DNA from: Sorangiineae bacterium NIC37A_2
Lineage (GTDB): Bacteria; Myxococcota_A; Polyangia; Polyangiales; Polyangiaceae
Assembly: GCA_002085155.1 (NCBI GenBank)
Contig: NASX01000019.1
Span: forward strand, 1-64,000
Direction: 5' to 3'
Length of the DNA stretch: 64,000 bases
This document shows, one piece after another, positions 1 through 64,000 of this stretch (positions are counted from its first letter, which is position 1; every line of letters begins with the position of its first letter). The notes beneath the pieces are model-generated. The model searched no databases. It saw only the letters and a list, made by a program, of their open reading frames with translations, and was not told where the DNA came from. The translations under genes were made by a program, and so were the position numbers.

Positions 1-505
1 ACTCGTTCAAAAAAGATAGCTTGGTCCGGTGTTTTTCCTGGAGCACGTTGTAGTGCTCCTGGGACAGGCCGAGCGCGGTGCTCATGTTCCGGAGACTCGC
101 GACCTCTGCGTGGGTGATGGCGCCGTCCGCCGCGGCCATTCCGAGCAGCGCATCGAGCACTTCGAAGCGTCCTTCTTCGGGAAGCTCTTCCCGGAGCGTG
201 CGCGTGAAGCGAGGGACAAACGAGGTGCTCAAGCGAAGCGCCTGTTCCTTGAGAACGTCGACGACAGCTTCGACGTGTTCGGCCGGAAAGCCGTGGATTC
301 TTCCGAGCTCGGCCCGAAGATGGTCCGCTTCAGCGGCGCTGATCTTCCGATCCGCATAAGCCACCGCGGACAAGAGCCCCGCAATCGCCGTCACAACGCG
401 CACCATGGTCGGGTCAACGTCACCCAGCGCCCGCTGCACCGCTTCCCTCAGGATCTCATCGCTCTCGAGCGGTAGAGGGCCTTTCTTCGATCGCGACCAG
501 AACAT
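1..505 (-). CDS. TerB-like domain protein (partial, C-terminus off the window)
   Basis: An open frame runs from an ATG at 505 to the window edge with no stop, giving about 168 residues. The protein is mostly helical and contains two similar acidic segments, AYADRKISAAEADHLR and AAADGAITHAEVASLR. This paired pattern is typical of TerB / DjlA N-terminal-type domains (tellurite-resistance TerB family), which are thought to bind metal or act as signalling or scaffold modules. The N-terminus has no signal peptide, so the protein is probably cytoplasmic. It lies on the same strand as the porin gene upstream of it but is separated by about 190 bases. The domain call is fairly safe; the biological role is not known. 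A C-terminal partner domain such as DnaJ could lie outside the window. Confidence 0.72.
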   Translation of the reverse strand, partial: MFWSRSKKGPLPLESDEILREAVQRALGDVDPTMVRVVTAIAGLLSAVAYADRKISAAEADHLRAELGRIHGFPAEHVEAVVDVLKEQALRLSTSFVPRFTRTLREELPEEGRFEVLDALLGMAAADGAITHAEVASLRNMSTALGLSQEHYNVLQEKHRTKLSFLNE

Positions 506-697
506 TCGTCCGAGGAGTGTACGGAGTCGAGCTCCGGGCGCAAGGACCGCCCACGTCCACCTTCGACGGTCCTTCGGACGAAGGTACGAGAGCGCATGTT
601 CCGTTATACAACACTCCCCTCCCGAGTATTTGCGGTTCGTGAATCGAACCGGAGCAGTCAGAATCGCTCTCGTTCGGCCGTGTTCGATGCGTCGGGC

Positions 698-2125
698 CTA
701 GAACGTCGCGTCGAGCTGAGCGCGCACACCGTGATCGGCGAGCGAGAAGTCGAAATCTCCTGGCATACGCCCAATGTAGTCGGCTTGAAGTTTGAACTTG
801 TGACCGTTCAGGTAGTAGTTCAAGCCAAAACCGACTTCTTGGCCTCGACGTTCGATCTCTGTGACAAGCGCCGGATCGGTGCCCTCAGAGGCGTAGAGAC
901 GTGAGAGACGCCCCACGACCTCGAGAGGCGGCTCGAACGCGTAAGAGGCTTGAAGAACCCAACCCTGACCAGACCGAGTGAACTCAGTGAGCGCGCTGCC
1001 GTCGGCCGTCGTCGAGACGATCGTGTCCTCGCTCGCTTCTTTCCAAAGGTACTCCGCCTGGAAAGCGAAGCCGCGCCACTTGAAGACGACGTCGGCCGCG
1101 GCGTGGAGATAGTCCGCTACGCCTCCGACGTAGGTGGCACCGGTCGTGCTTCTTTGGCGGTTCGTATTGATGTTCGCCGCGAAGGCTCCCCCAAGCGCAA
1201 TCCCAGGTTTTGTCCGGCGATCTAGGTCGCCTTCCTTGTCATCATCGATCTTGCCGAGTGGACGAAACTCCAAGCGTCCTACCAAGAGGGCGCCCGGCTC
1301 TTTTCCTCCACTCAGGTTCGGCCCGCCTCCACCGAATACGCCTGCCCGATACGCAAAGGGCGAATCATCTCCGAGGAAGTGATCCGAAAAGGCCATCACA
1401 CCCACGTCTCGATCCAAGGTCAGCTCTGCGACCGGACGTGGACGCTCCGTCATCTGCAGGGCCCACTCGCGCACCGTCCTCAGACGGTCGAAGGGCACGA
1501 AGAATTGTCCGGCGCGAAAGTTCAAGTCGCGCATCGGCTGGTACTCAATGTACGCGTCGTAGACGGGAGACGTCGCTCCGTCGCGATAGTCTCTGTCCGC
1601 GAGCGCTAGCTGAATCAGATAGGTCAGCTCGGGCACCAAGACGTTGCCCCCGAGCCAGACCCGCAGGGTGCCAATATTGACGACCTGTTCCTCAACGCGA
1701 GCTTCGCCTGGAACCTCTCTGGAGGTGAACTGGTAGCGAAGCTGAATCCGGCTGCGGACGTTGAGCGAAAAACGGTCGCCGGACTTGAGTGTGAACCCTT
1801 CGCCGGGCGCGCCCGTGAACGTCACCTTCGCTCCGCTCTTCTCATCCGCCACCGGGGCCGGAACGTCCACCTCCTCTCCGTGAGGTGAAGGCGCAGAAGG
1901 ATCTTCGGAGGCGGGCGCTGCGCTCTCGGCAGCCTCGCTTCCTTCCGGCTCCGAAAGGGTCTCCCTCGGGGGCGCATCGGGAACCTCTGAGGTGACGGGG
2001 GCGGCAGTCACCGAGTCCACCGCGGAGAGCCCCTCCGATTCGGAGTCGAGCTCTTCAGCCGCAGGTTCTTGGGCAAACGCAGGGACACTGAGCGAAAGGG
2101 CCGCGGCCAGCAGACGGAGACGCAT
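698..2125 (-). CDS. OprO/OprP-like outer-membrane porin
   Basis: The frame is open further upstream, but the ATG at 2125 gives a clean signal peptide (MRLRLLAAALSLSVPAFA, then QEP), so I take that start; the mature protein is exported. After an acidic Pro/Glu/Ala-rich linker to about residue 105 comes a beta-barrel of the phosphate-selective porin O/P type. It has alternating amphipathic strands, the segment SLNVRSRIQLRYQF, and a C-terminal aromatic residue (DATF) as usual for outer-membrane proteins. The total is about 475 aa, normal for the family with the extra linker. It is the last gene of the minus-strand TonB/porin locus, 205 bases after the preceding lipoprotein. Substrate selectivity cannot be read from sequence; the family includes anion and polyphosphate channels. 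The acidic linker resembles that of the porin at 8960-10588, which suggests paralogues. Confidence 0.8.
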   Translation of the reverse strand: MRLRLLAAALSLSVPAFAQEPAAEELDSESEGLSAVDSVTAAPVTSEVPDAPPRETLSEPEGSEAAESAAPASEDPSAPSPHGEEVDVPAPVADEKSGAKVTFTGAPGEGFTLKSGDRFSLNVRSRIQLRYQFTSREVPGEARVEEQVVNIGTLRVWLGGNVLVPELTYLIQLALADRDYRDGATSPVYDAYIEYQPMRDLNFRAGQFFVPFDRLRTVREWALQMTERPRPVAELTLDRDVGVMAFSDHFLGDDSPFAYRAGVFGGGGPNLSGGKEPGALLVGRLEFRPLGKIDDDKEGDLDRRTKPGIALGGAFAANINTNRQRSTTGATYVGGVADYLHAAADVVFKWRGFAFQAEYLWKEASEDTIVSTTADGSALTEFTRSGQGWVLQASYAFEPPLEVVGRLSRLYASEGTDPALVTEIERRGQEVGFGLNYYLNGHKFKLQADYIGRMPGDFDFSLADHGVRAQLDATF

Positions 2126-2329
2126 GGACGGGCGCCCCTGAGCAGATTCCGTGCCATACGACGGCAAATCGGCCGCATTTCCCAGATCTTGGTCCGGGAG
2201 ACGCAGCGCCAAGGCCCTTCAGAGCCGCCACTCAGAGCGCATTTGCTCGATTTCCCGTCTTATTTTCTCGGAGAGGACATATCCGTTATCGGTGATGGGT
2301 TGGGGCGGCCCCCCTGAGGAGGCAACGGC

Positions 2330-3403
2330 TCACTCCTCGACGCGCACTCGCACCGAGCGCCAAGACGTTCCGCCGCGGTCGTCGCGAGCGACGAGCCAAA
2401 GGGTGGTTTCGAGCTCTTCGTCCGGCGCAATCCAGGTGTTCGAGACGACTTCGGGGTCTTCGGCGTTGTCCGTCGTGGCAAGTTCGAAGGTGCCCTTCGC
2501 CGCGAACCAACCGATTTCGACGGACTCTTGCTTGAGAACGGCCGCTCGAGTCACGGGATCGCCGTAGAGGTAAGCCTCCGCTCCCAAGCACCCCACGGCG
2601 TCCCGGCCGCAATCCTCGGCGCAGGTGGTGGAGTTCTCGTTGGCGGTGCAAAGTCCATCTCCGCACACCGGTTTGGTCGGGCAGGCCGGGAAGTGAACGA
2701 CAATGGTCAGCTCATCACCCGGCGCGACGACAATCGTGCCTTCGACGGGCTCTTCGTTGCCGTCGACCAAGACGGCGATCTCTTCCGGTTCGGGGTTCTC
2801 GTTCGGCCGGTACCCCTGATTGAAGCGAACGCTCTCCACCTGCGGCAGGTTCCCCGGACCGCAGAGCGCACGAATGCGTCCGGCCACCGGCTCCGGGTTT
2901 CCAACCACCACCGGCTGGTAATAACCGCCCGTCGAATCCGGATCGACAGCGCGGCCGGGCACCGTCTCGCCCGGGGCAGTCGGCGGGGAGAGCGGGCCGA
3001 ACTGCCTGCATACGTCCGAGGCGAGAGATGCGCTGACAGTCGGTCCTTCACCGAGCACCTTGAGGGCCTCAGATTCGGAGCCGAACTCCGTCACGCATTC
3101 GGGCGCGACCGGACCGACCTCGGTCAACGGCTTGCGCGCCACACAAAGCGCCCACTCGAGGGACTCGCCCCCTTCTTCCTCTCCGTCTTCGTTCACAAAC
3201 AGCGCACGAAGGGTCACAGATCCGCCGGGGCGAACCTCCGCAGGCTCCGCCCGCACCGCCAGGATACGCGGCTCCTTGACCCGGCTCGTCTCATCGCTGA
3301 ACTCAGGGACACATGCCCAAGCGCTCCCGAGAAGCAGCAGTGGCACGACTCGCTCTGCTCGGACGCGGCGGAAGGTTACTGAATTGATGATGGAAAATCC
3401 CAT
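2330..3403 (-). CDS. Lipoprotein with EF-like Cys cluster, TonB locus
   Basis: This encodes a 357-residue exported protein with a basic N-terminus, a hydrophobic stretch and a lipobox ending in SAWAC near residue 31, so it should be lipid-anchored. The body has beta-sandwich-like repeats with many acidic residues and a Cys-rich motif CGDGLCTANENSTTCAEDC around residues 246-264, of a kind common in myxobacterial surface proteins. The C-terminal part (ETTLWLVARDDRGG) looks like an Ig-like fold. No enzyme motif is visible. Its start lies two bases after the stop of the TonB-dependent receptor gene, so the two are almost certainly co-translated. A surface-exposed accessory to that receptor, in the way SusD-like lipoproteins partner receptors, is a reasonable inference, but the protein is not SusD-like in sequence. 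Confidence 0.7.
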   Translation of the reverse strand: MGFSIINSVTFRRVRAERVVPLLLLGSAWACVPEFSDETSRVKEPRILAVRAEPAEVRPGGSVTLRALFVNEDGEEEGGESLEWALCVARKPLTEVGPVAPECVTEFGSESEALKVLGEGPTVSASLASDVCRQFGPLSPPTAPGETVPGRAVDPDSTGGYYQPVVVGNPEPVAGRIRALCGPGNLPQVESVRFNQGYRPNENPEPEEIAVLVDGNEEPVEGTIVVAPGDELTIVVHFPACPTKPVCGDGLCTANENSTTCAEDCGRDAVGCLGAEAYLYGDPVTRAAVLKQESVEIGWFAAKGTFELATTDNAEDPEVVSNTWIAPDEELETTLWLVARDDRGGTSWRSVRVRVEE

Positions 3404-3405
3404 GG

Positions 3406-6042
3406 TCAGTACTCGAAGCGAGCTCCCAAGACGGGCAGGATCGGCAGACCGCTCACGTAGCGCTGCTCGGAGTAGTCTGGAGAGTAAGCGATTTCTTCGG
3501 GGTTCTGTTGATTCGTGGCGTTTTGTACGTCGAGGTAAATCTGGAGCTTCGAGGTCGGGAACTCGAAGGTCTTCGCGACGCGAGCGTCCAGCTGGAAGAA
3601 CATCGGGATTCGTGTCGAGTTGTGAGCTCCGAGGATCGGCTCGTAGCGACCCGCCTGGGCATCATAGAAGCTGCCCGTGATGGACACGCGGGGATAACCC
3701 GTGGCCAGGCGAACTCGGATACCAGCTTCGAACCCTGCTCCCAGATCGAGCGCTCCGAGGGCGGTCAGGACGTGCGTCTGATCGTAGTCGAAGAGCCGGA
3801 AGTCTTCCTTGCCCGCGTCTCGGCGCTCGCTCACAAGGAACGTGTACGCGACCCAGCCGAAGTACACCGACTCCCCCTTCTCCTTGCGCAAGAGAACCTG
3901 CGCGCCCGTGGAACGCCCCTCTCCTTCCTGGACTGAGACCTCGGAGACCCGCGGGTTCAGGCTCGGATTGCGCGAACCGATGTCCCAGGAGCGCGTCATG
4001 AACCCTGTCACCTCGGCGGCGAAGGATTCGAGGAACGCGTAGCGCGCACCCAATACCGCGTGCACCGCGCGACCCACGTTGAGCTGCGGGTTGCCGAAGA
4101 CGGCGGACAGATCGGCAGGGTTCGCAGGCTGGCGATAATATCCACCCGCGGCCTGGAACGAGAGCTTGTCCGACGGCGCGTAACGCACCATGAGCCGGGG
4201 CTCAGCTCCAATGTCCTCGACGGCGACCTTCTGGTCGGGGCTTCCTTCTCGAGGCGGACGGGCGCGACCAGCGATGTTGACGTAGGGCTCAACGCGCGCG
4301 CCGGGCACGATGTGCAGTTTGTTTTCGAGGAGCGCGAAATCGAGCTCCACATAGGGAGCAGCGCTCAACGAAACGGAGGTAAAGTCGTCGAAGGCCGTCT
4401 GGCTCGGCGGGATCCGCCCGAAGATGTAGGGGTCACCTTCACGAGGTGGTGTCGTGAGCGAGCCTTTGCGCGCGACGCTCGACTGGAGGAACTCGATATC
4501 GAGACCAACGCGAGCCACGATGTTCTCCGCGGCGCGCCCTTGGTAGTCCGTACGCAGACCGAACAGGTGCGTCCCGAGGGCTTGCGATTCTTCGACCCCG
4601 CCAAAGTTCGAGCGGCGATCGACCCAGTCGTGACCGTACCAGGGCACGACCAAGAGCCGTCCTCCACCCTCGTCCTCGCGACGATAGGTCGTATCGAAGC
4701 GCATGAACTTCAGCGAGTTGTACTCTTGAGCGCGGAACTCAGGGTTATCGCTTGGGGTCGTGCGCGTCTTTTCGTCGATCGAAAAGAGCCCACCAAACTC
4801 GATGCTCTCGCGCTCCGAGATCTTGTGGCGATAGCGAGCCGAGCCATCACCGAAGCTCGGCAGGGTGAAGAAGTTTTGGAATGATTGGTCGCCGAGCAGC
4901 GAGCCGAGCTCCGCGACGTAGCTCTTGCGACCGGAGAGCGAGATCGAGCCCTTTTCGCCGACAGGAGTCGAAAGCGAAGCAGACGCGTCGATGATGTCGG
5001 CCTGGAAGCTGCCGTGGATACCGTCAAGTTTCGGCGCCTTCCTATCGACGAGGATCAGACCGCCAAGACCACGCCCGTAAGGCGCCCCATAACCGCCCGC
5101 GACGAGGTCGACGCTCGCTACCTCGTCACCGTGGATGACGGAGCGAAAACCGCCGTAATGGTAGAGAACCGGAACGCGCACTCCGCCCACGTACGTGCGC
5201 GTATCATTGGGCGCCGCGCCCCAGACGATGATGTTTCCGGAGCCTGCCGCCGCGCGCCCGACACCAGGCATGCTCTCGACAACCTTGAGCACGTCGCCTT
5301 GCGTGCCCGGAACCTGACGGGCTTCCTCCGCCTTGACGGCCACTTGAACCGCTTGCCGCTCGAGCTCGGGGGGAGCGATGATCGAGATCTCGTAGTCGTC
5401 TTCTGGATCTCCCGCCTCTTCCGGCACCGGCTTTGAAATGTCGTAGCTGGCCTCGATGGCTTGGCCGGCGACGATCTCTTCCGTTACACCGAGCGCGATC
5501 AAACCCGGCGGCTCAATCGTCACGTCATAAGAGCCCGCGGGAACGTCGACGAACTCGAAGCGCCCCGATTCGTCCGTGAGGACCGTACCGATCCCCGGCA
5601 CCGTCACCCGCGCGCCGCTGATCGCTTCGCCCGTTTCCTTGTCGCGCACCACACCACGAAATTCGCCTGTCGTGGGCGGCGGCGATTCAGGGGGAGCAAA
5701 CTGGTAGCGGTAGTTGATCTTCACCGCCGTCGGCACGCCGTCGATGACGGCCGGACGGAACTCGAACTGGCGCGCAGCCGCGAGCGCTGCCTCGTCAAAA
5801 GCAGCCCCGCCCGACTCAAGGACAACCACGTCCGAGACCTTGCCCTCGGCGGTGATCGCAATCGTCAGAACAACCGTTGCGCTCTTGCCTTCCTCCTTCT
5901 CCGACTCGGGATAAGGAGCCTCGACGAACGCGAGGAGCTCAGGAGGCTGGATGTCGCGAGGCTTCGCAGCCGGGTTCTGGGCGCGGGCGGGGAGCGCGAG
6001 AACCAAGAGAGCTAAGACGAATAAGGAACGGAGCCATTGCAT
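3406..6042 (-). CDS. TonB-dependent receptor with N-terminal TonB-C and carboxypeptidase-regulatory-like domains
   Basis: The protein has 878 residues. A signal peptide (to about residue 21, ALPARAQ) is followed by a TonB C-terminal-type domain at about 35-112, recognisable by VVLESGGAAFDEAALAAARQ and FEFRPAVIDGVP. Next is a carboxypeptidase-D regulatory-like beta-sandwich at about 125-200 (GVVRDKETGEAISGARVTVP), then a plug domain at about 225-350 (GNIIVWGAAPNDTRTYVGG, GGYGAPYGRGLGG). The 22-strand barrel ends in the aromatic tail GARFEY. It should transport a ligand across the outer membrane using energy passed through the TonB-ExbB-ExbD genes directly upstream. Having a TonB-C domain on the receptor itself is unusual: normally this domain sits on the inner-membrane transducer. 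The ligand is not predictable from sequence. Confidence 0.9.
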   Translation of the reverse strand: MQWLRSLFVLALLVLALPARAQNPAAKPRDIQPPELLAFVEAPYPESEKEEGKSATVVLTIAITAEGKVSDVVVLESGGAAFDEAALAAARQFEFRPAVIDGVPTAVKINYRYQFAPPESPPPTTGEFRGVVRDKETGEAISGARVTVPGIGTVLTDESGRFEFVDVPAGSYDVTIEPPGLIALGVTEEIVAGQAIEASYDISKPVPEEAGDPEDDYEISIIAPPELERQAVQVAVKAEEARQVPGTQGDVLKVVESMPGVGRAAAGSGNIIVWGAAPNDTRTYVGGVRVPVLYHYGGFRSVIHGDEVASVDLVAGGYGAPYGRGLGGLILVDRKAPKLDGIHGSFQADIIDASASLSTPVGEKGSISLSGRKSYVAELGSLLGDQSFQNFFTLPSFGDGSARYRHKISERESIEFGGLFSIDEKTRTTPSDNPEFRAQEYNSLKFMRFDTTYRREDEGGGRLLVVPWYGHDWVDRRSNFGGVEESQALGTHLFGLRTDYQGRAAENIVARVGLDIEFLQSSVARKGSLTTPPREGDPYIFGRIPPSQTAFDDFTSVSLSAAPYVELDFALLENKLHIVPGARVEPYVNIAGRARPPREGSPDQKVAVEDIGAEPRLMVRYAPSDKLSFQAAGGYYRQPANPADLSAVFGNPQLNVGRAVHAVLGARYAFLESFAAEVTGFMTRSWDIGSRNPSLNPRVSEVSVQEGEGRSTGAQVLLRKEKGESVYFGWVAYTFLVSERRDAGKEDFRLFDYDQTHVLTALGALDLGAGFEAGIRVRLATGYPRVSITGSFYDAQAGRYEPILGAHNSTRIPMFFQLDARVAKTFEFPTSKLQIYLDVQNATNQQNPEEIAYSPDYSEQRYVSGLPILPVLGARFEY

Positions 6043-6069
6043 GGTATTGGTTTCGCGGACTCGGAAACA

Positions 6070-6759
6070 TCAGCCCGCAGAGAAGCGCATCGCGATCGTA
6101 AACGTGGATTGAACCGGCTTTCCGCAGCGCACAGCCGCCTCGAACTGCGCCGCGCGAGCGGCTTCGAGCGCAGCTTCGTCGAGGCCATAGCCGAGCGGCG
6201 CGAGGACAGAAGCATTGACGACCCGTCCTTGTGCGTCGACGGTGATGCTGACGCGGACCTTGCCTTCAATGTTGTTCTGACGAGCGAGGCTCGTATAAGC
6301 CGGTTTCGGTAAGGAAATCAGTTTGGGTTTGGCGGGGCCTTCCTGGCAGGGATCGGGCGCCTGCTTCGGGGGCGTCTGAAGGACACGCTTCGTCACCTCA
6401 CTTGTGGGACGAGCATTCGAAGGCGCGGAGGCGCGCACCGCGAAACCGGAGGAGCCGCCCGAAACTCCACCGAGCTCGAAGCCGAGATCCGGGAGAGCGT
6501 CGATCGGAGCCTGATTGGCCGGAGCGGGATTCGGATCAGCCGCCGGCGCGGCCACTTTGGCTCGCTGAGGAGCCGCCCGCGGCACCTCAGGCTCCTGAGC
6601 GACCGGTGGCGGAGGAGGCGGCGGCTCTTCCGGCTTGGCTTCGCTCTCGACGACGGAGATCGCCGTGGCTTCGATGTGGCGACGCGCCTCAATCGAACCG
6701 AGGCCGACGAGCAGCCCTCCGTGAACGGCGGCGCTACCGATGATCAATGCCCACTTCAA
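6070..6759 (-). CDS. tonB: TonB energy transducer
   Basis: I place the start at a TTG (6759) because the SD AAAGAGGTGA, which contains the exbD stop codon, sits just upstream; an ATG at 6795 would overlap exbD by 32 bases. The protein has about 229 residues. A single membrane segment (WALIIGSAAVHGGLLVGLG) leads into a Pro-rich periplasmic linker (PEEPPPPPPPVAQEPEVP). The C-terminal TonB domain has KPAYTSLARQNNIEGKVRVS and YGLDEAALEAARAAQFEAA. It transfers proton-motive-force energy from ExbB/ExbD to the outer-membrane receptor encoded next. There is an odd Cys in the last domain (AVRCGKPV). The order exbB-exbD-tonB-receptor with near-zero spacing shows one operon. Family assignment is secure. 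Confidence 0.9.
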   Translation of the reverse strand: MKWALIIGSAAVHGGLLVGLGSIEARRHIEATAISVVESEAKPEEPPPPPPPVAQEPEVPRAAPQRAKVAAPAADPNPAPANQAPIDALPDLGFELGGVSGGSSGFAVRASAPSNARPTSEVTKRVLQTPPKQAPDPCQEGPAKPKLISLPKPAYTSLARQNNIEGKVRVSITVDAQGRVVNASVLAPLGYGLDEAALEAARAAQFEAAVRCGKPVQSTFTIAMRFSAG

Positions 6760-6763
6760 GGCG

Positions 6764-7180
6764 TCACCTCTTTGAACGGTCCACGTTGATCGCAAACTTG
6801 GTGATCTTGGCGATTTTCGCCGTGTCGAGGACTTCGACGACTCGACCGTGCATTGCGGCGGCGTCCGCCGTAATCACAAGGTTCACGTCCTCTTTCTCCC
6901 GGATCGCCTTGAGCTTCGGACCGAGAGCCTCGATCGTCGTGGCTTCTTCGTTGAAGAGGAGCGAGCCGTTCTGCTCGATGGTCACGACGTACGTACGCGA
7001 GACAGTTTCGTCCGAGCTCGCCGTCTTCGGCAGTTCGACCTTGAGCGCCTGGGAGACGATATAGGTCGACGAGACCATCATGATGATGAGCAAGACGAGC
7101 GTAATGTCGACGAAGGGGGTGACGTTGATGCCAACGATACCGCCGCGTTTTCCGCGCGCCCCGCCAAGCGTACCGGCCAT
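6764..7180 (-). CDS. exbD: ExbD/TolR biopolymer transport protein
   Basis: This is a 138-residue protein with a short cytoplasmic N-terminus (GGARGKRGGIVGINVTPFVD), one transmembrane helix and a periplasmic domain. The conserved membrane Asp needed for proton use lies in TPFVDITLVLLIIMMV. The periplasmic part (EQNGSLLFNEEATTIEAL and VNLVITADAAAMHGRVVEVL) matches the ExbD/TolR fold. The gene begins one base after the stop of exbB and its stop codon sits inside the SD of tonB, so the three are translationally coupled. It is probably ExbD rather than TolR because of the TonB and receptor neighbours. Confidence 0.93.
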   Translation of the reverse strand: MAGTLGGARGKRGGIVGINVTPFVDITLVLLIIMMVSSTYIVSQALKVELPKTASSDETVSRTYVVTIEQNGSLLFNEEATTIEALGPKLKAIREKEDVNLVITADAAAMHGRVVEVLDTAKIAKITKFAINVDRSKR

Positions 7181-7181
7181 G

Positions 7182-7952
7182 TTAGCCTACCTCTCCGAGC
7201 GCCGTCGCCTCGGCGACGGACGAGAGCTCCGTCTCGCGCTCACGGCTCGTCTCTTTGCTGACGGGACCCTCGAGCTGTGCGGACTCGGACTCGTTCTGAA
7301 GAGCGTTGCCGGCGAGAATGACCTCGGGGTCGCCCTTGGCGTAAGCGGAAACCAGGCGGACCAAAGAGGTCGCATCGCTCTCAATGTCGCCGATCTTCTT
7401 CTGGATCATGTTGTAAGCGACGACCGCAGGCAGCGCCACGAACAGACCGACACCAGTTGCGACGAGCGCTTCGGCGATACCGGCCATCACGCCGCCCATC
7501 TGGTTCGGATTGCCGCCAGCGTCACCGAGAGCGTGGAACGCGATGATCACGCCAAGCACCGTACCGAACAGACCGACGAAGGGTGCGTTGTTGCCGAGAG
7601 TACCGAGGAGGTTGCTGCCGCGCTCGAGCTCAGAGCGAATCCGGCTCACCTCAGACTCAACTGCGTCGAGCAGAGCTTCCGGTCCGCGACCAATCCAACG
7701 CACCGCCACGAGCACAACTCGCGCTTCGAGCGAACGATCTTTCTCGAGGACCTTCTCAAGCTCCGCGACGCGGCGCTCGGGCAGGAGGCGCGAGATGTGG
7801 CCTCGAATGGCCTCGGAGTCGCCGCGACGACGCGCGAAGAAAACGAGACGCTCGAGCATGGTCGCGATCGACACGACTGAGAGGAAGAGGAGCAGATAGA
7901 GCACCCACTCGCTGCCGAGCAGGGCCAATTTCATGAGGCGTTCGATGATCAT
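7182..7952 (-). CDS. exbB: ExbB/TolQ/MotA-family proton channel
   Basis: The protein is 256 residues long with an N-terminal membrane helix (SEWVLYLLLFLSVVSIATM), a large cytoplasmic loop, and two further helices. The second is within NNAPFVGLFGTVLGVIIAFH, which carries the family's G-x-x-GTVxG signature. The third is in IAEALVATGVGLFVALPAVV. The C-terminal tail of about 45 residues is acidic and Ser/Glu-rich. It forms the proton-conducting complex with ExbD in the inner membrane and powers TonB. It starts 36 bases after the YfaP-like lipoprotein gene (spacing between stop and start) and is followed one base later by exbD. Assignment to the MotA/TolQ/ExbB family is certain; ExbB is preferred over TolQ from context. 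Confidence 0.93.
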   Translation of the reverse strand: MIIERLMKLALLGSEWVLYLLLFLSVVSIATMLERLVFFARRRGDSEAIRGHISRLLPERRVAELEKVLEKDRSLEARVVLVAVRWIGRGPEALLDAVESEVSRIRSELERGSNLLGTLGNNAPFVGLFGTVLGVIIAFHALGDAGGNPNQMGGVMAGIAEALVATGVGLFVALPAVVAYNMIQKKIGDIESDATSLVRLVSAYAKGDPEVILAGNALQNESESAQLEGPVSKETSRERETELSSVAEATALGEVG

Positions 7953-7988
7953 GGTATGTCTCCCGTAATGCCACGCCCGGGCGGCGTG

Positions 7989-8963
7989 TTATTGGACTTT
8001 GACTTGCGCGATGAAGGTCCCGAGCTCGCTCCCGCGCTGGAATTGTTCGGTGGTGAGGACGCCGCCGCCGAGATCGCGCGTGCGGACTCCGTAGGTGTCG
8101 CCGCTCTGGGTGCGAGAGGCGTAGGAGGCGCTGTAGCTGACCGACGTGGCGCCGCAGCTTCGATAGAGGCTCGCGTAGATCGAGTACTTCCCCTTGGGCG
8201 GAAGCCGTTCGAAGACGACGTCTTCCCGCTGCCTACTATCCTGACGGCAATCGGTGTTCGCATCGCTCACTAGGCGCGCGATCGGCGGCGCAGCCGCGTC
8301 GTCCGGGTTCAGGACACCCGGACGCCCAGCGGTCACGATCTCGCCTGTCGGGAACACCACCGTGATGTCGAGATCGGCCGGCGAATCCCACTCGAGGGAG
8401 AGCACCAGGGCAGGCGGCGCGACCTGGGGATTGCAAGCGTTGCCGTTGTCCGGGCGAAGCGACGTCACACAAATCGTCGACTCGGAGACGGGACCTGCGA
8501 GGCCGTCCTTGTCGAATCCGACGAGCTGCAGCGTGTGCCGACCCGCCGGCAGAGAGCCTTGAAGGTCCGCATTAAAGCTATAGGCGAGGGAGTTCGGGCT
8601 CTGGGCGTCACGGGCGCCGCTCGGCAAGAGCCAATAGCCGGACCCATAGCCGTCGATGCGCACGCCGACGGCCGTTGCGTCATCGGACACAATGCCACTG
8701 AAGTTCGCCCCGCGCAGGCGCTCCCGGAGCACCGTGCTCACGACCGGGGTCGTGATACGCGGCGTGTCCTTGCCTGATTCCGGCCACTCTCCTTCGAAGA
8801 ACTGGCCGCGCTCAACGCTCAGAGGCTCATCCGCACCAATTGTGCTCGGCACGCCGCACGCCATAACAAGGCCGATCGCACTCGCCACCAATCCGCCCAC
8901 GGACGCTCGGCGAACCGCGCGAAGCGCACCTCTTCCAAGAGTTTCAGTCGACAGCACGCTCAT
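7989..8963 (-). CDS. Lipoprotein with YfaP/DUF2135-like domain
   Basis: This encodes a 324-residue exported lipoprotein. A hydrophobic segment ends in the lipobox LVMAC near residue 36. The segment LVLSLEWDSPADLDITVVFP in the middle is the hallmark of the DUF2135/YfaP-like domain, a beta-sandwich usually found on exported proteins of unknown function; around it are HTLQLVGFDKDGLAGPVSE and conserved Cys residues. There are no catalytic motifs. Its ATG overlaps the stop of the upstream porin gene by 4 bases (ATGA), so the two are coupled. It lies between the porin and exbB, so it probably belongs to the same transport assembly, perhaps as a porin-associated lipoprotein; that role is inferred only from position. 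Confidence 0.72.
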   Translation of the reverse strand: MSVLSTETLGRGALRAVRRASVGGLVASAIGLVMACGVPSTIGADEPLSVERGQFFEGEWPESGKDTPRITTPVVSTVLRERLRGANFSGIVSDDATAVGVRIDGYGSGYWLLPSGARDAQSPNSLAYSFNADLQGSLPAGRHTLQLVGFDKDGLAGPVSESTICVTSLRPDNGNACNPQVAPPALVLSLEWDSPADLDITVVFPTGEIVTAGRPGVLNPDDAAAPPIARLVSDANTDCRQDSRQREDVVFERLPPKGKYSIYASLYRSCGATSVSYSASYASRTQSGDTYGVRTRDLGGGVLTTEQFQRGSELGTFIAQVKVQ

Positions 8964-10588
8964 AGGTCCACCTGCAGTCGAACGGTGAAGCGGTCGTTCC
9001 GTGCGTCCGTCGGGACACCGGTCGAGTCGCGTCCGAGGTGATCAAAGAGCCAATCGTACTGAGCCGAGAGGCGAACGCTCTCGAGCATGACGGCGAGCGA
9101 CGGAGAGAGCTCGAAGAAGCTCTGCTCCTGGAGATGGAACGTACCGGCACGCTGCTCGATCAGATTCGTGTTCGGGTCGTAGTAAGCGCCGCGCACACCG
9201 ACTAAGACGTAGTCGCCGATCTGGCTGGTCAGATAAAGAGAGCCCCCGAGAGCGACCGCATCACCGCCCAGAGCCACCGGGTCGCTCGGAAGAACGCCGC
9301 GATCCATGTTCGATGCGATGTAGGCTTCAGCGCCCGTCCGAAGCAGACCGATCGGAGTCGGGAAACGCGCGCTCACGTCGAGCGCCACCGCCCAGCGGTC
9401 GAAGTTCCGCGAAGGGAGCGCGGCCGACGCCGTCACGCCCTGGATTTCGGCGGCCTCGACGAGACCGTTGTTGTTGATATCGACCCACTGCAAGGAGTCC
9501 TTGCTCCCGGGTACGCCGCGACTCAAGCCCTGGCCCACGTAGAACGAGGCACCACCACTGATCAGGGACCGCTCCGACGGGACAGCCCTGAAGCCGAACC
9601 GGCCGGAGATGTCCTTATGAGCGTTCGGATCGGTGGGGAAACCGGTAGCTTCCGTCGGCTCTCCGTTCACGACCGCAATCGAATAGTCGATGAACTCGTA
9701 GGCGCCCCAGAGCTTCGCGCCGATATCCGCGGGTGTCGGGAACAGCGCGCGGCTCGCGATGCTCTGTTCCATGAACAGGCGATCGCGCTGTGACTCTCCG
9801 AGCTCCAAAGCAAACGGAATATCCGTGACGCCTGCGGTCAGGACGAGCCACGGGGTCACGTCGACCGGCGCCTGGCCTCGGTAGAAGAGCGATGCTTCTG
9901 CGCGACGGAGGCGCAGATTGGCGCCGCCGATGGTTCCAGCGTCGACCTCGAGGGTGGCAAAGCCGTAGCTCCAGCCGTGGTCGAGTCGGATGCGCGCGCG
10001 ACGGACCGAGAACTCATCTTGGTTCAACGGTGCGCCGTCGGGATCGAGCTGATCCTCGGAGAGCTGGCTCGTCTGGTATTGGGCCTGAACGAAACCAGAA
10101 ACCGCGAAGCCCGGCTTGAGCACCCGCCGATAGTTCGATCCTTCCTTGTCGACAACAGCGCCCTTGAGCGCAGGGGCACCTTGAGGTTCTTCGACCTCCG
10201 ACTCCGGCTCAGGAGCTTCCGCTTCTGCGTCCACAGAGGCGGTCGCTTCGGCCGAAACATCTGCCAAGGAAGCGTCCGCCGACGCGTCAGCGGTCGCTGG
10301 AGCCGTCTCAGGCTCAGGCGACGCGGGAGCTCCCGTCGCCTGTGACGGAACATCAACCTCGTAATCCTCGTCTTCAGCCTCGGCCGGGGCCTCGCCCGTT
10401 TCAGGCGAAGGCTGCGCCGCCGATCCGCCGGGAGCCGCACCAGGGGCTCCCGGAGCTGCTGGGGCATCGGGAGCCGGCTGAGCCAAAACCGGCGAGGCAA
10501 GGAGCGAGGTCGTCAGGACGACGGGAAAGAAAGCTAGAGAGCTCGGAAGGTGCGCGCTGCGCACTCGGAATAGAGATCGCATGGACAA
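8960..10588 (-). CDS. OprO/OprP-like outer-membrane porin with long acidic linker
   Basis: This is a 542-residue protein with a signal peptide ending around SPVLAQP. A linker of about 120 residues rich in Ala, Pro and Glu follows (EAPAEAEDEDYEVDVPSQ and SADASLADVSAEATASVDAE). The barrel starts near GFAVSGFVQAQYQTSQ and shows the porin O/P signature in DEFSVRRARIRLDHGW and LRLRRAEASLFYRG; the C-terminus ends in VRLQVDL. It should form a trimeric outer-membrane channel. The linker may reach through the periplasm or bind peptidoglycan or a partner. The porin at 698-2125 has the same architecture. It overlaps the next gene by 4 bases. The nature of the permeant solute is unknown; anion preference is known for some family members only. 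Confidence 0.85.
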   Translation of the reverse strand: MSMRSLFRVRSAHLPSSLAFFPVVLTTSLLASPVLAQPAPDAPAAPGAPGAAPGGSAAQPSPETGEAPAEAEDEDYEVDVPSQATGAPASPEPETAPATADASADASLADVSAEATASVDAEAEAPEPESEVEEPQGAPALKGAVVDKEGSNYRRVLKPGFAVSGFVQAQYQTSQLSEDQLDPDGAPLNQDEFSVRRARIRLDHGWSYGFATLEVDAGTIGGANLRLRRAEASLFYRGQAPVDVTPWLVLTAGVTDIPFALELGESQRDRLFMEQSIASRALFPTPADIGAKLWGAYEFIDYSIAVVNGEPTEATGFPTDPNAHKDISGRFGFRAVPSERSLISGGASFYVGQGLSRGVPGSKDSLQWVDINNNGLVEAAEIQGVTASAALPSRNFDRWAVALDVSARFPTPIGLLRTGAEAYIASNMDRGVLPSDPVALGGDAVALGGSLYLTSQIGDYVLVGVRGAYYDPNTNLIEQRAGTFHLQEQSFFELSPSLAVMLESVRLSAQYDWLFDHLGRDSTGVPTDARNDRFTVRLQVDL

Positions 10589-10716
10589 GGGGTATCGCTT
10601 GGTGGAAGAACGCTTCCAAAAGCCTCACAGGCCGCCAATTCAGCAAGTGACGTGCCAGTCCCTGCTCTGGGATGGAGGCGAGAATTCCTAGGGATCGGGG
10701 CACAAAACGAGAGAGG

Positions 10717-10777
10717 CGCCCCGTGATATTTCCGTGCCCAGCAAGGAAGCCGGGGACTGCGCAAATATCGCGGGACG
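10717..10777. repeat. Imperfect inverted repeat between two genes of the TonB locus
   Basis: The arms 10717-10731 (CGCCCCGTGATATTT) and 10763-10777 pair at 13 of 15 positions across a 31-base loop. They lie in the 210-base gap between the lipoprotein stop at 10798 and the porin start at 10588. On the minus strand the structure is followed by a short T-rich stretch (CGTTTTGTG), so it may be an attenuator or intercistronic hairpin that lowers expression of the downstream genes. This is suggestive only. Confidence 0.4.
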
Positions 10778-10797
10778 CCTTCGCTCTTTTTTCCGTA

Positions 10798-11256
10798 TCA
10801 GGGCAAAGGTGGCAGCGTCCCGCCGCTGTAACCTTCGATCTTCGAGTTATCGAACCCGCCGAAAAGGCATTCGCCTTGGCATTGCTCGAGGAACTGGATC
10901 GTTTTCACACCGTTACATTCGCTGAGGTCCCAGCATTCGTCACCGTTCGGTTCGTCGGGGCAATCCTCCTTTTCGGGAGGAGCGACGATCCCGGTGCCCC
11001 CGGAGCCGTCGTCGTTGCCTTCACCACCGAGATTGCGAGATCCGCCTGATCCTCTCCGTCCGCCAGTGTTGCCGGAGCCTCCGGTCGCCTTGCGTCCGCC
11101 GGAACCGTCGTCGTTGGCTTCGCCGCCGGGATTCACGACGTCGTCGTCATCCGCTGATGCATTTTCGCCCTTACAAGCTTGGAACGAAGCGCTGAGCGCA
11201 AACAGGACGATCAGAGGACGGACGAAGCGTCGAAGCGAGCTACTTTGAGTGGTCAT
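10798..11256 (-). CDS. Small Gly-rich, Cys-rich lipoprotein
   Basis: The ATG at 11256 gives a classical lipoprotein signal (RRFVRPLIVLFALSASFQAC); an in-frame ATG at 11283 would add nine residues. The mature part has an acidic DDDD patch and a Gly-rich linker in which GGEANDDGSGG and GGEGNDDGSGG repeat. A C-terminal domain of about 45 residues has four Cys (CPDEPNGDECWDLSEC, then CQGEC). About 152 residues in all. I do not recognise a family. It lies directly downstream of the periplasmic-binding-protein-like gene (gap about 30 bases) and upstream of a porin, so it is likely part of the same envelope system. The Gly-rich spacer suggests the Cys-rich head is displayed away from the membrane. 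Confidence 0.62.
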   Translation of the reverse strand: MTTQSSSLRRFVRPLIVLFALSASFQACKGENASADDDDVVNPGGEANDDGSGGRKATGGSGNTGGRRGSGGSRNLGGEGNDDGSGGTGIVAPPEKEDCPDEPNGDECWDLSECNGVKTIQFLEQCQGECLFGGFDNSKIEGYSGGTLPPLP

Positions 11257-11286
11257 TGTCTTGTCTCGAAGAAAGAGGGTCATGAG

Positions 11287-12516
11287 TTAGTAAGCCTCGC
11301 AGAAGCCAAGTCGGCAGACTTCGCCTTCACCGTCGCATTCGTCCGAGGTTTCACAAGCCTGGTAGTCGGTCTCGCCGGCAGAGATGTACTCGTACCAACC
11401 ATTGCAAGGCCGAGCCGGTGCGTAGGATTGAATCGCCGAAAGATCGCCTTCCGGACGGATCGCTTGCATTGCGCACAGCGGCACGTCGCCCGACTCAACC
11501 ACCAACTCCTGGATGTTGAGATCACCCGGCGGGTCGATCGAGCCATCGAACCAGCCGATCAGATCGCGCACCAAGGGGTTCGAGGGACGACCGTCCTCGT
11601 CCACATTCGCGAAGAACCACGCGGGCGTCCAAAGCCAGTACTGACCCGACCTGACGTTCTTTCGATCATAGCGACCTTCCTCGGAGTCAGGGAGGTAAGC
11701 GCAGGTCTGGTCGAAGTGCTGGTAAGCGAGGGTCTTGATCTGACCGTCGTCTTCGCCCTTCTTGGCGTTCGAGCCGGAGACGTAGCCAAGAGACTGATCG
11801 GGGAGGTTCCCCGGATCTTCGCCCCAATCAAACACGCCCTTCACGACTCCTTGATTGTCCCGGAGGAAGTTCCCCTGCGGGAGCTTGAAGCCCGCCGCGG
11901 GCACGCCGATCGACTGCGCGAGGATCTGGTGCACGAAGGAGCTCGTGTTTCGCACCCAAATCGCTCCCGGCTCAGTCCAAGGAGCCACAGTGCGCCCCGC
12001 AAATCCAGGGCCGAAGCCGAAGATGTGGTAGAGGGCCTCTGCGTTGATCGTCTTCTCCTGAGAGTCCTTGTGGGTGATGACGTTGATGGTCTGAACAGGG
12101 GCCACGAACTTCGCAGCGCCGTCAGGGATCGGAACGTCGCCCGGGCAAAGAGCGGGCGTGTTGCCCATGTGAGCGAACTCCACGACACTCTGGGGGGCTT
12201 CGCAGCTCTTCTGTGTGCCGTCCGCCTCCCAATACTTGAACGTCACTTCGATCAGCGGATCGGGCTTGCGGAAATACTCGTAACCGGTGCACGCGCCGGG
12301 GTCTGCGTAAACGATCGTGACCTCCTCGTCCCCAGGAAGGCTGCGGAGAGCGATCGCGACGTTCGCGAGGGTCGGCGTCACGGCGCTTCCGCCGCCGCCG
12401 TAGACCGGATTCGGCAGATCCAAGTCAGCACAAGGCACGGCAAGCGCCAGCTTGGGCGCTAAGAGCAAAGGAGCGGCGGCCGGCAGGGCCAAGAGACTTC
12501 TGAGAATGAGTTTCAT
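11287..12516 (-). CDS. PstS-like periplasmic-binding-fold protein
   Basis: This encodes a 409-residue exported protein with a signal peptide ending in APKLALA. The N-terminal mature segment (NPVYGGGGSAVTPTLANVA and VTIVYADPGACTGYEYF) resembles the start of PstS-type phosphate-binding folds, where a Gly/Ser-rich turn binds the anion. The later segments FVAPVQTINVITHKDSQE and LYHIFGFG, then RNTSSFVHQILAQSIGVPA, fit the second lobe of that fold. A C-terminal Cys cluster (CETSDECDGEGEVC) is added. No ABC permease or ATPase is nearby, so this is not an ordinary Pst operon; the protein may work with the porins and TonB receptor. It is the first gene of the ten-gene minus-strand locus. Phosphate binding is a hypothesis from fold similarity seen by eye. 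Confidence 0.62.
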   Translation of the reverse strand: MKLILRSLLALPAAAPLLLAPKLALAVPCADLDLPNPVYGGGGSAVTPTLANVAIALRSLPGDEEVTIVYADPGACTGYEYFRKPDPLIEVTFKYWEADGTQKSCEAPQSVVEFAHMGNTPALCPGDVPIPDGAAKFVAPVQTINVITHKDSQEKTINAEALYHIFGFGPGFAGRTVAPWTEPGAIWVRNTSSFVHQILAQSIGVPAAGFKLPQGNFLRDNQGVVKGVFDWGEDPGNLPDQSLGYVSGSNAKKGEDDGQIKTLAYQHFDQTCAYLPDSEEGRYDRKNVRSGQYWLWTPAWFFANVDEDGRPSNPLVRDLIGWFDGSIDPPGDLNIQELVVESGDVPLCAMQAIRPEGDLSAIQSYAPARPCNGWYEYISAGETDYQACETSDECDGEGEVCRLGFCEAY

Positions 12517-12565
12517 GCAAAGGGATCCGGGTTAAGGAAGGCACCGAAGGGTGGGCCTTCCGTCG

Positions 12566-12584
12566 AGTGGACAATTCGTCCACT
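12566..12584. promoter_or_regulatory. Perfect inverted repeat upstream of the TonB/porin locus
   Basis: AGTGGAC-AATTC-GTCCACT is a perfect 7-base palindrome with a 5-base spacer. It lies 50-68 bases before the start codon of the first gene in the locus (12516). Its position and symmetry fit an operator for a dimeric regulator; a role in controlling the locus is inference. Confidence 0.45.
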
Positions 12585-12784
12585 AAGCAACTCGGATGCC
12601 AAAGCTCGGATCCCCGGTCAGGGTCGCCGTGATCCGCGAGAAACGGCCTCGAGGAACGGTTTCAGTAGACCTGCTCAGAGCGCCACACATCACGCCGCTC
12701 CGGAATTCCAGGCTATTTCACGGACCGCAGTTGGATATCGCGGGAGTTGCCCGGAGGGAGCGCTCCTCGTGCGCGCTCCTGCTC

Positions 12785-13729
12785 TCAGGGCCAGAATCTG
12801 GTGGGAAGGCCGTTTCGTCCCGTCAGCGCCATCAGGTCCATCGCTCCCGCCACCGCGATGTGCACCAGGAATCCGGCGTAGACACTCCTGGTCTTCATGG
12901 CGAGGGACCCGAGCACCACTCCGGCGATGATGGCCCCATGGGTCTCGAGGTAGGGTTTGCCGAAGTGGATCATGCAATAGGGCACGGCCATCGCGAAGAT
13001 GGCCGAAGATCCCATGCTGCGGCGGAAAGCGTGGAGCAAAAAGCCGCGGAAATAGAACTCGAGCCCAAAGAACTGGGCAAAATAGATCGCCTCCCAGACC
13101 AAAAGGTCGAACCAGCTGCGGGACGCCTGCTGATAAAAGGGATAGTAGGTCGCAAAATCCGCCTGGCGGCCGACGACCGCCATGGCCAAAAAGACGACAA
13201 GCAAACAAAGCCCATAAAGGCCCAGGTGCGAGAAAAAGCCCCGAACCCGGAGCCCCATGTCGAGCACACTCTCTCGCGGAAAGAGGATCTTCCAGAGCGC
13301 GATGGGAATCGCCATGTACGCCATCACGCGCACGAAAACCCAGTAACCGTAGCCGTAGAGCTCCCGGAACTTCTGCGACTGGATCGAGGGAAATCCGGCC
13401 TCCTCGAGACGCACGATGTAAGGGAAGATGGCGTCGTTGAAGAAAGCCCTACCCCCATAATACTCATGAATGGTGAGCGTCACGGCGAGCAGGACGAGCG
13501 CGACGTGAGGCTGAAAGTCGACTTTGCCCTCGAGCCTCGCCAGACGTGCCTCTTCATCAAGCTCCCGCCAAGTCTCTTTGAAGAACCAATAGACGGCGGG
13601 AGCTACCGCCAAGATGACCGGGATCGGCAGGAGCGCCTTGACCAGAGGCGCGCGAAAGATCGCCTCCAGCAGGGACACCTCTGGAGCCGGGAGCGCGGGG
13701 ATCGTGATCGGCGAGTACAGGTGAACCAC
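12785..13729 (-). CDS. CPBP-type (CAAX protease/bacteriocin-processing-like) membrane protein
   Basis: The gene starts at a GTG (13729) just before the end of gltX, with the two overlapping by a few bases; a longer ATG start at 13807 would lie wholly inside gltX. About 314 residues with several hydrophobic helices. The C-terminal half carries the CPBP/Abi motif set: LEFYFRGFLLHAFR (Glu-x3-Arg), CMIHFGKPYLE (His) and GFLVHIAVAGAMDL (His). The usual EExxxR motif has only a single Glu here (E-F-Y-F-R), so catalytic activity may be altered, as in some Abi relatives. Such proteins cut prenylated or membrane-bound substrates, or act non-enzymatically. The target is unknown. It is probably co-transcribed with gltX but unrelated in function. 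Confidence 0.75.
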   Translation of the reverse strand: MVHLYSPITIPALPAPEVSLLEAIFRAPLVKALLPIPVILAVAPAVYWFFKETWRELDEEARLARLEGKVDFQPHVALVLLAVTLTIHEYYGGRAFFNDAIFPYIVRLEEAGFPSIQSQKFRELYGYGYWVFVRVMAYMAIPIALWKILFPRESVLDMGLRVRGFFSHLGLYGLCLLVVFLAMAVVGRQADFATYYPFYQQASRSWFDLLVWEAIYFAQFFGLEFYFRGFLLHAFRRSMGSSAIFAMAVPYCMIHFGKPYLETHGAIIAGVVLGSLAMKTRSVYAGFLVHIAVAGAMDLMALTGRNGLPTRFWP

Positions 13730-13736
13730 CCGGTCC

Positions 13737-15197
13737 CTAGCTCTGTCGCTCCGCAAGCTCCGCAGCCGCGCGCAGCCTGAGGCAGGATTCAGCCTTCCCG
13801 AGGACAATCATCACATCGTAAAGGCCAGGGCTCGCCGTGCGCCCGCTGAGCGCGACGCGCACGGGCTGGGCCAGGTCTTTCATCTTCAGCCCCGTTCGCT
13901 CCACCTCGGCGGTGAAGAGCTGCTCGAGACTCGACGTCGTGAACTCTGGACTCGCCTCGACCCGAGCGGCGAGCTCGACGAGACGAGGTGCGACCTCCGG
14001 AGTGAGCAAACGGAGCGCCTTTTCGTCCATGACGGGCGGACTACGGAAATAGAAATCGAGGTGATGTGCTGCGTCTTTGAGATCGCGAGCGCGTTCACGA
14101 ATGAGAGGAAGAGCTGCGCGCACTCTCTCTTCACTGGGACTATCGATGCCGCGCGCCACGAGCTCGGGGAGCACCCCGCGCACGTAAGTGTCGTCGTCCG
14201 TCAGCTCAGGGTTCTTCAGGTGTTCGAAGGCGACGTCAGCGAACTTCTTGTCGTCGAACTTGCCGTCGCTCTTGTTCACCCGCTCCCAATCGAACTTCTC
14301 GATGAGCTCCTTACGGGAGAAGATTTCTTGGTCGCCGAAGGACCATCCGAAGCGAGCCAGGTAGTTCAAGACGCCCATGGGCGTGTAGCCCTTCTCCTTG
14401 TACTCCATGACGCTCACCGCGGCGTGCCGTTTGGAGAGCTTCTCGCCTTTCGGCGAGAGCATCATGGGCAGGTGAGCAAACTCGGGCAGCGGATAGCCGA
14501 GGGCCTCATAAAGGAGAACTTGTTGGGGCGTGTTGCCAATGTGGTCGCGGCCGCGCGCGACCAGAGTGATGCCCATGACGTGGTCATCGATGACCGCGGC
14601 CGTGTTGTAGAGAGGTAAGCCGTTCGGCCGAATCAGCACGAAGTCCTGTTGCTGTGCGTTCGGGGTCGAGATGGTGCCGAAGACTTTGTCCTCGAACGCG
14701 GTGACGCCGTCTTTCGGCGACTTGAAGCGCACCGCATGCGGCAGGTCAGGCCGGTCCGGCTTGTCCCTGCAGGTCCCGGGGTAAACGAACTGGGCCTTGG
14801 GGTCCTTCGCCTTCAAAGCCTCTCGCTGGGCGTCGAGCTCCTCTTTTGTACAGTAGCAGCGGTAGGCCTTGCCCTCCGCAATCAGGCGCTCGACCTCTCT
14901 CCGATAGAGATCCTTCCTTTCGCTCTGGAAGTAGGGCTCGTGAGGGCCGCCCACGCCGGGTCCCTCGTCCCAATCGAGCCCGAGCCAGGTCAGCCCGTCG
15001 AGGATGGCCTTGACGCTCTCCATGCTCGAGCGCTCCGCGTCCGTGTCCTCGATCCGAATCAGGAACTGGCCCCCGAGCTTTCTGGCCCAAAGCCAATTAA
15101 ATAGCGCGGTTCGCGCCCCTCCGATGTGCAAATACCCGCTCGGCGACGGCGCAAAACGGACCCGCGGCGGGCGTCCTTGCTCAACATTGTGGCCCAT
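13737..15197 (-). CDS. gltX: Glutamate--tRNA ligase
   Basis: The 486-residue cytoplasmic enzyme charges tRNA-Glu with glutamate. The class I signature is visible as FAPSPSGYLHIGGARTALFN (HIGH-like motif) near residue 20 and as KGEKLSKRHAAVSV (KMSKS-like) near 250. Residues CYCTKEELDA and the later PGTCRD form the Cys-rich zinc-binding-like knuckle found in many GluRS. Length is normal. The anticodon-binding helical domain fills the C-terminus (EQLFTAEVERTGLKMKDLAQ). Start codon ATG 15197. Assignment is secure; whether it is discriminating or also misacylates tRNA-Gln cannot be told here. Confidence 0.97.
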   Translation of the reverse strand: MGHNVEQGRPPRVRFAPSPSGYLHIGGARTALFNWLWARKLGGQFLIRIEDTDAERSSMESVKAILDGLTWLGLDWDEGPGVGGPHEPYFQSERKDLYRREVERLIAEGKAYRCYCTKEELDAQREALKAKDPKAQFVYPGTCRDKPDRPDLPHAVRFKSPKDGVTAFEDKVFGTISTPNAQQQDFVLIRPNGLPLYNTAAVIDDHVMGITLVARGRDHIGNTPQQVLLYEALGYPLPEFAHLPMMLSPKGEKLSKRHAAVSVMEYKEKGYTPMGVLNYLARFGWSFGDQEIFSRKELIEKFDWERVNKSDGKFDDKKFADVAFEHLKNPELTDDDTYVRGVLPELVARGIDSPSEERVRAALPLIRERARDLKDAAHHLDFYFRSPPVMDEKALRLLTPEVAPRLVELAARVEASPEFTTSSLEQLFTAEVERTGLKMKDLAQPVRVALSGRTASPGLYDVMIVLGKAESCLRLRAAAELAERQS

Positions 15198-15488
15198 GCG
15201 ACGAGCGCGGTAGCACGCCTAGCGGCGGAAACCCAAGGCGAAACCGGAGTCCTGGAGAGCCCCCGCTGGGACGCCTCGGAACCTCAAAGGGGTGTCCTCC
15301 ACCGGCTTCCGACCTCCCTCACGCTGTTGCGAGAAGAGCTACGGGCTGCTAGCCATCGCGTCCCCCCAGGAACCCTATGGGTCCAAGCCGTGGGGGGCGC
15401 GGCTGTCCCGCTCGCGCTTTCGAAGCTCTGGTGCCGGATGGGTCCGAAGGACCTTGGGACGATGGCGCCGATCGGAGAAACAAGAAAA

Positions 15489-15830
15489 ATGGCAAAAAGC
15501 CCCCTCGCTATCGTCAAAGAGCGCTTCGGCGACAAAGCAAAGCTCGTCGCGGCTGTCGAGAAGCTCGCTACCAAGGACCTCTGGCTCGACCGCGTCAACG
15601 CCGACCGCGGTCTCGGGATGATCTCGAACCAGAAGCTCCTCCGCCTGCACGCAGCTCTCGAAGATGCCCAGAAGCGCTTCGGCAGCCGCGCCAAGCTCAT
15701 CGACGCCATCCTCGCTCTCGAGAACCGCAGCAAGGACGCCGGCTTCAAGGCTCGCCTCGAGAAGTACCCCTTGCCGCGTCTCCTCGACCTCGAGGCCGCT
15801 GCTCAGAAGCGCAAGAAGAACGCGAGCTAA
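15489..15830 (+). CDS. Small basic conserved-looking protein of unknown function
   Basis: The frame is open well upstream, but the ATG at 15489 is preceded by a good SD (GATCGGAGAAACAAG) and codon use becomes typical from there, so I take the 113-residue version. The protein is rich in Lys, Arg, Leu and Ala and predicted all-helical. There are two related halves: KERFGDKAKLVAAVEKLA and KRFGSRAKLIDAILALE, an internal duplication of about 60 residues. The C-terminus is very basic (KRKKN). It has no signal peptide or membrane helix. Basic, helical, duplicated proteins of this size can bind nucleic acid or ribosomes, but I do not recognise the family. It is monocistronic: a terminator follows directly. 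Confidence 0.75.
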   Translation: MAKSPLAIVKERFGDKAKLVAAVEKLATKDLWLDRVNADRGLGMISNQKLLRLHAALEDAQKRFGSRAKLIDAILALENRSKDAGFKARLEKYPLPRLLDLEAAAQKRKKNAS

Positions 15831-15867
15831 AGCGCGCTCGAAGAGCGACCAGTCATTCAGCCAAAGT

Positions 15868-15900
15868 GGGCCGATCTCTCCCCGAGATCGGCCCGTTTGC
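15868..15900 (+). terminator. Rho-independent terminator
   Basis: A perfect 11-base stem (GGGCCGATCTC / GAGATCGGCCC) with a 5-base loop, followed by GTTTGCATTT, lies 38 bases after the stop of the small basic protein gene. The stem is strong; the U-tract is weak. Confidence 0.75.
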
Positions 15901-16041
15901 ATTTGAGAGAGCGCCTCCGCTGTCAACGCTCGCCGTCGATTTGAAGGCAAGTGCGCGGACAGCGCGACCATGGAAGCGGACCAGCTCGCGACAAATGCTC
16001 GATCCCTGCCCCATCGCCCGATAGGATGGCCGCCGCCAAAA

Positions 16042-18000
16042 ATGACGCCGCTGAGCCCAGAGCCCTACGCCCTGACCGAAGAACCCGCCGAGGAAGTCGA
16101 GGAACCCGCGCGCGGCTGGACCACGGAAAAGAGCGCCAAGCTCTACCAAATCGCTGGTTGGGGCTTGCCCTATTTCCATATCAATAGTTCCGGAGAGGTT
16201 GAGGTCACTCCCGATCCAACTGTCGATCAGAGCATCAACCTCCACGACCTCTGTGTGTCGCTCAAAGAGCGTGGCCTGGCGATGCCGCTCTTGCTCCGCT
16301 TCTCGGACATCCTGAAGCACCGCATCTTCCGGCTCAACCACGCCTTCGCCAAAGCGATCGCCGACTACGAGTATACGGGGCGCTACCAAGGGGTCTTCCC
16401 GGTCAAGGTGAACCAGCAGAGCCACCTCGTCGAAGACATCGTCGAGTATGGCGCCGCGTATCAATACGGCCTCGAAGCAGGCTCAAAGCCCGAGCTCCTC
16501 ATCGCGCTCGCGCAGATGAAGCACAACAAGGGCCTCATCGTCTGCAACGGCTATAAGGATCGGGCCTATATCGAGACCGCCCTGCTCGCCCAAAGGCTCG
16601 ACAAGACCGTGATCGTGATCATCGAGCGCATCGAAGAGCTCGGCATCGCGATCGAGGCCTCACGCAATCTCGGCATCCGTCCCATGCTCGGGGTTCGCGC
16701 GAAGCTGACCAGCAAAGGCATCGGTCGCTGGGCGAAGTCGGCGGGCGATCGCGCAAAGTTCGGCCTGTCGACGGCGGAGATCGTCGAGCTCGTCGATCGA
16801 CTCCGGGAAGCGGACATGCTCGACACGCTGCTCCTCCTCCACTTCCACATCGGAAGTCAGATCTCGAGCATCATTCCGATCAAAAACGCGCTCCAAGAAG
16901 CCTCGAACATCTACATCGAGCTCGCCAAGATGGGCGCGAAGATGGGTTATATCGACGTCGGCGGAGGTCTCGCCGTCGACTATGACGGCTCCAAGACCGA
17001 CTTCCACGCGAGCAAGAACTATCGCCTGATCGAATACGCCTCCGACGTCGTCGCCTCACTCAAAGACGCCTGCGAAAAGGCAGGAGTTCCCCAGCCGACC
17101 ATCGTGAGCGAAAGCGGGCGCGCCGTGGCAGCGCACCACTCGGTGCTCGTGTTCGAGGTCGTTGGCGTCAACGAGATCCGATACGGAGAGGCCACGCCGC
17201 CGCCCGAAGGCTCACACCGCGTCCTGACCGAGCTCTACGAGACCTACAAACACATCGTCCCGAAGAACGTTCAGGAGAGCTTTCACGACGCGAGCCAGGC
17301 CAAAGAAGAAGCCCAGAGCCTCTTCAAGTACGGCTATTTGGGCCTCCGCGAGCGCGCCCACGCCGAGCGCCTCTATTGGCACTGCTGCGAGAAGATTCAA
17401 CAAACGCTCAAGCGTCTGAAGTACATCCCCGAGGAGCTCTACGACCTCGAGAAGACCCTCAGCGCCATCTACTACTGTAACTTCTCCGTGTTCCAGTCAG
17501 CGCCCGACATCTGGGCCATCGATCAGCTGTTCCCGGTCATGCCGATCCATCGCCTGGCTGAAGAGCCCACGGTGAGCTGCACGCTGGCAGACTTGACCTG
17601 TGATAGCGACGGTGTGGTCGATCGCTTCATCGACATCGAGGACGAGAGCCACACGCTGAGTGTCCACGAGTGGAAACCGAACGAGCCCTATTACATCGCG
17701 ATGTTCCTGAACGGCGCTTACCAGGAAATTCTTGGGGATTTGCACAATCTCTTCGGGGACACCAACGCCGCCCACGTCCGTCTGACGGCGGACGGCTACG
17801 AGGTCACCCACGTCGTCAAAGGCGACAGCGTGTCCGAGGTACTCCGCTACGTGCAGTACAACCCCGATGACATGGTCGAGCAGGTGCGTCGCCAGGCGGA
17901 CCGCGCCGTGCGCTCCGGCAGCCTCAACAACGAGCAGATGCGAAAGCTCATGGATCATTATGAGGATTCGCTCCGGGGCTACACTTACCTGACCGATTGA
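16042..18000 (+). CDS. speA: Biosynthetic arginine decarboxylase
   Basis: The start is taken at ATG 16042 (about 652 residues); an in-frame ATG at 15970 lacks an SD. This PLP enzyme converts arginine to agmatine, the first step of the agmatine route to putrescine. The fold type III decarboxylase signature with the PLP lysine is FPVKVNQQSHLVEDIVEYG. Other family segments are LLLHFHIGSQIS, GYIDVGGGLAVDYDGS and ESGRAVAAHHSVLVFEV. The C-terminal half contains SAPDIWAIDQLFPVMPIHRL, and the length matches the SpeA family. Cytoplasmic. No agmatinase or agmatine deiminase is next to it. A 14-base tandem duplication covers the stop codon. Confidence 0.95.
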   Translation: MTPLSPEPYALTEEPAEEVEEPARGWTTEKSAKLYQIAGWGLPYFHINSSGEVEVTPDPTVDQSINLHDLCVSLKERGLAMPLLLRFSDILKHRIFRLNHAFAKAIADYEYTGRYQGVFPVKVNQQSHLVEDIVEYGAAYQYGLEAGSKPELLIALAQMKHNKGLIVCNGYKDRAYIETALLAQRLDKTVIVIIERIEELGIAIEASRNLGIRPMLGVRAKLTSKGIGRWAKSAGDRAKFGLSTAEIVELVDRLREADMLDTLLLLHFHIGSQISSIIPIKNALQEASNIYIELAKMGAKMGYIDVGGGLAVDYDGSKTDFHASKNYRLIEYASDVVASLKDACEKAGVPQPTIVSESGRAVAAHHSVLVFEVVGVNEIRYGEATPPPEGSHRVLTELYETYKHIVPKNVQESFHDASQAKEEAQSLFKYGYLGLRERAHAERLYWHCCEKIQQTLKRLKYIPEELYDLEKTLSAIYYCNFSVFQSAPDIWAIDQLFPVMPIHRLAEEPTVSCTLADLTCDSDGVVDRFIDIEDESHTLSVHEWKPNEPYYIAMFLNGAYQEILGDLHNLFGDTNAAHVRLTADGYEVTHVVKGDSVSEVLRYVQYNPDDMVEQVRRQADRAVRSGSLNNEQMRKLMDHYEDSLRGYTYLTD

Positions 18001-18015
18001 GCCTGACCGATTGAG
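17988..18015 (+). repeat. 14-bp tandem duplication across the speA stop codon
   Basis: CCTGACCGATTGAG occurs twice back to back (17988-18001 and 18002-18015). The first copy contains the speA stop; the second adds a second in-register copy downstream. It looks like a recent slippage duplication and does not change the protein. Confidence 0.85.
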
Positions 18016-18095
18016 TCGCTTCCCGGGCCGCTTCTCGGGCACCGCGCTCAGTTTTCTCGCAACGGGGCTCGCGAGTGACCGAGAGGGGCCCTCGT

Positions 18096-18908
18096 ATGTT
18101 CTCTCTCGACTCCCTCAAGGCCCAGTTCCTCGAAGTTTTCACCCTCTTCCAGAAGCACTGGAAGGTCCTCGCGATCACCCTGCTCTTCGTCTGGGTTCCG
18201 CTCTGGCTCGTCAGTCAGGTCGCCAACTACCTGTTCGAGCTCGTTTCCACCGCCCTTTTTGACTTCACACGCAGCGGTCTCGCCAGCGGAAGCGGTCGCG
18301 CAGCACTCGCTAGCGGGACCGCCCTGATCGCCACCTTGGTCCTCCGGCTCGGCGCCGTCTTCCTCATCGAACTGCCGCTCCTTCTCATCGGCACCGCGGT
18401 GAGCCAAGGCGTCACCATCGTCCAGCTCCAATCCATCCAAGCGCGCGGTGAGCCCCTTCCGCCCCTCGAGGCCTGGCGCGAATTCAAGCCACACGCGTGG
18501 CCCCTCCTTGTGACCTCCTTCGTCGTCAGCTTGCTCGGCGCGCTCGGTTTCGCCTTCTTCGTCCTTCCGGGCATCGTCATCATGGCTTACCTGCAGCTCG
18601 CCGCGCCCCTCACCATCCTAGAGAATCGCCGCGGCATCGACGCCCTCAAGGAGAGCGTCTCGCTCATCCTCCGCTCCGCGAAAGGCTTCTTTGTCGTCAT
18701 GATTTGCGCAGGGATCGCGCAGTGGGTCGTGGGAGTCATCCTGAACGCCCTTCTGACCAACGCGGCGCTGAATCACCTCGCCCACAACATCGCAATGGCC
18801 GCCCTCTCCCCGCTCTACGCGATGGTCCTCGTAGCTCTCTATCGAGAAGTGCGCGAGCGTGAGGCCAACGAGAATCGAGCTACTCAACAAGCCCTCTCGG
18901 CGAGCTGA
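18096..18908 (+). CDS. Polytopic membrane protein of unknown function
   Basis: About 270 residues starting at ATG 18096, which has SD GAGAGGGG; an earlier in-frame start at 18075 is less likely. Five or six hydrophobic segments are visible, including HWKVLAITLLFVWVPLWLV, ALIATLVLRLGAVFLIELP, LLVTSFVVSLLGALGFAFF and LPGIVIMAYLQLAAPLTILE. The overall layout resembles the DUF975/glycerophosphodiester phosphodiesterase-membrane-domain group, which are inner-membrane proteins without a known activity. There is no signal peptide beyond the first helix and no catalytic motif. It follows speA by 95 bases on the same strand and ends at a strong terminator. Confidence 0.8.
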   Translation: MFSLDSLKAQFLEVFTLFQKHWKVLAITLLFVWVPLWLVSQVANYLFELVSTALFDFTRSGLASGSGRAALASGTALIATLVLRLGAVFLIELPLLLIGTAVSQGVTIVQLQSIQARGEPLPPLEAWREFKPHAWPLLVTSFVVSLLGALGFAFFVLPGIVIMAYLQLAAPLTILENRRGIDALKESVSLILRSAKGFFVVMICAGIAQWVVGVILNALLTNAALNHLAHNIAMAALSPLYAMVLVALYREVREREANENRATQQALSAS

Positions 18909-18960
18909 ACGCCCTTATCCGCGGGCACCACTTTTGAAAGCCCGGACCTCGAAAACAACA

Positions 18961-18991
18961 AGCGGCGCCTCCCTCTCAAGGGGGCGCCGCT
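18961..18991. terminator. Bidirectional terminator between convergent genes
   Basis: The stem AGCGGCGCC/GGCGCCGCT with inner CCCT/AGGG pairing lies between the membrane-protein gene (plus) and the DUF1552 gene (minus). The plus-side tail is CGCTTATT and the minus side begins TTGTTGTTTT, so it can serve both strands. Confidence 0.78.
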
Positions 18992-19028
18992 CGCTTATTG
19001 GCGGCTCAAAGCCGCTCAGCGACCAAGC

Positions 19029-20636
19029 TCAACCGTTCGCTTTGAGCTCTGCAAACTCGCCCGGATCCTTGATGGTCGGAGGCGCAGTCCCACCGTCCCC
19101 GAAGAGGCCGGTATCGTCGTATTTGCCAAACTTCTCGACGGGCTGCGTCCCGTTTTCTGCCGGCCAACCATCCGCACCTGCCTTCACGCCAATCGCGTTG
19201 AGCAAGTTGCAGAAGTACTTGTTGATCGGGGCATTCGCCACCTGCTGATCGGTACCGGTGGGGTGATCACCGTTCGTCTCCGGATTCTTTTCCGTACCGC
19301 CGCTCGAACAAGCCGCCTCGCTCTTGCCGTTCGACATGTCCGCGCTGCCGTCCCAGACGTTGATGATTTGTCCGGTCTTGAAGTATCCGCCGCAGCTTCC
19401 GGCCTGCACGATCGGCATGTTGTTCAAGTTGTGGCTGTTTCCGTCGGAGAGCTCCTGGAAGTAACAGACCGCCGAATTGTCGAGAACGGTTCCCGCTCCC
19501 TCATTGAACTTGTCGAGTTGACCAACGAGATAGGCAAACTGCTCCGCGTGCCAGGTGTCGATCTTCTTGAGCATGTCGTTGACACCAGCGAGGCAGGTGC
19601 CGCCGCCTTGGAGGGCGTCGTTTTGGCGATGCGAAAGATTGTGGTGCTCTTGTGAAATGCCGAGACCGGTGAAGGTATAACCGGGCGGGAACTTGAACAC
19701 GAACACCCGGTTCGCATCGCAGATCGCCGCGAGAACACCGAGGTTCATCATGACCTCGGTGATACCCGCCGTGATGTCTTGCGTCGCCGTGTTCGTTTTG
19801 ATCCCGAGGGAATCAGCGGTGGCCTGATTGCACTCTGCTCGCACGACGTTCGTCATATCGACGAGCAAGTCCTTCCAGTCGCTCAGCTTCTTCTTGTCCG
19901 CTGCGCTCATGACCTGAGCCTCAAGGGACATGAGATCGTGCCGGACGAGGTCCAGAACCTGTTTGCCACGCGCGGTTCGGTAGGTGTCCGGGTTCATGGG
20001 CCCGCCGTCTTGGAAGAGCATCGTGAGCTGGTTGAACACCTGAAGCGGCGCACCCACGCCGGGGAAAGCCTCCTGCGGGGCGGAGTAAGAAATCGCCGAT
20101 TGCGGTGAGTCGGTCCGGTTCCCGATACGCATCACGAGGGGGGTCTTGGTCGGGCTGACTTGTTCGGCCGCGATGTGGTCGAGGGTTCGCCCCGTGGGCT
20201 TCGCGTTGAACTTCGCTTCGTTGCTCGGCAGGAACTGACCGGGCTCGACGACGCCGTTCGGAGTCACCGGGTGACAACTGAAGTAAGAGCCCACGACCTG
20301 CGTGTGCGGATCATTGATCTGACCGTAGGTCGGCCTCGGTCCCCATTGGTTCATGGCGCGAATGCCGCGCGGCAGAAGGATCTTGGACGCGTAGGGCGCA
20401 AGAGACTTCAGCGAGGTCGGCTGCAGGAGCTCCGGCGTCAAAGCGCCATGCGAAGGAGCAGGGAACCAGGAGTTCGTAATGCACCCGTAGTGGGTGAACA
20501 TGATGAACAGGCGCCGCGGATCCTCCGCGGGCGTTCCTTGGGCGCGGGCAGCACGCTCAGCGACAGAGCTCAAGAACGGCGCAGCCACGACTGCGCCACC
20601 AAGGCCACGGAGAAAGATTCGTCGATTCAGCTTCAT
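19029..20636 (-). CDS. DUF1552 Tat-exported protein
   Basis: About 535 residues from ATG 20636, which has AGGA eight bases upstream; two earlier ATG/start candidates (20642, 20654) fit less well. The N-terminus MKLNRRIFLRGLGGAVVAAP is a twin-arginine signal, so the protein is exported folded, which often means a cofactor. The body contains LFIMFTHYGCITNSWFPAP, ISQEHHNLSHRQND, NSAVCYFQELSDGNSHNLNN and the C-terminal NALGVK-like tail, as in the DUF1552 family. In planctomycetes and myxobacteria DUF1552 is nearly always encoded with DUF1592-type proteins, as here. The biochemical role is unknown. It is probably the last gene of a three-gene operon. Confidence 0.85.
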   Translation of the reverse strand: MKLNRRIFLRGLGGAVVAAPFLSSVAERAARAQGTPAEDPRRLFIMFTHYGCITNSWFPAPSHGALTPELLQPTSLKSLAPYASKILLPRGIRAMNQWGPRPTYGQINDPHTQVVGSYFSCHPVTPNGVVEPGQFLPSNEAKFNAKPTGRTLDHIAAEQVSPTKTPLVMRIGNRTDSPQSAISYSAPQEAFPGVGAPLQVFNQLTMLFQDGGPMNPDTYRTARGKQVLDLVRHDLMSLEAQVMSAADKKKLSDWKDLLVDMTNVVRAECNQATADSLGIKTNTATQDITAGITEVMMNLGVLAAICDANRVFVFKFPPGYTFTGLGISQEHHNLSHRQNDALQGGGTCLAGVNDMLKKIDTWHAEQFAYLVGQLDKFNEGAGTVLDNSAVCYFQELSDGNSHNLNNMPIVQAGSCGGYFKTGQIINVWDGSADMSNGKSEAACSSGGTEKNPETNGDHPTGTDQQVANAPINKYFCNLLNAIGVKAGADGWPAENGTQPVEKFGKYDDTGLFGDGGTAPPTIKDPGEFAELKANG

Positions 20637-20656
20637 GGTCATGTTCCTGTGCACTC

Positions 20657-22420
20657 TCAGAGGGAAGTTTTGCGCGTGCGGAAGGAGTCCGTCTGTGTGA
20701 GGTCGGTGAGAAGATCGAGGATCGTGTAGTTCTCCTGCATCTTCATGCCGAGATCCAGCACCGCGCAGTTATCGTTTTCGTTCGCCAGGCGTCCGTACAC
20801 GAACGAGATCCACTTCTGGATGTATTGCCATTGAGCCCTCTGGCCGAGGCCGATCTCCTCCATCAGCTGGCGTGGAGAGGAGATCTCTTTCTTCGTGAGA
20901 TCCTGGTCGATCGTCACCATCGCTGTGGCGTTGATGTCGCCACCCATCCGGTCCTTGGTTTGCCACTTGCCGATCGCGTCGTACCGCTCAAGGACAAATC
21001 CGGGCGGATTCACGTAAGTTCCATGACAGTCAGCACACGGCCCGGAGCCCGTCTTCGCCTCGATCAACTCTCGCATGGTCGAGAAGTCGCCCATCGGGTC
21101 TGGCGTCTGCTCAGCGCCCGGCGCCGGAGGACCGAAGGAAATACCCATCATCTGGCTGGTCACGAACGCTCCTCGAAGGATCGGGCTCGTGCGGGTCGAT
21201 GCCGCGTGGGAAGCGAGGAAGCCGATGCGCGACAGGACGCCGGGCCTTTGCTCCGGATCGAGGTCCACGCGCGTGAGTTCATCGGTGAAGTCAGCCGGGT
21301 TCAGACCGTAGATGGCCGCCGTGTGCTTGTTCACGAAGCCGACGTTCGAAAGGAAAATGTCCGAGAACTTTCCGCCGTTGAATGCGATATCGGTGACAAG
21401 TGCCTCGATTTCCGCGTGGGAAGCGGCGCGGGTGTCCTCCGTATACTCTGGGAAGAGCTCGGGATCGTGGCGCTGAGAGCGCCAGCGCTCGTGGCCCATG
21501 TCGAAGTATGAGCGGTGGAAGGCAACCACGAGGGGCGCCGCGCGCTCCTTGTCTTGAACCATGCGCTGCGCCTGCTGAAGAATCTGTTCCTTGGTGCCGA
21601 GCAGCCCATCGTCTGCGGCCTTCGACAGCTCATCATCAGGAATCGAACCCCAGAGGGCGCTCGCGAGCCGCACGGCGACCTCGTGGTGATTCAACTTGGT
21701 CGCGCCGTTCTCTTGAGCAGAGACATCGAGCTCAGGGAGCAATAGGAACGAAGGAGAGACCAGGAATCCGTAGAGGATCGCTTCAGCCACCTCATCCGCG
21801 CTCGCCGGCGGAGGAGTCAAGCTGTTGAACTTCATGAACTCGGCGACTTCGTCGTCTCGCAGCGGACGTCGGAACGCTTTGCGCCCGAAGGTCCTGATCG
21901 TCGTCTCCAAGCAGCTCGCCTCTGCGGGGCTACAGCTGATGAACTTTGCCTTCTTCGCGGGATCGCTCATCACCTGCTTGGCGATCTCGTCCGCAGTGTT
22001 CAGGTACGCGGTCCAGGTGTACACCTCGATGGCGCCGCTCGCGTCTGGGACCAAATGCTCGGAGGGCTTCGTACCCCCGATCGTCGTGACATCGACGAGC
22101 TCCTTGACGGCCTGGTCGTATTGACGATTGAGGAGGCGCGGGATCTGAGAGGTCGCCGGCACACCGGGAACACAGACCGTGGGGTCGATGGTGCCACCGG
22201 AGCCGTCTGGCCCGGTACCGTCTCCGCCGGACCCCGGACCGTTTCCAGCACCAGTTCCGCCAGCACCAGGTCCTCCAGGCCCCCCACCGCCATCGTCGCC
22301 GGTCGTCGCCCCGGTTCCGAGGTCGTCGGCGTCACTCAGACCGCCGCTGCATCCCGCCAGGATGCTGATTGAGGTGAGGATGGTCGCGCTCAGGCACGAC
22401 AGCCGCCGCAGATTTCGCAT
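20657..22420 (-). CDS. DUF1592/DUF1588/DUF1585 haem lipoprotein
   Basis: This encodes a 587-residue lipoprotein: lipobox ISILAGCSGG, then a Gly-rich linker. Next come segments typical of DUF1587 (RLLNRQYDQAVKELVDV), DUF1592 (SNVGFVNKHTAAIYGL) and DUF1588, which contains the haem-binding motif CADCH (GPCADCHGTYVNPPGFVLER). A DUF1585-like C-terminus follows (DLLTDLTQTDSFRTRKT). It should be periplasmic or outer-membrane anchored with one c-type haem. The family function is not established; it co-occurs with DUF1552, encoded directly downstream (gap about 20 bases), so the two likely act together. CxxCH motifs recur in several other exported proteins in this window. Confidence 0.87.
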   Translation of the reverse strand: MRNLRRLSCLSATILTSISILAGCSGGLSDADDLGTGATTGDDGGGGPGGPGAGGTGAGNGPGSGGDGTGPDGSGGTIDPTVCVPGVPATSQIPRLLNRQYDQAVKELVDVTTIGGTKPSEHLVPDASGAIEVYTWTAYLNTADEIAKQVMSDPAKKAKFISCSPAEASCLETTIRTFGRKAFRRPLRDDEVAEFMKFNSLTPPPASADEVAEAILYGFLVSPSFLLLPELDVSAQENGATKLNHHEVAVRLASALWGSIPDDELSKAADDGLLGTKEQILQQAQRMVQDKERAAPLVVAFHRSYFDMGHERWRSQRHDPELFPEYTEDTRAASHAEIEALVTDIAFNGGKFSDIFLSNVGFVNKHTAAIYGLNPADFTDELTRVDLDPEQRPGVLSRIGFLASHAASTRTSPILRGAFVTSQMMGISFGPPAPGAEQTPDPMGDFSTMRELIEAKTGSGPCADCHGTYVNPPGFVLERYDAIGKWQTKDRMGGDINATAMVTIDQDLTKKEISSPRQLMEEIGLGQRAQWQYIQKWISFVYGRLANENDNCAVLDLGMKMQENYTILDLLTDLTQTDSFRTRKTSL

Positions 22421-22809
22421 AGACGAGCAGGGTCAAATCCAGCCCAACGGGGTCACGAAATTGCGACACGATCCTGAAATGGAGCCGATCGCGCACACCT
22501 CGGGTGGAATCAGGTAGCTCTGCGAGATCTTCGGCTCCGTCACCCTTCGTTCGGCGTGGAATTTTTCCTCCGGCGCATAGGCGCTCGGTCAGTCCGATTC
22601 GATGCCCAACAGGCAACTCATGCACCGGCGTCCTCGCGAATCGCTCACGAAGGAAGCAGGAATCTCAAACGGCAGCGCGCAAATCTGAAAGCGCGAGCCA
22701 GCCAAGAACCAGACGCAAATCTCAAAAAGGGAGCGCGATTTTCCAGCACGCGGGCCGCCGCGCAGCCCCCAGTTTTTCGCCGCACCAGGCGAGAGCGCGG
22801 CGCCGAGCT
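22421..22809. other. Non-coding gap inside the DUF1592 operon
   Basis: No coding region on either strand has a convincing start, SD and codon bias. The stretch 22645-22735 has short A-rich direct similarities (GGAATCTCAAAC, GCGCAAATCTGAAA, GACGCAAATCTCAAA) on the plus strand. It probably holds the promoter for the DUF1592/DUF1552 pair. Confidence 0.5.
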
Positions 22810-23499
22810 TCACCCCGCAGGAGCGCCCGCGAGGATCCACTGCCGCACCGCCTCGATGGCTGCTTCAGGTAGGCAATTGCCGTACAAAGGATCCGGATCG
22901 CAGGCGCGCGGCATCCGCCCAATATCGCCGCAGCCTTCGCTGATGACCTTGTAGAAGGCGCTCATGTCCGGGTTTCCGGGCGTTACGAGGGGAAGGCCAC
23001 CACAATAGTCACTCGCTACCTTCGCCGGATTGATGAGATCATCGTGAAGATGTTCGTTGTCTCGGAACTCCGGGGTCGCTTCTCCGCCGTGGCAGGAGCC
23101 GCTCCCGCACCCTTCGGAAAGCTGAAGCGAATTCGCCACGATTTCGCGGATGGTAGCGAAATTCGGCGGGTACTGCGTCCCACCGCCTGTGCCCTCATCT
23201 CCGCCGGTTCCCGGAGCGCCGCCGCTCGAGCCACCGACTCCGAGGCCGCCGACTCCGGCGCCTCCGGTTTCCGAGCCGCCCGTCACAAGGCCGCCCGCGC
23301 CGGGAGCACCGCCGCTCGAACCGCCGGCGCCCAAGCCTCCCGACCCGATCGCGCCGCCCGCCGCAAAGCCGCCCGCACCTGGCGCGCCTCCGCTCTGCCC
23401 CTCAGGTCCGGCATTCTCAGAACATGCGCTCAAAGGCGAGAGGAAAGCCACTGCGAGGAGAGTTCCGGCAAGAAAAGGAAAGCGCGAAGATTTTCTCAT
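22810..23499 (-). CDS. Small Gly-rich lipoprotein with CX4CH haem-like motif
   Basis: A 229-residue lipoprotein with signal MRKSSRFPFLAGTLLAVAF and lipobox PLSAC. A linker of about 90 residues is built from GG-rich repeats in the style GGSSGGAPGAGG. A C-terminal domain of about 100 residues follows (REIVANSLQLSEGCGSGSCH, then a second Cys cluster in RMPRACDPDPLYGNCLP). The motif is C-GSGS-CH, one of the longer CX4CH variants of the c-type haem site, so haem attachment is possible but not certain. The final segment (AAIEAVRQWILAGAP) is like the last helix of small cytochrome modules. It is the first gene of the three-gene operon with DUF1592 and DUF1552 genes, though 389 bases separate it from the next. 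Confidence 0.7.
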   Translation of the reverse strand: MRKSSRFPFLAGTLLAVAFLSPLSACSENAGPEGQSGGAPGAGGFAAGGAIGSGGLGAGGSSGGAPGAGGLVTGGSETGGAGVGGLGVGGSSGGAPGTGGDEGTGGGTQYPPNFATIREIVANSLQLSEGCGSGSCHGGEATPEFRDNEHLHDDLINPAKVASDYCGGLPLVTPGNPDMSAFYKVISEGCGDIGRMPRACDPDPLYGNCLPEAAIEAVRQWILAGAPAG

Positions 23500-23571
23500 G
23501 GCGAAAGGGAGAGCGAGTGACGTGTGGGAACGAAAACGATCGCAAAGATACCGAACGACAACTTCAAATCA

Positions 23572-23600
23572 ATGAGACGAAGGCTGACCTAGTGTCTCAT
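23572..23600. promoter_or_regulatory. Inverted repeat in a divergent promoter region
   Basis: ATGAGAC and GTCTCAT form perfect 7-base arms with a 15-base spacer, in the 291 bases between the minus-strand haem lipoprotein gene and the plus-strand coiled-coil lipoprotein gene. Its place suits an operator or a small leader hairpin; nothing else supports either. Confidence 0.35.
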
Positions 23601-23790
23601 GGTGAGAAGAACGAGTGAATTTCGGAAGCCCCAAGTTTTCTTCGAACCGGACGTCACTTTTTTGAACCGAAACTCTCCGACGCTGATCAAAGCCTTTTTG
23701 CGCGTGTCTGCCGTTTCCGACAGCAGCCCTTCCCCATTGGCTGTGATTCGCCCATGCTGAGCAGGCCCGAGAGAGCGGCATCATCCATTT

Positions 23791-24738
23791 ATGATAACCA
23801 TGTTATCACTTTCAGTTCGCAAGAGCGTCCACGCAGCCGCTCTCACGCTCCTTCTCCCTCCTCTGAGCGCCTGCGAGAAGAAGACCGAAAAGGAGGATGC
23901 CCCGGCAGAAGCATCCCCAAAGCGCTCCGCGCTCTCACCCGAAGAGCTCAGGAGCTCCTTCTCAAAGCTCAAGGTCGAGACGGAAAAACAAACGGAGGCC
24001 TTCGGTGCCCTGCGCTCGCGGGTGAGCGATTTTCCTCCCGATCTCCTCGGTCTCTCCTCCTTCAGAGAAAGCATCAGTCGGATCGAGTCGAGCTTTGCTG
24101 CGCTTCGCGGCCGAGTCACTTGGCTGGAGGAAGAGCTCGAGCCCGTCCTGCGCGAAAAGAGCGACGAGCGCCTCCGCTCTCTGGAAGCACAAATCACCTC
24201 GATCGCTTCTGACCTGGTCCACACCGGTCGAACCTTGCAAGAGCTGGAGCATGAACTGCCACACTTCGACGAGGCGGTCGCTCGTCAGACCGCGTGGGTT
24301 TACAAGCTTCCCGGAGGTTATGAGGTGCGCGCCGCGCCCGGAGGGCTCGAGCGAAATCTGATCGAATTCGTGAGCGACGGGACGAGAAGCTTCGAGCCGC
24401 ACACCTGGCTCCGCTTTGACCGCCTGTACTTCATCGATCTCAAGACCGACCTTGTGCGTCCGCGCTCGGAGCCTCAGCTCGAAAACGTCGTCGCGATCCT
24501 CAAAGCCTATCCGAAGCTCAAGCTCGAGCTCACTGCGTTCGATCGCGACCAGCAGAGGCGCGAAGAGCTGCGCCAGCTGGTGACCGATCGCCTCGAAGCT
24601 CTCAAGAGCGAGCTCGAGCAGCGAGGCGTCGCTCCCGGCCGCTTGCGCATCTTGAGCCACGGCCCTGACTGCCCGCCCCAGGCGCCCGAGCGCTGTCCGA
24701 ACAGTCTCGCTGCGCGGCCGCGCACAGACGCGCTCTAG
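23791..24738 (+). CDS. Coiled-coil lipoprotein with degenerate OmpA-like C-terminus
   Basis: A 315-residue protein (an alternative ATG lies three codons in, at 23800). Lipobox LPPLSAC near residue 28 follows a short hydrophobic segment. Residues 45-165 are heptad-rich coiled coil (SFSKLKVETEKQTEAF and RGRVTWLEEELEPVLREKSD). A beta-rich part (YKLPGGYEVRAAPGGLERNL) leads to an OmpA/MotB-like domain at about 210-300 (FDRLYFIDLKTDLVRPRSE, AFDRDQQRREELRQLVTDR). That domain normally binds peptidoglycan, but its usual D/R pair seems degenerate. It may tether the outer membrane to the wall. A 7-base palindrome covers the start codon region, so translation or transcription may be controlled there. Confidence in the exact start is moderate. 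Confidence 0.72.
   Translation: MITMLSLSVRKSVHAAALTLLLPPLSACEKKTEKEDAPAEASPKRSALSPEELRSSFSKLKVETEKQTEAFGALRSRVSDFPPDLLGLSSFRESISRIESSFAALRGRVTWLEEELEPVLREKSDERLRSLEAQITSIASDLVHTGRTLQELEHELPHFDEAVARQTAWVYKLPGGYEVRAAPGGLERNLIEFVSDGTRSFEPHTWLRFDRLYFIDLKTDLVRPRSEPQLENVVAILKAYPKLKLELTAFDRDQQRREELRQLVTDRLEALKSELEQRGVAPGRLRILSHGPDCPPQAPERCPNSLAARPRTDAL
23792..23808. promoter_or_regulatory. Perfect palindrome over the start region
   Basis: TGATAAC-CAT-GTTATCA is a perfect 7-base inverted repeat with a 3-base spacer. It overlaps both candidate ATG codons of the coiled-coil lipoprotein gene. It could be a repressor operator or an RNA hairpin that hides the ribosome-binding region. Confidence 0.45.
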
Positions 24739-24813
24739 GCTGCTCCCGCTCAGAACCCCGGTGCAATCCATCGCACCCCCCGAAAGGCTGGCTGTCCGCT
24801 ATAGTCAGCCTCG

Positions 24814-26700
24814 ATGCGCGGACTCTCGACGAGGAACACCCCGAGCTACATCTTCGCCGGAGCTTGGCTGCTCGCGCTCTCCTGTTCGGGTTCCGCCGGT
24901 GCCCCAGCCGGCGACCCGGGTGAAGCGGGCGGGGGAGATGGCTCAGGCGGCGTCTTCGAGAGCACTGGTGGGACAGCCGCGGGTGGTGGTGATCCGGGGC
25001 CCACAGGCGGCATGGCGGACTCAGGGGGTACGTCCTCCTCAGGGGGAAATGGGGGCGCAGGAGCGGCCCCAGGAGGAGGCCCAAGCGGCTCAGGCGGAGA
25101 GAGCCCCGGCTCGGGGGGAGCGCCGCAAAATGACCTCTTCGATGAGCTGGTTCAAAGCTTCGACGCCTATTGGGACTTTGAAGAAGCGAACGGCGCCCAG
25201 GTGCCTCCCGTCGTCGGTTCCGCGCATCTTGAGCTCGAAGTGGGCACTCTCGATAGTGGTCCGACAGGCAAACAGCTCACACTTTCATCCGCTGGAACGG
25301 GGGCGAGCGCAGAGGGGCCCGTCGTCGACACCAGCGCAAGCTTTTCGATCGCTGCTTGGGTGAAGCTCGACGCGCTCGACGCCTTCAACACATTCGTGTC
25401 CATCAGCGGCACGGAGCTGAGCGCCGCTTATCTCCAGAAGCGCGATAGTGACCGGCTTGCCTTTGCTACCTTCCCTGAAGATTCAACCTCGAGCTCGCCT
25501 TGCGTCACCTCAGCGGAGATCAAGCCGCGATCAGGTGAGTGGTATCACGTCGCGGTCACTCGCGACGCGGCGACGCGCGCGCAGCGCATCTACGTCGACG
25601 GTGTCCTTTCTGGAAAGAGCACCTGCCCTGCTGGAGTCTTCGCAGCTCCGGGGCCTCTCCGGATCGGCAGTGGGCTCTGGGCCGCTGAACTTGCGGATTT
25701 CTCGAAAGGGGCCGTCGACGGCGTCGGCGTGACCAGCCGCGTGCTCTCGCCGTCCGATGTGCTGGTGCTCTACCGGGCGGGTCGCCCGGACGCGCGGCAT
25801 TATTTGTTCGCCTACTTCGTCGAAGTCACCCAAGGACGCGGCGACGGGCTCCGCCTCGCCCACAGCCATGATGGGCTCCATTTTGGCGCGATCGGAGGAG
25901 GAAAAGTCTTCATGCCCCCCTCAGTCGGAGGAGGTTCGTTTCGCGATCCCCACGTCATGCGCGATCCGGACGGGCTCTACCACCTCGTTTGGACCACCTC
26001 CTGCGTCCCTTGGGCAGAAGCGAACTGCGTCCAAGATCGCGGCTTTGGACACGCGAGCTCCCTCGACCTCGTCAACTGGAGTGCGGCCGATTACCTGACG
26101 ATCGATCTGAACGTCGAGCATGTGTGGGCACCGGAAACTTATTATGACGCGGAGACGAAGCAGTACATGGTCTTCTTCTCCTCGCCGATTGATAGTAACC
26201 CCCAAGCTGCCGACCCACACAGTCTCTACTATGTTCTGACGAGCGACTTCAAAACGCACACGGCGCCGGAGATCCTCTATTCTCAACCCGGCCGAAACTT
26301 CATCGACGGAACGATCCTGCGCCGCGGCGATGAGTTCCTCATGATCTTGAAGGACGAGGCGGACGGTCAAAAGAACTTGCGAGCGCTCAGCTCACCCAAG
26401 CTCGTCGGCGAAGGAGCTTGGCTCGGAGCTCCGTCTGCCCCCTTGACGGGAAATTACGCGGCCGAAGGCCCCTCGCTCATCGAACGCGACGGTGAACTGC
26501 TCATCTACTTCGACAAGTACGGCGAAGGCGCCTACGGCGCCCTGCGGGCCCGCACAGACGAAGACCCGCTCAGCCCAGCGAGCTGGGAAGATATCTCCGC
26601 GAGCGTCTTCTTCCCGGGCGTACGCCATGGGACCCCGATCGAGGTTCCGTGGAGCGTCTTCGAGAAGGTCGCTCTCGCGGCGGGTGAAACTGAGGACTGA
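24814..26700 (+). CDS. Secreted LamG and GH43-like glycosidase (lipoprotein)
   Basis: A 628-residue lipoprotein with lipobox LLALSCSGS. A Gly/Ser-rich linker extends to about residue 105. A LamG/concanavalin-like domain at about 110-315 carries SFSIAAWVKLDALDAFNTF and GEWYHVAVTRDA. Then comes a five-bladed propeller of the GH43-like clan, with FRDPHVMRDPDGLYHLVWT (Asp as probable general base), HVWAPETYYDAETKQYMVFF and NFIDGTILRRGDEFLMI. Family members are mostly arabinofuranosidases and xylosidases. The LamG part probably binds sugar. A pectate lyase gene converges on it, so a role in pectin side-chain breakdown is plausible. The exact substrate is uncertain. Confidence 0.78.
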   Translation: MRGLSTRNTPSYIFAGAWLLALSCSGSAGAPAGDPGEAGGGDGSGGVFESTGGTAAGGGDPGPTGGMADSGGTSSSGGNGGAGAAPGGGPSGSGGESPGSGGAPQNDLFDELVQSFDAYWDFEEANGAQVPPVVGSAHLELEVGTLDSGPTGKQLTLSSAGTGASAEGPVVDTSASFSIAAWVKLDALDAFNTFVSISGTELSAAYLQKRDSDRLAFATFPEDSTSSSPCVTSAEIKPRSGEWYHVAVTRDAATRAQRIYVDGVLSGKSTCPAGVFAAPGPLRIGSGLWAAELADFSKGAVDGVGVTSRVLSPSDVLVLYRAGRPDARHYLFAYFVEVTQGRGDGLRLAHSHDGLHFGAIGGGKVFMPPSVGGGSFRDPHVMRDPDGLYHLVWTTSCVPWAEANCVQDRGFGHASSLDLVNWSAADYLTIDLNVEHVWAPETYYDAETKQYMVFFSSPIDSNPQAADPHSLYYVLTSDFKTHTAPEILYSQPGRNFIDGTILRRGDEFLMILKDEADGQKNLRALSSPKLVGEGAWLGAPSAPLTGNYAAEGPSLIERDGELLIYFDKYGEGAYGALRARTDEDPLSPASWEDISASVFFPGVRHGTPIEVPWSVFEKVALAAGETED

Positions 26701-26760
26701 ACTCCCGCCGCCGACGGTTGTCGTGAACCACTCGCTGATCCGAACGTCACGCTCCCATGC

Positions 26761-28128
26761 TCAGTCGCACTGATCCGGGCTCTCGAGCGTCGCACCCACC
26801 TTTGAGCTCACGAGCGCTTTGACCTCAGACGAAGGCACCAAACGATCTTGGTACTCGTAGGGCGGATTGAACGCGGTTCCGTAGCCTGTCGTATTACCGC
26901 TGGTGTTCTCGAAGATGTTGTTACCTTTGAGCTGGTGCGCCGAGCTTCCGCTCGCGTGGTTCGTGTAGATCGGGCTCTTGATGTCGATGAAGTGGTTCGC
27001 TTCCGTGAGCACGCGACAATCTTTGCCCGCCGAAATGCCGTAGTCGGAGACCTGGCCGTCGCGGGAGAAGAGATTGTTCACGATATGGATATCGCCGTAG
27101 CGACAGCGGGGCTGACGTTGAGCGACGCCGGTGAACCAGTTGAACATGAGCGTGATGTTCAGCTTTCCGACGCTCTCCGGTTCATTATCCGATGAGGCCA
27201 CCAGGTTCGAGAAGTTGTGCTCGCCGCCGGTGCGGTAGCCGAAGATGTTCCAGGTGAAAGTAACGTTGTCGGCACCTTTGACGACGTCGGCGTTTCCGTC
27301 CTGTCCGTCCCAGAACTCACAGTGATCGATCCAGACGTTCTTGGACGCCTCGATGTTCAAGTTGTCCCAGGCTTGATCTGAGTTCGAGCCAGGACCTTTG
27401 ATCACAATGTTGCGGATGATGACGTTACTGGAGCCTTTGATCAGGATCGGGGCTTTGAGCTGCGTCCCGGGACGCAACCCGACAATCGTCTTGTTTGAGC
27501 CCACCGTGAGCCGATCACCGGAGCGGCCATTCCAGCCCGCACCCAGATTGCCGTCGATGTGGATCACGCGTGGGGTGTCCCCCGCAGCGGCGTTCTGGAG
27601 GTCAGCAAAATTCTTCACGACAAGAGGCGCAGCCTTGCCGCCGCCGGTCAGTGCAAAGGGCGTATTCGTGCGACCGCTGCGCGTGGCCCAGCCCATCGGC
27701 GCACAGGTCGCCGGGGCTCCCCCCGTACCGCTCTCGGAGCCGCCGGACCCGCTCATCACCCCCCCGGCCCCACTGGTGTCCTCGCCACCCGTGCCTGCGC
27801 TCGTGCCCCCCGAATGCGCGCCCCCTGCGCTCGGAGCACCACCAGAAGCGTCGCTACCGCCTGAGGCGCCGCCTGCCGAGGCGCCCCCAGCCGGGCCCCC
27901 GCCAGAGGCATTCCCTCCCCCTGTCGAGGCACCACCGGTGCCTGGAAGAGAGCCGCCAGAACCGACCTGACTCCCACCCGCACTGACATCCCCGCCCGCA
28001 GCGTCCACGGGCGCACCGCCCACGCCCTCGCCATCCTCGCCCAGATCGCCACCTGCCTCCGAGCAGGCTCCACCGAACAGACCGAATGCGCACAGGAAAA
28101 GCGCAGAGCGAGAGGTTTTCGTCATCAT
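26761..28128 (-). CDS. Secreted pectate lyase, polysaccharide lyase family 1-like
   Basis: The start is set at ATG 28128, which has AGGA six bases upstream, giving about 455 residues; a longer frame to 28203 lacks a signal peptide. Lipoprotein signal ALFLCAFGLFGGAC, then a very long Gly/Ser/Ala linker (about 130 residues). The parallel beta-helix domain shows NTPFALTGGGKAAPLVVKN and VWIDHCEFWDGQDGNADV (Ca-binding region). The catalytic-Arg strand is NWFTGVAQRQPRCRYGDIHI. It cleaves de-esterified pectin by beta-elimination. The partner enzyme on the opposite strand (GH43-like) and the lipid anchor suggest surface-attached pectin degradation. A very secure family call. Confidence 0.9.
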   Translation of the reverse strand: MMTKTSRSALFLCAFGLFGGACSEAGGDLGEDGEGVGGAPVDAAGGDVSAGGSQVGSGGSLPGTGGASTGGGNASGGGPAGGASAGGASGGSDASGGAPSAGGAHSGGTSAGTGGEDTSGAGGVMSGSGGSESGTGGAPATCAPMGWATRSGRTNTPFALTGGGKAAPLVVKNFADLQNAAAGDTPRVIHIDGNLGAGWNGRSGDRLTVGSNKTIVGLRPGTQLKAPILIKGSSNVIIRNIVIKGPGSNSDQAWDNLNIEASKNVWIDHCEFWDGQDGNADVVKGADNVTFTWNIFGYRTGGEHNFSNLVASSDNEPESVGKLNITLMFNWFTGVAQRQPRCRYGDIHIVNNLFSRDGQVSDYGISAGKDCRVLTEANHFIDIKSPIYTNHASGSSAHQLKGNNIFENTSGNTTGYGTAFNPPYEYQDRLVPSSEVKALVSSKVGATLESPDQCD

Positions 28129-28212
28129 AGCGTGTCCTACCCCGCTTTCATGCGGCGAGATGCCGAATCGATCCAGAAATCTGGACCGTGCTCGCGGCAG
28201 CACGAGCCGAGG

Positions 28213-28965
28213 TCACCCGAGCCGACGAGCGAACACATCCAGCACACGCTGCCAAACGCGTTCGGCTTGTGCCGCGTGATAAACTGCTGAGTCCGGTGCG
28301 CAGAAGCCGTGGCGCGTCCCCGAGTACACCTCCACTTCGGCGGGGACATGAGCGCTCTCGAAGGCCTTTCGGAGCACGCTCTTCGCCTCTGGATCGTTCG
28401 TATCGTCATCCTCGGCGATGGCCACGAAGAACTCCGCCTGGAAACTCGGAATGAGCCTGTGGGGGCTCTCCGGGCGATCTGTCACGAGACCGCCACCGTG
28501 AAGCGAAACTCCCGCCCCGATCCGATCGGGCAACGCCGCGGCCAGACGGAAACTATAAGCCCCGGTCATACAGAACCCGATCACACCCACCTTCTTCTCC
28601 GTGTCCACTCCGGGGTGACGCGCGAAAAAGTCGAGAAACGCCTTGCCGTCTCTCAAGGTCGTCTCGGGAGAAAGCTCGGCCGCATGAACCTTGGCACGAG
28701 GGAAAAGCTCAGCGCGCAACTCAGGATCAATCACGGTCGTTCCTTCCGGGACGAGGCTCCCCTTCATCGTTCGATAATAGGGGTTCACGACCAGCGCCGC
28801 ATAACCGGCTTCCGCGAGCCTTCGCCCGAGGCCCGCGTACGCGGGCCTGAGCCCGTACATGTCCGGCCAGAGCAGCACAGCCGGAGCGCGGCGCTCCTCG
28901 GGGAAGAAGAAACAGGCGTCCGCCTCTCCATCAGGCGTTTCGATCGTCACATTGCGTTCGCTCAT
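28213..28965 (-). CDS. Dienelactone hydrolase family protein
   Basis: The start is ATG 28965 with a strong SD (GGAGGT); about 250 residues. Alpha/beta-hydrolase fold with GVIGFCMTGAYSFRLAAAL, where the Cys in GFCMTG replaces the usual nucleophilic Ser, as in dienelactone hydrolases. HGFC near the C-terminus supplies the His; the acid is likely in the segment EDDDTNDPEA. LLWPDMYGLRPAYAGLGRRL is the lid/oxyanion-loop region. Cytoplasmic. The true substrate is unknown; many family members are general esterases. It lies 85 bases upstream of the pectate lyase gene on the same strand. A frameshifted LRR gene ends over its start. Confidence 0.88.
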   Translation of the reverse strand: MSERNVTIETPDGEADACFFFPEERRAPAVLLWPDMYGLRPAYAGLGRRLAEAGYAALVVNPYYRTMKGSLVPEGTTVIDPELRAELFPRAKVHAAELSPETTLRDGKAFLDFFARHPGVDTEKKVGVIGFCMTGAYSFRLAAALPDRIGAGVSLHGGGLVTDRPESPHRLIPSFQAEFFVAIAEDDDTNDPEAKSVLRKAFESAHVPAEVEVYSGTRHGFCAPDSAVYHAAQAERVWQRVLDVFARRLG

Positions 28966-29790
28966 GTCCACCTCCGACCCGCAGCATACCGAGCCCGCTT
29001 CGAGATCCCATCCGACCCTACCACAGGCCGGACCGAGCGGCGCTCACCGGAGAGAACGGGCATACCGCGGCCCGAACGGGTCAAGGCGCAGTCGCCGCCG
29101 CCTCCGTTGCCCGAGATGGTGATCTCGCCTTGGATGTTGGCCGCTCCGATCGCATCTCGGAGCCCTTCGGCCTCACAGGTCGGAAGGGCCGAGTTCGACT
29201 CAATGGTCAACTTGCCCCCCACGCTCGTCACGCCCAAAAGCCCGCTCAAACTCTTGAGGAGTTCCTCTGGATCCAAAGCGCCCCCAGCTTCTCGAGGTGT
29301 GCTAGTCGCTCCAAGTCCGCAAGCGTGGTGGATGTAATGGACAATGCACCGACGTTTTCGAGCGACTGGAGCTCGTCCAGCGACTTCGGACCCTCCACGT
29401 AGCGGAGGGCGAATTCACCGGAGACGCTGCGAAGACAGCGGAGCGCTTCAAGAGTCGGGATCATGAGCGGCTTCGGGGGCGCGCTCATGTTTTCCTGACC
29501 CGTAATGTAGAGACCACCGAGAATCGCCGTCACTCCGCGGAGAGCGTCGAGTTGTTCCAGCGAGCGAACCTCTACGCTTCCTTCGACTTCTTTCGCCTCC
29601 TCGCATAGAGCGCAGTCGGAAGCGCCATCGCCTCCACAAGGCGAGCCCCCTGAACCACCACTGCCCAGTTCGCCTCCAGCTCCCGAGCGCCCCCCGTCGG
29701 GGTTTCCCTCCGCGCCGCCCGAGAAAACGCGCAGGCGCGCGTTCCCGTGACGAACCACGCGCTGATCGAGGCAACAGCGGCGAGACGCAT
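28962..29790 (-). pseudogene. Frameshifted leucine-rich-repeat lipoprotein gene
   Basis: Three overlapping frames together encode one sensible protein. From ATG 29790 there is a signal peptide with lipobox-like end (MRLAAVASISAWFVTGTRAC). The frame then moves by 2 near 29725-29745 into a Gly/Cys-rich linker and LRR segments (ALRGVTAILGGLYITGQEN, NVGALSITSTTLADLERL). Near 29256-29262 it moves again into LKSLSGLLGVTSVGGKLTIE and GEITISGNGGGGDC. Aligning the repeats to each other needs exactly one missing base at each site (a -1 shift each). The pieces belong to the receptor-L-domain-like LRR class seen in myxobacterial surface proteins. Either the gene is decaying or the sequence has two errors in GC-rich runs. 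Confidence 0.75.
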
Positions 29791-30047
29791 GAGGACAGTC
29801 TAAGTCAGAAGGACCTCACGTCTAGTTTCGCCCGCGAAGGAGCGTCAAACCACGGTCTGACCGAACCAGCGCTTGCACTCTACGCCACATAACATCCTGA
29901 GAATACGGACGATCATCGACTCTCAGAATGGACTCACTTTTGTGGTCCAGAGCGGCATTTTTCTCACCGGTGGGGCCCGGCTCGCGTCGAGCGCTGAGCA
30001 AGAGTCTCGACAACTCGCCGGGCCCAATCAAAAAAGCTGCTTTGCCC

Positions 30048-33000
30048 TCACTGAGCCGAGACGACGACCGGCTGCCAGTTGCTGCCGTTCGTGGTCGCGC
30101 AGAAGCCGACGACCGTTGAGGCGTTCGGTCCCAGGACCGAGTTCCAGCTCATCGGAGTGACGGTCTTCTGCGCGCCATTGCCCACGTAGTTCGCGCTCCA
30201 GCCGTTATTCATGGTGGATTGATTCAGGTTCAGAACCACGGTCCAGGACGAAACGGTCGTCGACGAGGTGTTGCGGATCGTGAGATCGACGCAATAGCCA
30301 CCGCCCCACGTTGACTGGTAGCTAAGCTGCGCGGTCACCTTGCTCGCCGGCGCCGCTCCGCAGCGGCCACCCGTGCATACGCCGCTCTGGCAGTCATTTC
30401 CGCCGCCGCACATCTTGTTCAAGCTGCACTTGCCGCACACACCGCCACAATCGACGTCCGTCTCGTTCTGATTCCGGATGCTGTCCGTGCACGTCGGCGC
30501 CGCGCCGCAGCGGCCACCCGTGCATACGCCGCTCTGGCAGTCATTTCCGCCGCCGCACATCTTGTTCAAGCTGCACTTGCCGCACACGCCACCACAATCG
30601 ACGTCCGTCTCGTTCTGATTCCGGATGCCGTCCGTGCACGTCGGCGCCGCTACGCAGACGCCCCCCACGCATACGCCGCTCGCGCAATCCGAGGGACCGC
30701 CGCAAGAACCACCGTTCGGACATGCAGGGCACACGCCGCCACAATCGACGTCCGTCTCGTTCTGATTCCGGATGCCGTCCGTGCACGTCGGCGCCGCTAC
30801 GCAGACGTACCCGCTGCAAACGCCGCTCGCGCAGTCCGAGTGACCATCACACGAGCTGCCGTTCGGACAACCGGGACACACGCCACCACAATCGATATCC
30901 GTCTCGTCCTGGTTCAGGGTGTCATCTTCACAGGTCGGAACCGCTGCGCAGACCCCCGATTCGCAAAGTGCGCTCAGACAATCCGCGGCGAACTGGCAAT
31001 CTCGACCACCGTCACAGGAGGGGCAGCCTCCGCCGCAATCGACGTCCGTCTCACTGCCGTTGTGCACTCCGTCTTCGCAGCTCGGCTGAGGTACGCACAA
31101 TCCGTCAACGCAAAGACCACTGCCACAATCGAGCGCCTCACGGCACTCCGCGCCGTCCACGCAGGGAGGACAAGCGCCGCCGCAGTCGACGTCGGTTTCG
31201 CTGTCGTTCTTGATGCCGTCGCCACAACCTCGCTTCGGGAAGCCCTCTTCTCGCGCGTCGATCTGGCGGACGTAAGCGGCCAAATCAGAGAGCTCCTCGG
31301 GCTCAAGATTGAGGCCCGAGTGGGCGCTGATGGCTTCTTCGATGGTCGAAGCAGAGCCGTCGTGGAGGTAGGGAGCCGTCCTCCACACGCCGCGAAGCGG
31401 CGGAACATCAATGCCCAAGAGAGGCCCATACAGGCGCTGCCCGCTCGACTCTTTGAGCGTCCCGATGTCCTTCGGCTCAAGGGAAGACTCGTTCGCGAAG
31501 GTGGAACCGTAGTGACATGAGGTGCACCCGACCTCGACGAAGAGGTCACGGCCGCGCAGCCCCGCGGCGGTGAGCGAAGCTCCGCGCTCGGGACTCGGTG
31601 GCGTCGCCTTGAGCGAGTTCACATAGGCCGCAAGGGCGTCCAGCTCTCCGCTCAAACCAGCCTTCGGAGAGCCGAGCGGCTCGCTCACGCTCCCGCTCAG
31701 GAAGACCGCGTCCGAGAGGAGGCCGGTCCCTCCCGCCAGACCTCGGATCTGAGCCTCGAAATCCTGCACTTCGTCGAAGTTTCCGCTCCAGTGCAGGAGG
31801 CGCGCAGCGCTGCCGGATCCGACCAGGCTGATCGTGTTGCGAAGACCCTCACCCTGTCCGGTCAAGTCCCAGACGCGTCCATCCTGTTCCCCTTCGGCGT
31901 GGCAGCTGGCGCAGCTCATGTAGCCATCTCGAGCGAGACGGGTGTCGAAGGCGTCGTAGAAGAGCTGTTTTCCAAGGAGGAGCTCGGCGGAAAGAGGTTC
32001 GTTCGTCGCCGTCGTCACCGTCGTGACGGGCGTCATGGTGAACGTTCCGTAACGAACGAGCGGCGAGAGATCGAAGATGCTCAGGCTCCGGTCCATAAAG
32101 TTCTGGACGAAAAGCCGTGTCCCATCCTCAGAAACGGTCAGACTCTGGGGCGCCCGCCCCACACGCACCCGGAACAGCTCGCTGCCGAGCACAGGATTGA
32201 GCACGGCGACCTCACGACTCGTTTCCAGGGCCGAAAACAGGTACGCGCCGCTCGGGTGGAACGCGACCGCCGAGACGAGACCGGCGTTGTCGACGTCGAC
32301 CCGGTCCCCGAGCTCCTCCGTCTCGGTCTGGAGGTCGATCCGCGAGACAATCGCGCGCACCGTGTTCTGGAAGTCGAGATTTTGACCGTCTCGAGCCAGT
32401 CCTCGCGCAATGTTGTCCTGCTTCGAGGGAACCCAGAGGGACGCACCATCGGGCGACACCACGGGAGCACCGAGATAGTTCGGCAGGCCTCGTCCGCTCA
32501 CGGACGTATCTGCGACGTCGCTATGAGCAAGGGTGAGCGTCCGCGAGCCTGAGAGGCCCGGCACGTCAAAGGCGCGCACCTCAGCGCGTCCCGCTGCGGT
32601 CAAAGGCGAAACGGTCGCCTCCCCCGGAACCGGCGGGCTCATGAAACGGGATACGAAGAGGCGGCCGCCGTCGCTCGTGATGCCGATGCCGCGGGGAAGC
32701 GGGCCCGCGTCTCGGGTGGTGAGCACTGCGCCCGTCGCGCCATTGAGCTCGAGCACCTCACCGGTTCCCTCAAGACTCACATAGGCGAGCCCCGTCTCTG
32801 GCGCGAACACGAGACCGTAAGGCCGCGAGCCTTCTTTCAACGAGATCGTCTGCTCTACCGAGAGAGAGCTCGGATGAATCATAGAGATCTGAGCCGCGTC
32901 GCGGGACGTCACCCAAATCCTGCCATTCGGAGCGACGGCAACGGAGCGCGGCGCCTTCCCCACGGCGATCTCCGCGATCCGGGTCCCGTTCGTCGCGTCG

Positions 33001-35588
33001 ATCACACCGACCGAGTCGTGATCGGGATGAACGACCCAAACTCGAGCGGGAGAGGTCGTCAGGGCCAACTGCGACGAGCTCCGGGCGAGGCCCGCCAGAG
33101 GCTCGGCTCTGACGGCTTGGGCGAAAGAGCGGCTGACCTGTCGCCCGTCGCTCATCCGAACGGTGAGAGTGACGAGATAGATGCCCGGGCTCGAATAGAC
33201 GTGCGTCGCGCTCGGAGTGGTCCGCTCCGCCTCTGCACCAGCTCCATCTCCGAAGTCCCAGATGTAGCGGGCGCCAGGGACGGAAAGCGCAGGCGCGTAA
33301 CTTGCGGTTGCGCCGACGGCGACGATGGGCGCTTCGATCGCGGGGATCGTCGGAAGCGGGGCTTTTCGCAGCGTGAACGTGGCGTCCGCGGCGAAGGTCC
33401 CACCGGAGGTCACCGGATCGATCCAGAGCTCGTAGTTTCGGTGACGGATCACGCGATCTGGGAAGTTCTTGGAGCGGAAGGTGAATCCGGTTCCGGTCAG
33501 GCCAGGCTCGACGCAGAAGGTCGCATCGCTCTTAAAGAGGGCGCTGCCGTCGTTCGGATCGATGCGAAGCCGATAGCTATAGTGCCGGAGCCAGCGTCCC
33601 GGCTGAGCCACGGACTCAAAGGAGACGCAGCTCGAATCAGCGAGGCCATCGCGCGCGATGAACTTGGCCGTGAGGAGATCGGCCTCGCTCGGGTTCTCCC
33701 CGAGGTTCTTCAAAATTCCGAGCGATTGAGCGTTCGTCGCCCAGGCGGAATGGGCCACGTTGACGCTCATGAGCGTGAGGTCACTCCCCTTCGGCAGCAC
33801 CGTCTGGACGGGAGGAGCCGGCAGGGATTCACCGACCGCTACGATGACTCCCTTCGAAGGAACGCCCTGTGCGTCGAGGGCAAACACCAGATAGTAGCCG
33901 GGAGGAGCGACGTTCCGATCCTCGGGGATGCGCGCGCCGATGCGACTTCCGACCTGAATGAAGGGCAGCTCGATTCGCCTCTGCGACGTATTAAAAGAGT
34001 GCGTCACGCTGCTCGCTCCGACGAGGACGACGCGAGAGATCGTTTGGCTTGCGGCGAGCTCGAGCTCGAGCGTCTCCCCATACTTGGGCGCGAGCGAGCT
34101 TACGGCGACCGCACGCGGCCTCGGCGCAAGTTCAGCCCCGCCATTTTGGGTCGCGCGGAACAAGTAGGGCGGGTAATAGACCTCGGCGTTCAGGTTGTTG
34201 ACCGGGCCCGGCGCGCCTCCGCCGGTGGAGAGAACCGTCCCATTCGGGAGCAAGATCGCAGCCGAGTGGTACACGCGCACAACAGCCGCGCTCGCCCCCA
34301 GCGTCCAGGTTCCCGTCTCCGGATCCCAGATTTCAGCCGCGTAGACCGCGTCGGAGCCGCCATTGTTCCCGTAGCGGGTGCCGCCTGTGACGACGACGCG
34401 CCCATCGGGGAGCACCGTCAAGCTCGGCCACTGACGGCCGTGGGCCATCGGGCTCGTTTCACTGACCACCGGCGAACCACTGTTGATGTCGATGACGGTT
34501 GCGTAGGGGCTACCTGGGAGGTTGTGCCCGTCGTAGTAGCCGTTGCCGCCCACCTGCAGGATGCGCCCGGGGGCGAACATGGCCGCGGCGCTGGTCGGTC
34601 CAATGTTGGGTCTCGTGGTGGCGCTCGCGGGCGTCTTGAAGTTCCCGGCGACGCGGATCGAGCCGTTCCCCTGGGGGTTCAGGTACCACATCTTCTCCGA
34701 GGAGATACCAAAGACCTCACCGTTCGGAGCGACCCAGGCTCGGGGGTACCAATAGCGATGATAGTCGGGGCCAAACGCGTCGCGGCTCGTCGCGCCAAAC
34801 AGACTCCGGAAGCCGGTGCCCGGCTCATAGACCTCGGGAACCATCGAGACCTGGCCTGCATTGATGGCGGAGGCGGGGTCCTCGAACGCGCGCAGCGCGG
34901 CGTAGGGCCCCGAACCACCGAGCATGATGAAGCGACCATCCGCCAGGGTGATCAAAGACCCGTACCAGCGGTCGCTCGCCATCCGGAACGGCGACTTAGT
35001 GACGACGCCTGTTGTCGGGGAGAGCAGGCTGCTTTCGCGGGGCGAGTTCCCACCAGAGATGAACAGCGAGCCGTCTCCCAGGAACGCGGCGCTGCTACAG
35101 AAGCTGTTCACGCGCTGCGCCTCGTAGGTGGTCGTGTGGCTCGCGGTCGAAAACCCGAGGGTCGGGTTCCAGATGTCCATGGTGCGACCATCTTGGTTCG
35201 CAGGCTGACCCGAGGGAGTCCCGTAGGTCACGACGCGACCGTTCGGGAGCAAGGTCGAGTGGAGACCATTGAGCGGCCAGCTATGCACCGGCGACCACAT
35301 ACCGCGCGTCGGCGCGGTCGCCGGGGGCACAAGACCGCTCAACATCGGATCGGGTTCGTCGGGCAGCTCGATCGCAAGCGGCACACTGAGGTCAGAAACC
35401 GAGAGCGGACGCGTCTCTTCGCGCGCCGGCTCGTCGAGCTCCTGGGCTACCTGATCCGGATCGCCAGAAGCACAACCGAGCTCGAGTGCACCGGCCAGGC
35501 AGACCAGCGCAAGTTGGACACCTGAGGCTCGGCGGAAGAGCGAACGAACAAGAGAAGGCGCGGAGGAGCGAACTTTCGGAGCGGTCAT
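30048..35588 (-). CDS. Multidomain copper radical oxidase / di-haem cytochrome / CBM lipoprotein
   Basis: About 1,846 residues from ATG 35588; a GTG three codons earlier (35597, overlapping the upstream stop) is the alternative, and residue numbers here count from it. Lipobox ends at Cys42. Residues 95-480 are a kelch propeller of the galactose/glyoxal oxidase type; 485-600 a DUF1929-like Ig domain. The Cu and radical residues are all present: Cys167 (NSFCSS), Tyr212 (DRWYGS), Tyr443-His444 (RVYHSA) and His533 (THSFNT). No Trp equivalent to galactose oxidase Trp290 is evident. Then an AbfB-like domain (645-745), PKD (755-830), YVTN/YncE-like propeller (840-1190), a di-haem peroxidase-like part with CASCH at 1229 and CTSCH at 1358, six Cys-rich repeats (1458-1751) and a CBM2-like end. 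A Sco gene directly precedes it. Oxidation of a carbohydrate alcohol with haem as acceptor is inference. Confidence 0.88.
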   Translation of the reverse strand: MTAPKVRSSAPSLVRSLFRRASGVQLALVCLAGALELGCASGDPDQVAQELDEPAREETRPLSVSDLSVPLAIELPDEPDPMLSGLVPPATAPTRGMWSPVHSWPLNGLHSTLLPNGRVVTYGTPSGQPANQDGRTMDIWNPTLGFSTASHTTTYEAQRVNSFCSSAAFLGDGSLFISGGNSPRESSLLSPTTGVVTKSPFRMASDRWYGSLITLADGRFIMLGGSGPYAALRAFEDPASAINAGQVSMVPEVYEPGTGFRSLFGATSRDAFGPDYHRYWYPRAWVAPNGEVFGISSEKMWYLNPQGNGSIRVAGNFKTPASATTRPNIGPTSAAAMFAPGRILQVGGNGYYDGHNLPGSPYATVIDINSGSPVVSETSPMAHGRQWPSLTVLPDGRVVVTGGTRYGNNGGSDAVYAAEIWDPETGTWTLGASAAVVRVYHSAAILLPNGTVLSTGGGAPGPVNNLNAEVYYPPYLFRATQNGGAELAPRPRAVAVSSLAPKYGETLELELAASQTISRVVLVGASSVTHSFNTSQRRIELPFIQVGSRIGARIPEDRNVAPPGYYLVFALDAQGVPSKGVIVAVGESLPAPPVQTVLPKGSDLTLMSVNVAHSAWATNAQSLGILKNLGENPSEADLLTAKFIARDGLADSSCVSFESVAQPGRWLRHYSYRLRIDPNDGSALFKSDATFCVEPGLTGTGFTFRSKNFPDRVIRHRNYELWIDPVTSGGTFAADATFTLRKAPLPTIPAIEAPIVAVGATASYAPALSVPGARYIWDFGDGAGAEAERTTPSATHVYSSPGIYLVTLTVRMSDGRQVSRSFAQAVRAEPLAGLARSSSQLALTTSPARVWVVHPDHDSVGVIDATNGTRIAEIAVGKAPRSVAVAPNGRIWVTSRDAAQISMIHPSSLSVEQTISLKEGSRPYGLVFAPETGLAYVSLEGTGEVLELNGATGAVLTTRDAGPLPRGIGITSDGGRLFVSRFMSPPVPGEATVSPLTAAGRAEVRAFDVPGLSGSRTLTLAHSDVADTSVSGRGLPNYLGAPVVSPDGASLWVPSKQDNIARGLARDGQNLDFQNTVRAIVSRIDLQTETEELGDRVDVDNAGLVSAVAFHPSGAYLFSALETSREVAVLNPVLGSELFRVRVGRAPQSLTVSEDGTRLFVQNFMDRSLSIFDLSPLVRYGTFTMTPVTTVTTATNEPLSAELLLGKQLFYDAFDTRLARDGYMSCASCHAEGEQDGRVWDLTGQGEGLRNTISLVGSGSAARLLHWSGNFDEVQDFEAQIRGLAGGTGLLSDAVFLSGSVSEPLGSPKAGLSGELDALAAYVNSLKATPPSPERGASLTAAGLRGRDLFVEVGCTSCHYGSTFANESSLEPKDIGTLKESSGQRLYGPLLGIDVPPLRGVWRTAPYLHDGSASTIEEAISAHSGLNLEPEELSDLAAYVRQIDAREEGFPKRGCGDGIKNDSETDVDCGGACPPCVDGAECREALDCGSGLCVDGLCVPQPSCEDGVHNGSETDVDCGGGCPSCDGGRDCQFAADCLSALCESGVCAAVPTCEDDTLNQDETDIDCGGVCPGCPNGSSCDGHSDCASGVCSGYVCVAAPTCTDGIRNQNETDVDCGGVCPACPNGGSCGGPSDCASGVCVGGVCVAAPTCTDGIRNQNETDVDCGGVCGKCSLNKMCGGGNDCQSGVCTGGRCGAAPTCTDSIRNQNETDVDCGGVCGKCSLNKMCGGGNDCQSGVCTGGRCGAAPASKVTAQLSYQSTWGGGYCVDLTIRNTSSTTVSSWTVVLNLNQSTMNNGWSANYVGNGAQKTVTPMSWNSVLGPNASTVVGFCATTNGSNWQPVVVSAQ
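30345..31226 (-). repeat. Six tandem 147-bp Cys-rich repeat units
   Basis: Six in-frame copies encode 49-residue units with the pattern C-x-D-x3-N-x2-ETD-x-DCGG-x-C-x2-C and later C-x4-DC-x-SG-x-C. The two C-terminal units (30345-30638) are almost identical at DNA level; the others diverge with distance. This indicates recent tandem duplication. The repeats join the di-haem module to the CBM2-like end and are probably disulphide-linked stalks. Confidence 0.9.
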
Positions 35589-35593
35589 TTCTT

Positions 35594-36247
35594 TCACTGT
35601 TGAGTCCCGGATGAGGCCAAGGTGATGGAGTTTTCGACACGAGCGAGCGCGGCGATCTCAGACGCAAGGTACGCGGCGTCGATGTCGGCGGCGCTGTAGC
35701 GTTGAAGAGGGCGCCCAGCGGCGTCGAAGAGATAGATGGTCAAGCTGTGAGCGGTAGGAACGCGAGGAGCTCCTGGCTCGAAGACTGTGAGTCGTGCAGC
35801 GAGCGCGTCGAGAGCGCCCGTGCCAGGCCGGAGAAAGCGCCAGGCCGGATCGGCGATGCCCTCACGATCCGCAAATGCTCGAAGCTGGCTCGCCGTGTCG
35901 TTCTCCGGGTCGACGGTGATCGAAACGACCGCGACTCTCTCTCGGAGCTGGGGCGAGAGTTCTTGTCGTGTCTGCTTGAGGAGCCCGGCCACTCTTGGAC
36001 ACGCCACCGGACAGCTCGTGAACATGAAATGAAGGAGGAAGGGACGCCCGGCGAGAGAACTCGCAGAGAATTCAGCCCCCTCTTGGTCCGTCCACTCGAG
36101 CCCACTCAGGACCTCCGGGCCGCCGCTCACTGACTTTTCACGGCAGCCGGCGAGCAGCGCGAGGCTACAAAGGAGCACCCCTGTCCAACGGAACCGCCGT
36201 AAGCTGGCGACCGAAGCGTCCCGACATGTCGCTGGACGGAAGAGCAT
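35594..36247 (-). CDS. Sco1/SenC-type copper chaperone lipoprotein
   Basis: About 217 residues from ATG 36247 (a GTG at 36256 is possible). N-terminal hydrophobic segment GVLLCSLALLAGC gives a lipobox. The thioredoxin-like domain has the Sco copper motif MFTSCPVACPRVAGLL (CxxxC) and the distal His in PTAHSLTIYLFDAAG; segment VVSITVDPENDTASQLRAF is also typical. It delivers copper, usually to cytochrome oxidase CuA. No cox genes are near; instead the stop codon overlaps the start region of the large galactose-oxidase-type gene, so a role in loading that copper site is suggested. Envelope-located. Confidence 0.92.
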   Translation of the reverse strand: MLFRPATCRDASVASLRRFRWTGVLLCSLALLAGCREKSVSGGPEVLSGLEWTDQEGAEFSASSLAGRPFLLHFMFTSCPVACPRVAGLLKQTRQELSPQLRERVAVVSITVDPENDTASQLRAFADREGIADPAWRFLRPGTGALDALAARLTVFEPGAPRVPTAHSLTIYLFDAAGRPLQRYSAADIDAAYLASEIAALARVENSITLASSGTQQ

Positions 36248-36478
36248 TCCCCACACTTACCAGATGACCATCGGAGCGAGAAGATGGAAAAAACTCGCGC
36301 GGGTCCAAACTTCCGCCGGCAAAAGAAAACGGTTCCATCAGCGCCGCTCCGCCGCTCCGAGGGAAGATTCGTCGGTCCCGCTCCGGATTCACTGAGTTGG
36401 GCTGGTTCAAGCGCGCGCGCGGCCGCGCAGCGGGCGACCTCGATCCGCCCGCCCGGCGGGCCAGCTGCCGAGTTGAGC

Positions 36479-37168
36479 TCAGCTCCGCGCATAATGGATC
36501 ACGTCCATGAGGCGAGCCTCCCGCGATCCCCGGTTTTCGTAAGAGTGCTTCTGGTCAGCGCGGAAGAACACAGAATCCCCCGTCTGCAGGTCGCAGACCG
36601 TATCCCCCACGGTCAAACGCACAGTTCCGACCAAAACAATCACCGTCTCCGCCGTCCCCCGCGCATGAGGATCGCTCTCGTGGAGAGCCTTCGGCAAGAG
36701 GCGCAGCTCATACACCTCCGTCGTGGTGGCAGAGCCTCCCGGAGAGAGGAGGCGACTCTCCGTGCGCCCGTCGGTGCTGCGCAGAGGCAGCGCGTCTCCA
36801 GCTCGGAGCACGAGAACAGAGCTGTCGGAGTCCGTGGCCAAGAGATCGTGGAACGGAATCTCGAGCCCCACGGCGATCTTCCAAAGAACGGCGAGCGTCG
36901 GGTTCGTCCGAGCTCCCTCGATCTGGGAAAGGGCCGCCCGGCTCACCCCGCTGCGCGCCGAAAGATCGTCGAGAGAGAGGCCCCGCTCGTGACGGTATTT
37001 GCGGAGCGCCTCAGCCACCCGTCGGGCTAGCTCAGCCGCACCAAGCTCATCGCCGACCTCGGAGCTCGCCCGAGGGCGGCCTTGCCGCTTCTTTTCAGCA
37101 TCCTCCGCGGCGGGGGTGCGCTTGGCTTTCTGGAGATCTTTGGGGGAAGCCTTACTGGCGCGGGCCAT
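36479..37168 (-). CDS. XRE-family regulator with C-terminal cupin domain
   Basis: The start is ATG 37168 with AGGG seven bases upstream; about 229 residues. A very basic N-terminus (ASKASPKDLQKAKR) precedes the helix-turn-helix at about residues 55-110 (LSARSGVSRAALSQIEG). The C-terminal cupin at about 140-229 has SDPHARGTAETVIVLVGTVR and FRADQKHSYENRG, which should bind a small effector. This is the PuuR/SutR-like architecture, commonly controlling metabolism or sugar-acid genes. The target is not known. The next coding region in the opposite direction begins 890 bases away, and a 19-base palindrome lies in that gap. Another candidate target is the neighbouring Sco/oxidase operon on the same strand. 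Confidence 0.9.
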   Translation of the reverse strand: MARASKASPKDLQKAKRTPAAEDAEKKRQGRPRASSEVGDELGAAELARRVAEALRKYRHERGLSLDDLSARSGVSRAALSQIEGARTNPTLAVLWKIAVGLEIPFHDLLATDSDSSVLVLRAGDALPLRSTDGRTESRLLSPGGSATTTEVYELRLLPKALHESDPHARGTAETVIVLVGTVRLTVGDTVCDLQTGDSVFFRADQKHSYENRGSREARLMDVIHYARS

Positions 37169-38059
37169 CGGGACCCTAGCTATCACGCCCATGGACCGAA
37201 CTCCACGGAAACGGACAAGGCCGCTCGAGGGGCCCGACGGGAGCGTTTCTTGGGTTCGGGACGGCGTTTTTTGGCCCCGGTCCATCACCTCCCCCTGAGC
37301 CCGACCGAGCCCTCGTCTGAACGCGTCGCCTCTTTGGGGCGCGGTCGGCGCTCCCCTCTCCCCCGTGACCTCTTCTCACCTGGCCGCAGCCTCCAGCAAG
37401 AAAGACGCGCACAGGCTCGCGCGGACCACCAGCGAGAACCTGTCACGGGCAAGGGGTGACTTCCGTGCCTTTTCACGGCCCTGCCGTTACCCACGCTGGC
37501 CCACGACACTCATCACGTCCGCCCTAACACGCCCCAGCTCAGACGCGCGATTTCCAGATCAGTTCGCGCGCATTTCACGGCATTTTCCCCGGAAAAGAAG
37601 CCAATAAATCACTTGTGAGCATTCAGAGAGTCTCCCATACTCCCGCTCATGATTCGTTCACACGTAAGGAATCGTCCTCCCGAAAGCGGAGAGAAAGGCG
37701 AACGTCGTCGACGTTCGTGACGTGTGAAAATGGCCGCAACATCCGCGATTCATCCGCTGCCTCGCACCAGGCGAGGCCGAAGCCGACTCGAAAGCGCGCC
37801 GCATTTTGCGCGCGCAGGGCGGATTGTCCTCGGTCCAGCCTCGCTTGCGAGAAGAAAATCAAAAAGAGCCTCGTCCATCTTGCAAGACATGCAGTCTCGT
37901 ATTATGAACGGGACATGGAGTGCTGTCGCTGTCGTCACATGGTCCCAAGGGGCCCCCGTCGAGCGCGATAGACCATTTTTTCAAGGATATTCGTGCTCGC
38001 CCGGCCTTCCGGGTTCGACCACGAATCCGGGCCGGGTGAGCCGAGAGGAGGAACACCCG
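37169..38059. other. Long intergenic region between the XRE regulator and the DUF2325 gene
   Basis: No frame here has a credible start, SD and codon pattern; all long frames are Ser/Arg-rich out-of-phase artefacts. It contains a 19-base palindrome (37699-37717). An A/T-richer stretch at 37850-37990 probably contains the promoter of the plus-strand gene. Confidence 0.55.
37699..37717. promoter_or_regulatory. Perfect 19-bp palindrome
   Basis: CGAACGTCG-T-CGACGTTCG has perfect 9-base arms around one central base. It lies 340 bases before the DUF2325 gene and 531 bases from the XRE start. Such symmetry is unlikely by chance in a 890-base gap and fits a LexA/XRE-like or TetR-like operator; the binding protein is unknown. 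Confidence 0.5.
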
Positions 38060-38428
38060 ATGCACATTGTCGTTGTTGGAGGCAGAGAGAAGAACGAAGT
38101 CGACCTTTCGCGCATCGCGACGGGCCGCGGCCACACGATCGAGCTCTTGGACGGCGATGTGGCCGGTCGGGGCATCGAAGGGATTCGAAACGCCGTTTCG
38201 CGTTCCTCGATCGTCATCATCGTGACCGAGATCAACAGCCACGGCGGAGTGGCGGCGGCGAAACGAGAAGCGTCGCGCTTGAACAAACCGACCATGGTTG
38301 TGAGCCGCCTGTCTTGCGCGCGCCTGCGGGGCCTCCTGGACGCTCTCGCGATCCGGGACGCGTCCACGCCCTTCCCCTTGCACACCGGCGGATGGTCCTA
38401 CGGCCAGACGACGTTCGTGCGCCAGTAG
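38060..38428 (+). CDS. DUF2325 domain protein
   Basis: The frame is open well upstream, but ATG 38060 has a strong SD (GAGAGGAGGAAC), giving 122 residues. The fold is a small Rossmann-like domain: MHIVVVGGREKNEVDLSRIA, then ELLDGDVAGRGIEGIRNAVS. IVIIVTEINSHGGVAAAKRE and ASRLNKPTMVVSRLSCARLR complete the DUF2325 pattern (VGG at the start, SHxx and a K-R element, then a C-terminal Ser/Cys). Cytoplasmic. Family function is unknown; in other bacteria such domains are linked to stress and nucleotide or metal sensing. It stands alone, followed by a strong hairpin. Confidence 0.82.
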   Translation: MHIVVVGGREKNEVDLSRIATGRGHTIELLDGDVAGRGIEGIRNAVSRSSIVIIVTEINSHGGVAAAKREASRLNKPTMVVSRLSCARLRGLLDALAIRDASTPFPLHTGGWSYGQTTFVRQ

Positions 38429-38526
38429 TCGCGCCCGAATGCTCATCCAATGCTCATCGAGTTTGATTCCCTTGCGACCGTCCGGTCCACATGGTCCCCC
38501 CGTACGGCCCGGGATCACTGTATCTC

Positions 38527-38551
38527 GGCGCGCGGCCGTAGGCCGCGCGCC
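38527..38551. terminator. Strong GC hairpin downstream of the DUF2325 gene
   Basis: GGCGCGCGGCC and GGCCGCGCGCC pair perfectly (11 bases) around a GTA loop. There is no U-tract, so it may be a stabilising or Rho-assisted structure rather than a classic terminator. Confidence 0.5.
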
Positions 38552-38641
38552 CAATCTGAGCACAAACAACTTTACCTTCCCCGGCGCTGAACGTCTTCAG
38601 ATGCTGGGAACGGGTGTGACATCGATAGTGATGGGAGTAGA

Positions 38642-40360
38642 ATGAAACTGTTATTAAGGCGAGGTGGTTTTCAGCGAACGTGGTCGATCTTTTGCCTGGT
38701 GAGTCTCGGGGGCACACTGGCGAGCACAGTTTCGTGTACAGACGGATCGGACGCGGACAGCTCGAACGGCGGTGAACCTTCCAGTTCCGGCGGGAGGTCG
38801 AGCTCCGGCGGACGCAATGGGTCCGGTGGAAAGGGCGGTTCGAGCAGCGGCGGCCGTTCAAGCGGCGGGAGCGCGGGTGAAGCCAGCTCCGGCGGCTCTA
38901 AGTCAAGCGGTGGCTCGAACACCGGTGGTACGGGCGGGACCGTCGCTCCGGCGATCCATGTCAACACGCCCGAGGACCTGACGGACGAGTCCGAGGTCGA
39001 CTACGCCGACAACGAGCACGGCATCATCACCGGAAACCGCCTGAAGCGCTGGGCCTCCGATTGGAAAAAGAATCGCCCCGCGGCCATCGAAGGCCGCCTC
39101 ATCATTTTCCAGGTCGTGCCCTCAAACGTGCAGAGCGCCTTCAACTTCCCCGCCAACGAAAAAGAGGGCGTCTACTCGTACCTCGTGGGCGCGGACACGT
39201 TCAACGTGAAGCGTGACAACGGCTACTCCGCCTTCGAAACCGACATTCCGAATGGCCAGCAGGCGGACGCTTTCTTCAAGCGCTTCGCAGTGGATCCGCG
39301 CAAGGACCTCATTGTCCTGACCTTCGAGCAACAAGGGAGCACCACGAACAGCATCGTCCACTCGATCGGACGCGCTTGGCTGTTCTTGAAGTACTGGGGC
39401 ATCGACCAGCAGCACCTCGCGATCCTGAACGGAAGCTTGAACTTTAACGCCAACGCGTACGGCTTCCCGCTCTCCCCCGTGGCGAGCCACACGTTCAGCG
39501 ATCCGCCGCAAAACGGAGGTTTCTCGGTCAAGGATCTCGGCGTCGACAGCACCTCCATCGCCATCTCCCTCGAAGAGATCGTCGACGTCTTGGAAGCTCG
39601 CCGGGACGATCCCGGGGAAGACGACGGCGTGCGCATCGTCGACGCGCGCGGCGGCGCCGAAGCGCTCGGTCTGAAGAAAGCGACCAATGCTGGGCAGAAC
39701 ACGTGCACGAGCTACACCGGCACCGCCCCCAACGCTCGTTGCTCGACCCCCTTCGAGGGCCGCATCAAAGGCGCTCAGAGCGTGCCCTGGTCACAGTTCC
39801 TCGACACTGCTCAGAACGGCTTCCGGTTCCTGCCGAAGCTCACGATCAAGTCGATCTTCGATCAGCAGAGCGGCTGGAACGAGGCTTCGAGCCTGACCAT
39901 CCAATATTGCCGCACGAACCAGCGTTCGACGGTGACCGGTATCGTCGCCAACACCATCCTCGGCTACCCGACGCGACTCTACGAGGCCTCCTTCATCGAG
40001 TGGGGCTATTCGTCGGCGGGCCCGGGCCAGGAGGGACTCGGTGGCGCAGGGAACCAGGGGACGCCGAACAAGGCCATCCTGTCGGAGAACTCCGCCTTCC
40101 GTACTGACCTGCCCTACCTCACGGAGCACGCAGTGCTCCATCAGGACGACGCAGCTGCCTATGAGCCCGGCGGAACCCTCGGTGCTCTGACGCAGCCGGT
40201 CACCTGGGTCGATGGACCCAACTACAACGACGAAGCGGACGTTCCGCCCGTCGAAGGGACCTGGCCGCCCCTCGATCCGGACGCGACCACCTCGCGCCTG
40301 ACCATCGACGAGGACCGCGCTTACCTGCGTGGCGTCTCCGTCGACGAGCTCGAGGATTGA
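38642..40360 (+). CDS. Secreted tandem rhodanese-like lipoprotein
   Basis: A 572-residue protein with a lipobox-like end (ASTVSCTDG) near residue 32 and a Gly/Ser-rich linker to about 95. Two rhodanese folds follow. The first is an inactive-looking copy at about 120-285 (IGRAWLFLKYWGIDQQHLAI). The second, at about 320-470, has VRIVDARGGAEALGLKK, GRIKGAQSVPWSQFLDTA and the active-site loop QYCRTNQRSTVTG, where Cys is the sulphur carrier. It resembles mercaptopyruvate/thiosulphate sulfurtransferases, though members are usually cytoplasmic. The export signal is unusual. It converges on the octahaem cytochrome gene; a shared role in sulphur chemistry is possible but unproven. Confidence 0.78.
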   Translation: MKLLLRRGGFQRTWSIFCLVSLGGTLASTVSCTDGSDADSSNGGEPSSSGGRSSSGGRNGSGGKGGSSSGGRSSGGSAGEASSGGSKSSGGSNTGGTGGTVAPAIHVNTPEDLTDESEVDYADNEHGIITGNRLKRWASDWKKNRPAAIEGRLIIFQVVPSNVQSAFNFPANEKEGVYSYLVGADTFNVKRDNGYSAFETDIPNGQQADAFFKRFAVDPRKDLIVLTFEQQGSTTNSIVHSIGRAWLFLKYWGIDQQHLAILNGSLNFNANAYGFPLSPVASHTFSDPPQNGGFSVKDLGVDSTSIAISLEEIVDVLEARRDDPGEDDGVRIVDARGGAEALGLKKATNAGQNTCTSYTGTAPNARCSTPFEGRIKGAQSVPWSQFLDTAQNGFRFLPKLTIKSIFDQQSGWNEASSLTIQYCRTNQRSTVTGIVANTILGYPTRLYEASFIEWGYSSAGPGQEGLGGAGNQGTPNKAILSENSAFRTDLPYLTEHAVLHQDDAAAYEPGGTLGALTQPVTWVDGPNYNDEADVPPVEGTWPPLDPDATTSRLTIDEDRAYLRGVSVDELED

Positions 40361-40402
40361 ACGAAGAGGACCCGCCAGACTCACGCTGGTGTAGAAAAGA
40401 AG

Positions 40403-40439
40403 ACCCGGGCTGCTTGATGGCAGCTCGGGTTTTTCTTTT
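40403..40439. terminator. Bidirectional rho-independent terminator
   Basis: ACCCGGGCTGC and GCAGCTCGGGT form an 11-base stem with one mismatch and a 6-base loop, followed on the plus strand by TTTTCTTTT. The minus side begins CTTCTTTTCT. It separates the convergent rhodanese and octahaem genes. Confidence 0.9.
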
Positions 40440-40461
40440 GCGTAGGACGCTCAATCCCCGC

Positions 40462-42750
40462 TCAATCCCGGAGCGCGGCGAGCCGCGCTCGCGCCTCTTC
40501 GGCGCGCGGAGTTGTCTTGTCTGGCAAGAGCCCCATCAGCGCTCCCAGGGCGCTCTGATCGTTCGGATGCTCCTTGAGCACCCCCTCGAGGACCCTGATC
40601 GCCTCCTGTCGCTTCCCCTGACCACTTAGCGCTACAGCATAGACATAGCCAAAGCGAGCATCGTTCGGGGCAGCGCGCACCGCTTTCTCGAGGCTCTCGA
40701 GGGCGGCTGTCCCCTGACCATTGCGCACCTGCCAAAGGCCGAGGGCGTGCGCGGCCGAGGCGCTCGATGGATTGCATTTGAGCGCTTCGTGGAGAGCAGC
40801 TCCAGAAGCCGCCTCGTTCTTCCGCTGCCGCTCCAGCTCCGCCAGGTTGAGGTAGGCTTCGGTCAAGCAAGGTTCGATGCGAAGCGCTATCTCGAGCGCT
40901 CGCCGGGCCTCGTCGAACCTTCCGCGAGCAAGCTCAAAGGCGCTCCTCTCCACGTGCGTCTCGGCGCGGGAGCTGCTCACGTGGAAGGCCTCCTCGACCT
41001 CATGGAAGGCCTCCTCCAGCGCTCTCCTTTCGTCCTTTGGAAGTCGAGCGAGCGGCACGCTGGCGAGGGCCTTTCCGATCGCTACACGTGACGCTCGCTC
41101 CGCCCTCTTCAGAATCGGCAAGAGCAGCTGAGCCCGTTCGGTCAAAGGCAGCTGAGCTGCCCCGAGGACGGCACCGTAGGTCAAGAGAGGTCGCCCTCGA
41201 CCGAGGACTTGGCGGAAGGTTTGAGTGGTCTTTTCGGAGGGATATCGCCCGAGCCGCTCGAGAGCCGTCGCGCGCACAATCTCGGGAGAGCCCTCGTCGA
41301 GCGCCAAGGCGCGAAGAGCCTTCGGAGCTTCCACGGCTCCCTGCGCATGCAGAAGGAGCGCTTCCGTCGCCTGCTTCCGAGCGCGCAAGCCGGGATAAAA
41401 GGACAGCGCGCGGTCCCGAGCCCAGGTCGCGCTCTCTTTCGTGTGGCAACCGTTGCAGGCGTTCGGGGTCCCAAAGCTCACGCTCAGATCGGGACGGGGG
41501 ATCCGGATCGAATGATCGCGTCGCTCGTCCACCTGCATGAAGGTGGCAGGGGGCATGTGGCAGTCGATGCAGGCGGGAGCATTCTTACCTTGATGGTGCG
41601 AGTGCTGCGGCGCATCGAAGCGCTCAGCGTCGTGGCAGCTCACGCACAGGGAGTTCCCCTCGGCGCGGGTCTTTCCTGAGTGTGGTTCGTGGCAATCGGA
41701 GCAACGCACGCCCGCTTGGTACATGCGGCTCTGAAGGAACGAGCCCCACTCGTAGACCTCGCCCCGCACCTGACCGTCGCCGTGGTAGTGGGGAGGAGTG
41801 AGAAGCTCGGGGGAGAAGAAGTCGAGGAACGCCTCGTGAGCGAAAAATGCCTCCTGAATCGGCTCGCGCAAACTGTGACAAGGAGCGCAGGTGTTGACCT
41901 CAACGCCGTCTTGTTTGTGGGGTGAGGGACTGCCGCTCTCCGCGCGCACCCATGGCTCGGAACGCTGGAGGGAGACCGCGAATGCTACCGGAGCTTTCCC
42001 TGGATTGTCCCGAGCGCTCTTGACGTGCTCGGCGCCGGGCCCGTGACACGCCTCACATCCGACGGAGAGCTCGGACCACTTTGTGTCGAAACGATCGGCG
42101 TCCACGTCGTAGCGCCGCTCGACGAACATCGAGTGACAATCGGCACACATGTGGTTCCAGTTCTGAGCAGGCGCCGTGAAGAAGAGCCGATCACCGGGGG
42201 CGATGCCCTCGGGACCATACAAGTGAAACCAACGTTTTCCGTCCTGGGTCTCCGCTCTCTCGTCCCAGGCGACACCGAAGGACTGGAGCTTCCCGCGCCC
42301 AGCATCAACGACGTACTGCTTCAAGGGCCAAACGCCCGAGACATAAGGCACAGCAAAGGAACTCGCTGAGCCATCCGCCCCAGGTCCGCTCACGCGCGGT
42401 GAGCCTTCCTCCTGGAGGAACTGGGTCGCACCGCCATGTTTCGTCGTAAAAGAACTGCCATCAAAACGAGCGTCCACTTCGGCCCGCTCGGGCACCGCGA
42501 GCGCAAGCGCGTGATGAGATGATGTGTAGGCTTTGGCCTGCTCTTCGTGACAAAGGGTGCAGCTCGCTGAACCGACGAACTGAGCGCGCCGCGCCTCAGA
42601 GGGGCTCAAGGCTAAAGACGTCGGTTCGGAGCTTTCAGCGCGGGGCGCGATCTCAGGCTCGCTCTCCCGATGACCGCGCGAGGCGAAAAAGATCACGAGC
42701 GCGGCCACAGAGATCCCGCCCAGCCCAATCTTCCAACTTCGAAGCTGCAT
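40462..42750 (-). CDS. Octahaem c-type cytochrome with HEAT/TPR C-terminal half
   Basis: A 762-residue protein with an N-terminal signal-anchor (IGLGGISVAALVIFFAS). Eight CxxCH motifs lie between residues 64 and about 430: CTLCH, CADCH, CEACH, CAPCH, CSDCH, CVSCH, CIDCH and CNGCH. Extra His clusters (NWNHM, HYHGDG, HSHHQGKNAP) may be distal ligands. The C-terminal 300 residues have a HEAT-like part (LALDEGSPEIVRATALERLG) and TPRs (EPCLTEAYLNLAELERQRKN, ALGLWQVRNGQGTAALESLE). It should be an exported electron-transfer protein or reductase. Hydroxylamine/nitrite/tetrathionate-type multihaem enzymes are relatives, but the activity is not assignable. Confidence 0.93.
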   Translation of the reverse strand: MQLRSWKIGLGGISVAALVIFFASRGHRESEPEIAPRAESSEPTSLALSPSEARRAQFVGSASCTLCHEEQAKAYTSSHHALALAVPERAEVDARFDGSSFTTKHGGATQFLQEEGSPRVSGPGADGSASSFAVPYVSGVWPLKQYVVDAGRGKLQSFGVAWDERAETQDGKRWFHLYGPEGIAPGDRLFFTAPAQNWNHMCADCHSMFVERRYDVDADRFDTKWSELSVGCEACHGPGAEHVKSARDNPGKAPVAFAVSLQRSEPWVRAESGSPSPHKQDGVEVNTCAPCHSLREPIQEAFFAHEAFLDFFSPELLTPPHYHGDGQVRGEVYEWGSFLQSRMYQAGVRCSDCHEPHSGKTRAEGNSLCVSCHDAERFDAPQHSHHQGKNAPACIDCHMPPATFMQVDERRDHSIRIPRPDLSVSFGTPNACNGCHTKESATWARDRALSFYPGLRARKQATEALLLHAQGAVEAPKALRALALDEGSPEIVRATALERLGRYPSEKTTQTFRQVLGRGRPLLTYGAVLGAAQLPLTERAQLLLPILKRAERASRVAIGKALASVPLARLPKDERRALEEAFHEVEEAFHVSSSRAETHVERSAFELARGRFDEARRALEIALRIEPCLTEAYLNLAELERQRKNEAASGAALHEALKCNPSSASAAHALGLWQVRNGQGTAALESLEKAVRAAPNDARFGYVYAVALSGQGKRQEAIRVLEGVLKEHPNDQSALGALMGLLPDKTTPRAEEARARLAALRD

Positions 42751-42771
42751 AAAAAAGAAGACTCTAAAATA

Positions 42772-42808
42772 GGCAGCGGCCCCCGCCGAAGGACAGGGGC
42801 CGCCTGCA
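42772..42808 (-). terminator. Terminator of the sulfatase gene
   Basis: GCGGCCCC and GGGGCCGC pair with flanking GGCA/TGC pairing around a 12-base loop; on the minus strand TATTTTAGAGTCTTCTTTTTT follows. It lies just past the sulfatase stop and just before the octahaem start. Confidence 0.82.
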
Positions 42809-42820
42809 GATTTCCCGAGA

Positions 42821-44890
42821 TTACGGGAAGTAGGCGGGCGTCTGCTCCCGGAGGACGGCGATCTCCGCCTCCAAGGTCGCTCGGACCGCCGTGTGCGCCG
42901 GACTGTTGTGGAGGTTCGTCGTCTCGAGAGGATCAGCCACGAGATCGTAGAGCTCGCGCTGGTTCACGTTTGAGATCAGCTTGAAACGCTTGTCCTTCAC
43001 GGCGTAACGGCGCTGGGTCGTTCCGCTGGAGACTTCGCTGAAGGAGTGAGTTCGACCGTTCTTTGCGGTCTCATCCGAGAGCAGCGGCTTGATGCTGTAG
43101 CTGTGGTTCACCTGGCTCACCGGGACCCCCGCGAGATCCAAGACGGTAGCGTAGATGTCCGTGGAGACGAACAGGTCATCTTCACGTCCACGTCGCGTCA
43201 CACCAGCGCCCGCTACGATGAGCGGAGCTCGCACGCCACCTTCGTAGACGCTGCCCTTTGCGCCGCGGAGAGCGGCATTGCCGTCCTTGATGGGCGGCGG
43301 GGTACCGTTGTCGCCGAGCACGATGACGACGGTCTTCTCGAGGTCCACCTCAGCCAAGAGACGTCCGATCTCGGTGTCGAGGGCCTGGATGTTGGCCTGA
43401 TAGACCGGGATGTTGGTGTGGTAGGTGCCGGGCTCCGGATTTCCGACCGAGCTCAGGTCCACCGAGTGCAGCTCGCGGGGCGGAACCTGGTAGGGGTTGT
43501 TTCCGCCGCCGGCAGCGTGGGGAGCATTGTAGGCTTGGTAGATGAACCAGGGCTCGTTCGGCTTCGTGGCCTCGTGCTCGCGGATGAACTCGATCGCGTA
43601 GTCCGTGAGCGCCGTCGTGGCGTAGGTCGTGTTCGGGAGCGACGGCCCGTTGATGTCGAAGGTCGTCCAGTTGAAGTAGTCGGTCAGGCCGCCGCCGAGG
43701 ATGCCGCGGAAGCGCTTGATGCCGATATCTCGCGCATGCTGCAGGATGCCGTCGACGCCGGGGAAGCTCCCGCCGGGTCGGGGATCGATGCTGCCGCCGC
43801 CGAGATGGTACTTGCCGAAGAGCGCGTGCTCATAGGTCGGGGCCTCTTCGTTCAAGCGATCGAAGAGCGTGACCGTCGAGGTCGGCAGGACGTTTCCGAC
43901 GTTCGTGACGCCGGTCCGGTGGCCGTAGAGACCGCTCACGACGGTGCCACGGGTCGGCGAGCAAACGGGGCTCGCCCACGCGTCGTCGAAGATCAGGCCA
44001 TCTTGAGCCAAAGCTTCGATGTTCGGGACGTCCACTGCGCTGCCGTTGCCGACGAGATCGGGATACAGAGCCGTCGCGTCGGCGCCCCAGTCGTCGATGA
44101 AAAGGAACAGGATGTTCGGCCGTTCGGGCGCTTCGGGCGCGGGCTGCTCCTCGTCCTCTTCCTCGCGAACGAAGGTCACCGTCGTTGTCACGCTCGAGGT
44201 CGAGTCGCCGTCGGAGACTGTGAGCTTGACCGCGGCGGTGCCCGGCGAATTGCTGGTGAGCTTTGCGGTCGGGGAGAGCGGATCGTCGATCACACCCTCG
44301 GTCGTCGACCAATAGTAGGTCAGCGCCGACGGACCAGCGTCCGGATCGCGCACCGTCGTCTTCAAGGTCACCTCACTGCCGACGTAGACCTTCTGGGGCG
44401 TGACGGTGAGCTCATCGACCACCGGAGCCACGTTCAGGGTACCAGTCACGCTCACGCTGCCGTTTCCGCTGGCCGAGGTTCCGCGCAGGCTGATCGTCAC
44501 CGCCGTCGTCCTGCCCGCGGTGACGTTGAAGGTCGCGGAGCCGGTAAACTCCGTGTTCCCTTCCGCCGAGCTGGCGGTGAGCACGATGGTGTAGCCGTTT
44601 CCAGCCGGAATTCCGCCGATCGTTCCACTGATGACAGGGGCGCCGCTCGTGTCGATCGTGCCCGTCTTGGTGAAGCCGTTGCCAGAAATCTCATAGCGGA
44701 CGGAGTTCAGCGTCACTCCCGGCGCTACCTTCAGCTCAAGCCCGAGAGAACCAACCTCCTCGACCTCCCCTTCTGAGACCGGATCTCCGACGCAACCCGC
44801 GAGGCTCGCGCTCGCCAGAATCGCCGCCGCGCACACGAGTGAGATCCCGCCTGCGCGAAGCCCTAGTGACCCCATTTCCTTCTTTTTCAT
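42821..44890 (-). CDS. Secreted sulfatase with N-terminal Ig/PKD-like domains
   Basis: The start is ATG 44890 with SD AAAGGTGA; about 689 residues. Lipobox ASASLAGCVG, then two beta-sandwich domains (to about residue 250, including TVTPQKVYVGSEVTLKTTVR). The alkaline-phosphatase-like sulfatase domain begins RPNILFLFIDDWGADATAL, with metal-binding DD. The formylglycine site is ASPVCSPTRGTVVSGLYG (CxPxR). KTVVIVLGDNGTPPPIKDGN supplies another metal ligand pair. Cys conversion would need a formylglycine-generating enzyme, which is not in this window. The substrate is likely a sulphated polysaccharide or aryl sulphate; unknown. Confidence 0.93.
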   Translation of the reverse strand: MKKKEMGSLGLRAGGISLVCAAAILASASLAGCVGDPVSEGEVEEVGSLGLELKVAPGVTLNSVRYEISGNGFTKTGTIDTSGAPVISGTIGGIPAGNGYTIVLTASSAEGNTEFTGSATFNVTAGRTTAVTISLRGTSASGNGSVSVTGTLNVAPVVDELTVTPQKVYVGSEVTLKTTVRDPDAGPSALTYYWSTTEGVIDDPLSPTAKLTSNSPGTAAVKLTVSDGDSTSSVTTTVTFVREEEDEEQPAPEAPERPNILFLFIDDWGADATALYPDLVGNGSAVDVPNIEALAQDGLIFDDAWASPVCSPTRGTVVSGLYGHRTGVTNVGNVLPTSTVTLFDRLNEEAPTYEHALFGKYHLGGGSIDPRPGGSFPGVDGILQHARDIGIKRFRGILGGGLTDYFNWTTFDINGPSLPNTTYATTALTDYAIEFIREHEATKPNEPWFIYQAYNAPHAAGGGNNPYQVPPRELHSVDLSSVGNPEPGTYHTNIPVYQANIQALDTEIGRLLAEVDLEKTVVIVLGDNGTPPPIKDGNAALRGAKGSVYEGGVRAPLIVAGAGVTRRGREDDLFVSTDIYATVLDLAGVPVSQVNHSYSIKPLLSDETAKNGRTHSFSEVSSGTTQRRYAVKDKRFKLISNVNQRELYDLVADPLETTNLHNSPAHTAVRATLEAEIAVLREQTPAYFP

Positions 44891-44967
44891 CGAATTCACC
44901 TTTCGTTTCTTTCGTGGAGTGGCTCCGGCGAAATCCTCGGGTAGCTCCGGACCCGTCGCTTCCTGCG

Positions 44968-45004
44968 ACGCGATCCGTATAATGGACGCATTTCTGTTTT
45001 ACAA
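44968..45004 (-). promoter_or_regulatory. Sigma-70-like promoter of the sulfatase gene
   Basis: On the minus strand TTGTAA (44999-45004) and TATACG (44976-44981) are separated by 17 bases. Transcription would start about 75 bases before the ATG. Best-looking promoter in the window. Confidence 0.55.
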
Positions 45005-45493
45005 GACAGTCCAGAAACAAACCCGAAGCACTTGTGGCTTTGCGAAAGGCACACGAACGCCGAGAGGTGGTCTGGTCGCTGCCAGAATTCAATCTTTTGC
45101 GCGCGGTCTCGGACCCGTGCCGCGCTCAGAAGCGTCGACGACCGAGAGATCCGAGAAGAAGCTGCGTCTCGTATGACGGACACGAGAAAGACGGCGGCCT
45201 GGGACGCTCGCCGTTTCGTGCTTCACGGAAAGGGCGTCAGCTCTCCGGGTTCAACCGCGGCCCCGCTTTTCCCCCAACCGAGGCGCACTGACGGAGACCC
45301 CCGCTCGCGCCCATCCTCGCAGCTGAACTCAGACAAAGGCTCGGGAGCGCGCCCCGGAAGTGATGCGGCGGGGCCAAAAACCAGAGAGAACACACTGGTT
45401 AGGTATGCGAACAGCTCAGGCGCCATGAGGGCCGCTCGCCGGGGGAATGGGCGCCTTCCTCGAGCCTCCCCAGGCTCTTCATGAGACAAAGCG

Positions 45494-45527
45494 AAAGAGC
45501 GGACCACCTCTCGGAGATCCGCTCTTT
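45494..45527 (-). terminator. Terminator after the TolB-like gene
   Basis: AAAGAGCGGA and TCCGCTCTTT are perfect 10-base arms with a 14-base loop; the minus-strand tail is CGCTTTGTCTC. It lies 37 bases after the stop of the TolB-like lipoprotein gene. Confidence 0.8.
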
Positions 45528-45564
45528 GCTGGAGCGGCGGGCAAGGAGCCCGCCATTCCTTCCA

Positions 45565-47784
45565 TCACTTGAAGATGACGACCGGGGGCACCTCAGGGAT
45601 CGTGAAGTCTTCCCAGGCAGGCGTCAGGTTCGCGGTCTTGAGCTCCTTGAACTCCGTGTCGCTGAGAGCGAGGAAGTTCTGGTTCCAGAGGTAGATCGCC
45701 GCGTAGGTGGTGACCTCGCCGGTCGCCCGATCCACCTCGATCGTGCTCATGTAGAGCTGCGAAGCCTTCTTCGAGATCGGCGGGGTGTACTCGGTCGGGG
45801 TCAGCTCGAACTGACCCGGGTAAGCCCGCGCCGACGAGAAGATCACGAAGTAGTAGTCCTTCCCGTTCTCCTCGGAACGAACCACACTTGACCACTTCGG
45901 CCAGCTGTTGAGCACGCCGGGGCTGACCTCGCCGCCACAAGCGACGGGATCGTTCGCGCGGAGCCGAACCGGGGTCCCACCTGCAGCAGGCACGATAAAA
46001 ATCTCGCCGTTCCGGTTGTAGTAGGGACCGTCGGGGTTCGGGCCCAACTGCGCGGCAGTCGGGTTGTTGCACTTGGTGCTCGACTGATCCGTACGGCTGA
46101 TCGGCTTGCCCTGCGCGCAGCGGCTCGTGTTGCTCGGAGCAGGAGCGCGCGTAAAGGCGATGAATTTGTCGTCCGGGGAGAACGCGGGGTAGTACTCGAG
46201 GAAGTTCGGATCCGACGCGCCCGCGAGCGGGACGCCCGTCGCCGTACCGCGGGGGGAGCTCAGATCGGCGATCTTGATGTCCGCCGTGTTGTTGTGCCAG
46301 TCGGGATGCCCGTCGTAGGACGACTCGCTCACCGCGTAGGCGACCTTCATGCTCGTCTTGGCGGGCGTGGGGTTCGAGATGCTGAGGGTCTCGCTCGCGA
46401 TCACGCCCCAGGCGGTCCCCTTGCCCGCGGCCAAAGCCGCGTCGCGGGTCTTGGCCGCTTCCTGCCGCTCGTACCCGGTGTAATCGACGTTCCACGGCGG
46501 CTGTCCCGTCACGAGACCAGCATCCGGGGCCGGCAGAGTTTCATCGGGCCCGGTCGCCGTGTCGAGAGCGATCCAGATCAGATCGTGGATGTTCGGCTCG
46601 TAGGTGGGCGGATCGTTATAGCCGTAGTTGATGTAGATGCTGCTGCTCGCAGCGTCCGTCAGCCCACGGTTGCGCCCCATAGTCGTGATGAGCGTCGTGT
46701 TCGTGGTGTCAGCCGGGAGCATCATACCCGTGCCGAGGAACGGCATCTTCAAGTACTTCTGCGCACCAGCAGCCACGTAAGCTGGAGCGGCACCGGTCGT
46801 GCCAGCTTCGAGCGACGCAATACCGATGTTCCAGGGGTAGTTGTCGGTGAAGATCATCGCCTTGCCGTCCGGCGTGGCGTTGTGACAACCGATGCACTGG
46901 GCCTTCCCCGGCTCGATACCGGTGATCGCGTCAGCGACCTTCTCGCCGCGCAGATCGGAGCCGGTCGCGGTGAACACGTTATTCACTGAAGTGACCTGAG
47001 ATTCTGAGAGGGCAGGCACGACAGCTTCATCACCCACGGTGAATCCGTAGAGGGCACTCACGCCCACGCCCGGCACGGAGCTCGAAGTACCCCAGAACAC
47101 CATCGAGCCACCCGCAAGCGCCTGCGTGATGCCGAAGTCGCCCTTGGCTCCACTCACGATGTTCCCGCCGGCGAGGCCGCGGATGGTGACGGTGATCGGA
47201 TCGCGAACGCCTTCGGCGATCGCCGGCCAGAGGTCCTTCGGGATCGCCCACTCGGTCTTGTTCGTATAGACGACGAGATCGTTATTCTGACTCTTCGCAG
47301 AGAGCCGAATCTCCCACAGAGTTTCGGATCCAGCTCCCGTCCAGCGGAAGCGCGGACGCAACCAGTTCTTCGGGAACAGCGCGCCCGGACCATTCGCGTC
47401 AGAGAGGTGAGGCTCGTGAACACAAACGCCCGATTGCGCGCCAGCGTTCGGATCGGCGAAGGCCGTGACTTGATCGGGGGTAATGCTGGCATCAGCGAAG
47501 ATCGCCGCAGCCGGGAAAGCCGTAGGATTCGCGCCGGGGCCCACATTTCCGTCGCCGGTCGCAAGATCGTCGCCATCGTCATCGACGATTACGCCCGAGC
47601 CGCCCGAGCCTTGGCCGCTATCGTCTCCGGGGGCGTTACCGGCACCATCCGCGCTGTCCCCCGGGCCTCCGGGGCCCCCTTTGTTCGGGGGTGCGGTGCA
47701 AGCACCAGCGAAAATCGTCCCCAAGACCGCGAGCGCGGCGGCGACGGATGTCGGATGAAGCCCCCAAATTCTCTTCGAATGCAT
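45565..47784 (-). CDS. TolB/PD40-like propeller lipoprotein with CxxCH motif
   Basis: A 739-residue lipoprotein: signal segment VAAALAVLGTIFAGAC, then a Gly/Asp-rich linker. Central part has one haem motif CIGCH (GKAQCIGCHNATPDGKAMIF) within propeller-like strands. PD40 elements follow (NFLEYYPAFSPDDKFIAFTR and NGEIFIVPAAGGTPVRLRA). The Cys-x-x-Cys-His followed by DGK is a common haem-containing motif in myxobacterial TolB-like proteins. No catalytic residues are apparent. Likely periplasmic or surface-exposed and perhaps an electron-transfer partner. Role unknown. The adjacent sulfatase gene is on the same strand, but with a terminator between them. Confidence 0.8.
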   Translation of the reverse strand: MHSKRIWGLHPTSVAAALAVLGTIFAGACTAPPNKGGPGGPGDSADGAGNAPGDDSGQGSGGSGVIVDDDGDDLATGDGNVGPGANPTAFPAAAIFADASITPDQVTAFADPNAGAQSGVCVHEPHLSDANGPGALFPKNWLRPRFRWTGAGSETLWEIRLSAKSQNNDLVVYTNKTEWAIPKDLWPAIAEGVRDPITVTIRGLAGGNIVSGAKGDFGITQALAGGSMVFWGTSSSVPGVGVSALYGFTVGDEAVVPALSESQVTSVNNVFTATGSDLRGEKVADAITGIEPGKAQCIGCHNATPDGKAMIFTDNYPWNIGIASLEAGTTGAAPAYVAAGAQKYLKMPFLGTGMMLPADTTNTTLITTMGRNRGLTDAASSSIYINYGYNDPPTYEPNIHDLIWIALDTATGPDETLPAPDAGLVTGQPPWNVDYTGYERQEAAKTRDAALAAGKGTAWGVIASETLSISNPTPAKTSMKVAYAVSESSYDGHPDWHNNTADIKIADLSSPRGTATGVPLAGASDPNFLEYYPAFSPDDKFIAFTRAPAPSNTSRCAQGKPISRTDQSSTKCNNPTAAQLGPNPDGPYYNRNGEIFIVPAAGGTPVRLRANDPVACGGEVSPGVLNSWPKWSSVVRSEENGKDYYFVIFSSARAYPGQFELTPTEYTPPISKKASQLYMSTIEVDRATGEVTTYAAIYLWNQNFLALSDTEFKELKTANLTPAWEDFTIPEVPPVVIFK

Positions 47785-48014
47785 AATCTAGGCGTTCCTG
47801 TGGAAAAAGCGTTGCGCTGAAAACGGTACCATGCGCGGCCGGGGCATTGTCGTGAGGACGGACGAGCAAGCCATAATTTTGGGCTCGTCTTTCCACCACC
47901 CGGGAACTTTTCAGGCTTTCCGGGGGCGCCCCTCGTTTTCTCCGAGAAATCGGCGGAAACCAACTCAAGCCTTTACTTTCGGAGCGCGGTCGGCAGGATT
48001 GCGCCCGGAGAAAA

Positions 48015-48179
48015 ATGGTCACGATCAAGATGGCAGTCGCCTGTGCCCTTTTCGTAGGGATGCTGTTCTTTTACGCGATGTTGCCGATCGCGTCGCTCCA
48101 GCTTTTGCCCTTCCTCTTCTTCGGGTGCATCAGCCTCCTCGTCGGAATCTGGGACGAAGCGGGCGGTTACCGCCGGTGA
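48015..48179 (+). CDS. Small hydrophobic membrane protein
   Basis: A 54-residue frame starts at ATG 48015, six bases after SD CCGGAG, and ends TGA 48179. Two hydrophobic helices: MAVACALFVGMLFFYAML and LQLLPFLFFGCISLLVGIW, then a charged end DEAGGYRR. Codon use is in keeping with neighbours, with a GC-rich third position. It lies alone between two minus-strand genes. Possible inner-membrane microprotein; no family is recognised. Confidence 0.55.
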   Translation: MVTIKMAVACALFVGMLFFYAMLPIASLQLLPFLFFGCISLLVGIWDEAGGYRR

Positions 48180-48243
48180 GCCGTTTCTGATTCTCACGAG
48201 CCTTTCGAGCCATCGAGCTCGCCCGTGTCTTTGCGGGGGTGGC

Positions 48244-49011
48244 TCACGCGCCAATCGGGCTGGCGGCCTCTTTGCGAATCGCGGAGTCGAGCTCTCCCTC
48301 GCCCAGTGACGTCAGCTCGGTCCATTTGAGGTCGCGCTCAAGTTCCCGCGCGAGACCATGGGCTGCCATGCTCGCCCCTTCGTGGACGGTCGGCGCTCGT
48401 CCCGTAAGCGATGTAACAGAGGCAACGCCGTACTCGCTGATCCCGCAGGGCACGATCAGCGAGAAGATACTCAGGTCCGTCGAGAGGTTCAGGGCGAACC
48501 CGTGGGAGGTCACCCAACGCGAGATGCGAACGCCGATCGCCCCAAGTTTCACGGGCACCTCCGCCTGCTCGGGTCCTTCCCAAACCGACGGCCGCGCCTG
48601 ATCTGCCCAGAGCCCGATCATGTTTGGGATCGTGCCGGACGCGATGCCGAAAGGCGCAACAACGCTCTGCATGACGCGCGTCAAAGTCTGCACATAGGCG
48701 CGCACATCGGCGCGGTCGGGCTTCAAGTCGAGGATAGGATAACAGATGAGCTGGCCGGGGGCGTGCACGGTGACGTCACCGCCCCTGCGCGTATCGTGGA
48801 ACTCGATGCCACGGGCCTCGAGAAACTCGCGGGAAGCAAGCACGTGCTCCGCCTTTGCGCCGCGCCCTGTCGTGATCACCGGCTCGTGTTCCAGGAGCAG
48901 GACGACATCGCCGATCTCGCCTGCCTGTCGAGCTTCGAAGAGGCCTTCCATGAGCGCGAAGGTCGTGCCGTAGGGGCGACGGCCGAGAAAATAAGCGCGG
49001 AGAGTTTTCAC
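48244..49011 (-). CDS. lipB: Octanoyltransferase (lipoate biosynthesis)
   Basis: A 255-residue cytoplasmic enzyme that moves the octanoyl group from ACP to lipoyl domains, the first step of lipoate synthesis. The signature is RRGGDVTVHAPGQLICYPIL. The catalytic Lys lies in KLGAIGVRISRWVTSHGFAL, with PCGISEYGVAS (Cys of the Cys/Lys dyad) downstream. EHEPVITTGRGAK is the substrate loop. Length is normal. No lipA is adjacent. The gene upstream (HD-GYP) ends 18 bases before its start, so they may share a transcript. Secure. Confidence 0.96.
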   Translation of the reverse strand: MKTLRAYFLGRRPYGTTFALMEGLFEARQAGEIGDVVLLLEHEPVITTGRGAKAEHVLASREFLEARGIEFHDTRRGGDVTVHAPGQLICYPILDLKPDRADVRAYVQTLTRVMQSVVAPFGIASGTIPNMIGLWADQARPSVWEGPEQAEVPVKLGAIGVRISRWVTSHGFALNLSTDLSIFSLIVPCGISEYGVASVTSLTGRAPTVHEGASMAAHGLARELERDLKWTELTSLGEGELDSAIRKEAASPIGA

Positions 49012-49028
49012 GCGGAGCTTTGCTCCTC

Positions 49029-50558
49029 CTATTCGCTCACGCCCATGGCCGCAACCTCTTCTCGAAGGTCCTCCATGAGTCGGACGAACTCAGCGGCGAG
49101 CTCGGGGTCGAACTGGGTGCCGCTGCAGCGCTCAATCTCGTTCAGGGCGACTTCGTGGGGAAGCGCGCGCCGATAGGCGCGATCGCTCGTCATCGCGTCA
49201 TAGGTGTCCGCGACGCTGATGATGCGCGCGATGAGCGGGATATTGTCTTTCTGCAGGCCGAGCGGGTATCCCCGGCCGTCCCAGCGCTCATGGTGCAGAT
49301 AGACGCCCGGGATGACCGGCTCGAGGAACTGAATCGGGTCGAGGATCTCTTTGCCGTAGATCGGGTGTTTCTGAAACGACTCATACTCGGCGGCGGTGAG
49401 CTTGCCCGGCTTGTTCAGGTTCAAGACACAACCGACCTTGCCGATGTCGTGCATGAGCGCCGCGTGGCGTACGACTTCGACCTGTTTTTCGCTGAGCCCG
49501 AGGCTGCGCGCGAGGCGCGACGCATAGAGCGCGACGCGCTCTGAGTGCCCCCGGGTGTAGTGGTCCATCTTGTCGATGGTGTTGGCCAAGCTCTCGATGG
49601 TTTGTTGAAACGTGGCGCGGAGGTCTTCGTAGAGGCGCGCGTTCTCGATAGCGGCGGCGGCGCGGGAGGCCACGATCGACAGGAGCTTCCTTTGGCCCTC
49701 GGTGAAGCGACGGAACGGCGTGAAGCTCGAGACCGCGAGGAACCCGAGGATTCTGTCGCGCATCCGGAGCGGCACAATGAGCAGGCTCGAGAGGGACTGG
49801 CTCGGGAGGCTCTCGAAGAGCGGGAGGCCCGCCGCGCCCGCGAAGAGCAAAGGCGCGTCACATTCAAAGCGCTCGATGACTTTCCCGGGGTCAAGGACCC
49901 CGGGTGAAGGGAGTGGCTCGGCTTCCTCCGCCATTGGGTTCTCGGGGCGCGAGAGCTTCTCGATGTCTTGCACAAGTGAGGCTCGCTCGAAGTATTTCCC
50001 GTGGCCGTCCTCGAGCCACAAGGAAACGGCATCTGCCTGGACTTCGTGGAGCGCGCTCTCGATCACCGTCGTCACGACCTGATCGAGACTCAGGCTCGCG
50101 GTGATCGCTTCGCTCACCTTGTACAAACTGAGCGCCTCGCGCAGCCGCAAATTCTCAGCAGCAAAGCGCTGTTTCTCGAGGCCACGTTGCACCACGTGGA
50201 CCACCTCTTCGACCTTAAAGGGCTTCAGAATGTAGTCGTAGGCGCCCTGCTTCATGGCATCGATCGCTGTCTCGACCGTACCGAAGCCCGTCATGATCAC
50301 GGTGAGCGCCTGGGGATGAGACTCGGCGACGTGTTGCAGGAGCTCAATGCCGCCCATATGGGGCATTTTCAGGTCCGTCAGGATCAGGTCGAAACTCCCG
50401 CGGGAAAGCTCGACCAGCGCCTGCGCGCCGTTCTCCGCGGTGCGCACCTGGTAGCCTTCCATCGTCAAAAAGTCGCTCAAAATATCGCGAATGAACCGCT
50501 CATCGTCGACGATGAGCACGCGCGCTGCCTCAGGAACGAGAGAAAACCCCGAATTCAT
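49029..50558 (-). CDS. Response regulator with GAF and HD-GYP domains
   Basis: The start is ATG 50558 (509 residues), where the neighbouring CPBP gene's stop overlaps by 4 bases (ATGA). REC domain at about 12-128 with the phospho-acceptor Asp62 in LILTDLKMPHMGG and the switch KPFK. A GAF-like domain at about 145-300. The HD-GYP domain at about 310-490 has ARLYEDLRATFQQTIESLAN, HAALMHDIGKVG and HHERWDGRGYPLGL. Such proteins hydrolyse cyclic di-GMP (or cGAMP in some bacteria) after phosphorylation. The motif HHxxxDGxGYP is intact so activity is expected. No kinase is adjacent. Coupling with the CPBP gene is notable. Confidence 0.94.
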   Translation of the reverse strand: MNSGFSLVPEAARVLIVDDERFIRDILSDFLTMEGYQVRTAENGAQALVELSRGSFDLILTDLKMPHMGGIELLQHVAESHPQALTVIMTGFGTVETAIDAMKQGAYDYILKPFKVEEVVHVVQRGLEKQRFAAENLRLREALSLYKVSEAITASLSLDQVVTTVIESALHEVQADAVSLWLEDGHGKYFERASLVQDIEKLSRPENPMAEEAEPLPSPGVLDPGKVIERFECDAPLLFAGAAGLPLFESLPSQSLSSLLIVPLRMRDRILGFLAVSSFTPFRRFTEGQRKLLSIVASRAAAAIENARLYEDLRATFQQTIESLANTIDKMDHYTRGHSERVALYASRLARSLGLSEKQVEVVRHAALMHDIGKVGCVLNLNKPGKLTAAEYESFQKHPIYGKEILDPIQFLEPVIPGVYLHHERWDGRGYPLGLQKDNIPLIARIISVADTYDAMTSDRAYRRALPHEVALNEIERCSGTQFDPELAAEFVRLMEDLREEVAAMGVSE

Positions 50559-51157
50559 CGGTCGCTCAAAGAACCCAAGACCCCGCCGAGCGGCGTGCGC
50601 GCGCTCGCTTCGGGTTCGAACCGCCTGAGCGCCCTCAAGTTCACGGCATTGATGATGGCATGGGCGACGACGGGACCTAACAGAGATCCACTTCCTGCGT
50701 AGAGCGCCGCGAGGCAAAGACCGAGCACCCCCGCCGATAGCGCCCAAGTCCAGCGAGCCGGCCCCGGAATCTGGTGGACGAGACCGAACAGCACGGAAGA
50801 GGCGATGATTCCAATCGAAGGCGCGAGCACACCCCGGAACAAGAACTCCTCACCAAGGGCTGACAGGATCGCGAGCGGCACCGTGTGCGACGAGGGAATC
50901 GAACGAACGATCGGCGCCAGCTCCGCCGCCAGGTTCCGAAAGGGGCGGAACGAACGCTCGAGGACCGGCGACAGAAGGACGACCGCGATACCGATCGTCG
51001 CGCCCAGAGTCCCCGAGTAGAGGTGGCTCAGCGAAGGGGGGAGCGAAAACCACGGCTCCGGATGCGCTCCGATCTCGCCCCACAACCAGAGCGCAAAAGC
51101 ACCCGAGGCTCCGCAAACAAGCGCGTAAACGCCGAGTGCCAGATTCGAGCGTCCCAT
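50555..51157 (-). CDS. CPBP family intramembrane metalloprotease
   Basis: The start is ATG 51157 (200 residues); the longer frame upstream has no features. Several helices. The full catalytic set is visible: GEEFLFRGVLAPSIG (EExxxR), LFGLVHQIPGP (His) and VVAHAIINAVN (His). CAAX/CPBP proteases cut membrane-bound or isoprenylated peptides. Its stop overlaps the ATG of the HD-GYP gene by 4 bases, so the two are translated together. It is divergent from a sigma factor gene 48 bases away. Whether it acts on an anti-sigma factor or is only physically linked is not known. Confidence 0.88.
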   Translation of the reverse strand: MGRSNLALGVYALVCGASGAFALWLWGEIGAHPEPWFSLPPSLSHLYSGTLGATIGIAVVLLSPVLERSFRPFRNLAAELAPIVRSIPSSHTVPLAILSALGEEFLFRGVLAPSIGIIASSVLFGLVHQIPGPARWTWALSAGVLGLCLAALYAGSGSLLGPVVAHAIINAVNLRALRRFEPEASARTPLGGVLGSLSDR

Positions 51158-51205
51158 CCACCCGGCACTATGGCATGGCCGAGGGGAACTGGGTATCGTC
51201 CAGCC

Positions 51206-51907
51206 GTGAGCTCGAAGCCTGGGGAAGCCGACGGAGAACGCGCCAGTCTCGTCATGGAGAACCTGGACTTGGTGGAGCACGTCCTGTCCCACCTGCGGGC
51301 CAGTGGCATCACGATGGACGTCGAGGAACTCCGGGCCTACGGCCAGCAGGGGCTCGTCGAGGCTTCGCTCCGCTTCGAGGCCAACAAGGGCCACGGATTT
51401 CGAACCTTTGCCTACCTGCGCGTGCGGGGCGCGATGATCGACGGGCTGCGCAAGATGGGTTCCTGGTCCCGGCGCGGCTACGAGTCGGTCCAAATGATGC
51501 GCGCGGTCCAGGCGACCAGCGAAGGAGCCCTCGAGGAAGGAGGCTCACCGGAAGATCTGAGCCCGGAAGCCGCGCAGGCCCGTCTTCAAAAGCACATGGG
51601 CAACGTGGTCGCGGCCATGTCCGTGGGGATTTTCGCGGAAGCGGCCTTCGGTGACGGCGGAATTACGGCCCGGGATCGGGCTCCGGGGGCGGATGAGCTC
51701 CTGGAAGAGCGCCAAATCATCGAGCTCCTGAACAAGGGAATCGACGAGCTGCCGAAAGACGAAGCGGAGGTTCTTCGGCGATTTTACCTGGCTGGAGAGT
51801 GCCTCGATGACGTGGCGGCGTTCCTCGGCTGCAGCCGATCTTGGGCCAGTCGGCTCCACACGCGCGCGATCCAGCGGCTCGCGCTCAAGATGCGCTCTTC
51901 CCTCTGA
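51206..51907 (+). CDS. FliA-like sigma-70 family factor
   Basis: I take GTG 51206 (233 residues); ATG 51170 is an alternative and would lie 12 bases from the divergent CPBP gene. Region 2: ENLDLVEHVLSHLRASG and ELRAYGQQGLVEASLRFEA, then FRTFAYLRVRGAMIDGLR, the FliA/WhiG-type pattern. Regions 3-4 follow, ending in the helix-turn-helix LDDVAAFLGCSRSWASRLHT. FliA-like factors drive motility, sporulation or development genes. No flagellar genes are near. An anti-sigma factor is not adjacent. It is followed by mnmA after 91 bases. Confidence 0.9.
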   Translation: MSSKPGEADGERASLVMENLDLVEHVLSHLRASGITMDVEELRAYGQQGLVEASLRFEANKGHGFRTFAYLRVRGAMIDGLRKMGSWSRRGYESVQMMRAVQATSEGALEEGGSPEDLSPEAAQARLQKHMGNVVAAMSVGIFAEAAFGDGGITARDRAPGADELLEERQIIELLNKGIDELPKDEAEVLRRFYLAGECLDDVAAFLGCSRSWASRLHTRAIQRLALKMRSSL

Positions 51908-51998
51908 TCCCTCTGAAGGCTCTCCGAGGCCCGGCCCCCAGAACGGGCCCGCGCCGATTTGAGTGGCCAAACGGTCCGAGCTTTGGCAAGGCGACGCC

Positions 51999-53099
51999 AT
52001 GGGTTCCCGAGTCCTGGTAGCCATGAGCGGCGGCGTCGACTCTTCGGTCGCGGCCGCAGTCCTGCTCGAGGCCGGCCACGAGGTCGTCGGCGTCACGCTG
52101 CACCTCTGGGACTACCCGGATAACGACACGGTGAAGGGCCGCTGCTGCGCTCCGGAGGACATTCACGACGCGCGCCGCGTCGCCGATCACCTTGGTTTTC
52201 CCCACTACGCCTTCGATCGACGGGAGCTCTTCGAGCGGGAGGTCGTCGCTCCTTTCGTCGAGGAGTACTTGGCGGGAAAGACGCCGAGCCCCTGCGTCCG
52301 CTGCAATCGTGGGGTCAAAATCCACGAGCTTGTCACGCTCGCCGATCGGCTCGGAGCCGAGAAGGTCGCGACCGGACACTACGCGCGCACCCGCCAGGAA
52401 GGCGGGCGCGTCGACCTCTTGCGCGGCGTCGACCGCACCAAAGACCAGAGTTACTTTTTACACATGCTGCCCGATGAGGTGCTCTCGCGCTTCGTGTTCC
52501 CCTTAGGCAGCCTCGACAAAGCCACGGTGCGCGCCCGGGCTCGTGCGCTCACGCTCCCTGGAGCCCATAAGGGAGAAAGCCAGGAGCTCTGCTTCGTCCC
52601 GACCGGCCGCTACGACGAGCTCATCGAGGCCCGCGCTCCCGAGCGAGTCCAGCCGGGAAAGATCGTCGATCCCACGGGGGCCGTCGTCGGAACTCACGCA
52701 GGCATCCATAAATTCACCCGCGGCCAGCGAAGGAATTTAGGCGTCGCTCTCGGGGAGCGCGCTTACGTCGTTGACGTCGACGCGGCTTCCGGTCTCGTCC
52801 AGCTCGGAACCAAGGAAGACCTCCTCACCTCAAAGCTCACTCTCGAAGAGGTCACCTTGAGGGCCCCGCTCGGGGAGAGCTTCGAGGCGGACGTCGTGGT
52901 CCGCTACCAAGGAGCTCCCCGCCGCGGAACGATCACCCTCGCTCGGAGCGGCGGCGCCGAGGTCCACTTCAAAGAGCCGATCACGCGCCCCTCCGCGGGC
53001 CAATATGCGGTATTTTACGAAGAAGATCGCGTACTCGGCGGCGGGCTGATCGTCGACCGCCGCGCTCCGGCGCCCGCCGCCCGTGCCCTCGCCCCGTGA
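51999..53099 (+). CDS. mnmA: tRNA-specific 2-thiouridylase
   Basis: The start is ATG 51999 (366 residues); a GTG at 51963 adds 12 unlikely residues. N-terminal PP-loop ATPase motif VLVAMSGGVDSSVAAAVL. Catalytic Cys pair: SPCVRCNRGVKIHELV (first) and GESQELCFVPTGRYDE (second). Also ATGHYARTRQEG. It thiolates U34 of Lys, Glu and Gln tRNAs using sulphur from an IscS-type relay. The following tilS gene overlaps by 4 bases (GTGA). Both act on tRNA anticodon modification, so the pairing makes functional sense. Secure. Confidence 0.97.
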   Translation: MGSRVLVAMSGGVDSSVAAAVLLEAGHEVVGVTLHLWDYPDNDTVKGRCCAPEDIHDARRVADHLGFPHYAFDRRELFEREVVAPFVEEYLAGKTPSPCVRCNRGVKIHELVTLADRLGAEKVATGHYARTRQEGGRVDLLRGVDRTKDQSYFLHMLPDEVLSRFVFPLGSLDKATVRARARALTLPGAHKGESQELCFVPTGRYDELIEARAPERVQPGKIVDPTGAVVGTHAGIHKFTRGQRRNLGVALGERAYVVDVDAASGLVQLGTKEDLLTSKLTLEEVTLRAPLGESFEADVVVRYQGAPRRGTITLARSGGAEVHFKEPITRPSAGQYAVFYEEDRVLGGGLIVDRRAPAPAARALAP

Positions 53100-53896
53100 C
53101 GTCTCATCCCCGCACTCTGCTCCGCACCGTCGAGGCGAACCTTCGTCCCATCGGTCGTGGGCGAGCGCTCGCCGTCGCGGTCTCCGGCGGCCCCGATTCG
53201 ATGGCGCTGCTCCACTGTCTCTCCATTCTCCGAGAGCGACTCGACTTCCGCCTCCTTGCCATCTCGATCGACCACGGCCTCCGCCCGGAAGCGCCCGAGG
53301 AGGTCGACCTGGTGCGCCGTTTCGCCGAAGAGCTCGGCGTCCCTTTCCGCTCCGCGCGCCTGAGCCTCCCCTCCGGCAGCAACATCCAGGCCCGCGCCCG
53401 AGAGGCTCGCTACGAGGCCCTCCATTGCATCGCCGATGAAGAGCTCGGCCCGGAGGCTTTCCTCGCCACAGCCCACCACGCCGAAGACCGAGCCGAGACA
53501 GTTCTCTTGCGTCTGCTCCGCGGAACCTCGGTCGAAGGGCTCGGGGTCCTGCCCCCGGTCGCCGGCCGCCTGCTGCGCCCCATGGTCACAGCGCAAAAGT
53601 CCGAGGTCCTCTGCCACAATGAACGACACCGAGTTCCGAGCGTCAGCGACCCGTCGAACCAAGATCCCCGCTTCCTTCGGGTCCGCGTCCGGCGCGAGCT
53701 GCTCCCGCTCCTCGAAGAGCTCGGCCCTGGAATCGTCCAGAAACTTTGTAGCCTCGCGGAAGATGCAAGCGGCGAAATCCCCCTCGGATTAAACCGAGAG
53801 CAGCGCGCTCAGCTCAGGCGGGCGCTGTCCGACCCGAAGGCTCGGACGGACGTCCCCCTCGGCCGCGGGCTCTGGCTCAGGAAGGAATCGACGTGA
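53096..53896 (+). CDS. tilS: tRNA(Ile)-lysidine synthase
   Basis: The start GTG 53096 overlaps the mnmA stop by 4 bases (GTGA). 266 residues. PP-loop VAVSGGPDSMALLHCL near residue 28. Also SIDHGLRPEAPEEVDLVRRF and LATAHHAEDRAETVLLRLLR, which carry the ATP and metal ligands. It modifies C34 of tRNA-Ile(CAU) to lysidine so it reads AUA. It lacks most of the C-terminal TilS domains present in E. coli (432 residues), i.e. the minimal bacterial form. Essential in most bacteria. Confidence 0.94.
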   Translation: MTSHPRTLLRTVEANLRPIGRGRALAVAVSGGPDSMALLHCLSILRERLDFRLLAISIDHGLRPEAPEEVDLVRRFAEELGVPFRSARLSLPSGSNIQARAREARYEALHCIADEELGPEAFLATAHHAEDRAETVLLRLLRGTSVEGLGVLPPVAGRLLRPMVTAQKSEVLCHNERHRVPSVSDPSNQDPRFLRVRVRRELLPLLEELGPGIVQKLCSLAEDASGEIPLGLNREQRAQLRRALSDPKARTDVPLGRGLWLRKEST

Positions 53897-53981
53897 CAAG
53901 AGTTGAATGCCATAGTCTTTGCTCTCGGCGCTCGGGCGAGTCGGGCGGCGGGCTGATCATCAAGGACCGCGAGGCTATCCC

Positions 53982-55928
53982 GTGAAGCAACCGCAAAAGA
54001 CACTCCTCCTTTGGGTTGTGGTCACCGTGTCTGTACTGGCTGTATGGCAACTCATCAGCCCGTCCGTTCATGGGCCACAGGCCATGGCCTATAGCGATTT
54101 CCTGCGCTTGGTCGAAGCCCCCGAAACCGAAAAGCACGTCCGCGACATCCAGATCCGCGATCGCGACTTCAAGTTCGAGATCGTCGATCCTGCGCAATCG
54201 CCAGACAAGCGAACTTCCTGGGGAACCACGATCGGTCCCGCGGACGTCGATCCTTCGAAGTTCATTGAGCAGGGTGTGAGCGTCACCTTCCACAAGGATG
54301 AAGGCGGTGCGTTCTGGATGAGCGCGCTCACCATCATGCTGCCGATGCTCTTCCTTTTGGCCATGTTCTACCTGTTCATGCGCCAAATTCAGTCCGGCGG
54401 CGGAAAGGCGATGAGCTTTGGAAAGAGCCGCGCGCGCCTTTTGAACGAGGCTCAGAACAAGATCACCTTCGCGGACGTCGCGGGCATCGATGAGGCCAAG
54501 GACGAAGTCGAAGAGATCATTGCCTTCCTCAAGGATCCGAAGAAGTTCCAGCGTCTCGGCGGGCGCATTCCGAAGGGTGTGCTGATGATGGGTCCGCCCG
54601 GTACCGGAAAGACTCTGCTCGCTCGCGCGATTGCGGGCGAGGCTGGTGTTCCCTTCTTTAGCATCTCCGGCTCCGACTTCGTCGAAATGTTCGTAGGCGT
54701 CGGCGCGAGCCGCGTCCGTGACCTCTTCGAGCAAGGAAAGAAGCACGCCCCCTGCATCATCTTCATCGACGAGATCGACGCTGTTGGTCGCCATCGCGGC
54801 GCCGGTCTCGGCGGCGGTCACGATGAGCGCGAGCAGACCCTGAATCAGCTCCTCGTCGAGATGGACGGCTTCGAGTCGAACGACGGCGTCATCATCATCG
54901 CCGCCACGAACCGCCCCGACGTCCTCGATCCGGCGATCTTGCGCCCCGGTCGCTTCGACCGGCGCATCACCGTGCCTCGTCCCGACGTGCGCGGCCGCGA
55001 GGGCATCCTCGGCGTCCACACGCGCAAGGTCCCGCTCTCCGGTGATGTCGACCTGAACATCCTCGCCGCGGGCACCCCGGGCTTCGTCGGCGCTGATCTC
55101 GAGAACCTCGTGAACGAAGCGGCCCTGCTCGCTGCGCGTCAGGACAAAGAAGCCGTCACCATGGCGGACTTCGAACTCGCCAAGGACAAGGTCCTGATGG
55201 GCGCTGAACGTCGCAGCATGGTCATGAGCGAAAAGGAGCGCACGACCACCGCTTGGCACGAAGCCGGGCACACGCTGGTCGGCAACCTCGTTCCGGGCAA
55301 CGATCCCGTGCACAAGGTCTCGATCATCCCGCGGGGCGCGGCCCTCGGCGTGACTCAAAGCCTCCCCCAGGAAGATCGTCATACGATGACCCGGAGCCAG
55401 GCCCTCGCGCGCATCGCGATGCTGCTCGGCGGCCGCGTCGCGGAAGAGCTCGTCTTCTCCGAGATCACAACGGGCGCCTCAGACGACATCAAACGCGCCA
55501 CGCGGATCGCCCGCACGATGGTCTGTGAATACGGAATGAGCGAGAAGCTCGGGCCCCTCGCCTACGGCGAGAACGAGGAGAGCGTCTTCCTCGGCCGCGA
55601 GTTCGCACAGCGCCGTGAGGACTACTCGGACGAGACGGCCCGCGAGATCGACCGCGAAGTCCGCTCGATCATCGACACCCAGTACGAGATCGTGAAGAAA
55701 GTCCTCTCGGAGAACCGCGACAAACTCGAGCGCCTCGCCAAGGGGCTCCTCGAGCGCGAGACCCTCGACGCGGACGAAATCAGCGCCTGCATGGAGGGCC
55801 GCGCGATGCCCGAACGCAAGCGCGTCGTGATCCCGACCTGGACCGAGCGCAAGGAGCGCGAGCGCGAGAAGAAAGAGCGCCGCCCGATCTTCACGCCGCC
55901 CCCGAAGCCGATCACCGGCGAAGCGTGA
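53982..55928 (+). CDS. ftsH: ATP-dependent zinc metalloprotease FtsH
   Basis: I take GTG 53982 (about 648 residues) because the membrane segment [17 protein letters not shown] then starts properly; an ATG at 53919 is possible. A second membrane helix [17 protein letters not shown] follows. AAA domain: Walker [17 protein letters not shown], Walker [14 protein letters not shown], and second region of homology [20 protein letters not shown]. Protease zinc site [14 protein letters not shown]. It degrades misfolded or short-lived membrane proteins, including LpxC-type regulators. The strong C-terminal basic tail ([13 protein letters not shown]) is typical. It is monocistronic, with a terminator at 56039. 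Confidence 0.97.
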
Positions 55929-55935
55929 GCACGCA

Positions 55936-56021
55936 GGCTGCGCTCGCTCGCAACCTGCTTTGAGTCGGACGGCTGCGCTCGCTCGCCACGCCTGCTGACC
56001 TGCTTTGAGTCGGACGGCTGC
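55936..56021 (+). repeat. Two direct repeats downstream of ftsH
   Basis: GGCTGCGCTCGCTCGC occurs at 55936-55951 and 55971-55986, and a 24-base element beginning ACCTGCTTTGAGTCGG occurs at 55953-55976 and 55998-56021. They start immediately after the ftsH stop. Confidence 0.85.
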
Positions 56022-56038
56022 TCGATGCTGAATCTGAC

Positions 56039-56072
56039 AGCGCCCCGACTGAACTCGGGGCGCTCTTCTTTT
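56039..56072 (+). terminator. ftsH terminator
   Basis: A perfect 10-base stem AGCGCCCCGA / TCGGGGCGCT with loop CTGAAC and tail CTTCTTTT. It lies 110 bases past the ftsH stop. Confidence 0.9.
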
Positions 56073-56130
56073 GTGGCCCCGGCGCGTCACAAAAGGCTGA
56101 GCCCAGCCGAGCCTTCACCTGAACTCACCG

Positions 56131-56498
56131 CCTACCGCTTCGCTCCTGCACCCCATCGCACGACCGCTCCGCTCCTGCACTCCATCGGACGACCGCTTCG
56201 CTCCCTGCGCTCCATCGGACGACCGCTCCGCTCCTGCGCTCCATCGGACGACCGCTTCGCTCCTGCACTCCATCGGACGACCGCTTCGCTCCCTGCACTC
56301 CATCGCACGGCCGCTCCGCTCCCTGCGCTCCATCGGACGACCGCTCCGCTCCCTGTACTCCTTCGCTCCTGCGCTCCATCGGACGACCGCTTCGCTCCCT
56401 GCAATCCATCGGACGACCGCTTCGCTCCTGCGCTCCATCGGACGACCGCTTCGCTCCTGCGCTCCATCGCGCGACCGCTTCGCTCCTGCACTCCGTCT
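56131..56498. repeat. Tandem array of about 13 units of 29-30 bp
   Basis: The consensus CGACCGCTTCGCTCCTGCGCTCCATCGGA repeats about 13 times including partial units. Units are 29 or 30 bases (TCCTGC versus TCCCTGC) and differ at a few positions; two adjacent copies near 56349-56371 are each trimmed to 23 bases. There are no spacers, so it is a minisatellite, not a CRISPR array. It is open in more than one frame on both strands, which makes spurious frames. Confidence 0.9.
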
Positions 56499-56598
56499 AC
56501 GGAACCCCCGCTCCCTCGACAGACCTCAGGGGCATAGAGGGATAGTCCGGGTCATCTGTTATGTCAGCGTGGTCCGACCGGTCAGCCGAACGAACAAA

Positions 56599-56702
56599 GA
56601 CTCATACATTTGTGAGTCTGACCTAACGGGGTGCTGCCACAGCAACAAACACTCTTCCCTCAAGATAAGTTGAGGATATCTCGCTTGTGAGAACGCTCAC
56701 AA
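56599..56702 (+). promoter_or_regulatory. Three hairpins upstream of the propeller lipoprotein
   Basis: GACTCA/TGAGTC (56599-56618), CCTCAA/TTGAGG (56658-56675) and TTGTGAG/CTCACAA with an AACG loop (56685-56702). They come 75-180 bases before the ATG and may form a leader RNA or protein-binding sites. Confidence 0.4.
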
Positions 56703-56777
56703 TTCTTACTTACCTGTTTGGGGGGGGGCGGGGAGTTCATTGTGAACCCTGGGGCCCTCGGGAAAGGACCCTCATTC

Positions 56778-57878
56778 ATGAAGTTCACAAGAAGGACCAT
56801 CGGAAAAGCGGCCATGCTCGGCCTGGGCTCGCTCTCACTCGGACTCGGAGGATGCGCCACAGAGCTCACCGACGAAGACGTCCGCGAAATGGAACAGCTC
56901 GCGGGCCCCTGGGAAGGCTGGCTCGACCAGCTGAACAACGCGAACGGTTTTGCTGATTCTCCCTCCATCTTTGGGCTCCTGCCGGGCGCTGGCATCGTGG
57001 CTCGCGACGCCGGCACCAACCGCTACCGCGTGCTCTACCATCGCTCCGCGCCTCCGCTTCCCTGGGCCGACCTCGGGACCTCGACCTTTGTCTCGAAGCC
57101 TGCGTCGACGTCCCTCGACGCATCCTTCAACGTGCCCGTCGGGCAGCTGAACTACCAGTTTGCCGTGTTCGGGCGGAAGTCTGACAACAAGTTCTATATT
57201 TCCACTTGGAAAGCGGACTCGACTCATCCTTACACGTCGGCGTCGACCTCCGTCATCGGCTGGACGGTCGTAGGACAGCGCATTTTCGCGAGCGCACCAG
57301 CGACAACCCTCGCAGGAGGCTCGCTCTACCTCGTCGGTCGAACGGCGAATAACGTCCTCTATCTCCGGCGAAACCCGCTCACGGGCAGCCTCGCGAATCC
57401 CATCAACAACTCGAACTGGAGCGGAGAGTACCAGGCCCCGAACCTTCCAGCTGGCTGGGTCGCGCAAGGTGCTCCAGCTCTCGCCAACGCGACCCTGATC
57501 AACAATCGTGTGGAGCTGTTCGTGAGAGCCGTCAACAACGGGCAGTATCGTATCTTCCGCGCTCGGTTCAATCCGTCGACGAACTCCTGGGAGGCGAACT
57601 GGTCACAGATCCCGACGAACGGGGTCACGATCACCACGGACCCGGCTGCCGAGTACGACACCGAAGAGAAGATTACCCTCTATCTCAAGGGCAACGGCCG
57701 CATCTACCAGGCGAGCCAGATCAACGGGGTTTGGCAAGCCTTTACGCCGATCGGGAACAATACCTTCGTCGGTTCACCGGCCGCCTTGGGCAACGCAGCG
57801 AGCCCAGGCTCCCATTGGGCAGTCGCCAAGAAGTCGAACAACCAGCTCCAGGTCGTGATCACCCAGCAGGGTTTCTAG
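56778..57878 (+). CDS. Propeller-like Tat lipoprotein
   Basis: The start is ATG 56778 (366 residues) with SD GGAAAGGA. N-terminus MKFTRRTIGKAAMLGLG carries a twin-Arg pattern and the lipobox LGLGGC. The rest is repeated beta-blade segments, such as YLVGRTANNVLYLRRNPLTG, QYRIFRARFNPSTNSWE and TLYLKGNGRIYQASQINGVW, with the SxDxxW-like style of sialidase/fucose-lectin propellers. No catalytic residues are evident. Likely a surface binding protein. It is preceded by a long non-coding stretch with hairpins. Unknown function. Confidence 0.72.
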   Translation: MKFTRRTIGKAAMLGLGSLSLGLGGCATELTDEDVREMEQLAGPWEGWLDQLNNANGFADSPSIFGLLPGAGIVARDAGTNRYRVLYHRSAPPLPWADLGTSTFVSKPASTSLDASFNVPVGQLNYQFAVFGRKSDNKFYISTWKADSTHPYTSASTSVIGWTVVGQRIFASAPATTLAGGSLYLVGRTANNVLYLRRNPLTGSLANPINNSNWSGEYQAPNLPAGWVAQGAPALANATLINNRVELFVRAVNNGQYRIFRARFNPSTNSWEANWSQIPTNGVTITTDPAAEYDTEEKITLYLKGNGRIYQASQINGVWQAFTPIGNNTFVGSPAALGNAASPGSHWAVAKKSNNQLQVVITQQGF

Positions 57879-57899
57879 AGCAGGTAACAAAAATGCCGT

Positions 57900-57930
57900 G
57901 AATGCGGGCTGCCCTCGGTCGCCCGCATTC
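57900..57930 (-). terminator. Terminator for the Gre-like gene and convergent end
   Basis: GAATGCGGGC / GCCCGCATTC with an 11-base loop; on the minus strand ACGGCATTTTTG follows. It lies between the convergent propeller and Gre-like genes. Confidence 0.85.
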
Positions 57931-57937
57931 GCGCGCC

Positions 57938-58453
57938 CTAAGCCACCTCCACCAGGGTCCACTCGCGGCTTTTGGTCTCGGCGTCGAGGGTGACGATGTC
58001 GCCGACGAGGAGGCCAATGAGCGCTTGGCCAAGAGGCGAACGGGCGCTCACGAGGGTCACGGTGACTTCTTGTGCCGAAGGCGCGCCGAGGGGCACGCGC
58101 AGGCTGAGCCCAGCGCCCCCGGGCATGAGCAGGTGATGCGAGAGGGCACCTTGCTCGTCCTCGAGAGAGAAGAGAGCGCCCCAGGCGATCGGATCAGAAT
58201 CCTGGAAACGCTTCGGCTGAACCAAACCCGCAAGCCGCACTTCGTCGAGGAGCTCGACGACCCGGGCCGCCTGCCCACGGGCCACGTAGGACGCCTCCGT
58301 GGAGCGCATGTCCTTGTCGCCCTCCGCGCGATTGTCCTCGTGGACCACACCGGCCTGAGTATTTCTCTGCTCCTGGGTCAGGCGCTCGAGCTGCTCCGAG
58401 AGGCGCTTCTTCACCTCATCGAGGAGGGCTTGTTTATCGATGAGCTCAAGCAT
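57938..58453 (-). CDS. GreA/GreB-like transcription elongation factor-like protein
   Basis: The start is ATG 58453 (171 residues). An N-terminal helical region (KQALLDEVKKRLSEQLERL) is followed by a spacer with EDNRAEGDKDMRSTEASY. The C-terminal domain has GGAGLSLRVPLG and SARSPLGQALIGLLVGDIV, the FKBP-like Gre C-terminal signature. The N-terminal part keeps the acidic tip (EDNRAEGDKD), which in GreA reaches the RNA-polymerase active site. Could be an atypical Gre or a Gre-like RNAP secondary-channel factor. It starts two bases after the TraB gene stop. Confidence 0.75.
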   Translation of the reverse strand: MLELIDKQALLDEVKKRLSEQLERLTQEQRNTQAGVVHEDNRAEGDKDMRSTEASYVARGQAARVVELLDEVRLAGLVQPKRFQDSDPIAWGALFSLEDEQGALSHHLLMPGGAGLSLRVPLGAPSAQEVTVTLVSARSPLGQALIGLLVGDIVTLDAETKSREWTLVEVA

Positions 58454-58455
58454 TC

Positions 58456-59616
58456 TCAGAGCAGGGAGACAACCCACGTCGCACCGACCCAGGCGCCGAG
58501 CGCCGCACCGAGCGACGAGAGAACACTCACGATCAAGACGCGCGTGACGCGATTCGCGTAGGCGCTACGAATGCTGCTGACCGCTTCGGCGACCTTCTCA
58601 CAGTCCTCTACGGTCGGTTTGCGCACCCAGGCCTCCACGAGACCTGTGATCATGCCGGCTCCGATCGCTGGGTGAAGCGTCGTGATAGGCGCTACGACAC
58701 AAGCTGTGACGATCGTGATGGGATGACCGAGAGCTGCGACCGTAAAAATGCCGGACAGGGCGCCCGTCGGAATCGCCCACGCCAGGAGCATCTCCTCGAG
58801 CCGCTCCCCCGCGTGGTCCTGGTAGCCCTTGTAAAAGGCCAGGAGCATGAGGACCGGAATCAGCCAGCCCAGAATCCGGGTCCAGGGCGAGGGCGGTGGA
58901 ATGGTCGCGAGCTCAGTCCGATCGACTGGCTTGTCGAGAGCACGAACCATGCCTTCGACGTGGGCTGCGCCGACGACGCCGACGATTTTCGTCCCGGGAG
59001 CCTCCCGGATCGACGAGATGAGGTAGGCGTCGCGCTCGTCGATGAGCGGGGTCTTGATCTTCGGGAGCTCAGCGGCGACCTGCTTGAGCATCTCACCGAT
59101 CGTGTCCTGATCCTTGAGGGACTCGATCTTCTCAGCGTCGATCTCTTCGGTCTCAAAGGGCGCCGCGATGAGCCCCCCGGTGATATTCACCCGGTCCCAG
59201 AAGCCGAGGTTCGCCCAGGTCCGCTTCAGGGTGGCCTGGATGTCGCGATCAGCGAGCACCACGTGAGCCCCGACCGCCTCCGCTGATTTGACCGCCGCGA
59301 GGAGCTCGGCGCCCGGTCGAACCCCGAGTTTCTCCCCGAGTTTTCGCTGGTAGGCGCCGAGCGCGAGGCTGCTCAAGAGAAAGAGGACGCGCTTTTGGCG
59401 GATGACCTGGAAGATATCGAGCTTCTTCCAGGCGTCCTGATCGACAAGCATACGGTGCCGCTGCTCGTCGAGCTCGACGCACACCGTATCCGGCCGAATT
59501 TCCTGGATGACCCTCTCGACTTCCTCCACGCTCTTCTGGGAGACGTGGGCGGTACCGATGAGGTAGATTTCTTTGTCACCGTAACGGAGCTCGGTGACAT
59601 GTCCGACTTCGTTCAT
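58456..59616 (-). CDS. TraB/PrgY-like membrane protein
   Basis: A 386-residue protein. N-terminal TraB domain with GTAHVSQKSVEEVERVI and VCVELDEQRHRML, then VVGAAHVEGMVRALD. C-terminal membrane half: WLIPVLMLLAFYKGY and LSGIFTVAALGHPITIVTA, with further helices. TraB/PrgY proteins limit pheromone activity in enterococci and have a metalloprotease-like (Tiki) fold; GTAH and GxxHxxG are the presumed metal-binding residues. Its start overlaps the upstream gene stop by 4 bases (ATGA). Function in this organism is unknown. Confidence 0.9.
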   Translation of the reverse strand: MNEVGHVTELRYGDKEIYLIGTAHVSQKSVEEVERVIQEIRPDTVCVELDEQRHRMLVDQDAWKKLDIFQVIRQKRVLFLLSSLALGAYQRKLGEKLGVRPGAELLAAVKSAEAVGAHVVLADRDIQATLKRTWANLGFWDRVNITGGLIAAPFETEEIDAEKIESLKDQDTIGEMLKQVAAELPKIKTPLIDERDAYLISSIREAPGTKIVGVVGAAHVEGMVRALDKPVDRTELATIPPPSPWTRILGWLIPVLMLLAFYKGYQDHAGERLEEMLLAWAIPTGALSGIFTVAALGHPITIVTACVVAPITTLHPAIGAGMITGLVEAWVRKPTVEDCEKVAEAVSSIRSAYANRVTRVLIVSVLSSLGAALGAWVGATWVVSLL

Positions 59617-60431
59617 CCGATCCTTGAGCGGCGGGCGGCTCGGCTCGCGAGCCCTGCGATCGTGAGGAGCCCGAACAGGCCCAGCGCGGCGCCCCCGGTC
59701 GTTCCCTGAGGTCCAACGCTACAACCGCCCCCAGGACGTCCTTCGACGGGCGGCGGCTCATTGCCTTCCGAGCTCTCGTCGCGCGGAGCCGGCGTGTAGT
59801 CCTCTTCCTCTTCGTCCGCTGCGGGCGCAGGCGCGCTCTCCGGCTCAGCCGCCTTCTTCTTTTTCTTCGTGTCGCTGGCCTGGAACACCATTGAACGGCG
59901 ATCGACGATCTTGTTCTGACCCTTGAACTTGAGCGTAGTCGGGACGCCGATCACGGAGCCAGTCGCTGCGTCACGCAGGGTCACTTTGTATTCGCCGGCC
60001 ACGTAACCGTGGCCGCGGGTGACCTTGAAGGTAAAGCGGGTCCGCGACTGCGTCTTGCCGGTGCCAGGATCCATGAAGCCGAGATCTTGGCTCTCGATGA
60101 GCGACTGCTGACCGGTGAGCTGCTGGGTCATCTCCTGAGGTCCTTCGCGGCCGTCCACGAGCGCACGCTCGTAGTAAGCAGTCGGCTGGAACTCGAAGCG
60201 AACCGGGTAATAAGCGACGTCAGGAGCGCGCGAGAGATGCACCTCGAGGTCGAGGCGCCAATAGCCCTTCTCTCCTTCGCCATCGCCGCCCTTCTCTTCG
60301 ACGGTCGTCTGCTTCCAGACGACGCGTCCCGCTGCCGAGGCAATGCTCGACCAGGTTGAAAGAGAGACGATCGTCAGGACCGCCAAAACAAGCGGGAGCT
60401 TGTGAGAAAGACGAGCGAACAGTCGATGCAT
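59613..60431 (-). CDS. Secreted protein with MYXO-CTERM-like sorting signal
   Basis: The start is ATG 60431 with SD GGAGG (272 residues). Signal peptide (LVLAVLTIVSLSTWSSIASA). A beta-rich domain follows (YYPVRFEFQPTAYYERALVD and GYVAGEYKVTLRDAATGSVI), then an acidic Pro/Glu linker. The C-terminus has GGCSVGPQGTTGGAA, a hydrophobic helix and a basic end (SRAARRSRIG), which fits the MYXO-CTERM sorting tail whose Cys is processed. Overlaps TraB by 4 bases, so co-translation is likely. Function unknown. Confidence 0.82.
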   Translation of the reverse strand: MHRLFARLSHKLPLVLAVLTIVSLSTWSSIASAAGRVVWKQTTVEEKGGDGEGEKGYWRLDLEVHLSRAPDVAYYPVRFEFQPTAYYERALVDGREGPQEMTQQLTGQQSLIESQDLGFMDPGTGKTQSRTRFTFKVTRGHGYVAGEYKVTLRDAATGSVIGVPTTLKFKGQNKIVDRRSMVFQASDTKKKKKAAEPESAPAPAADEEEEDYTPAPRDESSEGNEPPPVEGRPGGGCSVGPQGTTGGAALGLFGLLTIAGLASRAARRSRIG

Positions 60432-60453
60432 GAAAACCTCCGGGCGCGGGAGG

Positions 60454-60813
60454 CTACACGTCCGAGGGGTCCTCGTCGATCCACTCTTCTGGTCCCCAGG
60501 TGTCGATCTCTTCTTCTGACGCATGATGCCAAGGGGGCGGAGCTCGCTCAGTGACAGAATATTCTGCCAGGACTGCGCTCGAGGGGGCAGGCAGGGTCGG
60601 GAACGCGGAGTTTAGCTCGAGCTCGAGGGAGCTCGGCTCGATCCCGCTCACCGGCCCCCGATCGGTCACCCGAGACTCCGGGCCCATGGGCAGTTCCGAA
60701 AGCTCACGGTCCTCGGGGTCGAGGGCGCCAGTGGTCGGGTCGAGCTCGGGGACTCGTAGCGCCGGAATGCGGAAGGTCTCAAAGCGGGTCGCCTCGCGCT
60801 TCCGACGCTTCAC
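60454..60813 (-). CDS. Small acidic protein
   Basis: 119 residues from GTG 60813. Basic start (MKRRKREATRFETF), then a Pro/Glu-rich, probably disordered middle, then an acidic end (EEEIDTWGPEEWIDEDPSD). No signal, membrane helix or known family. It lies 22 bases before the MYXO-CTERM gene start, same strand. Could be a regulator or a spurious frame; the intact frame and codon bias favour a real gene. Confidence 0.5.
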   Translation of the reverse strand: MKRRKREATRFETFRIPALRVPELDPTTGALDPEDRELSELPMGPESRVTDRGPVSGIEPSSLELELNSAFPTLPAPSSAVLAEYSVTERAPPPWHHASEEEIDTWGPEEWIDEDPSDV

Positions 60814-60977
60814 ATCTCGGGGCGGGAGAAGCGTCCAACGCTTTGTTTCTGATGAGTTTCCCAGAACCGCCTCCGTCGCCTTGGATCCCCCGAGTTTTCG
60901 CCTCGCGATAGAGCGTTCGGTACTCCATCAAGATCGAGAAGGGAAGATGAAAAACGTCAGCGAGATCTACAGAGTGC

Positions 60978-61616
60978 TCACGATCCCGATCGGGAGAGTT
61001 CGTGACGCAAACACCGCGCGATCGTCATGCCTTCGTCAGGACGCGCGACGACCCGGAACGACTCACCGGGCTCACGGATCACTGGGGTCCAAGTCTCCGC
61101 CGACGTCTCCCCGGGAATCCAATCGAGGTGCGGCGAATCGGCTGCGAGATCAACCTCTCCCCCGGGTCGGATCCAGAGCAGCTCGATGGTCGCTTCTCCT
61201 GTCCGCAGCAGTTCGACCCGTGATCCAAAAGGCGTGGCCGCTTCGACAGCGCCGAAGGCTCCGCGGGTCCGTTCGATCTCAACAGCCGCGGTCCGAGCGC
61301 GTCCCGCCAGGGCCTCCGGCTTTTGGAGGCGGATGCGCACGAACTTGATGAACGAATAACCTGCGAAGAGAAAGGCCGCGGTCTCCTCCGCCGCTACCTC
61401 GAGCAGGCGGTACTCACGGAACCGAAGTAACGAAGCGACAGCATCCGCGACTTTGCCATAGTCAGCGGTGTCGGAGATCCGACCACTCCGCGCAGCGGCC
61501 GAGAGGTCCAATCCGAGCCAAATATCGGCGCGGAGAGGCTGTTCCCGGTGTCGCTCGTGGGACCTGAGCCCCACGATGCAACGGAGCTCGAGTCCTTCAA
61601 TATTGATGAGATCCAT
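60978..61616 (-). CDS. folB: Dihydroneopterin aldolase with C-terminal extension
   Basis: 212 residues. Residues 1-118 match FolB: MDLINIEGLELRCIVGLRSH, RSGRISDTADYGKVADAVAS and LLEVAAEETAAFLFAG, with Tyr of YGKV and Glu of EETAA as catalytic/pterin residues. It makes 6-hydroxymethyl-dihydropterin in folate synthesis. The added 95 residues (LLRTGEATIELLWIRPGGEV) resemble a small cupin or beta-domain. Normal FolB is about 120 aa, so this is a two-domain variant. No other fol genes are nearby. Confidence 0.85.
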   Translation of the reverse strand: MDLINIEGLELRCIVGLRSHERHREQPLRADIWLGLDLSAAARSGRISDTADYGKVADAVASLLRFREYRLLEVAAEETAAFLFAGYSFIKFVRIRLQKPEALAGRARTAAVEIERTRGAFGAVEAATPFGSRVELLRTGEATIELLWIRPGGEVDLAADSPHLDWIPGETSAETWTPVIREPGESFRVVARPDEGMTIARCLRHELSRSGS

Positions 61617-61750
61617 GGGCAGCCTCGCGCTCGGACGGCCCCCGCGTCTAGTTCTCGGCCGCTACGGGCGCAAGCCCCCGGCCCTTCCCTTGCGAATCCG
61701 GACTCTCCTTCTTCGCCCCCTGCCGGGAGACCTGCTACCCTGGCGACAGT

Positions 61751-62827
61751 ATGCGCTTCGTTCGGTCCGCAGCCCTATTGCTCGGCGGCTCTCTCTTTCT
61801 GGGGGCCTGCGGAGCCCGTACGGACTCCTCGGAGGGCTTCCCCGGCGCCGGAGGGTCGACGGGCCCCTCTCATGACTGTTGCTCCCCTCACTCGGGGCCA
61901 GGCTGTTCTGATGCCGGGATCCAAGAGTGTGTGTGTGGCTTCGATCCTGCCTGTTGTACGGACCGCTGGTCGCCGCGCTGCGCACTCACCGTGACTTTCG
62001 GAGAGTGCGGCGTTTGTGAGGGCGACTCCGGGAGCGGGGGGCGCGACCCCGCGACAGGTGGTCGCGGCAATACGGGCGGCTATTCCACCGGCGGCGGCCA
62101 GTTCGTCGGCGGAGCCAGCGCCGGTGGCTCCTTCCCCGCTGGCGGTCAGCTCAACACGGGTGGGGTGGCGGTCGGTGGTTCGGTTCAGCCCACCGGAGGA
62201 CAATCGAGCGGCGGAGCGGGTCCGGGCGCAGGAGGCAGCTCTCCGAACTGCTGCCGCCCTGGCCCCGCGGGCCTCGGAAGCTGCGACGATCCGGAGACCT
62301 TAGCCTGCGTCTGCCAAACCGATCCCTTCTGTTGCACCAACTATTGGGACGAGGTTTGTACTCTACAGGCCCTGGATTGCGGCGCTTGCGGCCTGGACGG
62401 CTCAGGTGGCGGCGGCGTGGGCGGTAGTGGCGTAGCCGGTTCCGGTGGCATCGCCTCGGGCGGCATCGACTCCGGGGGAAGGCCTGGGGCAGGCGGCGCA
62501 CTGGCGGGCGGCGGCGGATCTGCAAATGCCGGCGGCAGTGCAGGCAACCAAGGAGTGGGCGGGGCTTTCCTCTCGCTCTGTGAGAGCACACTCGGTTCCG
62601 CTTGTGGGCAGTGTCTGTGCCCGACCTGTGGCAGCGAAATTCTTGGCTGCCTGGGGGACTCGGGCTGTTGGCGCATTTTTGCCTGCGTTGCGGAGCAGGG
62701 CTGTTCGGGAGTGGATTGTTATCGTCCCGACACCTGTCGCGACGTCATCGACGACTTTGGCTCGTCTCTGCCGAAGGCCCTCGCGTTGCTCGCCTGCTCG
62801 AGCGGCAGCGGCTGTAGCTGCTTCTGA
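61751..62827 (+). CDS. Cys-repeat, Gly-rich lipoprotein
   Basis: A 358-residue lipoprotein: lipobox SLFLGACGAR. Two repeat modules each with CCS/CCR ... CVC-x2-DP-x-CC-x3-W-x2-x-C (for example ECVCGFDPACCTDRWSPRC and ACVCQTDPFCCTNYWDEVC). Between them, and after them, GG-rich linkers. A third, different Cys-rich end (ACGQCLCPTCGSEILGC, then CRDVID) follows. The pattern is common in myxobacteria and appears to be extracellular disulphide-rich. No function is assigned. It ends near a weak hairpin (62835-62855). Confidence 0.75.
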   Translation: MRFVRSAALLLGGSLFLGACGARTDSSEGFPGAGGSTGPSHDCCSPHSGPGCSDAGIQECVCGFDPACCTDRWSPRCALTVTFGECGVCEGDSGSGGRDPATGGRGNTGGYSTGGGQFVGGASAGGSFPAGGQLNTGGVAVGGSVQPTGGQSSGGAGPGAGGSSPNCCRPGPAGLGSCDDPETLACVCQTDPFCCTNYWDEVCTLQALDCGACGLDGSGGGGVGGSGVAGSGGIASGGIDSGGRPGAGGALAGGGGSANAGGSAGNQGVGGAFLSLCESTLGSACGQCLCPTCGSEILGCLGDSGCWRIFACVAEQGCSGVDCYRPDTCRDVIDDFGSSLPKALALLACSSGSGCSCF

Positions 62828-62834
62828 AGACGAC

Positions 62835-62855
62835 AGGGCTGCTCATTTCAGCCCT
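62835..62855. terminator. Possible terminator between convergent genes
   Basis: AGGGCTG / CAGCCCT with a 7-base loop (CTCATTT). No clear U-tract, so weak. Confidence 0.4.
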
Positions 62856-62908
62856 CGCCCGCGACTTGCTCGCCGGGGTAGCCTTGGCGCGAAAAAGGGC
62901 AGCAGGCC

Positions 62909-63916
62909 TCAGCGGAGCAGGTAAACAGCCGAGAACCCAAGCCCGACGTCGACGCCAAAATAGGACGAACGCCCTTCCTCAGCGAGCAGATCCGTCGAGC
63001 GCCGCGGCAACTCTTCCGGGCCACTGTGCGCCCCGAAGCCCACGTCGACGCTCAGCGCGCTCCGGAGCGCAAAGTGCTCGCTGAGCTCGTAGGTCATGCT
63101 CGCTGCCCCTCCGAACACCGGTCCCCAGATCGCCCCCGCGCCCTCTCCCCTCTGCGGGCCCCGGACACCGCTCAGGAAGATGGCTCGAGCGCCCGCCGAC
63201 CCACAAAGCCCTAACCTCACGACACTGCTCGCTGGCAGCACACCGCAGCCGAGAAGCCCCAAGACCAGGTTCGACGCCCCGAGCTCAGAGTTCCGCTCGC
63301 CGTAGTCGCTCTTGATCGTGCCCCGGATCCGGGGGCCGAGAAAAAACCCGTTCGTGATCCGAAAGAGCCCGGTCCCTTCGAAGCCAAGGCGAGGCTGAGT
63401 GTACGTCGTTGCGTCGAAGAGGAGCCCAGCGCTGATCTCGGCTCGAGGAACTTCGGGCCGCGTCCGCTCCGCCTCAGCTCGGAGCGTCGAGCGAACGCCC
63501 TCCGCCGTCTTCACGGGCACGGCATCAGGATCTTCCGCATCCTCGAGCTCAGTCTCGACGATGACCTCTCCCTGCCGAAGAACATAATACTTGGTCTGAT
63601 GAGGGCCCTCGACGACGACCACAGCGTCGACCTCACCTGAGCGCAGTTTCTCAAGGGAAGGCGACGTCGCCTGAGCCCGTGAGGTCGAATAGCCGAGCAC
63701 GTGGAGCTCTTCTTCTATGCGCTCGGCGTGACCCTGCTGCTCCGGCGATACAACGACGAGCACTCGCTCCGCCGCACTCGCCCAGGAGCTCAGGGTCAGT
63801 GCAAAAGCGAACGCGCTCGCGCGGAGGACGCGCCCGAGGGATACCGCTCGAGGTACTCGCGCGCGAGTTTCCTGCCTTGTTCTCCCGAGCCAGCGAGTTC
63901 GAAGAGCCGCGCCCAA
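62909..63916 (-). CDS. Outer-membrane beta-barrel protein with N-terminal periplasmic part
   Basis: No ATG is near the signal peptide (RASAFAFALTLSSWASAAE). I take TTG 63916, which has SD GGAG five bases upstream; GTG 63970 is the alternative. About 335 residues. A periplasmic domain (VLVVVSPEQQGHAERIEEEL to AEAERTRPEVPRAE) precedes about 8-10 beta-strands (GLLFDATTYTQPRLGFEGTG and YFGVDVGLGFSAVYLLR with aromatic/basic end). It overlaps the upstream partial TPR gene. The arrangement TPR protein then barrel is common near myxobacterial ECF-type sigma/FecR modules. Role unknown. Confidence 0.62.
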   Translation of the reverse strand: MGAALRTRWLGRTRQETRARVPRAVSLGRVLRASAFAFALTLSSWASAAERVLVVVSPEQQGHAERIEEELHVLGYSTSRAQATSPSLEKLRSGEVDAVVVVEGPHQTKYYVLRQGEVIVETELEDAEDPDAVPVKTAEGVRSTLRAEAERTRPEVPRAEISAGLLFDATTYTQPRLGFEGTGLFRITNGFFLGPRIRGTIKSDYGERNSELGASNLVLGLLGCGVLPASSVVRLGLCGSAGARAIFLSGVRGPQRGEGAGAIWGPVFGGAASMTYELSEHFALRSALSVDVGFGAHSGPEELPRRSTDLLAEEGRSSYFGVDVGLGFSAVYLLR

Positions 63917-64000
63917 GCTTGCTCCGCGAACGTGCCGGTCGGAGCCTCGCGCAAATACGTCTCGAACCACTTCTTTGCCTCAGCTTTATTCCCAAGCTGG
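63796..64000 (-). CDS. TPR-containing protein, C-terminal fragment
   Basis: An open frame continues off the right edge and stops at TGA 63796; 67 codons visible. Sequence QLGNKAEAKKWFETYLREAP and EQAWARLFELAGSGEQGRKL is a TPR-like helix pair. The 5' part lies outside the window. It overlaps the following barrel gene's start by about 120 bases, so the two are coupled. In similar loci, FecR- or sigma-linked TPR proteins appear, but that cannot be checked here. Confidence 0.65.
   Translation of the reverse strand, partial: QLGNKAEAKKWFETYLREAPTGTFAEQAWARLFELAGSGEQGRKLAREYLERYPSGASSARARSLLH

Follow-up and report, generated by a model that had tools for sequence, protein, structure and literature searches.

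Pseudomonas OprP and OprO are phosphate/pyrophosphate porins, and PstS is the phosphate-binding protein of the PstSCAB-PhoU system. Porins are generally regarded as the sole route by which inorganic phosphate and sulfate pass the outer membrane. In Xanthomonas, phoX-oprO places a phosphate-binding protein gene near that of an OprO-type porin, as does the module described here; we know of no TonB or ExbB/D, and of no receptor or set of lipoproteins, in that system. SftP of Pseudomonas putida, a TonB-type sulfate-ester receptor for sulfur acquisition, also resembles our module; we are aware of neither a conserved module of nine genes nor a PstS-fold protein or OprP porin accompanying it. In Flavobacterium, the TonB-dependent outer-membrane systems termed Pus are tied to phosphate depletion; SusCD pairs occur there with phosphatases, and plant-associated strains are said to lack PstSABC (PMC8115612). 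Pus and our module share TonB dependence and, putatively, an inorganic nutrient, but the Pus loci, as described in that account, have no PstS-fold protein or OprP porin (PMC8115612). Literature searches, mostly at listing level, returned no description of the nine-gene module.

The window (the whole stretch of DNA analysed, 64,000 nucleotides) covers the opening 64 kb of contig C111 (80,013 bases), from a genome of 5.0 Mb in 150 contigs. The locus starts ∼0.7 kb from the end of this contig, and its ten open reading frames run from 12,516 to 698, all on the minus strand and in the order given by the initial annotation. Its features are as follows.

12586..12601, minus strand: sigma-54-like site upstream of SBP (10/12 core positions)
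11287..12516, minus strand: SBP, periplasmic binding protein of PstS fold, pocket class B, with a Cys-rich C-terminal tail (AF2 model, VIA, pocket motifs)
10798..11283, minus strand: LipA, small lipoprotein with a Gly-rich linker (conserved between SBP and PorA)
10714..10780, no strand: inverted repeat between LipA and the PorA promoter (21-nt arms, 86% complementary)
10642..10657, minus strand: exact sigma-54 -24/-12 consensus upstream of PorA (leader ∼49 nt)
8960..10588, minus strand: PorA, porin with an OprP/OprO-type barrel behind a disordered N-terminal linker; ATG probably at 10582 (VIA fold match)
7989..8963, minus strand: LipB, lipoprotein; Cys36 invariant, at the lipobox position (alignment of relatives)
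7182..7952, minus strand: ExbB (PF01618, 1e-30)
6764..7180, minus strand: ExbD (PF02472, 2.8e-24)
6070..6795, minus strand: TonB (PF03544, 8.2e-18); listed start TTG
3406..6042, minus strand: receptor with signal peptide, TonB_C (42-113), CarboxypepD_reg (129-182), Plug (230-328) and barrel (Pfam)
2330..3403, minus strand: LipC, lipoprotein; Cys31 invariant, at the lipobox position (alignment of relatives)
2141..2156, minus strand: sigma-54-like site just upstream of the PorB ATG (similar position in L268-L270 and L276)
698..2212, minus strand: PorB, the second porin of the OprP family; ATG probably at 2125, listed start TTG (PF07396, 6.5e-9)

Most junctions are tight: SBP and LipA lie 3 nt apart, PorA and LipB overlap by 4 nt, ExbD and TonB overlap by 32 nt (from the listed TonB TTG start), and the LipB-ExbB, ExbB-ExbD, TonB-receptor and receptor-LipC gaps are 36, 1, 27 and 2 nt. 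Two are not short, namely LipA-PorA (209 nt) and LipC-PorB (117 nt to the listed TTG, 204 nt to the likely ATG). A single ten-gene transcript was rejected because the 209-nt gap carries its own promoter-like site, and this gap together with that before PorB makes two or three transcripts the likelier prediction. The inverted repeat is a candidate terminator or activator site.

Relatives of SBP occur in 58/144 genomes of the order and in 17/140 genomes sampled across the phylum. Loci came from three sources: 40 stretches around hits in the order, 11 from the phylum-wide sample, and 80 named loci retrieved by a receptor profile; the named carriers include Minicystis rosea DSM 24000 (two copies), Nannocystis exedens and Polyangium sp. 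15x6. Gene order was counted at the 73 of 83 distinct SBP loci having enough downstream sequence. The exact order SBP-LipA-PorA-LipB-ExbB-ExbD-TonB-receptor-LipC was found at 36 of these, one of which continues into PorB; it was found without a detected LipA at 14 and without a TonB match at one. Short forms lacking ExbB, ExbD and TonB account for 18 loci, with one further short form that has a TonB match, one locus with SBP-receptor-LipC only and two with SBP alone. The nine-gene order is conserved well outside the genus, far beyond chance. The initial annotation had proposed a single uptake system, a view that would suffer if the order were lost even in near relatives; the order is kept there, and the genes behave as one conserved uptake-type unit, although of nine genes rather than ten, PorB being linked in few loci.

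The AF2 model of SBP (pLDDT 90.9) has the PstS fold. Its best VIA match is PstS 4lat (Z 25.1, rmsd 2.7, 256 residues), phosphate-binding proteins occupy rows 1-38 among the best 50 VIA matches and the first 26 rows in Foldseek, and the next folds in VIA are ModA/molybdate-binding (Z 15.7) and the sulfate-binding protein 1sbp (Z 14.8). The soluble binding protein proposed earlier is thus borne out, with a phosphate-binding fold. It differs from PstS in its extra Cys-rich tail and in belonging to a module without ABC genes. The PorA model has a barrel mostly above pLDDT 90 and a disordered linker (1-150); it matches OprP with Z 28.3 and OprO with Z 28.2/28.1, other porins following from 25.3 down (VIA), and so has an OprP-like fold. 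PorB is over the cut-off of the Porin_O_P profile, which did not match the window copy of PorA and matched 8/32 PorA relatives. Both proteins therefore agree with their earlier description as OprO/P porins, PorB by Pfam match and PorA by fold. OprP and OprO have the barrels closest to PorA, which differs from them in its long linker and in its place inside a TonB operon. The window copies of PorA, SBP, LipA, LipB and LipC had no match at or above Pfam cut-offs, and LipB, which had been called YfaP-like, gave no match in Pfam even when E values up to 10 were allowed.

The receptor has a plug (PF07715) over cut-off and a barrel region conserved in the alignment, as expected of a TonB-dependent transporter. 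After its signal peptide it carries a TonB_C domain of its own, absent from the initial annotation and present in 49 of the 51 receptors encoded at long loci (those of L143 and L217, which are without it, are split ORFs) and in 11/20 receptors from the remaining loci. This TonB_C-like region is shared with the siderophore (myxochelin) receptor MxcH (NF038079, NCBIfam), whose N-terminal region matches receptor residues 33-126; the match covers just the first 94 positions of the model and scores far below the cut-off of the family. A fused TonB domain is not peculiar to the module, since alignments to most paralogous receptors of the order also start at the N-terminus.

For pocket typing, 107 SBPs were reduced to 83 distinct sequences and aligned at the PstS phosphate positions, giving 30 of class A, 31 of class B, 18 of class C and 4 others. 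Class A has the motifs GSSA / GSC / SD / SGT, keeping the PstS phosphate residues; class B has GGSA / PGAC / MGN or MGT / S[AF]x; class C, confined to short loci or contig ends, has GDTQEP / ... / KST or AST. By a looser Asp rule, Asp and SGT are both present in 30/83 SBPs, both absent in 49/83 and mixed in 4/83. The window SBP belongs to class B, with GN and SFV where PstS has its phosphate-site Asp and SGT. Searched against the PDB, a class A profile retrieves chains of PstS (5.7e-6 at best); class B and class C profiles found nothing significant there.

The classes extend to the other parts of the module. Trees were built for the 68 loci having SBP, PorA and receptor; with relatedness ignored, the SBP, PorA and receptor trees need 4, 5 and 5 class changes (shuffled minima 26, 23 and 24), and Mantel r is 0.63, 0.55 and 0.82. 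The PorA tree shows no more than ∼3 independent pocket switches, too few for the sign test, which was not significant.

Promoter-like sites also differ by class. Within the window, the sigma-54 consensus is matched twice at no more than one mismatch (0.39 expected), upstream of PorA (the exact one) and of PorB. A scan upstream of SBP from overlong ORF starts gave a weak signal, and the scan was anchored on the mature SBP motif; sites of at least 10/12 were found at 17/30 class B, 2/29 class A and 2/17 class C loci (random stretches 3.1%), and sites of at least 11/12 at 7, 0 and 0. These matches suggest that transcription of the module is probably sigma-54 dependent. The PorB site lies ∼15 nt before the ATG, a spacing similar to that in the four relatives listed above; as this would leave a nearly leaderless mRNA, it could instead be a palindrome or site of another regulator.

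We clustered 609 flanking ORFs from 82 loci reference-free, and a cluster recognised as CysP-like occurred at class B loci only. Neighbours were named by best match against 53 E. coli K-12 proteins plus ABC decoys, with a threshold of 200 bits. Those of class B were cysP (5), cysA (4), cysT (cysU; 4) and cysW (3), with cysDN-cysM at one locus (L065) and cysH at another (L179); sulfate genes at or above 200 bits were present at 6/31 class B loci versus 0/51 others, relatedness ignored. Those of class A were ppk (4), ppx (3), phoU (2), pstC (1) and phoA (1), found at 6/30 class A loci versus 0/52 others (1 if a pstS near L197, of the ‘other’ type, is counted), again with relatedness ignored. With this 53-protein panel, none of ppk, ppx, phoU, pst or phoA was found near class B loci. 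One class A locus (L089) adjoins pstC, a PBP_like_2 (PstS-like) protein and phoU. A PhoB-like regulator lies near class A at 12 loci; PhoB is the sole response regulator in the panel, so these neighbours are weak evidence.

Further cysPTWA genes lie near class B modules at L250-L253. The distance is ∼5 kb in two class B genomes (G012, G030) and 15–17 kb in two more (G018, G049), while in G117 and G121 cysPTWA comes immediately after LipC, with SBP at another contig end. The placement varies between divergent upstream, same-strand upstream and downstream, from which the link between module and cysPTWA probably arose repeatedly. Ignoring relatedness and excluding a weak match in G005 (3e-4), CysP is found in 15/25 class B genomes versus 25/119 others, the remaining 10/25 class B genomes having no CysP match. 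In the complete class B genome G130, CysP lies megabases from the module.

The window genome has cysPTWA on contig C95, unlinked to the module, so that the inner-membrane sulfate step exists there. Its sulfate ABC subunits are over the NCBIfam subfamily cut-offs, and a reading of this operon as a polyamine transporter was ruled out. The genome also has two SulP-family genes and, by eye, modABC on C131. The lack of an ABC transporter noted at the outset holds within the window, but not for the C95 operon or for one congener (G090), where PorB-cysA-cysW-cysT-cysP is followed after 0.5 kb by SBP-LipA-PorA and the rest of the module on the other strand. The G090 CysP (TIGR00971 sulfate-binding protein) and CysT are over NCBIfam cut-offs. 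A third congener (G112, 89% complete) had no match to SBP, PorB or CysP.

PorB was rejected as a member of the conserved core, following LipC in only 1/73 loci. Its close relatives (E ∼1e-88 or less) are encoded in 21 further genomes; CysP is present in 17 of them, and in 9 of these 17 (G107, G116, G108, G098, G049, G090, G045, G012 and G030) PorB and CysP are at most 25 kb apart. The PorB neighbourhoods in 14 fetched stretches agree with cysPTWA linkage. PorB is separately linked to cysPTWA in relatives despite falling outside the core.

Several independent lines, namely pocket residues, the neighbours of two different parts, promoter type and the congener cluster, point to phosphate for class A and to a sulfur oxyanion for class B. 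Building on these and on the computed folds and kept gene order, we favour, with a probability of roughly 0.58, the reading that the window module serves outer-envelope acquisition of sulfate or a closely related sulfur oxyanion, a ligand that we infer, and feeds CysPTWA. PorA and PorB would allow passive anion entry into the periplasm; the receptor, driven by TonB/ExbB/ExbD, may import this anion, or a larger form of it that carries sulfur, against low supply; the class B SBP would capture the anion in the periplasm and hand it over to the CysPTWA importer; and LipA, LipB and LipC would be accessories. The sister class A module would do the same job for phosphate. Direction, hand-over, receptor cargo and regulation are likewise inferred. 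The original oxyanion idea is supported. Its guess of phosphate is not supported for the window copy, whose SBP is without the PstS phosphate residues and whose class lies beside sulfate-assimilation genes; once the neighbours had been analysed, sulfate replaced phosphate as the preferred ligand.

Several observations count against sulfate. The SBP fold is nearer PstS (Z 25) than 1sbp (Z 14.8); cysPTWA is unlinked in the window genome and in G130, and ten class B genomes are without a CysP match; there are only the few pocket switches; and TauD-family genes neighbour the module at four class B loci. To our knowledge, moreover, uptake of inorganic sulfate is seldom supposed to depend on TonB. 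Some of this would suit import of organosulfur (sulfate esters, sulfonates) or thiosulfate, with the receptor as main gate and SBP recovering the released anion: a TonB receptor is well suited to ligands that are larger and scarce, the presence of cysH and cysDN nearby would go with any sulfur source, and organosulfur use in pseudomonads is under sigma-54 control. We nevertheless consider this unlikely, the usual partner being the inorganic sulfate transporter (TIGR00971, CysT). In the 53-protein panel, the ssu and tau genes of E. coli gave no best match near any locus, and the TauD-family neighbours best match trimethylaminoethylphosphonate/carnitine dioxygenases in NCBIfam, not TauD itself.

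That the module is a phosphate system like class A, the class B pocket binding phosphate in another way, strikes us as distinctly improbable, despite the PstS fold, the OprP-type porin and a gene order the same as that of class A. PDB entry 1ixi, by its title E. coli PstS Asp56Asn solved with phosphate, means that a missing Asp is by itself no bar to phosphate; class B, however, is without both the Asp and SGT positions and has sulfate genes nearby, not ppk, ppx, phoU, pst or phoA. Genomes that carry classes A, B and C (G129) or A and B (Minicystis rosea) argue against one ligand, and the window genome has its own canonical pstSCAB-phoU, separate on C110, with the standard motifs GAGATF, FGATD and SDGSGT (by eye). 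Another oxyanion, or a sensing or envelope role instead of nutrient uptake, would fit the molybdate-binding proteins as next-best folds (Z 15.7) and the three lipoproteins of no assigned function, but with a recurrent, differently arranged cysPTWA neighbourhood we regard it as very improbable.

With sulfate as the preferred ligand of the window module, the classes suggest a broader scheme that we advance tentatively, at a little under even odds: an undescribed energised outer-membrane oxyanion uptake, in which one nine-gene chassis would have been retargeted by coordinated changes of SBP, porin and receptor to phosphate, to sulfate and perhaps to a third class of ligand, with two or three versions at work together in some genomes. 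If true, some bacteria would spend proton-motive force on anion entry, through an operon that joins an OprP-type porin, a PstS-fold protein and a TonB receptor, and the paralogous classes would be a natural experiment in turning a phosphate pocket into a sulfate pocket. The cultured carriers Minicystis rosea and Nannocystis exedens make the module testable.

Class C has maltose/glycerol-phosphate-type permeases as neighbours at 4 loci, all from closely similar genomes.

Four loci of class B, the pocket type of the window's PstS-fold binding protein (SBP) and putatively the module's version for sulfate or another sulfur oxyanion, are adjoined by a TauD-family dioxygenase gene:

L070, 3432-4505, TauD-family dioxygenase
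L071, 14633-15847, TauD-family dioxygenase
L073, 5289-6395, TauD-family dioxygenase
L195, 1-696, TauD-family dioxygenase

The closest NCBIfam families are trimethylaminoethylphosphonate/carnitine dioxygenases (two of the four TauD-family neighbours scanned).

The receptor of the window's module carries a TonB domain of its own:

Window 3406-6042, minus strand, receptor with fused N-terminal TonB_C domain

Receptors fused in this way align over nearly their full length across many genomes of the order, and several are frequently present in one genome.

In the class B locus L069 (G038:C16:315000-334000) the SBP, LipA and PorA genes alone remain, with ExbB/D, TonB, receptor and LipC all absent. 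SBP homologues stand alone at L101, L103, L104 and L148, with neither porin nor receptor close by, and are accompanied by LipA in some of these loci. A class B long module (with ExbB/ExbD/TonB) and a class C short module (without these three) face each other on one contig in L217 (3000-22642), where the class C receptor is broken into several frames.

Elsewhere in the window, a DUF1592/1588/1595/1585 protein adjoins a DUF1552 protein within 19029-22420, and an ORF with a TerB domain (2-505), truncated at the contig end, lies immediately past PorB.

Follow-up and report, generated by a model that had tools for sequence, protein, structure and literature searches.

A gene on the minus strand of the window (the whole stretch of DNA analysed, 64,000 nucleotides) encodes, in one frame, what would be a secreted copper-radical oxidase of the galactose oxidase type (AA5) fused to a PKD domain and to a propeller and di-haem module resembling the beta and gamma subunits of hydrazine synthase. 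Directly upstream lies a gene for a Sco copper chaperone. The fused protein is a new combination of known parts, and no description of this exact fusion of copper-radical oxidase and di-haem module was found in the literature searched. The observation behind the original prediction is real and larger than first stated. The scheme favored here, to which we give a probability of roughly 0.45, is that the oxidase, loaded with copper by Sco and docked by carbohydrate-binding modules, would pass electrons at least partly through its fused haems to cytochrome c.

Architecture and distribution of the fused protein

The fused gene (30048..35597, minus strand, as are all features described below) is a single uninterrupted open reading frame with orthologues. 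It spans 1849 codons from a GTG start and 1846 from an ATG three codons downstream, the latter being the count behind the frame of about 1,846 codons reported in the original prediction. Pfam, NCBIfam and PDB searches of the whole protein bear out the domain list given there and place the parts in the following order: a signal-like N-terminus, the AA5 oxidase, an AbfB/CBM42 module, a PKD domain, a YVTN propeller, a di-haem domain, Cys-rich repeats and a CBM2 module. The original prediction made the protein surface-tethered, which is at best conjectural: the N-terminus of the fused oxidase has no clean lipobox. The AbfB/CBM42 carbohydrate-binding module (residues 611-742, 33372..33767; PF05270, 4.3e-39) is followed by the PKD domain (residues 750-823, 33129..33350; PF18911 and PF00801). 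At the C-terminal end, the Cys-rich repeats (residues 1460-1750, 30348..31220), which were read from the translated frame and vary among relatives, precede a CBM2 cellulose-binding-type module (residues 1755-1845, 30063..30335; PF00553, CBM_2, 1.3e-14). These carbohydrate-binding modules point to polysaccharide binding, and CBM42 and CBM2 may dock the protein on plant polysaccharide. Promoter and terminator scans returned nothing above chance.

The fusion is conserved far beyond the source genome. Four further genomes of the same family, one of them from the same genus (L020, L021, L022 and L023), have an identical architecture with about 50-71% identity by domain, so the fused frame is neither a chance product nor an assembly chimera. 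An origin by chimeric assembly or by frameshift was likewise rejected on the ground that independent genomes carry the identical architecture. More distant Myxococcota families also contain the fusion (L024, L025, L066, L068 and L069). In the fused family, of which 84 dereplicated loci were examined, the fusion is widespread, being found in Myxococcota, Burkholderiales, Gammaproteobacteria, Verrucomicrobia and Chloroflexi. When one genome per species was scanned, at least 570 candidate stretches were confirmed. Nearly all of the best 80 carry the fusion in one frame, and these 80 are spread over Burkholderiales, other Proteobacteria, Verrucomicrobia, Chloroflexi and one planctomycete. Relatives from at least four phyla keep one constant order of parts (oxidase, optional carbohydrate-binding modules, PKD, propeller, di-haem domain), and the binding modules themselves vary, with AbfB, CBM2, CBM60, F5/8 type C, NPCBM, PA14 and laminin-G all represented. 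The family is hidden behind generic annotation; one complete plasmid record calls its copy a discoidin domain-containing protein.

The copper site and its supply

The oxidase part (residues 95-590, 33828..35315; PF07250, PF13964 and PF09118) has the seven-bladed Kelch propeller and E-set that characterize AA5 enzymes. Pfam matches comprise Glyoxal_oxid_N (138-230), Kelch (390-436) and GO-like_E_set (493-588, 1.3e-21), and in a PDB sequence search residues 98-586 align with galactose oxidase (E=2e-46). By sequence, the complete ligand set is present. It consists of Cys167 (35097..35099; galactose oxidase Cys228), the expected partner of the Tyr-Cys thioether; the radical tyrosine Tyr212 (34962..34964; Tyr272) in an RWYGS motif; and the copper ligands Tyr443-His444 (34266..34271; Tyr495 and His496) and His533 (33999..34001; His581). 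All five residues had been named in the original prediction, every one correctly, and none of them varies among the aligned sequences (49/49). The ligand positions lie outside the search patterns that gathered the relatives; invariance of the HWSGNFDE motif, itself one of those patterns, is partly circular. The RWY motif around the radical tyrosine is that of glyoxal-oxidase-like members. No counterpart of the stacking Trp290 of galactose oxidase is present; in the alignment with the PDB match, Gly230 occupies its place.

Structure prediction for a compact relative, L173 (1199 residues, from the oxidase through the di-haem end; pLDDT 85.1, pTM 0.75), agrees with this assignment. The oxidase part of the model matches the galactose oxidases 9g43 (Z 53.5) and 1gof (Z 51.4; rmsd 1.8 over 463 residues) and, with Z 44.6, GlxA. 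This predicted fold and the invariant ligands speak against the concern that the Cys, Tyr and His residues might not assemble in one site. Because the five ligands are invariant and the L173 model matches galactose oxidase, the copper site looks functional, with a different second sphere. The Cys167-Tyr212 thioether would form after copper delivery.

The Sco gene (35594..36256) encodes a SCO1/SenC copper chaperone of the lipoprotein type, with a PF02630 score of 64.7 bits against a cut-off of 22.8 bits and a PDB match to Sco at E=1.4e-11. The CxxxC motif and distal His of the family are both present (C82xxxC86 and H170), as is a lipobox (LLAGC38). The original prediction placed Sco directly upstream with overlapping stop and start codons; the position stands, and the overlap (GTGA) holds only if the oxidase starts at GTG, the ATG start leaving a short gap. 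In the three same-family genomes with enough upstream sequence, Sco is found at the same place (3/3). A flanking survey covered the 62 fused loci that, after dereplication, have 1.5 kb or more of sequence to either side. Far from being absent in all relatives, the outcome that the original prediction had set against itself, an adjacent Sco gene was found in 31 of the 62, always on the same strand (31/31), 10 times upstream and 21 times downstream. The source genome has just three Sco genes in 5.0 Mb, so such adjacency is far above chance.

Further evidence links Sco to this oxidase. Pairwise distances of Sco and of the oxidase domain are strongly correlated (r=0.89; 0 of 5000 permutations as high), whereas those of the haem module and oxidase, which share a polypeptide, correlate less (r=0.49) and indicate partly independent divergence; shared ancestry was not removed from these values, but is present in both comparisons. 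The window's Sco also scores higher against oxidase-linked Sco proteins from Burkholderiales (up to 114 bits) than against the other Sco proteins of its own genome (62 and 35 bits). Moreover, L026, from a same-family organism with a one-contig genome of 13.6 Mb, joins Sco (31-196) and a galactose oxidase domain (215-1001) in a single frame. In Streptomyces, maturation of GlxA under low copper needs both Sco and the haem peroxidase DtpA, and the same work noted that sco and oxidase genes are neighbors in Frankia and Burkholderia (PMC4736821). The original proposal that Sco loads the oxidase site is well supported by the adjacency in 31 of 62 loci, the L026 fusion, the co-divergence and the GlxA precedent (PMC4736821), which partly anticipates it. 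In the window, the neighboring lipoprotein would be the probable source of copper for the oxidase site.

Some lineages may use a second type of partner. MbnP is a copper-associated protein, and in MbnP/MbnH it is paired with a MauG-type enzyme. Nine of the 62 fully flanked loci lack Sco and have an immediately adjacent MauG/MbnH-family di-haem enzyme, whereas only one locus with Sco has any such enzyme, 2 kb away and on the opposite strand. In three Verrucomicrobia copies, the MauG-type enzyme is fused to MbnP (PF20243, 1e-28 to 1e-32); other MauG-type neighbors have a weak YtkA-like match. These proteins, which are neighbors outside the fused polypeptide and are absent from the window, may be alternative copper or activation partners.

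The di-haem module and the possible route of electrons

Downstream of PKD, the fused protein has a seven-bladed YVTN propeller (residues 840-1190, 32028..33080; TIGR02276, NCBIfam) and then a di-haem domain of the hydrazine synthase gamma, cytochrome c peroxidase (CcP) and MauG fold (residues 1195-1455, 31233..32015; PF03150 and PF21419, with CCP_MauG at 1205-1279 and RoxA-like_Cyt-c at 1399-1423). The propeller of the L173 model best matches hydrazine synthase beta (5c2v_B; Z 36.1, rmsd 2.0 over 301). The window's di-haem domain, modelled alone (pLDDT 84.3, pTM 0.83), best matches hydrazine synthase gamma (5c2v_C; Z 17.5, rmsd 2.9 over 210, 30% identity), by a small margin over cytochrome c peroxidases (Z 16.1) and MauG (Z 15.2). 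The module thus resembles hydrazine synthase in having propeller and di-haem fold in series, as in the fused HzsBC of Scalindua. However, it scores 52.4 bits against a cut-off of 1250 in the hydrazine synthase family model (NCBIfam), and the whole fused protein is far under the NCBIfam cut-offs for hydrazine synthase, MauG and MbnH models alike. Additionally, Cys165 and Asp168 of the gamma site were not seen in the alignment, and no alpha subunit was seen nearby.

The two CxxCH motifs of the original prediction are in place as invariant haem-binding sites: CASCH for haem I (residues 1229-1233, 31899..31913) and CTSCH for haem II (residues 1358-1362, 31512..31526). The domain departs from CcP and MauG in the distal ligand of haem II, which in place of Met (CcP) or Tyr (MauG) is expected from the alignment to be His1426 (31320..31322). 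Since this residue aligns at or next to the distal Met of bacterial CcP and is His in 48 of 49 sequences, haem II is expected to be bis-His, like gamma-II of hydrazine synthase. For this gamma-II haem, itself bis-His, electron exchange with a partner cytochrome c has been proposed (PMC12607021). In the distal pocket of haem I, the alignment places no Glu at the CcP position, with the invariant E1276 and E1281 nearby.

A candidate electron acceptor is encoded beside many of the fused genes. Twenty loci are organized as an operon in which the gene for a small monohaem c-type cytochrome directly adjoins Sco and the fused gene, all on the same strand, and in many relatives it lies between oxidase and Sco; the complete plasmid record has the identical order, with the small cytochrome c between the fused oxidase and Sco. 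Electron exchange between the di-haem module and cytochrome c would lead one to expect such a neighbor. In the window, no small cytochrome gene stands next to Sco, and the carrier would have to be encoded at another locus. The adjacent cytochrome, together with a hydrazine-synthase-type module expected to hold a bis-His haem, raises the likelihood that electrons pass from the oxidase to the fused haems, which is plausible as a candidate route, at a little under even odds. By this route, the oxidase site would take as its substrate a primary alcohol or aldehyde, probably one belonging to a glycan, and electrons would flow at least in part from haem I to the predicted bis-His haem II and on to a c-type cytochrome, rather than all to O2.

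Adjacency of a cytochrome c gene does not tell whether electrons leave the oxidase or enter a peroxidase. Outward flow is favored by the likeness of the module to hydrazine synthase and by the missing catalytic Glu of CcP in the alignment; published cases of haem peroxidases (PMC9770985, PMC4736821) favor inward or activating alternatives. The likeliest of these, though still rather unlikely, is that a classical oxidase produces H2O2 from O2 and the fused di-haem domain, as a peroxidase fed by the small cytochrome c, removes or uses it. The CcP/MauG fold and the cytochrome neighbor of the 20 loci both fit such electron delivery, and DtpA of Streptomyces is thought to remove the H2O2 made by GlxA (PMC4736821). 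However, in the alignment a G-rich segment stands where the CcP NPxEM motif has its acidic residue, hydrazine synthase gamma matches the domain better than any peroxidase does, if by the small margin already given, and stand-alone copies of the module exist without any oxidase.

Those stand-alone copies bear more directly on a looser linkage, in which the PKD-YVTN-di-haem part is a generic redox or protein-contact module, fused for location or regulation, that exchanges no electrons with the oxidase. Elsewhere in the source genome, two PKD-YVTN-di-haem proteins stand alone, each encoded directly behind an LVIVD-repeat protein. Such oxidase-free copies keep 103 of the 115 invariant haem-module positions, and the module therefore has a general job independent of the oxidase. 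Compared with these copies, haem-module conservation reveals no oxidase-specific interface, and the low correlation between oxidase and module distances is in keeping with loose linkage. Yet at least four phyla keep the fusion in a fixed order, and conservation is higher in the haem module (mean column identity 61%) than in the oxidase (44%), which together suggest joint work of the two parts and leave loose linkage improbable. Activation of the copper-radical site by the fused module is less probable again: fungal alcohol oxidases are activated by one-electron oxidation by a paired haem peroxidase (PMC9770985), DtpA is required for GlxA maturation (PMC4736821) and a MauG/MbnH-family enzyme adjoins the fused gene in Sco-less loci, but the predicted bis-His haem II implies a low potential unsuited to oxidizing tyrosine, and in Sco-less loci the separate, canonical MauG-type protein is a likelier agent than the fused module.

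Electron transfer through the fused haems to cytochrome c, within the scheme as a whole, has its own evidence to the contrary. To our knowledge, every characterized copper-radical oxidase uses O2. The pTM of the whole L173 model is only 0.75, the oxidase and haem module diverge partly independently, and the invariant positions of the haem module are largely kept in oxidase-free copies. In addition, 22 of the 62 loci have neither Sco nor a MauG-type neighbor, and the window itself is without the small cytochrome gene beside Sco.

Relation to known systems

Each part of the fused protein has a known counterpart. It shares fold and the five copper and radical ligands with AA5 oxidases (1gof, the P. 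siccitolerans galactose oxidase 9g43 and glyoxal oxidases), but is only about 30-38% identical to them, lacks the Trp290 equivalent and carries a di-haem module. Like the fused protein, hydrazine synthase beta and gamma combine a seven-bladed propeller with a CcP-like di-haem domain; the fused protein differs in falling below the family cut-off and in the third Cys and the Asp of the gamma site not being seen in the alignment. Cellobiose dehydrogenase, a cytochrome-fused enzyme, also sets a haem domain beside a sugar-oxidizing site, but with a flavin in place of the copper radical and with unrelated folds. The GlxA/Sco/DtpA system of Streptomyces likewise centers on a radical copper oxidase that depends on Sco and a haem peroxidase to mature (PMC4736821); there, however, separate genes encode the parts, the haem protein being a DyP peroxidase, and the fused protein scores 142.7 against a cut-off of 800 in the GlxA equivalog model NF052501. 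In the fungal pair of peroxidase and alcohol oxidase, a copper-radical oxidase similarly works with a haem enzyme (PMC9770985), but the two are separate proteins, the peroxidase is of class II, and neither cytochrome c nor Sco takes part.

It is possible, with somewhat less assurance than for the electron route itself, that the fused proteins form a widespread, as yet unnamed class of copper-radical dehydrogenases, in which electrons from a galactose-oxidase-type site reach the cytochrome c pool by way of a hydrazine-synthase-like di-haem module and copper comes from a dedicated Sco or, in other lineages, possibly from an MbnP/MauG-type partner. Copper-radical oxidases are known to spend their electrons on O2, and the fused family makes feeding of the respiratory chain directly testable. 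The family also provides a genomic case, spanning its members, for Sco as the copper supplier of copper-radical oxidases, and suggests MbnP/MauG-type proteins as an alternative partner. Finally, according to a 2025 study, environmental bacteria very often carry distant relatives of the fused beta-gamma unit (PMC12758564); with the copper-radical oxidase, these hydrazine synthase relatives, which had no assigned function, gain a concrete partner enzyme.

Sco-associated cytochromes and a natural fusion

Sco and the fused oxidase are tied to a conserved family of small monohaem cytochromes, found at L109:4536-5090 and 19 further loci and marked by the motifs C-x-N-C-H and RRGGPPSRYD...MPRY; on the complete plasmid, the member of this family is annotated as "hypothetical". 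In a one-contig genome from the same taxonomic family, a Sco lipoprotein and a galactose-oxidase domain share one frame (L026:9916-12927, minus strand), which is a naturally occurring fusion of Sco with the oxidase. The Kelch propeller of this galactose-oxidase domain seems to be interrupted by a repeat block.

Gene neighbourhood in the window

The gene for an XRE-cupin regulator (36479-37288, minus strand) immediately precedes Sco and is read in the same direction, with 222 bases between the two. A multihaem c-type cytochrome with TPR repeats (40462-42750, minus strand) lies approximately 4 kb upstream of Sco, and a sulfatase with a PKD domain is encoded at 42821-44899 (minus strand). A GH43-like enzyme with a laminin-G domain (24814-26700, plus strand) and a pectate lyase (26761-28203, minus strand), 2-5 kb from the oxidase, together with the oxidase's CBM42, hint at a pectin or arabinan setting.

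Redox and copper modules in other contexts

Two stand-alone PKD-YVTN-di-haem proteins of the same organism (the L190/L191 pair; contigs C60:5933-8476 and C72:4260-6827, both plus strand) look like a second use of the fused oxidase's redox module. Directly upstream of each is an LVIVD-repeat/Big_5 protein.

At L065, MbnP (three matched stretches) is fused to an MbnH-family enzyme (4432-7950, plus strand), and this gene is convergent with that of a stand-alone copper-radical oxidase. MbnP-MauG(MbnH) fusion proteins also adjoin fused oxidases that lack Sco (L154:6161-7945, L165:6230-7984 and L178:5279-8011), which suggests a copper role of MbnP/MbnH beyond methanobactin operons.
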